In this document: piece by piece, positions 1 through 39,655 of the stretch
Layout of the letters: each line of letters begins with the position of its first letter
How positions within the stretch are numbered: the first letter of the stretch is position 1
The notes under the pieces: model-generated
Told to the model about the DNA's origin: nothing
Seen by the model: the letters and a program-made list of their open reading frames with translations, nothing else
Databases searched by the model: none
Source of the DNA: Acidobacteriota bacterium
GTDB lineage: Bacteria > Acidobacteriota > Terriglobia > Acidiferrales > UBA7541
Assembly: GCA_003223325.1 (NCBI GenBank)
Contig: QHYS01000118.1
Span: 23,643-63,297, forward strand
Direction of reading: 5' to 3'
DNA length: 39,655 nt
Made by a program: the position numbers and the translations under genes

Positions 1-306
1 GCGCATCTGGGAGAGCCCGATCAACGTGCCGCCCTTATTCTGTACAACGCAACGTACGTTTTTATCGCCGTTGTCTTCAATCTGCTCTGGAGGTATGCCT
101 CTTCGGCCGAGCGCCGCCTCCTGGCGAAGGATGTGGACCCCGCGGCCGTGCAGAGGATTTCGCGCCAATATTTGCTCGGCCCTTTCTTCTAGCTCGTCTG
201 TCTCGGTTTGTCATGGTTGAGCCCTCCCGCAAGTTTGACTCTGAGTTTCGCACTCGCTTGGTTCTTTGCGCTACCACCTCATCTAGTGACATCCAGGCGA
301 AGATAG
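1..306 (+). pseudogene. C-terminal end of a TMEM175/DUF1211-type membrane channel protein, broken by in-frame TAG
   Basis: Read from base 1, the frame gives a transmembrane segment (NATYVFIAVVFNLLWRYA), then a basic linker ending in RRLLAKDVDPAAVQRISRQY, then LLGPFF and a TAG stop at 190-192. The same frame continues without a break through LVCLGLSWLSPPASLTLSF and FFALPPHLV to a stop at 304-306. This is the order seen at the C-terminus of bacterial TMEM175-family (DUF1211) proteins, a potassium-channel-like family, in which the linker is followed by one more membrane helix. The TAG stands where relatives usually carry an aromatic residue, often Tyr, so one base change from TAC or TAT would explain it. 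The gene begins before the window. It is either a nonsense pseudogene or a sequencing error. A truncated product would lack its last helix. Family assignment is from memory of the motif, without a search. Confidence 0.6.
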
Positions 307-432
307 CCCGGAATAATGAGTGGCGCGCGACGTGCAGTACTGGCGGCTTACACGGACAGGTTCTGTCTATGACACTCTAAGCGCACAAACTCGTCCCCTA
401 AAAGGCAGCGAGCCATCAGAATAATAGACGAA

Positions 433-1458
433 ATGCAGATACGGTATTCCCGGAGGCACAATCTCTGTTCGGGCCCTGCCGCGTTCTTCCGGACGCTGAT
501 TCTGGTGTCCCTTGTCTTGGCGACCGGGCGCGCACAACAACCGGCGCGGCCTTTGCCTCCTGCGCCTGGACCCGAGCCTCAGCAAAAGGCGCCGGAGCCG
601 CCCCTGCAAAGCGGCTACACAATTCAGAGCAGTGTGGACCTGGTGGTGCTCCACGTTTCGGTCACAGACGAGCACGGACAGTTTGTGCCGGGATTGAAAG
701 AAGAAAACTTCCGGGTATTCGAGGACGATTCCGAAGCGAAAATCTCGGTCCTGCGTCAGGAGGACGCGCCCGTCAGCATGGGCCTGCTGATCGATAATAG
801 CGGCAGCATGGGGGACAAACGCGAAAAGGTGAACGCGGCAGCGTTAACTTTCGTCAAGACCAGCAATCCCGATGATGAGGTTTTTGTCGCTCACTTCAAC
901 GACAAATACCATTTCGACCGCGACTTCACCAACGACGTCAACGAGTTGAAAAAGGCCCTGGAGCAAGCTGATCCCCGTAGCAGCACGGCTCTTTATGACG
1001 CCACGGCAGCCTCACTGGACCGCCTCAAGAGCGGCTATTTGGATAAGAAGGTGCTTCTAATCGTGAGCGACGGCGAAGATAACTCCAGCCATCGCAGTCT
1101 GGAGGCAGCTCTCCAGGAGGCGCAAAGGTCGAGCGCCTTGATCTACGCCGTCGGGTTACTCCGAGAGGAAAAACCGGAATCGGCCGAGCGCGACCGCCAA
1201 GCGCTTCTGGCACTGACCCGTGCCACGGGCGGGTGGGCCCTCTTCCCAGAAAACTTAGAGGATGTGGAGTTAACCTGTATTCAGATCTCACAGGACATTC
1301 GTCACCAATATACGCTCGCCTACTATCCGACGAATACGCGCAAGGATGGCTCTTTTCGCTCCCTACGAGTGCAGGTTTCGCCTGCTTCGGGAAGTGGCAC
1401 CATTTCTGCGCGAACTCGCACCGGCTATTTTGCGCAGCGCGTTTCCTCGGGCAATTAA
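433..1458 (+). CDS. Secreted VWA-domain protein (Acidobacteria VWFA-related type)
   Basis: The protein has 341 residues. Residues 1-35 form a basic start and hydrophobic stretch (TLILVSLVLATGRAQ) typical of a signal peptide, followed by a Pro/Gln-rich linker to about residue 65. The segment VDLVVLHVSVTDEHGQFV followed by GLKEENFRVFED is the hallmark start of the VWFA-related family that is expanded in Acidobacteria. The von Willebrand A fold follows, with an intact metal-ion-dependent adhesion site: DNSGSM with D121, S123 and S125, a Thr in SSTALYDA, and a Asp in SDGEDN. It probably acts outside the cytoplasmic membrane in protein-protein contact; the partner is unknown. The ATG at 433 lacks a strong ribosome site but is the only start placed just before the signal peptide. 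A second family member lies at 31563-32660, where the metal site is degenerate. Confidence 0.88.
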   Translation: MQIRYSRRHNLCSGPAAFFRTLILVSLVLATGRAQQPARPLPPAPGPEPQQKAPEPPLQSGYTIQSSVDLVVLHVSVTDEHGQFVPGLKEENFRVFEDDSEAKISVLRQEDAPVSMGLLIDNSGSMGDKREKVNAAALTFVKTSNPDDEVFVAHFNDKYHFDRDFTNDVNELKKALEQADPRSSTALYDATAASLDRLKSGYLDKKVLLIVSDGEDNSSHRSLEAALQEAQRSSALIYAVGLLREEKPESAERDRQALLALTRATGGWALFPENLEDVELTCIQISQDIRHQYTLAYYPTNTRKDGSFRSLRVQVSPASGSGTISARTRTGYFAQRVSSGN

Positions 1459-1619
1459 TCCGCGAACATCATCCGAGCCTTCCAGCCAAGTAACTGTATC
1501 TCTGCAACATCGATCACCCCCGTCTTTATTCCTCTAGCGTTCTGGCTCTTTTTCTAGAATATTTCTAGCGTTTGCGGGCTAACTTGGTTCGACAGTTTGC
1601 GGGTTTTGAGAGGCCGCCT

Positions 1620-1758
1620 ATGGTTCAAACGGTAAAGGCGAATTCCCTTGCTCGGGCTCAGCTCGAAGAGTTACGCCAGCTGAGTACCTGCGTGACAGCG
1701 AATGCCATTGAAACGTTCGGCGTTCGTATGCATAACACCGGCTTCGCCGATTCCAGTT
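1620..1758 (+). pseudogene. N-terminal remnant of an RraA-family protein
   Basis: About 46 codons from the ATG at 1620 read MVQTVKANSLARAQLEELR, then STCVTANAIETFGVRMHNTGFADSS. The pattern LxxLRQxxTCxxANAIExFxVRxxNxGFAD is the start of RraA-like proteins, a family that includes the RNase E regulator RraA and HMG-aldolase-type enzymes. After GFADSS the similarity stops abruptly and the sequence turns into an unrelated frame that resembles an outer-membrane efflux protein. The glycine-rich and metal-binding parts of the family are absent, so this cannot be functional. The open frame runs on to 1982 but that tail is not RraA-like. Confidence 0.6.
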
Positions 1759-2058
1759 GCAAATGTCGACCTGGCACAATCGCAGCTACTTCTGATTCAG
1801 GCGCAAAACAATCTGCAGGCCTCGTAGGCGGATTTGACCAGGGCGCTCGGTCTCATTCAGCAAGCCATGATGAATCGGCCGGAATTGGCTCTGGCGTCCT
1901 TCCTCTGCAAATCTCGATCCGCTGCTGCCGGCCGCGGGAAGCCCACGGCCGAGCCAAGAGCTGTCGCCTCCATTTCCTTTGACAGCGTCTCCGCTGTTGT
2001 GATAAATGCCCTGCGTAAGCACAAACGTGGCAAGCAACGCCTGACGCTGCCCAGTTGA
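1756..2058 (+). pseudogene. Fragment of a TolC-like outer-membrane efflux protein, with in-frame TAG
   Basis: In the frame starting at 1756 the sequence reads VANVDLAQSQLLLIQAQNN, then LQAS, a TAG at 1825-1827, and ADLTRALGLIQQAM, MNRPELALAS. The pattern of long amphipathic helix with QAQNNLQAxxADLTRALG, followed by xxALxNRPEL, matches the repeated coiled-coil hairpin of TolC/OEP-family proteins. The stop sits at a position where relatives often have Tyr. After the NRPEL motif the similarity fades, and the tail to 2058 (AEPRAVASISFDSVSAV onward) is not recognisable. No beta-barrel segment or signal peptide is present. This piece is joined directly to the RraA remnant upstream, so the region records at least one deletion or recombination. 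Confidence 0.5.
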
Positions 2059-2110
2059 GGCGATACGACGTTCCTACCGGGCGATCTCGACTCCAAAAAA
2101 GAGGTGGGTT

Positions 2111-3793
2111 ATGTCTCCATTTCACCAAGGTTCCGAATTTTTCGCAGGCGATAAGAAGAAGCAGGACGGGGCTGTGGGACTGAGCCGGAGATCGCTACTA
2201 AAGAATGCGGCTGGAGCCGCTCTGGGCGCGGCCGCAGTGGGCCTTACGGGCCTAAGGGGTGCGCGGGCGCAGGTGTCCGGGCTTTATACCTCTAATGAAC
2301 CGCCCGAAATTCCTCTTCCCATGGGCGCGCTGACTTATTTGGACCGCAAGCCGTACGTCCACAATATGGAGATCCACGCCCATCTTTCTGGCACCACAAT
2401 TACGGGTGGCGAGCCGCTGTGCGTCATGTGGGCGCGAGGCAAGCAAAGGTTGTTGCCGGGAGGCGCCGGTTTTGTGGATATTAGCGACGCCAAGAATCCG
2501 GCCGTGCTAAACAAAGCAGTAACTCAAAGTTCCTTTGCCTCGTGCACCTACAACACGAAAATCAAAAAATGGATCATGATGGTTACTGCGGCGCAGCCGC
2601 TGACCTCCGCTACTCCTCAGTATCCGCACGGGCAATACGATAAGGAATTGCGCGATAAGGTGCTCGCCTATAAGGGCCTCAGGGGCATTCGCACTTACGA
2701 CGTCACTGACCCACACAAGCCCAATCTCTTACAGGAATACAATACCGGGGCCAAGGGAAATGGCACTCATCACAATTTTTATGATGGTGGCCAGTATGCC
2801 TACCTCGATTGCGGTTGGGACGACCAGCTGCGTCTGGAGAATCACCAGCGCCCCTACAGTAATGCCCTGATGATCGTGGATATGTCCGATCCCGCCAACG
2901 TAAAAGAGGTCTCGCGTTGGTGGGTGCCCGGACAAAGATTAGGCGAGGAAGAGGAATACAAAAAATATCGGTTTGCCGGCGACCGTACTTCCTGGACCGG
3001 TAACCATGGCGCGATCACCGTTCCCAAGCGCGTCGAAGACGGAGGCACCGTGGGCTACGGCGGCTTTGGGGCTTTCGGCATGTACGTGATGGACCTATCG
3101 GATGTCAAGCATCCCAAGCCTTATGGGCATGTGCAGTATGAATTCGATACTTTCGGCACCATCCCGTTCCATACTTGCTTGCCCATCACTGTCGATGCGA
3201 CCCACCCTCGGCTGCAAAATATCGTCGTCGGGACGCATGAGGCCATCGAACCCGACTGCCGAGAGAATTACCACACCCCTTACGTAGTCGATGTAAAAGA
3301 TCCGCGAAATCCAAAGATCATCGGTTTCTTCCCCCGTCCGGCAGCTCCGCCCGACGCTCCCTACACGGACTTCTGCTTCGCACGTGGGCGCTTCGGCTCG
3401 CATAACACCCACTGCTGGTTGCAGCCCGGCGCCGCGAAGCCAAACATTGTCGCCATGACCTGGTTTAACGCGGGCATTCGCATTTTCGACATCTCCGATC
3501 CCGCTGCTCCCAAAGAGGTCGCCTGGTTCGTGCCGCCCCGCGATGGGGAGATAGACAAATACGAATCCTGGTGGCGGGGAACCACGGAGAACGTGTTTAT
3601 CGAGTGGGATCGCAACCTGATCTGGATCGGCACACACGAGGGTACGTATTGCCTCTCCACGCCAGCCCTGGGCAAGCCCGTGCTCGAGCCTACCAAGGTC
3701 CAGAGGTGGTCGATCCCGTTTTGTAATGTGGGCTGGGACGAGCAAACTCCCACCACTTTTTACTTTGGAAGAGGGCTCAGCCAGATGAGCTGA
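2111..3793 (+). CDS. Tat-exported LVIVD-repeat-type (beta-propeller-like) protein
   Basis: The protein has 560 residues. A twin-arginine signal is plain: SRRSLLK at residues 25-31, an Ala/Gly-rich hydrophobic stretch, and an ARA cleavage site near residue 53. The mature part contains recurrent short units of the form (F/M/R)xxDxSDxxxPxxV, for example VDISDAKNPAV, TYDVTDPHKPNL, IVDMSDPANVKEV, VMDLSDVKHPKP, VVDVKDPRNPKII and IFDISDPAAPKEV. Such LVIVD-like repeats suggest a beta-propeller exported in folded form, perhaps with a cofactor or metal; several His and Cys residues are present but no catalytic motif can be named. AGGTGG lies just before the ATG at 2111. Proteins of this type often occur near catabolic genes in environmental bacteria, but its substrate is unknown. 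Confidence 0.75.
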   Translation: MSPFHQGSEFFAGDKKKQDGAVGLSRRSLLKNAAGAALGAAAVGLTGLRGARAQVSGLYTSNEPPEIPLPMGALTYLDRKPYVHNMEIHAHLSGTTITGGEPLCVMWARGKQRLLPGGAGFVDISDAKNPAVLNKAVTQSSFASCTYNTKIKKWIMMVTAAQPLTSATPQYPHGQYDKELRDKVLAYKGLRGIRTYDVTDPHKPNLLQEYNTGAKGNGTHHNFYDGGQYAYLDCGWDDQLRLENHQRPYSNALMIVDMSDPANVKEVSRWWVPGQRLGEEEEYKKYRFAGDRTSWTGNHGAITVPKRVEDGGTVGYGGFGAFGMYVMDLSDVKHPKPYGHVQYEFDTFGTIPFHTCLPITVDATHPRLQNIVVGTHEAIEPDCRENYHTPYVVDVKDPRNPKIIGFFPRPAAPPDAPYTDFCFARGRFGSHNTHCWLQPGAAKPNIVAMTWFNAGIRIFDISDPAAPKEVAWFVPPRDGEIDKYESWWRGTTENVFIEWDRNLIWIGTHEGTYCLSTPALGKPVLEPTKVQRWSIPFCNVGWDEQTPTTFYFGRGLSQMS

Positions 3794-3969
3794 ATCGCCG
3801 CCACTCGGTATTACGGCCCCCCTTCCCGATTGCCGACCTGGAAAAGGTGCAGGAATAGCAGTAGTCCCGCGGCGATTTCCTCCGGTCAGACCCTTAGAGA
3901 GCGGTTGAGCATCGGATGTTCGGGTGGCTTGTTGCCAGTCGACCAACTGATCTAAGGTCGGAATGAGCC

Positions 3970-4347
3970 ATGATCAGAGTTCTGGTTGTCGACGATAACC
4001 AGGAGTTCCGCGCAGCTGTTCGAGATCTGCTCGAAGGCGACCAGCAAATTCGAGTCGTCGGCGAAGCTTGCGATGGCCTTCAGGCCATCAGTTTGATGGC
4101 GCACCTGCAGCCTGACCTGATTCTCATGGATATTGCCATGCCCCTGATGAACGGTCTGGAGGCTACTTCTGCCATTCGGGAGAGATGGCCGAAGGTCATC
4201 GTCATACTCATCACGGCCATACCTAGCAACTCCTATCAGCAAATTTCAGATCGCTGTGGCGCGAATGCTTTTTTACCCAAGGAAGAGATGGGCTCGCGTC
4301 TTATTCCCACGATGCATCGCCTCACTTGTGCGACCTTGCCCGGATAG
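3970..4347 (+). CDS. Single-domain response regulator (receiver only)
   Basis: The protein is 125 residues and consists of one CheY-like receiver domain with no output domain. Visible landmarks are the acidic pair D8-D9 (VVDDN), the phosphate-accepting D54 in LILMDIAMP, T82 in the LITA strand, and K104 in FLPKEE. The last residues after the Lys are short, so helix 5 is just complete. No histidine kinase is adjacent; the gene stands alone, with 176 bp upstream and a strong rho-independent terminator about 135 bp downstream. It may pass phosphate to another protein or bind a partner. The Lys is preceded by Pro as in typical receivers, so the fold is expected to be active. A NarL-type regulator lies nearby at 5915-6577 on the other strand. 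Confidence 0.9.
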   Translation: MIRVLVVDDNQEFRAAVRDLLEGDQQIRVVGEACDGLQAISLMAHLQPDLILMDIAMPLMNGLEATSAIRERWPKVIVILITAIPSNSYQQISDRCGANAFLPKEEMGSRLIPTMHRLTCATLPG

Positions 4348-4482
4348 TCCGGGAGATGGGCGTTCGAAGCGTGGCCCCGCCTTCTCTTACAGGGTTTTAT
4401 TCTGCCTATCTACAGAAATTTCGATTGTCTGCAGAATTCCGCCGGCTATCTCACTAAGTGACGCCCCTGACTTGCAGTACCT

Positions 4483-4519
4483 GCCCCACCGTTCCCCCTA
4501 AGCCGGTGGGGCTTTTTTT
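4483..4519 (+). terminator. Rho-independent terminator after the receiver gene
   Basis: A perfect 9-bp GC-rich stem (GCCCCACCG at 4483-4491 with CGGTGGGGC at 4504-4512) encloses a 12-nt loop and is followed at once by seven T residues. It is oriented for plus-strand transcripts and is the natural end for the receiver gene. The minus strand has no T-run after the hairpin, so it is not a good terminator for the convergent CoA-transferase gene. Confidence 0.88.
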
Positions 4520-4567
4520 ATCTGGCCCAAGCTTCTCGCGGAGAGTTGTGGAATCGCTGCTCGACGT

Positions 4568-5746
4568 TCAGACCACGCCGTCCTGCCGGAAACGTTGAAT
4601 CTGCTGCTGCGTGTATCCGAGTTCGGTAAGGATCGCGTCGGTATCTTGGCCCAGCGCCGGGATCGCTTCCATGCGAGGGTCTGCTCCGTCCAGGAGAATA
4701 GAGGGGAGAAGGGCTTGCAGTGGCCCCACCGGGGAAGCGACGTTTCGCCAGCGTCCCCTCGCGGCATGTTGCGGGTGAGGCAGGAGCTCTTGCACCGAAT
4801 TCGCGCGCGAGTGAGCGATGCCGGCGTGCTCGAGCCGCTCTACAATTTCCTCCAGGGTCAACGTGCGGAAAATTTCTGCAATCACAGACCGCAATGCTTT
4901 GCGATTTTCGGAACGCTGCGAATTGCTATCGAAGCGCGGATCAGCCGCGATTTCCCGGTTTAGTAGCACCAGCGCACAAAATTGCCGCCACTCCCGTTCA
5001 TTTTGAATCCCGATATTGATCTGTTTGCCGTCACCGGTGAAGTACGGCCCGTAAGGAGCGATCGACGCGTGCTCTGCCCCGCTTCGCGACGGGGCCGACC
5101 CGCCGTACAACCCGTAATACGCCGCTGGCAGCACCCATTCGCTAAGGGCATCGAATAGAGACACCTGCACGACGCCTCCTCGGCCCGTTTTTTCGCGCCG
5201 GTACAGGGCCATCAGTATCCCGCTGAACGCATACACGCCGGCTGCGATGTCTGCTGCCGAAATTCCCGCCTTGCTTGGCGAATCCGGCGTTCCAGTGATA
5301 GAAACGAGACCGGTCTCAAACTGCACCAGGAGGTCGTAAGCCTTCTTGTTTTTATAAGGGCCCTCTGACCCATAACCGCTTATCTCACATACAACGAGCC
5401 TTTCATTCCTCGATAGCATTGCCTTGCTTTTTAAACCAACTCTGTCGGCAGCGCCGGGCGCCAGGTTGTGTATGAATACGTCGCAGTCCGCCGTCAGTTT
5501 ATCTACGATTTCTGTGGCTTCAGGGCGCTTGAGGTCCAGGCTGAGACTTTGCTTTGATCGATTGAGCCAGACGAACCAGCTCGACATTCCGCGCACTTTG
5601 TGGTCATAGTCACGAGCAAAGTCGCCGCCTTCTGGACGCTCGATCTTAATAACCCGGGCGCCAAAGTCGGCCAATTGGCGGGATGCGAACGGGGCCGCTA
5701 CCGCCTGCTCCACAGACACAATTTTGATGCCTTCGAGCGGTAGCAT
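4568..5746 (-). CDS. CaiB/BaiF-type (class III) CoA-transferase
   Basis: The protein has 392 residues, the usual length for formyl-CoA transferase relatives. It opens with LPLEGIKIVSVEQAVAAPF and the family segment LADFGARVIKIERPEGGD, then SLSLDLKRPE, NLAPGAADRVGL and CEISGYGSEGPY. The catalytic Asp is D166 in SAADIAAGVYAF, the residue that forms the acyl-anhydride intermediate. The C-terminal part (PRFDSNSQRSENR, then LGQDTDAILTELGYT) is also typical. The enzyme moves CoA between organic acids; the acid cannot be told from sequence. The start ATG at 5746 has no clear ribosome site. It is a single gene with a hairpin between it and the upstream NarL-type regulator. Neighbouring DUF6152 and LVIVD-type genes hint at a catabolic role. 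Confidence 0.92.
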   Translation of the reverse strand: MLPLEGIKIVSVEQAVAAPFASRQLADFGARVIKIERPEGGDFARDYDHKVRGMSSWFVWLNRSKQSLSLDLKRPEATEIVDKLTADCDVFIHNLAPGAADRVGLKSKAMLSRNERLVVCEISGYGSEGPYKNKKAYDLLVQFETGLVSITGTPDSPSKAGISAADIAAGVYAFSGILMALYRREKTGRGGVVQVSLFDALSEWVLPAAYYGLYGGSAPSRSGAEHASIAPYGPYFTGDGKQINIGIQNEREWRQFCALVLLNREIAADPRFDSNSQRSENRKALRSVIAEIFRTLTLEEIVERLEHAGIAHSRANSVQELLPHPQHAARGRWRNVASPVGPLQALLPSILLDGADPRMEAIPALGQDTDAILTELGYTQQQIQRFRQDGVV

Positions 5747-5834
5747 TAATAGCTAAAGTTTACGAGGAGACGGCACAGAGAAGACAGCGCTCCACTCATG
5801 GTTCCAGGCAATCGCATTACGAATGTCGGGCAGA

Positions 5835-5863
5835 AATCCGAGAGCCGCTCCGGCTCTCGGATT
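5835..5863 (-). terminator. Perfect 13-bp hairpin between regulator and CoA-transferase genes
   Basis: The arms AATCCGAGAGCCG (5835-5847) and CGGCTCTCGGATT (5851-5863) are perfectly complementary around a 3-nt loop. The hairpin lies about 50 bp after the stop of the minus-strand regulator and about 90 bp before the CoA-transferase start. Only a few T residues follow on the minus strand, so it may be a weak terminator or an mRNA-stabilising structure. Confidence 0.55.
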
Positions 5864-5914
5864 GTAGCAGAGTCGGCCTGACTAAGGGTCGCCGTTACCT
5901 GACGTTTGATTTAT

Positions 5915-6577
5915 TTACGCGGCGATAATGTGATTTCGGATGGCATAGCGAACCAGTTCCGTCACCGAGTGGCAATCGAGCTTACGCATGATGTTGGCGC
6001 GATGTGTCTCGGCAGTTTTCACGCTCAATCCCAAAACGGCGCCGACTTCCTTGCTGCTTTTTCCTTCCGCCAATAGCTGCACAATTTCGCGCTGCCGGCT
6101 GGTGAGCCGCAGACGCTCCGGTTCGCCCTCCGCCTCTCTTTCTTTGGGACGCTTATCGAGATAGCCGTCGAGCACCATCCGACTGACCTTGGGGGTGAAG
6201 AAAGTCTTATTGCGGCGCAAAGCGTCAATCGCGGAGACGAGGTCGCCGCCCGCATCCGATTTCAGCAGATAGCCTCGGGCGCCGGCCTGCAGGACCTGTT
6301 GAATCAAGGGATCGGAATCGTACATGGTGAGGACCAGCACCTTCGCGTGCGGCACCCCTTTTACGATCTGCCGCACCGCTTCCAGTCCGTTCAGTGAAGG
6401 CATAGCGATGTCGATAATGACAGCATCTGGCTTGAGTCTGCTGGCTTTATCTACCGCGTCGCGGCCGTCAACAGCTTCAGCGACGACTTCCCACCCGCTC
6501 TGCTCCTCCAATAGCGCACGAAGGCCAGCCCGCACGACTTCGTGATCGTCAGCCAAGAGGATTCGGAAAGGCGCCAT
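5915..6577 (-). CDS. NarL/FixJ-family response regulator
   Basis: The protein has 220 residues when started at the ATG at 6577, which has a strong ribosome site (CGGAGGTGATC) directly before it; an upstream start at 6616 is possible but lacks this. Residues 1-120 form a receiver domain (RILLADDHEVVRAGL, phospho-acceptor D56 in VIIDIAMPSLNGLEA, Lys in GYLLKSDAG). A charged linker follows, then a LuxR-type helix-turn-helix (LTSRQREIVQLLAEGKSSK, EVGAVLGLSVKTAETHRANI, RKLDCHS). It should bind DNA as a phosphorylated dimer. No sensor kinase is next to it, so the signal is unknown. Its closest co-oriented neighbours are the unknown exported protein and DUF6152 genes, about 280 bp upstream. Confidence 0.95.
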   Translation of the reverse strand: MAPFRILLADDHEVVRAGLRALLEEQSGWEVVAEAVDGRDAVDKASRLKPDAVIIDIAMPSLNGLEAVRQIVKGVPHAKVLVLTMYDSDPLIQQVLQAGARGYLLKSDAGGDLVSAIDALRRNKTFFTPKVSRMVLDGYLDKRPKEREAEGEPERLRLTSRQREIVQLLAEGKSSKEVGAVLGLSVKTAETHRANIMRKLDCHSVTELVRYAIRNHIIAA

Positions 6578-6853
6578 GATCACCTCCGATTCATGTACTG
6601 CGGCCTCTGCGCGCACACCGGCTGGGCAGACATCTTCCAGCCCGCCGTGGGCAGCACCGGCTCTGAATTAAAGGTGACAGTATGTGGCCATGAAAAGCGT
6701 TGGCAATACAGGATTTAATCCATGGTTCGTGTCTGAACGCTGTAGATACGGGGCGTCACTTACAACGCTGACTCCCGCCACGTTCCGGCGCTTTTGCCCG
6801 GTCTCCGCAACTTAAGACCCGAGTAACGCTGCGATCCGGTTTGACAAGATGAA

Positions 6854-7738
6854 TCAGGGCTTTGCTGTTCCCACAGCAGCGTCCCTGATTTTATCGTTGA
6901 AGTGCTCCTCTTCGGAAGGGACGCAAAGCTCCTCAAAGATCGCCGCTTTCGCACGCACAAACGTAATTGTGTCGCCGACCCAAGGCGCCGTGTACGCCTT
7001 TGGATCAGTGATCGTCATGTCGAGTGTCAGCGTATCGGCATCAGGGTGGCGCCAGCGCTCGAGGAGGACCATCTGATCGCTATGAGGATTGCCGAAGTGA
7101 TCGAGCCAGGTGCGATCGTCGTAGCCGGTCGACGTTACAACGAAGGTGTCTGCGTCCCATTTTCCAATGGAGTATCCCATCCAGGCGGCATCTGGATCCT
7201 TCGGAAGTCCTCGGCCGTCGATCCAAATTTGGCGCCAGATATCGTGATACTGCATGTGTATCAGCACTCGGTCCGGGCCTTGAATTATCTCGAAGGGCCG
7301 TAGATTTGCCTCATATAGGTCGCGGGGATAGCCCATCGGGTCGCAGGTGGAAACTGCGTCATTCCCCAAGCCGGGTGCAACTGATCGGGGGCCATAGCTC
7401 GGCTTCGTCGCTTCAAACTTGGCCCTGCCCCATTCCGTGAGGGGAGGAGGATAAGTCTGGGACCTCATCTGGTCTGGAATACTCTTGTCTTTTATGTCTA
7501 GCCATTTGTCATTGAGGGCATGCCTTTCGAAATAACCAGCCTTGGTGGGCGACGACCAAACTCCGGACAGGTCATGTGCGTTATAAGGCTTGGGCTTTGA
7601 CAAGTCCTTCGACAACTCGTCCGGTTTCCAGGCCCCTGGCGCGTATCCCTTGGTGCCATAGGTCTGCGCGAACGTGACGGTCGAGATGGCGAGCACGGTC
7701 GCGAGGACGGCGAATAAGTCCATGAAGCGATTTCGCAT
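6854..7738 (-). CDS. Exported protein of unknown function, partner of a DUF6152 gene
   Basis: The protein has 294 residues when started at the ATG at 7738, which follows GGAGGGAG at good spacing and opens a signal peptide (MRNRFMDLFAVLATVLAIST, ending near TFAQ). The mature part is rich in Trp, Tyr, Asp and Pro, with segments DLSGVWSSPT, PPLTEWGRAKFEATKPSYG, STCDPMGYPRD, QGPDRVLIHMQYHDIWRQIW, IDGRGLPKDPDA, WMGYSIGKWDADTFVVTSTG and DDRTWLDHFGNPHSDQM. I have no named domain for it. In my memory, proteins of this style (lipocalin-like beta sheets with GVWxP and GxWxGDTLVVxTxG motifs) often sit beside DUF6152 genes in Acidobacteria and Proteobacteria. It lies 61 bp downstream of the DUF6152 gene on the same strand, so they are probably cotranscribed. 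Confidence 0.8.
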   Translation of the reverse strand: MRNRFMDLFAVLATVLAISTVTFAQTYGTKGYAPGAWKPDELSKDLSKPKPYNAHDLSGVWSSPTKAGYFERHALNDKWLDIKDKSIPDQMRSQTYPPPLTEWGRAKFEATKPSYGPRSVAPGLGNDAVSTCDPMGYPRDLYEANLRPFEIIQGPDRVLIHMQYHDIWRQIWIDGRGLPKDPDAAWMGYSIGKWDADTFVVTSTGYDDRTWLDHFGNPHSDQMVLLERWRHPDADTLTLDMTITDPKAYTAPWVGDTITFVRAKAAIFEELCVPSEEEHFNDKIRDAAVGTAKP

Positions 7739-7799
7739 TTTCCAACTCCCTCCTCTGATAGGCAGCCCGATTTGCTTGCGCTCGCCGGCCGCAGTCGGT

Positions 7800-8225
7800 T
7801 TACTGGCCAGGCTCGTCCGTGAGTTTGGCGCCGTTCCCCTTATGGCCTTTTTCCGGCAGAGTTCGCCCATCGGCGGTAGTGAACTCCTGAAGCTCGATGC
7901 GTGGTGCGCCCGACTTGGCCGGGTGCCCCGAAAGGGTGATCTTGTCGCCCGCCTTCAGGATATCTTTGCTCATGCCGGCCATGGAGAGTGCATGGGGATT
8001 CCCTAGCTCCGCGCCCCAATGTTCGACGCTACCTTTGTCATCCATGACGTCGAACAGGATGCCGCAATGGGGGTTGGCCCAAATCCATTCGGTTACAGTT
8101 CCCTTCAACGTAACTACCTTTTCTATGTCATAAGCCACGCCTGTTCCGTGGTGCGCGAAGAGCGGGACCCTTGCCAACAGAAGGCCGGCGATTAACGCCA
8201 AGCATATTAGGGGCTTAAGCTTCAT
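7800..8225 (-). CDS. DUF6152-family exported protein
   Basis: The protein has 141 residues from the ATG at 8225, which follows GGGAGGAATGG. The signal peptide is MKLKPLICLALIAGLLLAR up to about PLFA, and the mature protein starts HHGTGVAYD. The family pattern is clear: AHHG near the start, VVTLKGTVTEWIWANPH, a Trp-containing strand (VEHWGAELGNPHAL) and KAGDKITLSGHPAKSGAPRIEL. These are small beta-barrel (OB-like) periplasmic proteins of unknown function. The His pair just after the cleavage site could bind metal, but this is inference. It leads a likely two-gene unit with the unknown exported protein downstream. Confidence 0.82.
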   Translation of the reverse strand: MKLKPLICLALIAGLLLARVPLFAHHGTGVAYDIEKVVTLKGTVTEWIWANPHCGILFDVMDDKGSVEHWGAELGNPHALSMAGMSKDILKAGDKITLSGHPAKSGAPRIELQEFTTADGRTLPEKGHKGNGAKLTDEPGQ

Positions 8226-8383
8226 CCATTCCTCCCCACTGCATTCACTAGTATGCGCATTAATACTGGCTATTAGCACAGAATCACGGGCCGAGGCAAG
8301 GACATGACTGTCGGATAGGTCGATTCCTATGGCCTCTTACTACCTCCGCTTGTTAGATTCGTACCCGGCGACAACTGAGCCGC

Positions 8384-8797
8384 TCACACTCGCAGGATCA
8401 TAACTTCTGTGGACTTGATCAGCGCGGCAACCGTCTGACCCTTTTGCAGTCGCATCTCGCGGACGGCATCGGCGGTGATAATGGAAGTGATGTGCTGACC
8501 GCCGATGGAGAGCGTCACCTGAGCCATTAACCCCTGTGTCTTGATATCCGTGACGCGGCCGATGAGTTGATTTCTGCCACTGACCCTGCGGAAATTGTTG
8601 CGGCGCTGGCGGACATCGCCGGTTTCGCCTGCGCGATAAAGGAACCTATCGATCTGCTGTTCGGGAATGCGATGGTGGCCACCGGCGGTCTTGACGGTAC
8701 GAATCTTGCCCTTGTAAATCCACTGCTTGAGAGTGGGATAGCTAATGCCCAAAACCTGGGCAGCTTCGCGGGGCGAAAATAATTTTGCTGGTTGCAC
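8384..8797 (-). CDS. HTH-Mop protein: MerR-like DNA-binding domain plus molybdate-binding (TOBE/Mop) domain
   Basis: The protein has 137 residues and starts at a GTG at 8797, since no ATG precedes the DNA-binding motif. Residues 6-55 form an excisionase/MerR-type helix-turn-helix (FSPREAAQVLGISYPTLKQW, then GKIRTVKTAGGHHRIPEQQI). Residues 70-137 form a single Mop/TOBE domain with the classic SGRNQLIGRVTDI, TSIITADAVREM, GQTVAALIKSTEVMIL pattern that binds molybdate or tungstate oxyanions in oligomers. The architecture suggests a molybdate-responsive regulator that differs from E. coli ModE, which has a winged helix and two Mop domains. No molybdate transporter or molybdoenzyme gene is in the window, so its targets are elsewhere or unknown. 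Confidence 0.9.
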   Translation of the reverse strand: MQPAKLFSPREAAQVLGISYPTLKQWIYKGKIRTVKTAGGHHRIPEQQIDRFLYRAGETGDVRQRRNNFRRVSGRNQLIGRVTDIKTQGLMAQVTLSIGGQHITSIITADAVREMRLQKGQTVAALIKSTEVMILRV

Positions 8798-8903
8798 GGT
8801 TGTCGTCGTGGGGCGAAATCCTTAGACAGATCCCTTGCTCATCCAACTAGGGCCAAATCGCACGGATAATCATCCGCGTGGGATCATCACTCGCCCAGGT
8901 CCT

Positions 8904-10193
8904 TCAAGCCGATTGCAGAATTACGCTTTCCAGGACGGCTCGCAACTTATGGATGTCGGCCTCAACATGCAGCCTTTGCTGAGATAGTTCTCGCTCGCTG
9001 CGCCGCTTGATGCTGATCTCGGGATCCTTCAGCTGATGGCCCGTCAGGACGGCGACCACGTCCGCACCATCCTCGATTTTGCCCGAATGGACTAGCTTCT
9101 GGATGCCGGCGACCGACGCCGCGGATGCAGGCTCGCATCCAACACCGTCTCTAGCCAATACGGCCTTGGCCTCGAAAATCTGTTCGTCGGTAACAGACTC
9201 GCACAGGCCATCGGTTAAACGAAGGGCACGAAGAGCTTTTTTCCAGTTCACGGGATTTCCGATGCGAATGGCGGATGCCTCGGTACGCGGCTGGATAGGA
9301 ACGATCTCATCCGCGCCGGTGGCGATCATGGTGTAAAAGGGGCTCGCGCCTTCCGCTTGAACGACGACCAGGCGTGGCAGTTTGTCGATCAGTCCAAGTT
9401 GCCTGAGTTCCTGCAAGCCTTTTCCGACAGCGGAGACGTTTCCCAAATTTCCGCCGGGCAGAACCAGGTAATCCGGGACTCGCCAGTCCCGTTGTTCGAG
9501 GATTTCGAAGAAGATGGTCTTCTGGCCTTCGAGACGGAAGGGATTGAGGGAATTGACGAGGTAGAGACCGAGTTCGTCCGTAAGTTCGCGAAGCATCCGG
9601 AATGCTTGATCGAAGTTGTCGCCCATCTCGATGACCACGGCGCCAAATTCAAGGGATTGAGCCAGCTTGGCGGTGGAGATTTTTCCAAAGGGAACAAAGA
9701 CCACGGCTTTCATTCCGGCACGCGCAGCATAGGCCGCCATCGAAGCGGAGGTATTGCCAGTAGAGGCGCATGCGGTCACGCGGCTGCTGAGAATAGAAGC
9801 CTGAGTGATGCAGGCGGTCATGCCCAAATCTTTGAATGAACCCGTCGGATTACTGCCCTGATGCTTGATGGCAAGATGAACGCCGCCCGCCCACTCCCCG
9901 GTGCGGTTCACTTCGATGAGCGGGGTGCGACCCTCGGATAGACTGACCACTTTGGTCCCCTCGGGGACAAATGGCAAAAGCTCGCGGAAACGCCATACGC
10001 CGCTTTGGTCGATGATCGTGCTGCTTGTTTTGCGCTGCTGCCACAAGGCACGCAAGGAAGCGGCGTCGATCCCCTGGAAATCGTATTGGACATCGAGCAA
10101 GCCGCTGCATTCGGCGCATTGATGCTCTTTGGCATCGAGCGGATAGCGCTGCTGGCAGCTTTGCTCAATGCATCTCAGAAAGGCTGAGGTCAT
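8904..10193 (-). CDS. thrC: Threonine synthase
   Basis: The protein has 429 residues from the ATG at 10193; an earlier in-frame start would add a non-conserved basic extension. It is a PLP enzyme converting O-phospho-L-homoserine to L-threonine. The N-terminus has a zinc-ribbon-like set of cysteines (C8, C13, C26, C29), as in the bacterial/plant-like type, followed by VSLSEGRTPLIEV. The PLP lysine is K121 in GSNPTGSFKDLGMT. ACASTGNTSASMAAYAARAG binds the phosphate side, and LPGGNLGNVSAVGKGL is the glycine loop. The last 40 or so residues (ISIKRRSERELSQQRLHVEA onward) form a charged helical tail that is not part of the core fold. It stands alone with 244 bp to the divergent SseB-like gene. Confidence 0.95.
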   Translation of the reverse strand: MTSAFLRCIEQSCQQRYPLDAKEHQCAECSGLLDVQYDFQGIDAASLRALWQQRKTSSTIIDQSGVWRFRELLPFVPEGTKVVSLSEGRTPLIEVNRTGEWAGGVHLAIKHQGSNPTGSFKDLGMTACITQASILSSRVTACASTGNTSASMAAYAARAGMKAVVFVPFGKISTAKLAQSLEFGAVVIEMGDNFDQAFRMLRELTDELGLYLVNSLNPFRLEGQKTIFFEILEQRDWRVPDYLVLPGGNLGNVSAVGKGLQELRQLGLIDKLPRLVVVQAEGASPFYTMIATGADEIVPIQPRTEASAIRIGNPVNWKKALRALRLTDGLCESVTDEQIFEAKAVLARDGVGCEPASAASVAGIQKLVHSGKIEDGADVVAVLTGHQLKDPEISIKRRSERELSQQRLHVEADIHKLRAVLESVILQSA

Positions 10194-10437
10194 GAAATTT
10201 GGCCGATGAGTGATCCTGCCGCGTCGCACCTCAGGTGCGCAACGGCGCAAAGCGCAGCGGTCTGAAGATTATACGCGGCGCGCCATAAACGGCAAACCCA
10301 AGGATAACATCCACGGGAGCTTGCACATCCTGCCGAGTGTTGCTCCGATTCTGGCTTGTTTATGCGACTTTTCGGCAGTTACTCCTCCGCATCGCTCGAA
10401 CTGTCAACGTCCGGTCGCGCTCGGCGTAGCAGCCAAA

Positions 10438-11376
10438 ATGACAGACAAGGACATCGATCCGCCGATTGGGTCCCACAAGAACGCGCTCATCGCGGAGGAG
10501 CTGCTAATGGATTTGCTTCGTCTGCTGAGAAAGAGTCAGTCTGTCCCCGAGAAGCTCGAAAACCCGCGTCTGCTGACAGCCATGCACGAAATCGCACTTA
10601 ACGACACGCCTGCAAAACGCAAACAGCTCTACGCCGAACTGTTGCAAGCCGCCCTCATTTTGCCTACGCCCGAAGTGAGCGGAAAGCCCGGCCTACAGAC
10701 GAGCGACGGCCAAACGACGATTCAGATCATCGGCATCAAGGATGCGAACAATGTGGATGTAACGCCGGTGTTCACCGACGACGAAGCGCTGCGTAACTGG
10801 GACCCAAACACACCGAGTATTGCGCTGAAGGCCCGGGCATTGTTTGAGATGCTCGTTCCGCTGCCCTTCCAGGAAGTGATCATCAATCCCTTCGATCCCA
10901 GGCGCAAGATGCTTCGCCCAGGCGGCCGTGTGACCCGGCGTGAGTTTGAATCGCTCGCCAAAGGAGTGCCCCCAGAGCCCACACCGGCCATGAGCACGGT
11001 CCGGCCACCAGCCGGCACACGCCTGATGTTCGGGAAGCAGAAAAGAGTCTTTGCTGACGATGTGAGGGAACGAGTGAAGCAAACTCTGGCCAAAGTTGAC
11101 GGCCTCGAGAGCGCCTTTCTGCTGGCGGTTGCCTACGGAGACGAGCACCCGCATGGCGCGATTGCCGTGCGTCTGGCAAAGCCGCTTGCAGAAGAGCGCC
11201 TACGGTTTCTGGCCAAGCTGGTGCTGGAAATTGTCCGCCCGTCGCTGACCGACAAGGAGCCGTTTGACTTGATTCCGTTGAGTACCCAGTTCTACGAGGA
11301 CGTTGCCCGTTTCATCACACCGTTCTACGAGCAAGCCTCGAACCAGACTACTTGCCAGCCCAGAGAAATGCGCTAA
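10438..11376 (+). CDS. SseB-family protein (SseB N- and C-terminal domains)
   Basis: The protein has 312 residues from the ATG at 10438 (MTDKDIDPPIGSHK). The open frame extends upstream to 10210, but the added residues are low in conservation character and overlap the thrC promoter side. The first half matches an SseB N-terminal domain: LYAELLQAALILPTP, IKDANNVDVTPVFTDDEALR, WDPNTPSIALKARALFEML and FQEVIINPFDP. The second half matches the SseB C-terminal domain: VDGLESAFLLAVAYGDEHPH and FDLIPLSTQFYEDVARFITPFY. SseB was named from enhanced serine sensitivity in E. coli; its molecular role is poorly known. Its stop overlaps the stop of the convergent prephenate dehydratase gene by 4 nt, so both messages end inside each other. 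Confidence 0.85.
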   Translation: MTDKDIDPPIGSHKNALIAEELLMDLLRLLRKSQSVPEKLENPRLLTAMHEIALNDTPAKRKQLYAELLQAALILPTPEVSGKPGLQTSDGQTTIQIIGIKDANNVDVTPVFTDDEALRNWDPNTPSIALKARALFEMLVPLPFQEVIINPFDPRRKMLRPGGRVTRREFESLAKGVPPEPTPAMSTVRPPAGTRLMFGKQKRVFADDVRERVKQTLAKVDGLESAFLLAVAYGDEHPHGAIAVRLAKPLAEERLRFLAKLVLEIVRPSLTDKEPFDLIPLSTQFYEDVARFITPFYEQASNQTTCQPREMR

Positions 11377-12224
11377 CAGATCACAGGCGGCTGGGCGCCG
11401 ACGTAACAGCCGAGGATGCGCACTTCCCTGGTGCGCCGGCGCAATTCCTCGAGCGCGACCTGCGTTCCCGACGCCTGGGGCGGGGCCATCAGGTCGAGAT
11501 AAAAACAGTATTCGAACGGATGGCCGACGATCGGACGGCTTTCGATTTTCACCAAATTAATCTTTTCTCGTGCCATAGGTTCCAGGGCCTGATGCAAGGC
11601 GCCGGGCCGGTGCAGCAAGAAAACAACCAAAGAAATCTTGTCGGCTCCTGCGGGCATTCCGGGTTCAGAGGAGAGAAGCACAAAGCGAGTGTAGTTCTGC
11701 TGATGGTCTTCCAGATGAGATTGCAGGATGCAGCCGCCATAAATTTCCGCGGCGCGGCTGCTGGCGATGGCCGCGCGCTGGAAATCCCCTGCGCGGACCA
11801 CTTCGCGAACGCTCCCGCCGGTGTCTTCGGCGGCTACACGCGTGATCTGGGAATGCGCTTCAAAAAAGCGCGTGCAGTGTGCCAGCGCCACCGGGTGCGA
11901 TTGCACGAACCGCACCTGCTCGATGGTTGCGCCGGGTGGGCCGATCAAGTTGTGCGAAATGGGAAGAATGACTTCCGCGATGATGCTGAGCTTGCTTTCG
12001 AGGAGCAAGTCGTAACAGCGATAGACGGAGCCGGCTAGGCTGTTCTCGACGGGCGCCAGAATGAGGTCAGCGGCGCCGTCGGCGATCGCGGCAAACATGA
12101 CTTCGAATGTGGAGCGCGGAACGGTCTCGATTTGGCCGCCCAGGAGTTTGACGGCGGCCTCTTCGCTGAAAGCGCCTGGCTCGCCTTGGAAGGCGACGCG
12201 GAGTTTTTCTTGGTGTCGGGTCAA
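11373..12224 (-). CDS. pheA: Prephenate dehydratase (monofunctional, with ACT domain)
   Basis: The protein has 283 residues. It turns prephenate into phenylpyruvate in phenylalanine synthesis. The catalytic region starts LRVAFQGEPGAFSEEAA, continues with DLILAPVENSLAGSVYRCYD, EVILPISHNLIG and VQSHPVALAHC, and ends at the active-site Thr in NYTRFVLL. A C-terminal ACT domain follows (LVVFLLHRPGALHQAL, INLVKIESRPIVGHPFEYCF), which gives Phe feedback control in the family through ESRP. The start is a TTG at 12224, whose TTGA overlaps the stop of the upstream methyltransferase-like gene by 4 nt, implying translational coupling. A later ATG would remove the conserved N-terminus. Confidence 0.94.
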   Translation of the reverse strand: MTRHQEKLRVAFQGEPGAFSEEAAVKLLGGQIETVPRSTFEVMFAAIADGAADLILAPVENSLAGSVYRCYDLLLESKLSIIAEVILPISHNLIGPPGATIEQVRFVQSHPVALAHCTRFFEAHSQITRVAAEDTGGSVREVVRAGDFQRAAIASSRAAEIYGGCILQSHLEDHQQNYTRFVLLSSEPGMPAGADKISLVVFLLHRPGALHQALEPMAREKINLVKIESRPIVGHPFEYCFYLDLMAPPQASGTQVALEELRRRTREVRILGCYVGAQPPVIC

Positions 12225-12859
12225 GGGCGATGCTCTCGGGGCGAGGAAGAGTGCCTCATGCGCGATGGCAGCCGAAACGGCAGGAGCGCAGGAACACGCT
12301 CAGCGTAAGCGGCGTAGGCCGAGCCCAGGCGGGTGTGCAGTTCGCGTTCTTCGGCGCGAATCATGAGAAGAACTAAAACGAGCCAGACCATACTCGGCGC
12401 CCAGAGCGTCGTTCCGATAATCGGTCCTCCGACAATTAGCCAAGCTCCGAACACGCCCGACATCATACCGAGATAGCGAGGATGGCGCACGTGCGCGTAG
12501 AGTCCGCGAGCGATCAATTCGCGGCTGTCGGCCAGTTCGGAGTGCCCTACGATTCGGCGTCCGCCGAGCACGGCTTCGGAAGTGGCGAAGGTAAAAACAT
12601 CGAAGGCGATCAGGGCCATTCCCACAGGAGCCAGCCAGGACATGCGATGGGGGCGGAAAAGTTCCTGGCGAAAGCGATAAAGAAGGCCATCGACGATTCC
12701 CCAAGCTGCGAGCACCACCACAGGAAAGGCTGCCCGGATGTGTCTGCGCCAGAACGAAACCCAGCCGTGTAGCGTAAGCCAGTAGATGGGAACGGGCATT
12801 TCGAAGGCCAGCACGGCTATGGCCATGAAGCGGACGGCTTTCTCGAAGAAACTGGTCAT
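12221..12859 (-). CDS. Isoprenylcysteine carboxyl methyltransferase-like membrane protein
   Basis: The protein has 212 residues from the ATG at 12859 (MTSFFEKAVRFMA); the upstream extension to 13006 runs into the divergent cupin gene and is unlikely. It is strongly hydrophobic with about five membrane segments. The C-terminal half has the ICMT/PEMT signature: RGLYAHVRHPRYLGMMSGVF, then IRAEERELHTRLGSAYAAYA and ERVPALLPF. In the family the RHPxYxG and EExxL segments bind S-adenosylmethionine, so a membrane-bound methyl transfer is expected; the acceptor is unknown, since bacteria lack prenylated Cys substrates of the eukaryotic kind. It overlaps pheA by 4 nt and is divergent from the cupin gene over an 84-bp gap. 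Confidence 0.85.
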   Translation of the reverse strand: MTSFFEKAVRFMAIAVLAFEMPVPIYWLTLHGWVSFWRRHIRAAFPVVVLAAWGIVDGLLYRFRQELFRPHRMSWLAPVGMALIAFDVFTFATSEAVLGGRRIVGHSELADSRELIARGLYAHVRHPRYLGMMSGVFGAWLIVGGPIIGTTLWAPSMVWLVLVLLMIRAEERELHTRLGSAYAAYAERVPALLPFRLPSRMRHSSSPREHRP

Positions 12860-12943
12860 CGACAACAAGCGGGCATTGACGGCGGTTGCTCTTTCGCGCG
12901 ACGATGCGGAGATTATCACAGTACCGGCAGCGAGGAGGCAAAG

Positions 12944-13300
12944 ATGGAAAAGACCTCGTGGGAAACGCTTGAAGGCGAGCAGCTCAATAAGCTGGTATCG
13001 CGTCAAATGTTGAACGGCGATAACGCAACCATCGCGCGGCTAGTCATGACGCGTGGTGCGGTGGTGCCGCGGCACTGGCACGCGAGCGAGCAATTCTCGC
13101 TGATTCTGTCGGGAGCGCTGAAATTCGTGTTTGATGACCGCGAAGTGGTCGTTCACGGCGGCGAGGTCCTTTATATTGCGCCGAATGTTCCGCATTCGGC
13201 GGTAGCGCTCGAAGATACGGTTGATATTGATTTCTTCGCACCGCGACGGGAGGACTGGATTCGCAAAGAAGACGCCTACTTGCGCGAACAGCGCGTCTGA
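12944..13300 (+). CDS. Small single-domain cupin protein
   Basis: The protein has 118 residues and is one cupin barrel. Motif 1 is GAVVPRHWHASEQFSLILSG, with the metal-ligand candidates H63, H65 (HWH), E69, and motif 2 is HGGEVLYIAPNVPHSAVA, with the fourth ligand His in PNVPH. A metal-bound sensor or small-molecule binding or enzymatic role is possible; the substrate cannot be told. The ribosome site AGGAGG at 12932 is well placed. The gene ends 28 bp before the aminopeptidase start on the same strand, so the two are likely cotranscribed, and it is divergent from the methyltransferase-like gene. Confidence 0.88.
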   Translation: MEKTSWETLEGEQLNKLVSRQMLNGDNATIARLVMTRGAVVPRHWHASEQFSLILSGALKFVFDDREVVVHGGEVLYIAPNVPHSAVALEDTVDIDFFAPRREDWIRKEDAYLREQRV

Positions 13301-13328
13301 ACGAGCGGAGCCCATTCAGGAGAGTGGG

Positions 13329-15980
13329 ATGGCTGAAGAAACTAACGATCGATCGTTTGTGAATCGGTGGACGAAGGGATGCGGACGTATTGCCCTTATT
13401 TCATTTTTCCTACTCGCGCTGGGAGCGGGGGTTGCGCCGCGGGCTCGCGCCGATGAGCCCTTTGCCCGCAGCCGCGACTACGACTTGCAGAACGCGCGAA
13501 TCGAATTGCGGTTTGACTTGGATCAGAGGCAGGTGATCGGCCAAGTCACGCACACGCTCACGACGCTGAAGAATGGCTTGCGCGAGTTGGATTTCGATTC
13601 CGTCGGTTTGACGATTCTGAGCGCCAGCCTCGACGGAAAGGAAGCGCACTTTTCGACCGACGAGGCTAAACTGCACGTGGCCCTCGGCCGCGACAGCAAA
13701 GCCGGCGAAAAGCACGAGGTGGCCATTCGTTACCAGGGCAGTCCGAAGAAGGGCCTCTATTTCATCCTGCCGAACAATAGTTCCTCGGCACAACCCAAGG
13801 AAATTTGGACGCAGGGGGAGGCCGAAGAGACCCGCTATTACGTTCCCATCTACGACTATCCGAACGACCGCACGACGACAGAAATGATTGTCACCGTTCC
13901 GCGCGACTGGGTGACCGTGTCGAACGGCAGGCTTGAGAACGTTGTGAATGCCGGGCCGGGCATGAAGACGTGGACGTGGCGGCAATCACAGCCGATCTCC
14001 ACGTATCTGATTTCTCTGGTGGCGGGCGAATTCGACGAGAGCAAGAAAACCTGGCGCCATCTTCCCGTGGACTATCGTGTGCCACGGGGAGAAGCGGATC
14101 GCATCGAGTCTACGTTTGCGCGCACGCCCGAGATGCTCAGCTTTTTTTCTGAGCGATTGGGCGTGCCTTATCCGTGGGACAAGTATGACCAGACAGCCGT
14201 GGATCAGTTCACCCTGGGCGGAATGGAGAACGCTAGCGCAACGACCCTCACGGCGCGCAGCCTGCTGCACCCGGCGCTCGCGCGCGAGAGCCTGGAAGGC
14301 GCAGATGGTTTGATTTCGCACGAAATGAGCCATCAGTGGTTCGGCGATCTGGTGACCTGCAAGGATTGGGGCGACTTATGGCTCAACGAGGGATTCGCGA
14401 CGTTTATGGCCACCCTTTGGGAGGAACATCAGTACGGCGCCGACAATGCTGCGTACGCGCGCTGGCGCGCGCAAGCGGCGTGGTTGCGGCAGCGGCGCTT
14501 GTTCCAGGTTCCCATAGTGACGCACGATTTTCGCGACTCGCTTCAGTACGCGGGAAATATCTACGGCAAGGCAGGCCTGGTGCTGCAGATGCTCCGGGAA
14601 CAACTCGGTGACGATGTCTTCTTTCATGCGCTGCAACATTATTTGGAGGTGAATCGGCTAGAAAACGTGGTCACCTCAGACCTGATCAAAGCGATAGAGG
14701 AATCGACGCACGTCGATGTGGATCGCTTCTTTGACGAGTGGATTTACGGCGGCGGCGCGCCGCGTTTTGCCGTGAGCACGACCTACGACGCGGGCGCCAG
14801 GGAAGTTCGCCTGCAGGTACAGCAAACGCAGGACGTCCGCGGCCACGTGGGACTTTTTGAGATGCCAGTTGAGGTCGCCGTCACAACGTACGCAGGCACC
14901 AAGGGCTTTCCCATTACAGTAACGAAAGCGGACGAAACGTTTTCGTTTCCCGCGGATTCAGAGCCGCTGCTGGTCTTATTTGATAAGGGCGACAAGATTC
15001 TGAAGTCCGTCGAATTTCGTAAATCGGCAGAGCAGTGGATCTACCAACTGCTGCACGCGGAGGACGTTCCCGACCGCGCCGACGCAGCGCAGGCGCTGGG
15101 CGATATGAAAGGAAACGACGGGGCGATCGCCGCCCTCGGCGGAGCAGTGGCGCACGACCATTTTTGGGGCCTGCGGGTGCAGGCACTCACCGCGCTAGGT
15201 AAGATTGGCGGAGCGCAGGCGGAAAATGCCGTTCTTCCTGGGCTCGAAGATGCTGACCCGTGGGTGCGGGAAGTGGCCGTAGAGCAACTCGGCAAATTTT
15301 CTGATGATCCAGCGCTCGCTACGAGGCTGGCGGGAATTGCCGGCAAAGACAGCGCTTATCGCGTGCGTGCCGCGGCTCTGCTGGCCCTAGGGCAACGCAA
15401 GGCGGACATCGCCATGGCCACGCTCGAGAACGCGGCGAAGACCGATTCTCCGGACGACGTGATCCGCCGCGCGGCGCTGCGCGCCATGGGTGTACTCGGT
15501 AACGACCAGGCCGCGCCACGGCTGCTGGAGTGGCTGGATCCGGGGAAAGCGATGCGACTGAGAACCGCGGCGATCGACAGCCTGGGAAAAATCGCGAAGA
15601 AGGATGAATCGGTCGAATCGCGCCTGATCGCCCTACTGAACGATCCTGATTTCGACATTCGGCTGGCGGCGGTCTACGCATTGGGCGAACGCGGTGATCC
15701 AGCGGCGATCGAGCCTCTCGAGAATTTGCGAAAGAGCGGAGATATACCCTCGGGCGGCGGCCCCGTAATCGAACGACAGATTGCGCGAATCAAAAATCCT
15801 CGTGCAGAAGAAGACGCAGCATCTACCGCAGCCAGCGCACCGAACCAGGGCCAGGCTCCGGGGAACGAGCGGGCCGAGCAGCAGATCGTCGAGCGCCTGG
15901 ACAAGATCGAGCAGAATCTAGCCGAAATGAACGAGAGGCTGAAGAAAATCGAGCAGCAACCGAGCAGGGTGATGCCGTAA
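13329..15980 (+). CDS. Exported M1-family zinc aminopeptidase with C-terminal HEAT repeats and coiled coil
   Basis: The protein has 883 residues from the ATG at 13329, which follows CAGGAGAG. A signal peptide (RIALISFFLLALGAGVAP, cleaved near RARADEP) shows export. The M1 region includes the substrate-binding GGMENAS near residue 297 and the zinc site H331-E332-xx-H335 with E354 (HEMSHQWFGD, LWLNEGFATF). The next helical domain ends around residue 560. After this, about 260 residues form HEAT/PBS-lyase-like repeats (RADAAQALGDMKGNDGAIAA, VRREVA-type units such as DPWVREVAVEQLGKF, and FDIRLAAVYALGERGDPAAI). The last 50 residues are an Ala/Gln linker and a coiled coil (IVERLDKIEQNLAEMNERLK). 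The repeats probably bind a partner or anchor the enzyme. Confidence 0.93.
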   Translation: MAEETNDRSFVNRWTKGCGRIALISFFLLALGAGVAPRARADEPFARSRDYDLQNARIELRFDLDQRQVIGQVTHTLTTLKNGLRELDFDSVGLTILSASLDGKEAHFSTDEAKLHVALGRDSKAGEKHEVAIRYQGSPKKGLYFILPNNSSSAQPKEIWTQGEAEETRYYVPIYDYPNDRTTTEMIVTVPRDWVTVSNGRLENVVNAGPGMKTWTWRQSQPISTYLISLVAGEFDESKKTWRHLPVDYRVPRGEADRIESTFARTPEMLSFFSERLGVPYPWDKYDQTAVDQFTLGGMENASATTLTARSLLHPALARESLEGADGLISHEMSHQWFGDLVTCKDWGDLWLNEGFATFMATLWEEHQYGADNAAYARWRAQAAWLRQRRLFQVPIVTHDFRDSLQYAGNIYGKAGLVLQMLREQLGDDVFFHALQHYLEVNRLENVVTSDLIKAIEESTHVDVDRFFDEWIYGGGAPRFAVSTTYDAGAREVRLQVQQTQDVRGHVGLFEMPVEVAVTTYAGTKGFPITVTKADETFSFPADSEPLLVLFDKGDKILKSVEFRKSAEQWIYQLLHAEDVPDRADAAQALGDMKGNDGAIAALGGAVAHDHFWGLRVQALTALGKIGGAQAENAVLPGLEDADPWVREVAVEQLGKFSDDPALATRLAGIAGKDSAYRVRAAALLALGQRKADIAMATLENAAKTDSPDDVIRRAALRAMGVLGNDQAAPRLLEWLDPGKAMRLRTAAIDSLGKIAKKDESVESRLIALLNDPDFDIRLAAVYALGERGDPAAIEPLENLRKSGDIPSGGGPVIERQIARIKNPRAEEDAASTAASAPNQGQAPGNERAEQQIVERLDKIEQNLAEMNERLKKIEQQPSRVMP

Positions 15981-17291
15981 TCATTCCGCGAGCAGGATCC
16001 GCAAGTCGCGCAGATTATTTCCGGTGGGCCCGGTTTCGATGGCGTCTCCAAGTTTGTGGAAGAAGTTATAGGAATCGCTTCGGGCGGCGAACTCTCGCGG
16101 ATCTAATCTTTCTGTCCGTGCTCTTTCGAGCGTTTTGCCATCGGCTACAGCGCCGGCTGCGGGGCTTGAGCCGTCCTTTCCATCGGTCCCTGCACTAAGC
16201 ACGGCAATTCCCCTCCCTGCGATGCTCTCCACGCAATCCAGCACAAATGCCGAATTGCGGCCGCCTACGCCCTTGCCGCGCACGGGCGAACTCACTTCTC
16301 CATCCGCGATGAGGGCGACGCGGCGGCCGCGGTTTGCCTGCCCAAGGCGGGCGAGTTGGCCAAGCAAACATTCGGCGGCTTGAGCCACAGGCCAATCGTC
16401 TGTGGAATTGTCGCACTGGGTGACAAAACCGCGGGCTTCGGCAGCCTGATGGGCATGGTGAAAGAGATCGTGCATGGTGAGCAGAAGCGAGAAGCGGGCC
16501 CGCGCAAACGCGGGATCGCCCCGCTTCGGAGTCTCCGGGATGGTTTGAGGTTGGGCGAATTTGGCGCGCACGGATGCAGGCAGCTTCGAAGCGAGCGCAT
16601 ATTTCTCGATCACGCGACACGCGTCAGCGACCGTAGTTGGGTCGACTAGCGTGGGCCCGGATGCGAGTGCCGATTCGCATCCAGCGGGCACATCGGTGAT
16701 CGCGAGAGACAGCTTCGTGGACGCGGCGGCCAGGGCCGCCAATCGCCCGCCCTTGACCGCGGAGAGATGTTTGCGCACCGCGTTAACCTCGTTAATCGAA
16801 GCGCCAGAAGTGACCAGCAGGCGATTCAGTCGCTGCAGATCCTTCAGGCTGATGCTGGGATCGAGGGGCAATTCGATAAGCGACGAGCCACCACCGGAGA
16901 GCAAGAAAAACACGAGCGTGCGCGAATCGCATTGCCTGAGCAGATCGATGATGGCGTGAGCAGCGGCGATGCTGCTTTGGTCGGGGATTGGGTGAGCCGC
17001 ACCGAGGGCTCGAAATCCTTGGACTTCAGAGAGGCTTTCGTACGGCGCGACCAAAATACCTTCAAAAGCAAAGTCCATAGCAAGAAGGTCGGCAAAGCCC
17101 AGCGCCATGGCCGCTGATGCTTTGCCTATGGCGATGGCGACGATGCGATTGTAGGCCGCGAGATCGACGTCGTCGTCAAAGCGAATTCGCGAGCCGGTGC
17201 GCGCCAGTTTTTGGCGCATGGCCAACGGGATATCGATGGCCGCGAGCGTTTCGGAAAAGATTTCACGCGCGACTTGCTTCAGGTCAGGCAC
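15981..17291 (-). CDS. Glycerate 2-kinase (DUF4147/MOFRL family)
   Basis: The protein has 436 residues. It should phosphorylate D-glycerate to 2-phosphoglycerate. The N-terminal half is the glycerate-kinase domain (YNRIVAIAIGKASAAMA, AAHPIPDQSSI, LLSGGGSSLIELP, NAVRKHLSAVKGGRLA, TDVPAGCESALASGPT). The C-terminal MOFRL domain shows GKGVGGRNSAFVLD, LSAGTDGKDGSSPAAGAVAD and GPTGNNLRDLRILL. Its stop directly abuts the stop of the convergent aminopeptidase gene with no spacer. Upstream it overlaps the GlcG/HbpS gene by 8 nt, which lies 20 bp downstream of the 2-hydroxyacid dehydrogenase gene, so the three genes form one operon for glycerate or hydroxypyruvate use. Confidence 0.93.
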   Translation of the reverse strand: MPDLKQVAREIFSETLAAIDIPLAMRQKLARTGSRIRFDDDVDLAAYNRIVAIAIGKASAAMALGFADLLAMDFAFEGILVAPYESLSEVQGFRALGAAHPIPDQSSIAAAHAIIDLLRQCDSRTLVFFLLSGGGSSLIELPLDPSISLKDLQRLNRLLVTSGASINEVNAVRKHLSAVKGGRLAALAAASTKLSLAITDVPAGCESALASGPTLVDPTTVADACRVIEKYALASKLPASVRAKFAQPQTIPETPKRGDPAFARARFSLLLTMHDLFHHAHQAAEARGFVTQCDNSTDDWPVAQAAECLLGQLARLGQANRGRRVALIADGEVSSPVRGKGVGGRNSAFVLDCVESIAGRGIAVLSAGTDGKDGSSPAAGAVADGKTLERARTERLDPREFAARSDSYNFFHKLGDAIETGPTGNNLRDLRILLAE

Positions 17292-17718
17292 GTTCGAGGG
17301 CGCGGGCGCCGGCTTGGGCTACGTCCACATCCTGATCTTCGGTGCCGTTACTGACGCCGATGCCGCCGACGCAGACACCCTCCACTTGTAAAGGAATGCC
17401 ACCGCGTACCGGTATTTGGCGTCCCCGAGTGGCCAGGGAAAGTCCTAGGGAAAGCACCACGTTGACTTCGTCTCCGGTGCGGGCGGGCGCGGAAGGCAGG
17501 CGCCGAATGGCGGCACAGTGCGCCTTGCCAATAGCGATTTCGACGGAGGAAAGTTTCGCCCCGTCCATACGTGCAAAGGCCAGCAGGTGACCGCCGTCAT
17601 CGACTACGGCGATATCCATGGGAACTTTGATCTCCGCGGCGCGCGCTTGCGCGGCAGCGAGGACGAGCTGCGCGCCTTCCAGGGTCAACTTGGGATTATT
17701 GCGAGTCACGGCTGGCAT
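17284..17718 (-). CDS. GlcG/HbpS-family protein
   Basis: The protein has 144 residues from the ATG at 17718, preceded by AAGGAGAG; an upstream start at 17751 would overlap the neighbouring gene. The family pattern is clear: LTLEGAQLVLAAAQARAAEI, VPMDIAVVDDGGHLLAFARM, AKLSSVEIAIGKAHCAA and the C-terminal GGIPLQVEGVCVGGIGVSNG. Some relatives (HbpS) bind heme, and GlcG is encoded with glycolate-oxidation genes in E. coli, though its function is unknown. No signal peptide is seen. Its place between the hydroxyacid dehydrogenase and glycerate kinase genes fits an accessory role in C2/C3 acid use. Confidence 0.9.
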   Translation of the reverse strand: MPAVTRNNPKLTLEGAQLVLAAAQARAAEIKVPMDIAVVDDGGHLLAFARMDGAKLSSVEIAIGKAHCAAIRRLPSAPARTGDEVNVVLSLGLSLATRGRQIPVRGGIPLQVEGVCVGGIGVSNGTEDQDVDVAQAGARALERA

Positions 17719-17738
17719 GGGGTCATCTCTCCTTGCGA

Positions 17739-18716
17739 TTATTTCTTCCATACGGCGAGATTCAAGATATTAGGGGGACGGCGGCCCTCAAAGAAAGCCA
17801 TCGTGTTCTCGACTGCCATCATGGCCATTCGCGTGCGTGTTTCGAGAGACGCCGACGCCAGATGCGGCGCCAGGACCACATTCGGGCGAAGCAAACCGTG
17901 GCCGATCTGCGGTTCACGCTCGTAGACATCCAGGGCCGCGCCGGCGATCTTGTGCCGCTCAAGGGCCGCGACGAGCGCGGCTTCCTGCACGACGGGCCCG
18001 CGCGAAGTGTTGATCAGGAAGGCGGACGGCTTCATCAATGCCAGTTCACGCGGGCCGATCAGGCCCCGAGTGGCCGGCAGGAGCGGCACATGCAAGCTCA
18101 GGAAATCGGCCTCCCTGAGAACGGTATCGCGTTCCGTATACTCAGCTCTCAATTCGCTTTCGACTTCGACTGGGGCGCGAACTGCGTCGTTGTATAAAAC
18201 GCGCATACCGAAGCCGCTCGCGCGCCGCGCTACCGCTCGGCCGATGCGGCCAAAACCGAGGATGCCGAGCGTCTTGCCCCAGATATCGGCGCCGACGAGC
18301 TGATCGAGGTTCCAGCCTTTCCACTCGCCGGAGCGGGCGAGCGCATCGCCTTCAATCAAGCGCCGCGCGACGCCCATGAGGAGAGTCCAGGCAAAATCCG
18401 CGGTCGTTTCATCGAGTACGCCTGGCGTGTTGCTGGCCGCGACGTTGCGACGCGTGCAGGCATCCAGATCAATATTGTCAAATCCCACTGCAACATTGGC
18501 GACTGTGCGCAAGCGCGGACCAGCCGCGAGGAGTTCATCGTCAATTCTTTCGGTCAGAAGGCAGATCAGGCCGTCTTTGTCCGCGACGCGCCGCAGGACT
18601 TCGGCCCGCGGTGGGCGGTGCGAATCGCTCCAATATTCCACGTCAAAGTGTTCCGCGAGCTTCGCCCGCGGCTCTTCGAACAGGCGATGAGTGGCGAGTA
18701 TCTTGGGCCGATCCAT
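17739..18716 (-). CDS. D-2-hydroxyacid dehydrogenase (glyoxylate/hydroxypyruvate reductase type)
   Basis: The protein has 325 residues. It is a NAD(P)-dependent D-isomer-specific 2-hydroxyacid dehydrogenase. The Rossmann motif is GILGFGRIGRAVA (GxGxxG at 154-159). The catalytic set is R239 (INTSRGPVV), E268 (LDVYEREP) and H285 (LAPHLASA). The segment VANVAVGFDNIDLDACTRR, then NTPGVLDETTADFAWTLLM, is typical of glyoxylate/hydroxypyruvate reductases. Linked to a downstream glycerate 2-kinase it most likely reduces hydroxypyruvate (or glyoxylate) and feeds glycerate to that kinase. The gene is first in a three-gene operon and is divergent from the permease over a 237-bp region. No strong ribosome site was seen before the ATG at 18716. 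Confidence 0.92.
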   Translation of the reverse strand: MDRPKILATHRLFEEPRAKLAEHFDVEYWSDSHRPPRAEVLRRVADKDGLICLLTERIDDELLAAGPRLRTVANVAVGFDNIDLDACTRRNVAASNTPGVLDETTADFAWTLLMGVARRLIEGDALARSGEWKGWNLDQLVGADIWGKTLGILGFGRIGRAVARRASGFGMRVLYNDAVRAPVEVESELRAEYTERDTVLREADFLSLHVPLLPATRGLIGPRELALMKPSAFLINTSRGPVVQEAALVAALERHKIAGAALDVYEREPQIGHGLLRPNVVLAPHLASASLETRTRMAMMAVENTMAFFEGRRPPNILNLAVWKK

Positions 18717-18953
18717 TGGGAACTCAATAGAAAAGCGAGACGCGAGATTAACATATCTGCAGGCCTGCCAAGGAAGTCCAAGACGGCCCAGCGCCGGTTT
18801 AACAAACGAAGTTCTGCACTTGCTTCCAATATACCTGCTTGTTCTTGTGTGCCTCGGGAAGATATAACAGTGCCCGCTAGAACGGGCCTCGAGCGTTTTT
18901 GCACCAAATCCGGCCCTGAATTACAGGCGGATTGAAAGGAGATTGGCGACAAC

Positions 18954-20567
18954 ATGTTTCAGCAGACACTCAATCCTGCAGGGAATTTATGGCTGACGGT
19001 ATTTATTGCCATGGTCCCTTTCGTCGCCTTGCTCTACATGCTGGCTGCCCTGCGCCTGACCGCCTGGCTCGCGACGATCATCGGAGGGCTCGTCACCATC
19101 CTTCTCGGCGTCTTGGTATGGCACGCGCCGGTTGGCGACACGCTGAAATCTTACTTGTACGGCGGGTTCACTGGCTTCTGGGCGATTGACTGGATTACGT
19201 TCTGGGGCCTGATCATCTTCAACACCCTCGTACTCACTGGCATCTTTGAACGGTTCAAGAAATGGATGATTCATCACGCCACCGCCGACATCCGGATCCA
19301 GACGATCATGCTGGCCTGGGCCTTCGGCGCCCTGCTGGAAGGATTGGTGGGGTTCGGCTATCCGTGGGCGGTGGTCGTGCCGATTCTGGTCGGTTTGGGA
19401 ATAGCGGACCTGGATGCCATCCGCGTGGCCGCCCTGGCGAACAACGCGCCGGTTTCCTACGGCGCACTGGGAGCGCCGATTCTGGGATTAGCGGCTGTGA
19501 CTGGGCTTCCCATGATGGCGCTTTCCGCTTCTGTCGGAAGCATTGTCGCGATTCTGGCGCTACTGCCTCCCTGGGTTCTGATCTATCTGGTGAGCGGCTG
19601 GGAGGGAATGATCGAAGCTTGGCCGCTGGCGATCGTGGGATCCCTTTCTTACATCGCCGGCCAGTGGCCAGTTGCGCGTTATCTGGGTCCGTATCTGCCG
19701 GATTTGAGCGGGGCGCTGGTTTCTTTCTGGATTCTTTTCTTGCTCGTGAAGGTTTGGCGCCCTAAAAAGATTCGCGCATTCGGCGGGGCCGCGCTAGCAC
19801 CCGCGGAAAAGTCGCTTATGTTGAATCCATCCGAGTTAGGTTCAGCGGCAGAGGCGCTCTCGGTCTGGCTCCCCTATATCGTGCTGATCGCCGTTGTGGT
19901 CTCCTGGACTGGCCCGTGGTCTCATCTGCCGGGCGTCAGCTGGTTCCGCCTGTCAGTGGCGTCCAATTCTTCCGTAACGCAGAAGCCAATTCTGTCGGTT
20001 TTCAACTTCACTCCCTTCGCCGGCGGCACCTCTATTTTGGTTTCCTGGGTGGTGCTCCTGCTCATCTTGCGCCCGCAGTGGCAGATCATCCGTCAGGTCT
20101 TTGCCAAAACGTTCAAGCAGATGTGGGGAGCGTTGCTCGTCGCTTTTTTCATCTTCGCCCTCGCTTATATTTTTGTGTTCACCGGAATGGCCAACTCGCT
20201 GGCCTACGGCCTCTCCAAGATCGGTGTGTTTTTCGTGGTCTTAGCGCCCATCCTTGGGTGGATCGGCGTCGCGCTCTCAGGGAGCAACACCGCTACCAAC
20301 GCCATGTTTGGACCGGTGCAAGCGCTAACCGGCAGGCTATTGAATCTGCCTGTGCTGCTGCTGCCCTCCTTCAACTCCGTAGGGGCCGAAGTGGGAAAGC
20401 CGATTGCGCCGCAGACGGCCAGCGTGGGTGTTTCGACCAGCAAACTCGTGCGCAGTGAAGGCCAAGTGATCCGGCACAATATGGGTTGGACCCTGGCCAT
20501 GCTTGCGTACCTCGTCGTGATATCGGCGGTCTTCTACTTCTTCTTGTCAAAGTGGATGTCACTTTAG
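18954..20567 (+). CDS. LctP-family L-lactate/glycolate permease
   Basis: The protein has 537 residues, the usual size for the LctP family, and consists almost wholly of membrane segments (about 12-14). Diagnostic parts are WAFGALLEGLVGFGYPWAVV, NNAPVSYGALGAPILGLA, a loop ending in FNFTPFAGGTS, and the C-terminal LSGSNTATNAMFGPVQ followed by SFNSVGAEVGKPIAPQTASV. The family imports lactate or glycolate with protons. The ribosome site AAGGAG lies 12 nt before the ATG at 18954. It is divergent from the hydroxyacid dehydrogenase/GlcG/glycerate kinase operon, so glycolate, lactate or glycerate may be its substrate. No LutABC, Lld or GlcDEF oxidase genes are in the window. Confidence 0.93.
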   Translation: MFQQTLNPAGNLWLTVFIAMVPFVALLYMLAALRLTAWLATIIGGLVTILLGVLVWHAPVGDTLKSYLYGGFTGFWAIDWITFWGLIIFNTLVLTGIFERFKKWMIHHATADIRIQTIMLAWAFGALLEGLVGFGYPWAVVVPILVGLGIADLDAIRVAALANNAPVSYGALGAPILGLAAVTGLPMMALSASVGSIVAILALLPPWVLIYLVSGWEGMIEAWPLAIVGSLSYIAGQWPVARYLGPYLPDLSGALVSFWILFLLVKVWRPKKIRAFGGAALAPAEKSLMLNPSELGSAAEALSVWLPYIVLIAVVVSWTGPWSHLPGVSWFRLSVASNSSVTQKPILSVFNFTPFAGGTSILVSWVVLLLILRPQWQIIRQVFAKTFKQMWGALLVAFFIFALAYIFVFTGMANSLAYGLSKIGVFFVVLAPILGWIGVALSGSNTATNAMFGPVQALTGRLLNLPVLLLPSFNSVGAEVGKPIAPQTASVGVSTSKLVRSEGQVIRHNMGWTLAMLAYLVVISAVFYFFLSKWMSL

Positions 20568-20910
20568 TCCGGCGCCCTTCAGCTCTCAGGTGCGAGAATG
20601 ATGCGATTGTCGAGCCAAAAAACTGCGCGTCTTCGCGCGAAAGTCATGGAGATCAGGAGCTTTCGCGCGTCAACAAAGTAACGCGGCTTTTTCGGGCTAG
20701 AGAGACCGCAGAGGGGAGCCACGAACGAATGGCACACGTTCACGGGTTCATCTGACGCGATCCACGCGGATGCGACTGCTTCAGCGTCAAACACCGACCA
20801 GTCCGATTTAGTAAACAGGTAACAGGAATTACGCACAGGAGACGTTCAACTCCCATGTCGGATTTTTGAAATGTGGGTCCGCGGAACTCAGAAAATGTTT
20901 TCCAAATTTT
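20568..20910. other. Intergenic stretch between permease gene and insertion sequence
   Basis: No convincing gene was found here. Short open frames exist on the minus strand but lack family signatures and ribosome sites. The only structure is an inverted repeat of 10 bp (20634-20643 with 20660-20669; CGCGCGAAAG and CTTTCGCGCG, 16-nt loop) about 65 bp after the permease stop. It has no T-run, so it is at most a weak terminator or an operator. The last 8 bases (20903-20910, CAAATTTT) are the left flanking duplication of the insertion sequence. Confidence 0.5.
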
Positions 20911-20933
20911 GTAATGCCTCAGTTTCGGTCGCG
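20911..20933 (+). repeat. Left terminal inverted repeat of the insertion sequence
   Basis: The 23-bp sequence begins GTAATGCCTCAGTTTC and ends GGTCGCG. Its reverse complement occurs at 22627-22649 without a mismatch. Beyond base 23 the two ends diverge. The 8 bases to its left are CAAATTTT. Confidence 0.92.
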
Positions 20934-21031
20934 TGCGGGGGGATCCGGTGCGCACACAGGAGTGCGTCTGGGTTACAGACTCGGCGAATCGTAAGGTCAG
21001 TCAGGATGCGCAAGTTTCGTTGAGGTGCTGT

Positions 21032-21661
21032 CTAGCCGGAGTCGGGGAGAAACAGTAAGCGGATGGGGTCGCGGGTCGGGTCTTCCGCCAGTTGATCCAG
21101 AACAGATTTGAAACGGGTCTCGGGGTCCGCAACGCGAAGAGCCAAAGTATGGATTAGGGTCATGAGGATTTCCCGGGTCTTCGCTCCCACATCGGATTGC
21201 GATCCGAAGCTGGTTTTGCGAGCGATGACGGTGGGGCGCAATTCGCGCTCCGCGTGGTTGTTATCGGCAGGCACGCGGCGATCCTCGACCCAGTGGTAGA
21301 GCCGGGCGGCGTTGTCGCGAAACAGATCCTGCATCCCCCGCACGCCCAGATGCTGGGCCGGCGCTTCGATCACTTTTTGAATGTGCTGCTGAAGGCCGCG
21401 TGCCTGCTCGTAGTAGGCAGCATCGCAGAGCGGCTGCGGGTGCATGGCCGCTGACAACAGCGGTATCAGTGCTGAGGTGAAAGCCTGAACCTCGCCCTGG
21501 TCCGGAAACTCCTGGGCCAGATCCTCGACGTCGCGCATCAGAGGGGCGTAGCAGTATTGCCGCTTGCAGGGAGCCCGATGGTAGGCATGGTAGCGGTCGA
21601 CGATCAAGACGCCGGGGAGCAGCAGCCTGACACAGCCGCTCTTGGACATGTCGGCAAAGAG
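21032..21661 (-). pseudogene. C-terminal half of an IS66-family DDE transposase
   Basis: About 210 residues in this frame match the C-terminal half of IS66 transposases. LFADMSKSG leads into GVLIVDRYHAYHRAP, which carries the second catalytic Asp. CYAPLMRDVEDLAQEF corresponds to the CWAHLLRDL segment. WVEDRRVPADNNHAERELRP carries the catalytic Glu in NNxAERxLR, and TVIARKTSFGSQSDVGAKTR is the usual end of the catalytic core. The first catalytic Asp (in the DETG region) and the N-terminal DNA-binding and zinc parts are missing. The reading frame continues upstream to 21865 but with non-IS66 residues, because that DNA encodes the DUF4338 domain in another frame. The product alone could not be a complete transposase. 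Confidence 0.82.
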
Positions 21662-22526
21662 GATAGACGAAGAGCCGCTTGGGCCGGAGGGGCAGACGAT
21701 GCTCCCGGTCCATGCGGCCCCGCCCCTGGGTCCGACCCAGGGCGAGCCAGTTGGCGGCGCGGTAACAAGTGCCCCGAAAGCGCCCCTCCTCGACCAGCGT
21801 TTCCAGTAACAGAGGCCGGTAGCCGTAGTGCCGCTCCCAATCGCCGGGCAGTTGACGCGCGCCATGCGCCAGGATCTTGCTGGCTAAGCCGACACCGTGG
21901 ACCCAGGGCAGAATCAAGAAACGACTGTTATTGACGATGAAAGGAAGATTGCGCGCTCGCTGCGCCGCGTGCCAGCCAATCCAGCGATCCCGCGCCGCCA
22001 TCTTCCAGGCCGCAGAAGTCCACAGCAGACACGCCAAGACCTGCTCCCTGTAGCGCGCGCAACGTACCAAGTAGCGGAGGTTGGCGCCCACGGGCACCCG
22101 GTGACCCAAGTAATGGTAACGCTCAACGTACTCGGCCCACAGCCGACTGTCTTCCCTCCGCTCGGCTTCCACCACCGTCAGACTCAGAGGCTCGAACTGG
22201 CCCGCCGAGCCGGTGATCTCCGGCTGCGGATCGCTGCGGGAAGTCAGACGTGGCGGTCGCGGTCCGCGGCCCCCGAGCGGTTGCACGGCCGGTAAACTCA
22301 GGACGCCCTGATCCCGGAGGCGTTCCAGCAACAACCTGCATTCGTGGTTCTTTAATCTTCCGTTCGGTCGCTTCCATTCCAGAAGCTCGCACAGGGTGCG
22401 GGAGATTTCCGTGAGGCTCAGCGCCGAGAACTGCGAGGTCACTTCTCGGATCATCTCGAGTTCGGGGAGGGTGAAGCGTCGTCCGCAAAACGTCAGCGGC
22501 GCGACGGGTGGATGCGGGGGCTCCAT
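21650..22526 (-). pseudogene. DUF4338 (DruA-like) domain protein inside the insertion sequence
   Basis: From the ATG at 22526 about 290 residues match the DUF4338 family, whose best-known member is DruA of the Druantia anti-phage system. Residues 1-75 are a helical N-terminal part. The core has EPLSLTVVEAERREDSRLWA, YHYLGHRVPVGANLRYLV, NNSRFLILPWVHGVGLASKI, LLLETLVEEGRFRGTCYRAANWLALGRTQGRG (read in two pieces), and KRLFVYPLCRHVQERL. The open frame continues to 21261, but after about 21650 it encodes no family-like sequence and the IS66 frame takes over. In this setting the domain is part of a transposable element rather than a defence island: no druB-druE helicase or methylase genes are present. 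No strong ribosome site precedes the ATG. Confidence 0.8.
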
Positions 22527-22626
22527 ATTTCTTCGGCCTTCTCGATTTTAGAGTAGCGAAGAGATTTCGGTTTGTCCAGCTAAAACTCATCGGCCCTCCG
22601 ATAAATTTTCCAACCCATACCTGCGC

Positions 22627-22649
22627 CGCGACCGAAACTGAGGCATTAC
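22627..22649 (-). repeat. Right terminal inverted repeat of the insertion sequence
   Basis: This is the exact reverse complement of 20911-20933 and ends ...GGCATTAC at 22649. It is followed directly by CAAATTTT, the right flanking duplication. Confidence 0.92.
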
Positions 22650-22674
22650 CAAATTTTCAAATTTTCAAATTTTT
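22650..22674 (+). repeat. CAAATTTT tandem tract next to the insertion sequence
   Basis: Three head-to-tail CAAATTTT units (the last followed by an extra T) fill 22650-22674. The first is also the flanking duplication of the insertion sequence. The AT-rich tract lies directly before the -35 box of the receptor gene promoter and may have been its upstream (UP-like) element. Confidence 0.8.
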
Positions 22675-22675
22675 C

Positions 22676-22704
22676 TTGACTTTATCGTGGTGGAGTGCTA
22701 CATG
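22676..22704 (+). promoter_or_regulatory. Probable sigma-70-type promoter of the TonB-dependent receptor gene
   Basis: TTGACT at 22676-22681 is followed after 17 nt by TACATG (22699-22704), a good -35 and a mediocre -10. It sits directly after an AT-rich CAAATTTT tract and about 110 bp before the receptor ATG. The -35 is only 26 bp from the insertion-sequence end. Confidence 0.5.
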
Positions 22705-22746
22705 CGACCCAAAGTCGGAGGCAATTCACAAGTTTAGGTCAAAAGT

Positions 22747-22781
22747 CGTAGGCCCTTCTCTAGGTCGAGCCGTAGGCCCTT
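22747..22781 (+). repeat. Two copies of CGTAGGCCCTT in the receptor gene leader
   Basis: CGTAGGCCCTT occurs at 22747-22757 and again at 22771-22781, a 24-bp period, within the untranslated leader between the promoter and the ribosome site at 22801-22807. The copies do not pair with each other. The role is unknown; a protein- or RNA-binding site is possible. Confidence 0.6.
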
Positions 22782-22813
22782 TTTTGTCTTCGGCTATTAA
22801 AAGGAGGGCGTTC

Positions 22814-25800
22814 ATGAAATCCGTAACGTTGAAGGTGGTCCGAGCAAGTACAAGTGTGTGCCTGCTCGGCGCGGCTCTCGGTGTGTTGCTGTTCTCTCTA
22901 TCGTTGTTTTCTCAGGGCAGTAACGGACGTATTCTCGGAACGGTTACAGACCAAAGTGGCGGGGTCATATCGGGCGCTACAATAAGTATCATCGATAAGG
23001 ACAGAGGTCTCGCGCGAACTCTGACCACTGACGACGCCGGGGAGTATAACGCTCCGCAGCTCCTTCCTGGCACTTATACGGTCCGCGTCGAAGCCAATGG
23101 CTTCAAGAAGCTCGAGCGTGCGAACGTGGAGCTCGGGGTTGGCAAGGAGGTTCGCGTTGACTTGACCGTTCAGCCCGGTGCGCAGGAGCAGACCGTCACG
23201 GTCACCGAGTCCATCCCGCTGGTGGAAACCACCAACGCCACCCTGGGCGGCACACTCAACGACGCGTCGATCAACGACCTGCCTCTGAATGGCCGCAACT
23301 TCCAGAGCCTGATGGGGTTGCGTCCAGGCGTGATGCTCCAGCCTGGCGGCTCACCGTGGACCCAGAGCACCAATAACGTTCGGCCCGATGAAACCAGCTG
23401 GATGGTCGACGGCATTTTGAATGCGAATGCCTTCGACGCCCGCCCCGTAGCCGGCGCGTCGAGTGCAATCACCGACGGGGCGCTGATCTTACCCGTCGAC
23501 GCCATTCAGGAGTTCAACCTCGAGGAGAATCCCAAGGCGGAATACGGCGGGAAGCCTGGAGCCATGGTGAACGTGGGCATCCGCTCGGGAACCAACACTC
23601 TTCACGGCACGGCTTACGCCTTTGGCCGTGACCAAGCTTTGGACGCCCGTAATCTCTTCAATCCCGCGCCGGGCGCCAATGGAACCTGCGGTCAGGCTGT
23701 ATGTACTAAGTTGCCAGTACAGTTGGAGCAGTTCGGCGCCGCGATCGGCGGGCCGATCAAGAAGGACAAACTCTTCTACTTCGCGAATTATGAGGGCCTG
23801 CGTTCCTTCCTCGGCAACGCCCTCAGCACTTCCGTTCCCGAATTGGCTTCAACGGGAAATCCGGCGAACAGCATGGTGGATGCCATCATTGCTCTGCAGA
23901 ATGCCGGCGTGGCGGTCAGCTCGCTCAGCAAGACGCTGCTGGGATGTCCCGCGGGCCCGTTGACGGCTTCGTCCACCTGCACAGGCGGCTACATCCAGGG
24001 CGCCCAGCCGAACACCACCACCTACCTCAGCACTTTCCCAAACGCCAATACCAGCGATAACGGGATCGCCAAGATCGACTACCGCATCAGCGACAAGCAC
24101 ATGATCAACGGTATGATCTACAAGGGGACCTACAATGCGGTTGGAGAAGATTTCCCCCAGGTGAATGCCATCTGGGAGAACAGCTTTCCGGAGTACGCCT
24201 GGACGGCCTCCGGCAACTGGATCTGGACGGCCAGTTCCCGGGTGGTGAACGAATTTCGGACGGGCTACAACCGTTCGCAATTGGCCCTCCTTCCCAGAGA
24301 CACCGCCACCCTCGCCGATGGCAAGGGTTACCCCATCAACACGGGCATCACCAGTACGGGTGGGTTTCCCAGTGTGATCATTTCCGGTTTTGGCGGCAGG
24401 CTGGGGAGCCGGGGAGGCCGTCCCCTCGAATCACACCCTAACTCCTATTACGATTTCCAGGACAATGTCTCGTACTTAGTCGGCAAGCACAGCTTCAAGT
24501 TCGGCGGCGAATTCTCATATATCGACGCCAATTCCGACGCCCACGACACGCGAGGCCGGATCGATTTCCAGGGCGGCCAAATCACCAAAACTGCATTCGC
24601 CTGTCCGCCCCCGGCGATGGGCTCGTGCTCTACGCCACTCGAAGACTTTTTCGCCGGACTTCCGAGGAGAGGACAGCAACTCGTGGGCAACCCGAACATT
24701 CTGGCGACCTCCAAGGTGTACGGGGTCTTCGCTCAGGATGACTGGCGCCTCACCCCGAAATTGATCGTCAACCTGGGCCTGCGCTGGGAATACAGATCGC
24801 CGTTCCACGAGGTCAACAACCTCCTGGGTAGCTTCGATCCCACGCTGGGACTGATTCAGCAGGGTCAAGCGGGCGTAGGGAGTAGTCTGGTCAAGCCCGA
24901 CCACAAAAACTTCTCCCCGCGCATCGGTTTTGCCTACGATGTGACGGGGAAAGGCACTACGGTGGTCCGTGGCGCGGCCGGAATCTTTTACTCGATGTTC
25001 AGCTTGGCCCCGTTCACGGGGAACCCTGGGGTCGCCAACGTCCCGGGCGGCACGAGCATCGCCGCCGTACCCACGGGAGGCTGCCAAAAGGTCGTGTCCC
25101 CTTGTCCGGCCACCTTTGGCGGCACGATTACGACCGGCCTCGCCCGTCTCCCTGGCTCGGCGCTCAACTGGGACCCCGCTCTTAACCCGACCCTCAACGG
25201 TGGGGTTGTTTTTCCAAGCGGCGCGGCGGTCGCTTGCACGTCCGCGTCCGGTAAGCAGTGCAGCATCGGCAGCGTGGACCCGAATCTCAAAACCCCCTTC
25301 GTCTACGATTGGAATCTGGGCGTGCAGCACGCCTTCACCAATAATCTTTCACTTGACGTTACCTATGTCGGCACTCGCGGCGGCCATCTGATCGGCGTTG
25401 TGGACATCAACCAGGCGCCGCTGGGCGCAGGTTATTGCCTGAATGCGCTGACAGCTGCGCAGCTAGCAGACGCCTGTGCTCCCGGAAACCCCGACTTTCC
25501 CACCATAGGCAACCCCAGTCCAACAGCGGTGCAACAAGCCAGGCCTTACCTTACCAGCTTCCCTTACTTGCAGTTCATCAACCGTACGGTGAACGATGCC
25601 GATTCCCGTTACAACAGCCTGCAAGCGACTCTGACCCAGCGGGTTTCCCATGGGTTTACTCTCACCGCGGGCTACACTTACGGCCATGGCCTGGACAACG
25701 GTTCGCTGAATCGTTTCGGGGCGCAACCGCAGAACTCCTCTGATCCGCGGGCGGAATACGCCAGCAGCGACTTCGACATCCGCAACCGCGCCACTTTCAC

Positions 25801-26500
25801 TGCTAGTTACGACATTCCCGGGAAGAAAGGCTACGGCCAGTTGCTGGAAGGCTGGAAGCTCAACACCATCGTGACCATTGCGGGACCGCAGCCCTGGAAC
25901 ATCGCCGACAGCACGAACAGCTTCAGCGGGACCATCGAAAACACCGACCGCTGGGATTTCTTCGGGAACCCGTCCGATTTCAAGGACACCCCTAGTTCCA
26001 TTCCCTTCTGCTCCGGATTCCCAGGGCCAGTTACCTGCACGACGATATCTGGGGTGAGCGGCATCGTGACCACGCTGCCCTCCTCACTGGGTGATAAGTG
26101 TACGGCGGTCGCCCCCGACCCCAGCACGCTGGCGGTCGGTGGCTGCTACGTAGTGGGCAACTCGGTCTTGGTTCCTCCCAAGGCTGGAACCTTCGGCACC
26201 ATGGGCCGGAACATCTTCCGCGACGCCGGCTTCAAGAACGTGGACTTCTCCGTATTCAAGAGCTTCAAGTTTACGGAGCGGATCAACGCCCAGTTCCGGG
26301 TCGAGTTCTTCAACTTGCTCAATCACTCCATCATCACCAACCCCTTCGGCTCGGTGAATGGCTACGGCGGTGGCAGCGATCCCTCCAGCGCCAATACGTT
26401 CGGCTGCGGCTGCACCACGCCCGATATCGCGGCGGGCAATACGGTCGTCGGTTCGGGAGACAGCCGCGAGATACAACTCGGGTTCAAGCTAATGTTCTAA
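22814..26500 (+). CDS. TonB-dependent receptor, Oar-like, with N-terminal carboxypeptidase-regulatory domain
   Basis: The protein has 1,228 residues from the ATG at 22814, which has AAGGAGG at 22801-22807. The open frame extends to 22508 inside the insertion sequence, but that part is not real coding. Residues 1-35 are a signal peptide (LLGAALGVLLFSLSLFSQ). Residues 36-125 are a CarboxypepD_reg-like beta-sandwich (GRILGTVTDQSGGVISGATI, LLPGTYTVRVEANGFKK). The plug follows (VVETTNATLGG-type segment, NDLPLNGRNFQSLMGLRPGV, WMVDGILNAN, IQEFNLEENPKAEYGGKPG). The rest is an outer-membrane barrel ending REIQLGFKLMF with terminal Phe. Such receptors, very numerous in Acidobacteria, take up or bind large organic compounds with TonB energy. 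No TonB-ExbBD or transported-substrate enzyme is adjacent. Confidence 0.95.
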   Translation: MKSVTLKVVRASTSVCLLGAALGVLLFSLSLFSQGSNGRILGTVTDQSGGVISGATISIIDKDRGLARTLTTDDAGEYNAPQLLPGTYTVRVEANGFKKLERANVELGVGKEVRVDLTVQPGAQEQTVTVTESIPLVETTNATLGGTLNDASINDLPLNGRNFQSLMGLRPGVMLQPGGSPWTQSTNNVRPDETSWMVDGILNANAFDARPVAGASSAITDGALILPVDAIQEFNLEENPKAEYGGKPGAMVNVGIRSGTNTLHGTAYAFGRDQALDARNLFNPAPGANGTCGQAVCTKLPVQLEQFGAAIGGPIKKDKLFYFANYEGLRSFLGNALSTSVPELASTGNPANSMVDAIIALQNAGVAVSSLSKTLLGCPAGPLTASSTCTGGYIQGAQPNTTTYLSTFPNANTSDNGIAKIDYRISDKHMINGMIYKGTYNAVGEDFPQVNAIWENSFPEYAWTASGNWIWTASSRVVNEFRTGYNRSQLALLPRDTATLADGKGYPINTGITSTGGFPSVIISGFGGRLGSRGGRPLESHPNSYYDFQDNVSYLVGKHSFKFGGEFSYIDANSDAHDTRGRIDFQGGQITKTAFACPPPAMGSCSTPLEDFFAGLPRRGQQLVGNPNILATSKVYGVFAQDDWRLTPKLIVNLGLRWEYRSPFHEVNNLLGSFDPTLGLIQQGQAGVGSSLVKPDHKNFSPRIGFAYDVTGKGTTVVRGAAGIFYSMFSLAPFTGNPGVANVPGGTSIAAVPTGGCQKVVSPCPATFGGTITTGLARLPGSALNWDPALNPTLNGGVVFPSGAAVACTSASGKQCSIGSVDPNLKTPFVYDWNLGVQHAFTNNLSLDVTYVGTRGGHLIGVVDINQAPLGAGYCLNALTAAQLADACAPGNPDFPTIGNPSPTAVQQARPYLTSFPYLQFINRTVNDADSRYNSLQATLTQRVSHGFTLTAGYTYGHGLDNGSLNRFGAQPQNSSDPRAEYASSDFDIRNRATFTASYDIPGKKGYGQLLEGWKLNTIVTIAGPQPWNIADSTNSFSGTIENTDRWDFFGNPSDFKDTPSSIPFCSGFPGPVTCTTISGVSGIVTTLPSSLGDKCTAVAPDPSTLAVGGCYVVGNSVLVPPKAGTFGTMGRNIFRDAGFKNVDFSVFKSFKFTERINAQFRVEFFNLLNHSIITNPFGSVNGYGGGSDPSSANTFGCGCTTPDIAAGNTVVGSGDSREIQLGFKLMF

Positions 26501-26508
26501 ATCCATCC

Positions 26509-26546
26509 GGCCGGTGCGATGGCAGGATGTGCCCCTCGCATCGGCC
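26509..26546 (+). terminator. Hairpin after the receptor gene
   Basis: GGCCGGTGCGA (26509-26519) pairs with TCGCATCGGCC (26536-26546) over 11 bp with one G-U pair and a 16-nt loop, starting 8 bp after the receptor stop. There is no clear T-run, so termination would be weak or Rho-aided. Confidence 0.4.
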
Positions 26547-26599
26547 ACCTTTGGCCGGACTGCATTGAAAGCAGCCCAGAGAGACTTGGGTGAAGCCAA

Positions 26600-26983
26600 A
26601 TGGCCAAACATCGCGTAAAAGAAGAAAAACTCCTAAGAATCCGCCTCGGCTCACGCTATGTAGGTTTAGACCTCGGTCAATTTTATTGGGAGTGCCTGAA
26701 ACTGACGGCCGCTTCGGAAGAGCTAACTGAGACAGACATCCTGCGCCGAATCATAAGATCGTGGAGCGAGACCCTACCACCTGCGATTCAAGACAATGCG
26801 CGGGCTGAGTCTGCCCGCGTGGAAGCCTGGAAAGCCCAGGAACTAGGCGCCCGACAGAATGCCAAACTTCAGGCTAAGCAGGCCAGGTTAAGCGCACGTC
26901 GAGCTAAATTACAGGGGAAAGGACCTCCAGAGGCTCGAGCACCGTTCCTGCGGCGCCGAGAAAGAATCTCAGTGAGCAATTGA
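26600..26983 (+). CDS. Small basic helical protein of unknown function
   Basis: The protein has 127 residues. I do not recognise the family. The first 20 residues are basic (MAKHRVKEEKLLRIRLGSRY), then comes a helical segment (GQFYWECLKLTAASEELTET, DILRRIIRSWSETLP) that looks like a ribbon-helix-helix- or DNA-binding-sized fold, followed by a long Ala/Arg/Lys/Gln-rich helix (ESARVEAWKAQELGARQNAK, LQAKQARLSARRAKLQGKG) of coiled-coil character. There is no signal peptide or membrane segment. The ATG at 26600 has no strong ribosome site. It stands alone 99 bp after the receptor gene. A nucleic-acid-binding role is only a guess from its charge. Codon choice resembles the neighbours, so it is probably a real gene, but a non-coding frame cannot be ruled out. 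Confidence 0.55.
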   Translation: MAKHRVKEEKLLRIRLGSRYVGLDLGQFYWECLKLTAASEELTETDILRRIIRSWSETLPPAIQDNARAESARVEAWKAQELGARQNAKLQAKQARLSARRAKLQGKGPPEARAPFLRRRERISVSN

Positions 26984-27364
26984 GTCTCAATCCGAAGCAT
27001 TGCGGTCGCCGTGGCTTGACGCTCGCGGTAATACAGATATACGCCCGCGAGGGATAAATTTGTGCGCCTTGCATGAGCGGGCGGCACGACGGCCTTGTCG
27101 GTTCTCGCCAAAGAATTAATTTTTCTCGACCGAGCTCCCAAAAGCCCTTATTTCGAATGCAATGGCAGCCACCTTGCGTTTCAATGGCTCGGGAACACCG
27201 GGGAATCGGAAAGTGTCGTCCATCCCGAGTCCGCCTTGGGCGGACGAGGCGCGCTCGTTGCGCCCGGAGGATTTTGCGGGGATCTACCCTTGGCTTAGTC
27301 CCATTTATAGCTAGCCTACTCAGCCTGCGAGATCCATGACTCTAATCGTCCTGACATGAACGGA
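26984..27364. other. Non-coding or unassigned stretch of about 380 bp
   Basis: Two short plus-strand frames exist (27073-27339 and 27095-27298) but neither has a recognisable domain or ribosome site. A small hairpin GTCCGCC-TTG-GGCGGAC lies near 27228-27244. I see no RNA gene, promoter or repeat family here. Confidence 0.4.
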
Positions 27365-28570
27365 TCAAAGTGACGCGAAGGCAAGCAGCACAATTTCGGG
27401 GCTTGTTCCCACACGTAGGGGAGGGCCCCACGTCCCGGCTCCCCAGTTAGTAAAGACGAGGAGCCGGCCGAAGCGATGGAGGCCATGTACATAGGGACCA
27501 TAAATGCGAGACGTGATCCAGGACGCCGGCGGGAATTGCCCGCCATGAGTATGGCCGCAAAGCTGAAGCGAAATTCCCGCTTCCTCGGCGATGGTCAGCC
27601 GATGGGGCGCGTGCGCTAGCAGGACGCTCGGCCGCTCGCGCGTAATGGATGCGTTTTGCAGGATGGCGCGAAAATGCGCGGGATCGATGAATTCGCGGTA
27701 GTGTACTCCAATGATCTGTAGCCCCTCGAGCTCAATTCTTTCATTATTCAAGACGCGGACCCCGGCTCGCGAAACGGCTTCTAGATATTTGGCGCGGTCG
27801 GCGAATTCCTCGTGATTGCCGGTCACGAAAAATGCGCCGAGCGGCGCAGAGAGCGCCGACCAAGGTTCCGCCAAGGCGCCCACATTGGCCCTTGTGCCGT
27901 CATACATATCGCCGGCGATGAAGACAACGTCCGGGCCCAGCTGGTTAAGTCTGGCGATGACTCGCTGCATGAAGCCGACGTTGCGGACGTGCCCCAAATG
28001 CATATCGCTTACCAGTGCGGCGACACGTCCGCGCCAACGGTCCGGCAAATTCTGTAGTCTTATGGTGATTCGAGTTACGCGAACGCGCGCGGCATTGACC
28101 ACGCCGTAAAAGCCGACAAGAAGTGCGGCCCCAAACAATCGATTGGCGATCTGATTTGGCGCTATGTGCAGACCCATCAGCCGCACCAAGCCCAGAATAA
28201 TCCAACAGGAGGCAGCCGCGAATAGACAGAAGCACATGAGCCCAACCCAAACCGCAGAGATCACGTAGAAGCCCCGCACCAGCCAGTTGAAATACCACCA
28301 CGCCAGTAACGAGGCAGCGACAAAGCCCACCGCGGCAACGGGAAATACGATTCGCAGAGTGACGTGTGTCGTGGGATCAAGCGATGGATGAAAGGCGATC
28401 CAGGTCTCGTATAGAAACCAGTGCGCAAGAAGCAAGATTGATTGAACGACGATGACGAGTCTGCGGAATCGTCTCAGCCGCACCCGGCTGAATTCTTCAG
28501 AAGTTGGTTTTTCGGCCACAGGCCGAGGGAGCGAAGCCTCTGACTCGAGAGAAGGGTGCGCATTGCTCAT
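27365..28570 (-). CDS. Membrane-anchored metallophosphoesterase (YkuE/calcineurin-like)
   Basis: The protein has 401 residues. The N-terminal 170 residues contain four membrane segments (LVIVVQSILLLAHWFLY, IVFPVAAVGFVAASLLAWWY, FYVISAVWVGLMCFCLFAAA, LFGAALLVGFYGVVNAA). The catalytic domain follows with all five calcineurin-type metal motifs in order: ALVSDMHLGH, VVFIAGDMYDG, VTGNHEEF, LLAHAPH, and CGHTHGGQ. This is the arrangement of YkuE/YpbG-type phosphoesterases, acting at the membrane on an unknown phosphoester, perhaps a lipid or cell-wall intermediate. The gene is divergent from the DUF5519 gene over a 35-bp gap. The start ATG at 28570 is followed by a proline- and glutamate-rich cytoplasmic leader of about 35 residues. 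Confidence 0.92.
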   Translation of the reverse strand: MSNAHPSLESEASLPRPVAEKPTSEEFSRVRLRRFRRLVIVVQSILLLAHWFLYETWIAFHPSLDPTTHVTLRIVFPVAAVGFVAASLLAWWYFNWLVRGFYVISAVWVGLMCFCLFAAASCWIILGLVRLMGLHIAPNQIANRLFGAALLVGFYGVVNAARVRVTRITIRLQNLPDRWRGRVAALVSDMHLGHVRNVGFMQRVIARLNQLGPDVVFIAGDMYDGTRANVGALAEPWSALSAPLGAFFVTGNHEEFADRAKYLEAVSRAGVRVLNNERIELEGLQIIGVHYREFIDPAHFRAILQNASITRERPSVLLAHAPHRLTIAEEAGISLQLCGHTHGGQFPPASWITSRIYGPYVHGLHRFGRLLVFTNWGAGTWGPPLRVGTSPEIVLLAFASL

Positions 28571-28605
28571 AAAGAGCTAGAATAAACGCATAGGAGCATA
28601 AAGCA

Positions 28606-28947
28606 ATGGCAGTCGCAGGCGCGCGGCAGCGGATCGTTGCCGCGGTACATGGGTGGAAGAAGGTCGAGATTCTGCCCCACCGCTACGGCGGACTGGAGTT
28701 TCGGCTAGGCAAACGTGAATTGGGGCACGTCCACGACGACGCCCTTGTGGACATTCCCTTCCCGAAGGCGGTACGCAATGAAATCGTCGCCGCCGGGGAG
28801 GCCGAACCGCATCACATCTTACCGAATTCGGGTTGGGTGAGCGTATTCTTGCGGGCGAATGCGGACGTGGAGAGGGCGATTGAGCTGCTGGAACGTTCCT
28901 TCCAGTTGGCCATGGCACACAGGCAGGGAGCGAAAACCCGAGAATAA
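28606..28947 (+). CDS. DUF5519 (luciferase-domain-like) small protein
   Basis: The protein has 113 residues. The central segment is typical of the DUF5519 family: VEILPHRYGGLEFRLGKREL, GHVHDDALVDIPFPKAVRNE, AEPHHILPNSGWVSVFLRAN, and DVERAIELLERSFQLA. The His residues in GHVHDD and PHHILP are conserved in such proteins and may bind a ligand, but no reaction is known. The name luciferase-like in databases is historical and does not imply light production here. AGGAG lies 9 bp before the ATG at 28606. The gene shares a 35-bp divergent gap with the phosphoesterase gene, so the promoters overlap. Confidence 0.78.
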   Translation: MAVAGARQRIVAAVHGWKKVEILPHRYGGLEFRLGKRELGHVHDDALVDIPFPKAVRNEIVAAGEAEPHHILPNSGWVSVFLRANADVERAIELLERSFQLAMAHRQGAKTRE

Positions 28948-28985
28948 TCAGCCGTGCTTGCAAGCGGTGCGGGCAACTGACTTTG

Positions 28986-30656
28986 TTACTGCGGCTTTTT
29001 CTTTCTGCCTAGCAGGCCTGTGAGCTTATCGACGGCCTGCTGCAGGTCTTTACTATTCGACGGAATGGCGGTGTTGCCGTTTTTCACGCCATTGGCGAGA
29101 CCGCCGACGATTCCACTCACGTCAGGGATAATTTGGGGATTCGAGGTCGTGCCCTGAACCTTAAAAGGTATGCCTCCACTTTCCGCGGCGTTGGCCAGGC
29201 TGGCATGGCCAGACGAACTGCTCTGGCGACCGAGATGCGCAATCATCTTGAAATCCAGTTTATGGTCGGCGGATATGGTGCCGTTGCCTGTCATCGATCC
29301 GAGTGACGGCACAACCACGTTGAGATTGTCGCTGCGGATGCCTTCGGGCGCGACACGGAAATCAGAATTGAGCATTTGAATCTCGGTGTCCCCCACGTTT
29401 TTCATGCCGCTAAAAGCGGAGAGCGAGGCCATCCTCGAGCCTAGGTCAAAGCCGGTCAACCTTGCATTCGAGAGGCTGACGGGGCCGGTGATCACCAGCT
29501 TATCCACAGGACCGTTGATGGCCAAGTTCGCATTTAGAGCACCCTGTTTCAGTGATGCTCCGGAAGGAAGGGTTACGCCCAGCGCAGGCAATACCGACTC
29601 CAAATCGGAAGCGGGCATGTTCTGACCGGTCAGCTTCATTTGCACCGATGCGACGGCACCGGAGTTGTTGAAGTTGCCCGTGAGATCGGCAGAAGCTTTT
29701 CCGATGTGCACGTCGCCGCGCCGCAACTGACCGGTCTGTGGCTTCAACTCATAGGCGGCTTGATAATCGACGTCCACGGGCTGAGTGGCAGGAGAGCCCC
29801 CGGGAACAAGCTGCAGGTGGGTGGCCGTGATTTTGCCGTTAGAGGTCGCGGTGCGCCCATTCGAATTCAAAGTGCCGCTGAAGTCCATTATGCCGGCCAT
29901 TCCGGCGGAAGGATCAATGAACCCGGTTGACTTCAGATCCAAATTCTTGATTTCGACCCTCGCCCTCAAGGGAGTAGCCGCGCTGTCCTGCGAGTTCAAC
30001 GGTCCTGCCTCGCCTGTAAGTTTGACAGTGCCGTTGCCGGGAGTTCTAGCGGTCAACTCGAATGGGAACTGCGTCGTATAAGAGAGATCCGAGGATTTGA
30101 TATTGACTTGATCGTATGTGTGCGGAAGGCCGCTTGCGCCTGTTCTGCCGACGACCACGGTCCCGTTTTTCAAGGTGAAACTGCGGACAGAGAGGTCCGG
30201 GCTGGAGCCGCTGCTAGAGGTGTTGGCCGAGCTTGCCGCCCTGGCGTTTTTGGTTTGGGTTTGGTTTGCTCCCAGGGTGGACAAGTTCCACCTCCCAGCT
30301 GGGGAGCGAAGCAGCGTGACCCTAGGTTGATCTATGGTCAAACCAGTGACGTGGATGGCGCGTGAGAAGATCAGAGGAGCCAATTCCAGGTTTACGTTTA
30401 GGGATTTGGCTTTCAGAAAGGGGCCGGTATTGAAGGACGGATCGTCGGAGATGGCGATATTTTCCACGGTCACTCCGCCCGAGAGGATTGACAGTCGAAT
30501 ATCTCCAATGTCAACTCTGCGATTCAAAGCAGTGTTCAGCGACGATTCGATTTCCGGACGGAACCGATTGGCGTCGATTACAAAGGGTAGGAGAACAACA
30601 ACGATCAGCAGAACTACGACGATGCCTCCGACGATATAGATTATCTTACGTGCCAT
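28986..30656 (-). CDS. AsmA-family protein
   Basis: The protein has 556 residues. One membrane anchor at the start (IIYIVGGIVVVLLIVVVLLP) is followed by FVIDANRFRPEIESSLNTAL and NRRVDIGDIRLSILSGGVTV, the classic AsmA N-terminus. Then comes a long beta-rich body with repeating strands (for example VDKLVITGPVSLSNARLTGF and SDLESVLPALGVTLPSGAS) and AsmA C-terminal-like segments. AsmA-like proteins sit in the inner membrane facing the periplasm and are thought to help move phospholipids to the outer membrane. There is a low-complexity Ser/Asn stretch near residue 145 (AASSANTSSSGSSPD). The gene runs convergently to the DUF5519 gene with a 38-bp gap. Confidence 0.88.
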   Translation of the reverse strand: MARKIIYIVGGIVVVLLIVVVLLPFVIDANRFRPEIESSLNTALNRRVDIGDIRLSILSGGVTVENIAISDDPSFNTGPFLKAKSLNVNLELAPLIFSRAIHVTGLTIDQPRVTLLRSPAGRWNLSTLGANQTQTKNARAASSANTSSSGSSPDLSVRSFTLKNGTVVVGRTGASGLPHTYDQVNIKSSDLSYTTQFPFELTARTPGNGTVKLTGEAGPLNSQDSAATPLRARVEIKNLDLKSTGFIDPSAGMAGIMDFSGTLNSNGRTATSNGKITATHLQLVPGGSPATQPVDVDYQAAYELKPQTGQLRRGDVHIGKASADLTGNFNNSGAVASVQMKLTGQNMPASDLESVLPALGVTLPSGASLKQGALNANLAINGPVDKLVITGPVSLSNARLTGFDLGSRMASLSAFSGMKNVGDTEIQMLNSDFRVAPEGIRSDNLNVVVPSLGSMTGNGTISADHKLDFKMIAHLGRQSSSSGHASLANAAESGGIPFKVQGTTSNPQIIPDVSGIVGGLANGVKNGNTAIPSNSKDLQQAVDKLTGLLGRKKKPQ

Positions 30657-30826
30657 TTTCCGCCTCCCGGCTCAGATTTGAGACAGAACGTAACTCCTCA
30701 AGCAGCCGGTCGATACGCGATTGTATGCATTGTTAGGCACCGCATACCGAGATTAGGATACTACTTACATGATCACCCTGATATGTTCTTAGAACCAACC
30801 TGAATGTTATCGGAGGTCAAGAATTC

Positions 30827-31501
30827 ATGCACCGACTAAGACTCTCGCGGTGGATTTGTGCTTTCTCGCTCGTTGCTTTGTACGGGTGCAGTTCGTCGCA
30901 GTCAAGGAACAATACGGGCACTGCCGTAAATAGTGCCAGCCCCGTCGCCGAACAAGCCCCTGCGCCAAAGGAGCAGGCGCCCCCCGTCGTCGTCCCAGCG
31001 GGAACAACCCTTAGCGTCACCGTAGACCAGTCTGTCAGTTCAAAGAATAGCGAGCCGGAGCAACGTGTGGTCGCTTCTCTGGCCGAGCCCATCATTATAG
31101 ATGGCCGCGGCGTGCTTCGGCGGGGAGCCAAAATTACTGGTAAGGTGACCAGCGCGAAATCGGCGGGCAGATTCAAGGGCAGCGCCGAACTGGGCATTAC
31201 GCTGACGTCCATCAACGTGGAAGGCCAGAATTATACAATTCACACCAGCACGTTCAGTGAAACGAGTAAAGGCCGCGGAAAGAGGACAGCCGAGGGTGCG
31301 GGCATCGGCGCTGGAGCCGGGGCGCTTATTGGCGTGCTCGCCGGCGGCGGGAAAGGAGCTGCCATCGGCGCGGGTGCCGGAGGCGGTGCAGGACTCGCAG
31401 GAACAGCCCTGACGGGCAAGCGAGATATCACGATTGCGGCAGAGACGAGACTCGATTTCAAGTTAACGAAGGCTCTCGAGATTCAGCAAAGGCAACAGTG
31501 A
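30827..31501 (+). CDS. Lipoprotein with glycine-zipper segment
   Basis: The protein has 224 residues. A lipoprotein signal ends in the lipobox LYGC with the lipidated Cys at residue 21, followed by SSSQ. A Pro/Ala-rich linker leads to a small beta domain (VVVPAGTTLSVTVDQSVSSK, IIIDGRGVLRRGAKITGKVT, LTSINVEGQNYTIHTSTF). Residues about 160-195 form a glycine zipper (GAGIGAGAGALIGVLAGGGK, GAAIGAGAGGGAG), a hydrophobic Gly-rich helix often found in outer-membrane lipoproteins. The end (ITIAAETRLDFKLTKALEI) is another beta part. The ribosome site GGAGGT at 30812-30817 is well placed for the ATG at 30827. No Asp follows the lipid Cys, which favours outer-membrane sorting. The exact function is unknown. 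Confidence 0.88.
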   Translation: MHRLRLSRWICAFSLVALYGCSSSQSRNNTGTAVNSASPVAEQAPAPKEQAPPVVVPAGTTLSVTVDQSVSSKNSEPEQRVVASLAEPIIIDGRGVLRRGAKITGKVTSAKSAGRFKGSAELGITLTSINVEGQNYTIHTSTFSETSKGRGKRTAEGAGIGAGAGALIGVLAGGGKGAAIGAGAGGGAGLAGTALTGKRDITIAAETRLDFKLTKALEIQQRQQ

Positions 31502-31562
31502 GATATCCCCTCTGCGCGGCGGGACGTAACCTGCGCACACGGACGATGTCCTCAGTCTCAGG

Positions 31563-32660
31563 CTAGCGCGCCAATGCCGTATCGGCCGGGGTATCAGGTG
31601 TGAAACCGGTGGGCCGCGGTCGATATCCATTTCTGGTTCGAATGCGGAACGGCTTCAACTTCTCGCCGATCAGCTTCACCGTGATTGTGCGCCAGCCGCG
31701 ATTGGGATTAGGCTGCGGGTAATAGCTCAAGGCATAAAGGTGTGATAGATCATCGCGGACGGACGCGAAAGCCTGCTGCTGTTCTTTCCAGTTCTTCGCA
31801 AAGTAGGCTTGACCACCGGTGCTCGCGCTCATACGCTCGAATACAGCAGTGCTCATAGGGTCCTGTTTCGCTTCTCGAGTGCTGATCATATAGATGGGAA
31901 TACCTTCCGACTGCGCCAGCTCGCCTACCCCTTCGGGCGGGACCATACTGGCATTGTCCGGCCCATTGGAAAAGACGACGATCACTTTGCGGCCTGTATT
32001 CTTACCTGCATCTCTGAGAACGAGCAACAGAGCGTTATAGAGGGCGGCATCGGCGCCCGCGACGGTCGAACGTACGCCGCGCAGGACCTGCGAGCGATCC
32101 GAGGTGAGCAAAGCATCTCGCGCAACATCCCGGCTGTAGGAATAGAAGGCAATTTTCGCGGTATTATCGAGAGAGCGAACGAAATCAGAAATGGCATCCT
32201 GCGCGAAGACAAAGCCTCGATACATATAATTGCTCGTGTCAAAAAGGATAAAGACATTAGCGCCTGCAGAGCTGAACTGGGGCGATCCGGAGCCTGTCCT
32301 GGAATCGCCGACGCTGGATGCGGAGGGATTGCTGGCCGGCTGCATAGGGTTGAGCAGCATAATCGGGTCCTGGTTTCCTTCTTCAAAAGTGGCCATTTTC
32401 TGCGGAATAGTGTCCTCGATAATCTCGAAGTCGGAGGGACGCAGGCCCGTCACATAGTTTCCTTTTCGATCGATGACCGCGACGTTCAACTGCACCATAT
32501 CAACGTTCACGCGGAAGACCGTGCCATTATCGACATCGGAGACCGAGGCGCTCTCGGGAGCCGGGGGAGGCGGGGCGCTTTGCTGGCCGTGAACTGTGGA
32601 GTTGAGACCCACAAACAGAAGTAGGGCAACGCACGCTGCTAGCTGATGTCCTCTCATCAT
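31563..32660 (-). CDS. Secreted VWA-domain protein, Acidobacteria VWFA-related type, degenerate MIDAS
   Basis: The protein has 365 residues from the ATG at 32660 (an ATGATG start after GGAGGG; the second ATG has the better spacing). The signal peptide runs to about HGQQ. A Pro/Ala linker precedes VDMVQLNVAVIDRKGNYVTG, then LRPSDFEIIEDTIPQKMATF, the family opening. The metal site reads FDTSNYMYRG (D141, S143, Y145), so the third ligand position, usually Ser, is Tyr and metal binding is doubtful. The rest of the A domain (YSRDVARDALLTSDRSQVLR, KVIVVFSNGPDNASMVP) is intact. The C-terminal beta part has LSHLYALSYYPQPNPNRGWR. It lies 63 bp downstream of the 1,039-residue orphan, in the same direction. 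Compare the intact-site relative at 433-1458. Confidence 0.88.
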   Translation of the reverse strand: MMRGHQLAACVALLLFVGLNSTVHGQQSAPPPPAPESASVSDVDNGTVFRVNVDMVQLNVAVIDRKGNYVTGLRPSDFEIIEDTIPQKMATFEEGNQDPIMLLNPMQPASNPSASSVGDSRTGSGSPQFSSAGANVFILFDTSNYMYRGFVFAQDAISDFVRSLDNTAKIAFYSYSRDVARDALLTSDRSQVLRGVRSTVAGADAALYNALLLVLRDAGKNTGRKVIVVFSNGPDNASMVPPEGVGELAQSEGIPIYMISTREAKQDPMSTAVFERMSASTGGQAYFAKNWKEQQQAFASVRDDLSHLYALSYYPQPNPNRGWRTITVKLIGEKLKPFRIRTRNGYRPRPTGFTPDTPADTALAR

Positions 32661-32723
32661 CCCTCCGAGGCGCCTGGGGCTGGCCGGGCGATCTTGATTG
32701 ATATGGCTTAACAACTTCGAATA

Positions 32724-35700
32724 TTAAAAACTAGAAGCGATCGCACTCTTCGGCAGCGGAGCGACCTTTCCTTGCCGGAATTCTTCTCCCGTCTGCCGCA
32801 TAGCGCGGAGCACAGCCGGCCAATCCTCAAAGTGTGTTGCAAAGATTTTCTCGATCATTCGATGCGTCAACTCAGGAACCAAGCGATTTAGCATTACGGG
32901 CGAATAGCCCAATTCGTCTGCCAGGCGCGCCCAGTACAAATTATTGGACTCCCAGGACTCCGCCATCAGCCGGCTGGAGTAGCCCATAATGGCGGGAAAC
33001 GGCTTCACGTTGAGCAATTCGCGGGCGTAGGTCTGCGCCAGGGCCGGATGGGGCACACCAAAGTCTTGAGAAAGTCGCTCCCAACTGACTTCGTCGGGAT
33101 AGCGGCTAACCAGAGATTCCAATTCCCTGCCAGAGGCGCGCCAGTCACTGTTCCCAGCGGGGAAGCGCCTTCGAAACTCCGCCGTAAGGTAAAAAGTCTC
33201 CGCAGGCGTCACCTCGGCGAGTATCTGCTGAACAGCACCGCTACTGAGGTCGTTTGCGATCTGCTCCTGTTTCTGGGGAAGAATCCGATCAGAAAGAATT
33301 TCCACGACCCCCCGGCGCAAGTCTGCATTCTCTGCTGCGGCGGAAAGCAACTCTTCGCCGGTGCGCTGGTAAAGAGTGACGGCGTGTAACTCAACAGGAG
33401 TCACTCGCCACCAGCGTGGAAGGACGGCGCTGGTGAGCAGGCTCGGGACGAGATCTTCCCATACGAGGGCCTGCACGTTTTCAGGAACGATGAAATCCTG
33501 CTCCGTCTGGGCAAGCACGTAAGGCAGATCGGCCAGCGATCCAACTAAATGAGCTCCGCCGCCGGCCGCCCAGCCGCGGCCGAACAAGAGCGGGGTATGC
33601 CACGCCTGGTCGCCGGAGACGACGGTCAGCCCGGCGAAATCATGATAGCGCACGAAGAGCGGATTATTGTGAAGCATTTGAGCGCCGGGCGGCTCGTAGT
33701 AAGCATAATTTAAACCTACCAAAGTGTCCCTCAAAAATGGAGCGAGCTGGCCGCGGGCGTCGGCAGCTTCCTGTGGGGACCGCGGAGACTGGACGATTTG
33801 AACCAAGGTTCTGCCGATCTTCAACTCAGTCTGGCGATTATCGTAAAGACCACCTGCCCAAGCTGTCCTTTCGCGACTGGTGAACATCGGCCGCGGCATC
33901 TCGAATTCTCGAAGCTCGTTGGCAAGGGGCACCAAAGCCTCCGCGGTTGTCTTTCCTTCCGACAACCGCTTCAAGCCGTTCGCCAGCGAGAAAAGCGTGT
34001 CTAGCGAAGCAAGGCGCTGCGACTCCATGACCGCACGCATGCGGTTAGCGAGCAACTGACGTACTTGCCTGCCATCAGCGCTCGATTGCTCGGGTCCCGC
34101 AAGCAGGCTGATCAGCTCATTTTCCGAGGGGTTCGTCGCGCCGCTCGCATCGTGAATGATTTCCGCCAACGAGGTGCGACCCGCATCAAAAATTTGCGTA
34201 GGGTTAGACGCGTGAGAAAAAGGATTCAGCAATCGTTGCCAGGAGTCGTTCAGAGTTGTACTGGGAATTTGGCCTTGCCGTGCAAGGATTTCCCAAAGGC
34301 CGATGTTTGCTTGCAGGATGCCGATGGCATTGCCTCGCACCGTGCGGTCGGGAATACGATCGAGGGCCTCGCCAACCGCTAGGAAGCGCGTGATGGACTG
34401 ATCGTCGAGATCGCGGAATTCGGAAAAAATCAGATATTGATCATCGAATTTCGCGAATTTATCCGCCAGCAACCGCACCGTTTGCGGGCTGAGACGTTTA
34501 TTGCGAGGCCGCACCCGGTCAATTTCCGAAAGCGTGAGGAATATTTGTAAGGGTCCGTTGTTGAGCGATCGGGAGAGCCCAAACATGCCCTCAACGAGCT
34601 GCTCGGAATTGTTCCAGCTTCCAGCCTTATGGGCCCACTCCGAGGCGACTTTAGAAGTGGGCTGATGGCGGACGATCTCCTTCCAAATCTGAGGGTTACC
34701 TGGTACTAGCGGTTCGTCGTTGGAGTCGAACTGGAGGCGCGTGACTAGGAGCAAAAGTCCGGGATTCGGACGGAATATAAGGAACCTGGCGGGTCCGGGA
34801 TGGGCGTCGTTTCCGCGAAGAGCCTGATAGAAGCGCGGCAGCCTGCGGGCATCGGTGAAATAAGCGAGCTGACTTTGTTTCAACCGAGAGAGCGCAGCGA
34901 AATAGGCGGCCAGCCAGCCTTCATCTCGAGACCACAACTTGGTCAAGAACTCCTCGGGTGAGTCTGGGCTCGCGCCGACCAATTGCTTCCAAGCGGGTTC
35001 CGCAGCGGCTCCGCCCGGAACGAGAAGGCGACCGGAGCGAATGGAGAGTTCCGCACCATAGAAATCGAGCAGGGCAGAAAAAGGCGCAAGCTTGGGCAGT
35101 CCTGGCGCTCGCCGCAGAAAGCCGCGGGTTTCACTATCCATGCGGGCCAACGCCCAATAGAGGCGGGCCCGGAGGGGGTCCTCCAGAAGCCCCGCGACGA
35201 AATCGCCGTCGCTATTCTCGCCACCCTTCCCACTCAGTTTCCAATCTTCGGCTCTGAAGATCATGGGTACCAGCGAAGAAGGAAACGGGTAAACGAACCG
35301 TTTGCCCTCGCGCACCGCCTGCTCAAGCTCCGCTATCGGGAAGCCGGAGTCATTGGCGATAAACGCGCGCTCAGGCTCGGAGGCTTCGAGTTCGGTATCG
35401 GGCCCACAGCCCTCTTTCAGACGGTAGCCGATAATCATGAGTAGCGGGGCTGCTTCCTGGCAGTTTGCAACGTGTAAGCTTTCCGCAGACCCCGCGAGCG
35501 ACTGCAACTCTTTAGCTTGTTGTAAGTATCTCTTTAACAACACCAAAAACTCGGTGGGTTTCGGATCTTTATCAGGCGAACCTCGATAACCGTCGATTAC
35601 GACGTTGCGGGCCAGCAAGGGCAATACCTCGTCGGGTGCAACTTGCTGGCTTATTGCCGCCATGCGCAGAAAAGGCCGAAGCGGTCCGGGAATCGTTACC

Positions 35701-35843
35701 TGTGTCTGTTCGTCTTTGGCTCGCGCCGGTGGGGTTGTTCCCTTTGCCTGGGGGTTATCAGCGGCGATCAGCGTATCGGTGCTAAAGCATAGGCATACAC
35801 GTAAGCAATTAGTACTCGCCGACGGGCACGAAGATCCAAGCAT
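32724..35843 (-). CDS. Very large protein of unknown function (1,039 residues), upstream partner of the VWA gene
   Basis: I cannot assign a domain. The N-terminus (MLGSSCPSASTNCLRVCLCF) is a poor signal peptide, yet the segment from ADNPQAKG onward looks like a mature secreted protein, so the true start or signal may be lost or misread. The body is mainly helical with repeated hydrophobic positions and few charges grouped. Segments include VTIPGPLRPFLRMAAISQQV, VLPLLARNVVIDGYRG, GEELLSAAAENADLRRGVVE, and at the end RMIEKIFATHFEDWPAVLR. No catalytic motif, membrane segment or repeat family stands out. In memory, proteins with the IPGPLRPFLRMA start are limited to Acidobacteria. Its end is 63 bp before the VWA protein start on the same strand, so they are likely one transcript, and a role outside the cytoplasm is inferred from that. 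Confidence 0.75.
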   Translation of the reverse strand: MLGSSCPSASTNCLRVCLCFSTDTLIAADNPQAKGTTPPARAKDEQTQVTIPGPLRPFLRMAAISQQVAPDEVLPLLARNVVIDGYRGSPDKDPKPTEFLVLLKRYLQQAKELQSLAGSAESLHVANCQEAAPLLMIIGYRLKEGCGPDTELEASEPERAFIANDSGFPIAELEQAVREGKRFVYPFPSSLVPMIFRAEDWKLSGKGGENSDGDFVAGLLEDPLRARLYWALARMDSETRGFLRRAPGLPKLAPFSALLDFYGAELSIRSGRLLVPGGAAAEPAWKQLVGASPDSPEEFLTKLWSRDEGWLAAYFAALSRLKQSQLAYFTDARRLPRFYQALRGNDAHPGPARFLIFRPNPGLLLLVTRLQFDSNDEPLVPGNPQIWKEIVRHQPTSKVASEWAHKAGSWNNSEQLVEGMFGLSRSLNNGPLQIFLTLSEIDRVRPRNKRLSPQTVRLLADKFAKFDDQYLIFSEFRDLDDQSITRFLAVGEALDRIPDRTVRGNAIGILQANIGLWEILARQGQIPSTTLNDSWQRLLNPFSHASNPTQIFDAGRTSLAEIIHDASGATNPSENELISLLAGPEQSSADGRQVRQLLANRMRAVMESQRLASLDTLFSLANGLKRLSEGKTTAEALVPLANELREFEMPRPMFTSRERTAWAGGLYDNRQTELKIGRTLVQIVQSPRSPQEAADARGQLAPFLRDTLVGLNYAYYEPPGAQMLHNNPLFVRYHDFAGLTVVSGDQAWHTPLLFGRGWAAGGGAHLVGSLADLPYVLAQTEQDFIVPENVQALVWEDLVPSLLTSAVLPRWWRVTPVELHAVTLYQRTGEELLSAAAENADLRRGVVEILSDRILPQKQEQIANDLSSGAVQQILAEVTPAETFYLTAEFRRRFPAGNSDWRASGRELESLVSRYPDEVSWERLSQDFGVPHPALAQTYARELLNVKPFPAIMGYSSRLMAESWESNNLYWARLADELGYSPVMLNRLVPELTHRMIEKIFATHFEDWPAVLRAMRQTGEEFRQGKVAPLPKSAIASSF

Positions 35844-36102
35844 ACCGCCTGCTACTTACCCAAACTGCCGACCTGATCAGAAGCCATACGGGTAGGTTTG
35901 CGCCCGCGGTCGGATTCTGGCCCAGTGGCAGGCTGCTCAACCCTTGCGGTCGCGCGCCGCCCGTTTGTGGCCGTAGATTAGATCATCTTCACGATTGGGT
36001 CAATCCGTTCGAATCCGTACAATCCGCACGAGATCGACGGCTTTATACGTCAAAGCACCTGCCTTGGCACGGTCAGAACGTATCACGGAGTATGGATCAT
36101 AG

Positions 36103-36432
36103 GTGATCTCGAAAATCCGTATGCGCAATGCCAGCGATGACATCCATCCCGTTCACCTGCACCGCCTAGTTTTGGGCTCACTGGCTTCGCAGGAAAGCCG
36201 ACGGGCTGGGATTTTGAAAGAGGTGGTCATGCTTGGCAGCTATCAGGGAACGGAAATCGATTTCGTTGCCGATGACCCAGGACTGACGCTATTCCATCGT
36301 CACCAAATCGGAAATTCCGGTTTGAAGGCTAAGGTCGGGAGCGCAGTTAATTACGTCAGAGTTGCAGACTATAAGAGGGAAATACTTCGGCGTTGGATCG
36401 TATACGTCGCTAACTCGCGGTGCTATTCTTAA
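36103..36432 (+). pseudogene. C-terminal remnant of a multicopper oxidase
   Basis: The 109-residue frame starts at a GTG and reads RMRNASDDIHPVHLHRLVLG, then AGILKEVVMLGSYQGTEIDF and VADDPGLTLFHRHQ. In intact multicopper oxidases these are HPxHLHxH, the VxMLGGYQ strand and the LFHCHQQ segment. The Cys of HCH, which binds the type 1 copper, is replaced by Arg (HRH), and the following helix is lost. The earlier cupredoxin domains are missing. So this is a decayed end piece of a gene, in the same direction as wecB 10 bp downstream. It is not expected to be functional, though the frame is open. Confidence 0.72.
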
Positions 36433-36441
36433 TTTTCAACT

Positions 36442-37512
36442 ATGCGCCTCGTCCATGTCGTGGGAGCTCGACCTAACCTGATGAAGCTGGGGCCGGTATA
36501 CCGAGCGATCGCTAATGTCTCCAACGTCAAGCAGTCGGTGGTTCATACTGGTCAGCATTACGACTTTAATATGTCCGATGTGTTTTTCCAAGAGCTGGGG
36601 CTCCACGCACCAGACATCAATTTGCAAGTTGGTTCTGCCAGCCATGCAAAGCAGACGGCCGAGATTATGGTGCGCTTTGAAAGCATCTTGTTAGACTTTC
36701 GGCCTGATCTAGTGTTGGTATATGGAGACGTGAACTCGACTATAGCCGCAGCATTGGTTTCGTCGAAACTCGGGCGTCGCGTCGCTCACGTTGAAGCAGG
36801 TCTCCGCTCTTTCGATCGCTCCATGCCCGAAGAGATCAATCGCCTGCTGACTGACCAACTAGCCGATCTCCTATTCACACCGTCCGAAGATGCCAATCAG
36901 AATCTGGCAAAAGAAGGAGTAGCTGCTAAAAGGATATACCTGGTCGGGAATGTCATGATTGACACGCTAGTTCGGATGCTTCCGGTTTGCCAGCAGCATG
37001 TTCTTCCTGACTTACCTTCTCGGTTTGCACTGGTGACGTTGCACCGCCCCTCTAACGTTGACGATCTCAAATGGCTCAATGACATGCTTCAGGCCCTGGG
37101 CCAAATGGCCTCGGAGCTGACCGTTCTGTTTCCTGTTCACCCACGAACACGGCAGAGGATAATTGCCCTTGGCAATGGGTGGCCTTCATCGTTACGGCTC
37201 ATGGATCCGCAGCCGTATCTGACGTTTCTTGCGTTACAACAGCGCGCCGCAGTGGTAATCACCGATTCGGGCGGGATCCAGGAAGAGACGACATACCTCG
37301 GGGTTCCCTGTTTAACAGTACGAGAGAACACGGAACGCCCCATAACCGTGAGCGTCGGCACCAATACTCTCGTGGGGCGAGATCCGAAGCGAATTCGTCA
37401 AGAAATGGAGAAAATCATCAACGGACACGGAAAAAGGGGACAGGTTCCACCGCTTTGGGACGGGCACGCTGCCGACCGGATCTCAGAAATCATCAGAACT
37501 AACCTAGATTGA
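36442..37512 (+). CDS. wecB: UDP-N-acetylglucosamine 2-epimerase (non-hydrolysing)
   Basis: The protein has 356 residues. It interconverts UDP-GlcNAc and UDP-ManNAc for surface polysaccharide synthesis. Family marks are VHVVGARPNLMKLGPVYRAI, TGQHYD, VLVYGDVNSTIAAALVSSKL, RVAHVEAGLRSFDRSMPEEI, NRLLTDQLADLLF, LVTLHRPSNVD, and TDSGGIQEETTYLGVPCLTV, then ENTERPITVSVGTN. The length is typical. No strong ribosome site precedes the ATG at 36442. There are no partner genes such as wecC nearby, and both sides are debris (multicopper-oxidase remnant upstream, transposase remains downstream), so it appears to be a gene stranded at a rearranged site. Confidence 0.95.
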   Translation: MRLVHVVGARPNLMKLGPVYRAIANVSNVKQSVVHTGQHYDFNMSDVFFQELGLHAPDINLQVGSASHAKQTAEIMVRFESILLDFRPDLVLVYGDVNSTIAAALVSSKLGRRVAHVEAGLRSFDRSMPEEINRLLTDQLADLLFTPSEDANQNLAKEGVAAKRIYLVGNVMIDTLVRMLPVCQQHVLPDLPSRFALVTLHRPSNVDDLKWLNDMLQALGQMASELTVLFPVHPRTRQRIIALGNGWPSSLRLMDPQPYLTFLALQQRAAVVITDSGGIQEETTYLGVPCLTVRENTERPITVSVGTNTLVGRDPKRIRQEMEKIINGHGKRGQVPPLWDGHAADRISEIIRTNLD

Positions 37513-37640
37513 CGCTGGCGGGTTGAGGTTTAAGTGCTTCGAGCCGGTAGCCAAGTGTCCGGAGTTCGCGGATCATTTTCGCGGTGCGCTTTTGGTTCGA
37601 CCTTCTGCTGACAGCGGGTCCGCATTCCTGATAGCGGACT
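37499..37640 (-). pseudogene. Possible C-terminal tail of a transposase on the minus strand
   Basis: The minus-strand frame ending with the stop at 37499 has HQRVRYQECGPAV, then SNQKRTAKMIRELRTLGYRL. This resembles the common transposase ending (D/E)xGPxxFxRxxxxRTxxxLxRxLExLGYxVxL. The frame upstream on this strand is only the complement of the IS1634-type fragment. The piece is short and the similarity is from memory, so confidence is low. Confidence 0.35.
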
Positions 37641-38238
37641 CTTTGGTGCAGTCGATACAAGGCGGGGAGGTGGGGAAACACTTCGACTATCAGATGAGCG
37701 AAAGCCGCTTCGCCTGGAGTCGTCGTCCGGAGTGGATCGAGCAGGAAGAGAAGCTGGACGGGATTTATGTGCTGCGTACCAGCGAGAGGACCGAGCGACT
37801 TTCGGCGGAAGACACGGTGCGGAGCTACAAGAGCCTGGCGGAAGTGGAACGAGCCTTTCGGTGTCTGAAGGGGATCGATCCATTGGTGCGGCCGATTCGG
37901 CACCAGCGGTGAGGATCGGGTGCCGGTGCACATTTTTCTGTGCGTGCTGGCCTACTATGTGGAATGGCACCTGCGCCAGGGCTGGGCGCGCTGTTGTTCG
38001 AGGAAGAAGCACGGCGGAAGGCAAGCACCGCGATCCGATTCTGCCGGCGAAACCCTCGGCGTCCGTCCAGTGCAAGAAGCGCCTGCATCAAACCGTGGAT
38101 GGTCTTCCGGTACAGAGTTTCGAGGGCTTGCTCTCGGAGTCGGCCAGCCGGGCCCGAGTGACTTACACGCTCAAATCGGGAAAGTCGGAGGAGAAATCGA
38201 ATTTGACCTGGAGTTCACCACATTACGCCGCGAAGTAG
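37630..38238 (+). pseudogene. C-terminal part of an IS1634-family transposase, with frameshifts
   Basis: Four pieces of one transposase appear in succession in three frames. First comes GKHFDYQMSESRFAWSRRPE, then LDGIYVLRTSERTERLSAED and VRSYKSLAEVERAFRCLKGI, ending at a TGA near 37910. A one-base shift then gives EDRVPVHIFLCVLAYYVEWH. Another shift gives LGALLFEEEARRKAS, and a third gives RDPILPAKPSASVQCKKRLH, QTVDGLPVQSFEGLL up to 38238. The order and wording match the DDE C-terminal half of IS1634-type transposases (YKSLAxVERAFRxLK; HIFLCxLAYYxEWHLR). At least three frameshifts make it a dead gene. No terminal repeat was found at its ends. Confidence 0.82.
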
Positions 38239-38805
38239 GCTCGGCCATGATGCTGAGAAAAATCTCATCACTCTCTCTTGGAATGTCACCGGCAGATTCA
38301 TTCCCGAAGAATTCCGGCGCCCTCTTAGCGATGTTACTTCCCATACCGATGCTCCCCAGCGAGGGCGCCGGCCTCGCCAGGCGATCAGATCGCAGACCAG
38401 GAGCGATCTCGCTGAGGGGTTGAGGGTATGTTGAGGGTAAGGGCTACTGCTGTCGTCGAAGAGAATTATCGTATGATGTGAATTCCCCGTGCTCTCGTCA
38501 TCGATTGAGTCGATTGAGTCCCCGGGCACACTTTCCCCTACTGCTGTAGGTCAGTGCCTCCTGTCCGCAGACCTGGAGCTGAGTTCTAAATAGTAACCTT
38601 TTGGCTAGGTTCCCTATTTTTGCCCTAGTGGACAGCTGTTCTCCCGCGATCACCATTGTAGACTCCGGCTGGATCGCGGGTTTGCCACTCCTAGTAATTT
38701 GCGCAGTTCCGGAGGAGAACCTGGCTCGAAAGTCCCGCACTCGGAACTGACGCCGTGCTGAATACAAAGGGGCTAGCCCTAGATCCTGATACCGGACGCT
38801 GCGAC
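38239..38805. other. Unassigned stretch after the transposase remains
   Basis: No recognisable gene was found. There is an 11-bp inverted repeat (CCGGCGCCCTC at 38314-38324 with GAGGGCGCCGG at 38361-38371, 36-nt loop), a short tandem of TCGATTGAG near 38500-38518, and a 10-bp palindrome GGGCTAGCCC at 38770-38779. These could be remains of mobile-element ends. Confidence 0.45.
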
Positions 38806-38940
38806 TTTCATGAGCTTTCGCGGGCCACAGGCCCTAAAGGACAGGGTCGAAAGGGCTTAGCGCTACGAATGGGTTATTTTGTACTGACGGCTTTCATCAA
38901 GTTTCGCGGGCCGCAGGCCCTAAATGACAGGCTCGAAAAG
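38806..38940 (+). repeat. Two tandem copies of a 49-nt hairpin-forming repeat
   Basis: Copy 1 is at 38806-38854 and copy 2 at 38892-38940, identical at 42 of 49 positions by eye, with an 86-nt period. Both have an outer pair TTTCG/CGAAA around a perfect inner hairpin (GGGCC-ACA-GGCCC in copy 1, GGGCC-GCA-GGCCC in copy 2), followed by TAAANGACAGG. The difference in period from a multiple of three argues against coding. They lie 70-200 bp upstream of the fn3 lipoprotein start and could be leader RNA structures or a dispersed repeat family. Confidence 0.75.
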
Positions 38941-39010
38941 TTACCTTCAGCTCGGCTACATCCTTCCTTTCGAGTGGGCAAATCGCCGGTGTGAGAAAAC
39001 ACGGGATGTG

Positions 39011-39352
39011 ATGGTGCGTCGTCGCTGCCTTATTTCGTTGGTCTTGCTGCTTCCAATTGTCATTGAGGGATGCTCTGGGCTAGTTTCCGGGGCACAAAAT
39101 CCTGCACCTTTGGCGCACTCAGTTACCTTGAGCTGGACGCCGAGTACGTCCGTCGTGGTGGGATATTACGTCTATCGCGGCACGCAGGCAGGCGGACCCT
39201 ACGCGAAGCTGAATTCGACGCCGTTAGCGGCTGCTCCCTATAACGATAGCACTGTCCGATCGGGCCTGACTTACTTCTACGTGGTTACAGCCGTTGACTC
39301 CAACGATATTGAGGGTGCGTATTCAAACGAAGTTTCCGCCACGGTTCCCTAG
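39011..39352 (+). CDS. Small lipoprotein with a fibronectin type III domain
   Basis: The protein has 113 residues from the ATG at 39011 (MVRRRCLISLVLLLPIVIEG), with the lipobox ending IEGC and the lipidated Cys at residue 21. One fibronectin type III domain follows at residues 35-113: HSVTLSWTPSTSVVVGYYVY, RGTQAGGPYAKLNSTPLA, then DSTVRSGLTYFYVVTAVDSN and EGAYSNEVSATVP. These motifs (SWxPS, GYxVYR, YYxVTAVD, SNE) are typical. It should be anchored to a membrane and bind sugar or protein, but it has no attached enzyme domain, so its partner is unknown. The ribosome site is weak (GGGATG). The stop is TAG. It lies among mobile-element remains. Confidence 0.85.
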   Translation: MVRRRCLISLVLLLPIVIEGCSGLVSGAQNPAPLAHSVTLSWTPSTSVVVGYYVYRGTQAGGPYAKLNSTPLAAAPYNDSTVRSGLTYFYVVTAVDSNDIEGAYSNEVSATVP

Positions 39353-39502
39353 CGGGACTTTACTTCCGTAAGGGCCCTCGTCGGTCTGCTGTAGTCGGGT
39401 AACTCTCTCCGAATAAACCACTTCTTTGCACGCAAGTTCGCGAAAGTTGATATTACCCTACGTATAAAAGGAAAGCGTGCCTAATTACCTCGCAATTAAC
39501 GC

Positions 39503-39531
39503 TTGACAATCTCCATCACCCATGATATGTA
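39503..39531 (+). promoter_or_regulatory. Probable promoter of the IS1634-family transposase
   Basis: TTGACA at 39503-39508 is followed after 17 nt by TATGTA at 39526-39531, ending 10 bp before the transposase ATG. The -35 is perfect and the -10 moderate. The transcript would have a very short leader. Confidence 0.6.
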
Positions 39532-39541
39532 TTCCCCCACG

Positions 39542-39655
39542 ATGGCGAGCCTCATCGCCAAACGCAAACGACGCAAACTCTATTACTACATCGTGCAATC
39601 CGCCCGTGTCCACGGCAAGCCCCGCATCGTCCACCAAACCTATCTCGGCACCGCC
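39542..39655 (+). CDS. N-terminus of an IS1634-family transposase (cut by the window end)
   Basis: The first 38 residues read MASLIAKRKRRKLYYYIVQS and then ARVHGKPRIVHQTYLGTA. The pattern MxSLxxKxxRxKxYYYxVxSxRVxGKPRxVxQxYLG is the start of IS1634-type transposases. The gene continues past the window, so its integrity is unknown. It is a different copy from the remnant at 37630-38238, which lies upstream in the same direction and only has a C-terminal part. A good promoter is present directly before it. Between these two copies sit the structured repeats and the fn3 lipoprotein gene. Confidence 0.85.
   Translation, partial: MASLIAKRKRRKLYYYIVQSARVHGKPRIVHQTYLGTA

Follow-up and report, generated by a model that had tools for sequence, protein, structure and literature searches.

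A large helical protein of soil acidobacteria is kept beside a VWA protein with an altered metal site and probably forms an envelope complex with it

Why does a gene for a von Willebrand factor A (VWA) protein directly follow the gene of a 1,039-aa protein from an unnamed family in this acidobacterial DNA, and do the two products work together? Few bacterial groups are as common in soil as the Acidobacteriota. VWA proteins of the NCBIfam subfamily domain TIGR03436 (acidobact_VWFA) form a large paralogous family in them, with 20 genes over the cut-off in the genome studied here. The window, by which we mean the whole stretch of 39,655 nt analysed, carries both genes on the minus strand. The large, largely alpha-helical protein (BIG) is encoded at 32724..35843 by a listed open reading frame (ORF) with its ATG at 35843. 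The VWA partner gene occupies 31563..32714 when read from a TTG (383 aa), and its likely start is the in-frame ATG at 32660 (365 aa). The spacing between BIG and the VWA gene is 9 bp measured from the TTG and 63 bp from the ATG; the same-strand gap of 63 bp given in the earlier note is therefore correct when the VWA gene starts at 32660. The product read from this ATG opens like a signal peptide according to a signal-peptide heuristic. Comparison with two close relatives gave a dN/dS of approximately 0.10–0.11 for BIG and 0.05–0.06 for the VWA partner. Purifying selection on both indicates that both are real genes.

A gene convergent to the VWA gene (30827-31501) encodes a protein with a glycine-zipper stretch, and its match to PF13441 is below the cut-off. 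An AsmA/DUF748-type protein (28986-30656; PF05359, E 1.8e-23) and a metallophosphatase (27365-28570; PF00149, LpxG-like below the cut-off) are encoded on the same strand as each other. These two genes at 27365-30656 are possibly lipid or envelope genes.

Library searches placed BIG in no known family. The best Pfam E-value of the window protein was 0.72, below the cut-off; no NCBIfam model matched over its curated cut-off, and no match was found among PDB sequences. A profile built from a 24-row BIG alignment (A3) also retrieved nothing relevant from the PDB sequences (best E 0.22). When 24 divergent BIG members were scanned for Pfam and NCBIfam families, one matched, and only to TPR-type models. 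An anti-phage defence module was considered and rejected, as PADLOC matched 0 of the 24 members. The statement that BIG belongs to no known family therefore stands for Pfam, NCBIfam, PDB sequences and PADLOC. The description of BIG as an orphan was wrong, since the same genome encodes a 24%-identical paralogue and homologues occur across the phylum. The paralogue (L139, G000:C177) is a 1,660-aa frame in which TPR precedes the BIG part; a VWA gene of its own comes next and overlaps it by 4 bases. A VWA-like region at its N-terminus was seen by eye and was undetected by Pfam and NCBIfam, so it is not claimed. Judging from its sequence, L081 likewise has TPR fused ahead of BIG.

BIG was present in 23 of the 89 genomes of the window's family. 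A contig scan with window-type BIG patterns yielded 377 relatives, of which 80 loci, all with acidobacterial titles, were kept. The linkage was near-obligate: 78 of these named loci had a same-strand VWA gene directly downstream of BIG, and in the other two (L079 and L131) the contig ended 2 and 42 bases past BIG. The pair is thus conserved and adjacent in other Acidobacteriota, and the refuting case named in the earlier note, unlinked genes in relatives, was not observed. Clustering of all ORFs in the 80 loci revealed no other conserved gene within 8 kb. Apart from shadow ORFs of the pair itself, one dispersed family recurred, in 16/80 loci and on either strand. The neighbourhood has otherwise been scrambled while the pair stayed joined. 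Among 30 listed pairs with a separate downstream VWA gene, 11 have a candidate VWA start that overlaps the stop of BIG by 4 bases, as does L139/L002. Chance adjacency is not credible: the 6.1-Mb genome has 20 TIGR03436 genes, so that, assuming about one gene per kb, a given neighbour would be a TIGR03436 gene in well under 1% of cases. These relatives are not independent of one another, so independent evidence comes from reversed gene order, one-chain forms and joint loss.

Such evidence was found among distant homologues. The single BIG protein as query matched 46 of 396 genomes of the phylum, and the 24-row profile matched at least 56 of 396, many in families other than the window's; the second count is a lower bound because scoring was limited to the two best candidates of each genome. 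Two rows were set aside: G157, whose match in the profile search spans 149 positions next to a contig edge, and G118, which was found with the single protein (E 1.7e-4) and was absent from the profile matches. In a first set of 20 distant loci, BIG was linked to a VWA gene in 19, with 18 separate VWA neighbours and one fusion (L144) that holds TPR, BIG and VWA in one chain; the remaining locus (L140) is cut by a contig end. A second set comprised 20 loci with sequences outside the A3 profile. The VWA gene was adjacent on the same strand in 16 of these, three loci (L214, L215 and L222) were cut by contig ends, and L219 held a 174-aa BIG remnant without an adjacent VWA gene. L214 and L223 were judged by reading to be the same gene on different contigs. 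In 4 of the 16 linked loci (L206, L207, L210 and L211) the order was reversed, with the VWA gene upstream of BIG, and in two of them, L206 and L210, the C-terminus of BIG has a weak VWA-like stretch. The linkage therefore holds in distant relatives and is older than the window's clade. The term lineage-specific, used in the earlier note, is better replaced by a description of the pair as scattered across the phylum.

One joint loss was observed. The flanks of the remnant in L219 (G301) align to L216, positions 4170-5965 to 10-1843 and positions 6601-9155 to 11418-14001. Between these flanks, L216 carries a third gene, the VWA gene and BIG. The corresponding segment of L219 (5965-6601) has a single match to L216, a 49-base piece at the BIG start. 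At this locus, one lineage has thus lost all three genes except for the BIG remnant.

The third gene encodes a protein of approximately 1,000 aa. It accompanied the BIG-VWA pair at 14 of the 40 distant loci and was on the opposite strand in L152. Loci of this kind include L147, L153, L154, L209, L216 and L221, which belong to other acidobacterial classes. Four examples were scanned: in L147, L153 and L154 the protein has a TIGR03436 stretch and C-terminal TPR, and in L151 the TIGR03436 stretch and TPR are fused to the partner VWA. These acidobacterial TIGR03436 + TPR proteins are absent beside the window BIG, where no third gene is adjacent, and none recurred in the 80 loci with window-type BIG. 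No homologue of the third subunit was found near the VWA genes examined in the window's own genome. Two candidates from this genome were dismissed: a 971-aa frame (C146), the only long one, below the TIGR03436 cut-off, which by sequence sits in a MoxR-Bat-like region, and L159, whose weak match of 24% covers the VWA part only.

The VWA partner is specific to BIG. It scored 144 bits against TIGR03436 (E 7.1e-42, residues 65-365; curated cut-off 81.25) and matched PF13519 (E 1.7e-8). Among the 20 TIGR03436 genes of its genome, only the partners of the two BIG genes adjoin BIG. The stretches surrounding 17 others were examined and gave no BIG match, and the twentieth is the window's own gene at 433-1458. 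Three TIGR03436 genes lie close together elsewhere in this genome (L162, G000:C150:50999-54039), with no BIG match nearby. In a VWA tree of 52 rows, for which 12 of the 80 named partners were chosen and the VWA stretches of the third gene were omitted, 15 window-type partners formed one group (support 100/100) and five C177-type partners another (100/98). The two types were joined at 94/86, and the non-partners of the same genome split off at 93/90; this tree has several long branches, and its non-partner VWA proteins come from one genome only. In this grouping, VWA types follow BIG types rather than genomes: the two genes are inherited together.

The two genes also co-occur. The DNA pattern of the altered loop 1 described below was detected in 22 of the 89 family genomes, and each of these 22 also has BIG; in the one BIG genome of the 23 without the pattern (G008) the VWA frame is cut short in its locus. 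A second match in G018 lies at a contig edge. In the phylum, the pattern was found in 18 of 396 genomes, all with window-type BIG, and the two window-type BIG genomes that it missed (G329 and G369) read FDSSNY.

Linkage alone cannot show contact, and the two genes could merely be co-regulated while their products do not interact. We consider this improbable: BIG and VWA occur in one chain in L144, a weak VWA-like stretch ends BIG in L206 and L210, the order is reversed in one family, the pair was lost jointly, and VWA types track BIG types and not genomes.

The metal site separates the partner from ordinary VWA proteins. The MIDAS motif is defined as DxSxS–T–D (PMC9976466). The VWA partner of BIG lacks this metal-binding set: compared with the canonical relative at 433-1458, it reads DTSNY, A and N at the three MIDAS loops. 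In loop 1 (32223..32243, minus strand; converted from G000:C95:55865-55885), F-D-T-S-N-Y-M replaces DxSxS. The degenerate MIDAS reported in the earlier note, DTSNY against DNSGS at 433-1458, was correctly read; the change is not confined to the first loop, and all three are altered. The loss of ligands is invariant among orthologues. Loop 1 reads DTSNY, DTSDY or DSSNY in 75/75, with S replaced by Y in all; the loop-2 Thr is lost in 75/75 (Ala in 69, Ser in 3, Glu in 3); and the loop-3 Asp has become Asn in 74/75, with one gap. The partner is thus a TIGR03436 protein by score, and it differs from this family in that MIDAS ligands are lost in three loops and the loss is fixed, and in being tied to BIG, unlike the 17 other members examined in its own genome. 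In the distant loci, 17 of 19 partners keep the loop-3 Asp according to a regular expression, which the other two did not match. T-to-V and D-to-N substitutions in the NorD MIDAS resulted in an inactivated NorD target (PMC9976466). The window clade thus naturally carries changes of the kind that abolish MIDAS function elsewhere, yet holds these changes under strong constraint.

The arrangement recalls the MoxR AAA+/VWA systems (NorQ-NorD, RavA-ViaA and Bat), in which a VWA protein and a dedicated large partner are encoded side by side. The BIG-VWA pair differs from them in three respects: no AAA+ gene is conserved within 8 kb in the 80 loci, the products carry signal peptides, and the MIDAS is lost. 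Elsewhere in the same genome (L173), what we take from the look of the sequences to be a MoxR-like gene is followed by a DUF58/BatA-like ORF. Like NorD, which acts on a target protein (PMC9976466), the VWA protein might serve BIG as its own periplasmic chaperone or adaptor, helping it to mature or be delivered, and stay outside the final complex. The gene order, with BIG first and VWA second in most loci and overlapping starts in many, is in keeping with such a role. Against it, NorD partners with an AAA+ ATPase, of which none is conserved near this pair, and the two proteins carry signal peptides; the MIDAS that NorD needs for activity (PMC9976466) is lost in the VWA partner; and the single chain of L144 suits a stable complex better. 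A chaperone or adaptor is therefore unlikely, although it deserves more weight than mere co-regulation.

Export was assessed with a simple signal-peptide heuristic on N-termini, with internal Met positions as controls. The heuristic was positive for 54 of 80 BIG and 59 of 72 VWA N-termini, compared with 4/1296 and 7/314 of the respective controls. The rule undercounts, because several of the listed failures resemble signal peptides that merely lack a Met in frame. The window BIG itself fails because its native start is missing. Comparison with the close relatives L059 and L117 showed that 74 nt, which include the native ATG and the n-region of the signal peptide, are absent at 35800..35813 (minus strand), and the window ORF opens at a different ATG from theirs. 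The gap may reflect either a difference between strains or an error in the assembly, and BIG may be unexported in this genome. The exported type suggested for BIG thus applies to most relatives, whereas the window copy has lost its native start together with the N-terminal portion of its signal peptide. The signal peptides point to the envelope as the probable location of the pair.

The predicted structure of BIG is largely alpha-helical, as the earlier note had expected. The AF2 model of the whole protein reached pLDDT 83 and pTM 0.84, and the N-terminal part (residues 41-430; 34554..35723, minus strand) was confidently predicted on its own (pLDDT 90.7, pTM 0.88). Foldseek against the PDB returned no match at E ≤ 0.001 for the whole model or for residues 41-430 (best E 0.84 for the latter). 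The best VIA-align 2 Z-scores were 4.2 and 3.7, respectively, and no significant match to viral structures was found for the whole model. By these models, BIG appears to have no known fold among solved structures, a result that does not make its fold new. An ACE-like fold, seen in VIA-align 2 rows with Z of 2.1–3.1, was dismissed as common helical arrangements, and no HExxH was seen in BIG.

Conserved residues mark a phylum-wide family. In an alignment of 28 divergent members, the PGG hallmark (residues 276-278; 35010..35018, minus strand) and a nearby Trp stood out, with P276, G277 and W285 identical in 28/28 and G278 in 86%; the P, G and W are also invariant in A3. F299, G309, Y713, H734 and G768 are each conserved at 96%. 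His734 (33642..33644, minus strand), in an R-x-H-x-F hallmark, is invariant in the 24 rows of A3. BIG could be an enzyme whose class has yet to be recognised and whose substrate the VWA protein recruits, since His734, Tyr713, Gln609 and Trp201 are kept at 89–96% in the 28 members, more than a pure scaffold needs. The near-invariant positions are mostly Gly, Pro, Trp and Leu, and no known catalytic set is visible among the conserved positions of the 28 members. There is also no significant fold match to an enzyme, and the ACE-like rows with Z ≤ 3.1 lack support. We regard an enzyme as improbable.

We favour the reading, at a probability of roughly 60%, that BIG and VWA together make up a single dedicated envelope complex, exported by Sec, in which the VWA protein is metal-independent. 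BIG would be its large helical scaffold. The VWA protein would bind BIG through the face that holds the metal in ordinary VWA domains, and in the window's clade this metal site would have given way to a fixed contact surface without metal. The role of the complex in the envelope would be structural or adhesive rather than enzymatic. In other classes, the complex would be exported as three proteins, including the third gene product. Besides co-regulation without contact, other points weigh against a complex: the window BIG fails the signal-peptide heuristic, BIG is patchy (23/89 family genomes and at least 56/396 phylum genomes), TIGR03436 genes are abundant in these genomes, and the VWA tree took its non-partners from one genome. 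A bolder reading would be a phylum-wide envelope machine built on a giant BIG of new fold, in which the VWA metal switch became a permanent metal-free lock in Terriglobia and other classes keep the switch and add a third VWA-TPR subunit. We offer it tentatively, as the less probable proposal.

A literature search on TIGR03436, VWFA-related, and von Willebrand factor and tetratricopeptide proteins of Acidobacteria found no paper on the BIG-VWA family. PMC3174227 lists 'von Willebrand factor, type A' as a paralogue group. The pair gives one member of TIGR03436 a specific, testable partner that has neither a family name nor a fold match. Its loci offer a naturally graded set of VWA proteins, from those that bind metal to those that do not, with two-gene forms, three-gene forms and fusions as a guide for experiments. 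Overall, the adjacency of BIG and VWA has been kept across soil acidobacteria, and the two proteins probably form a two-part complex of the cell envelope.
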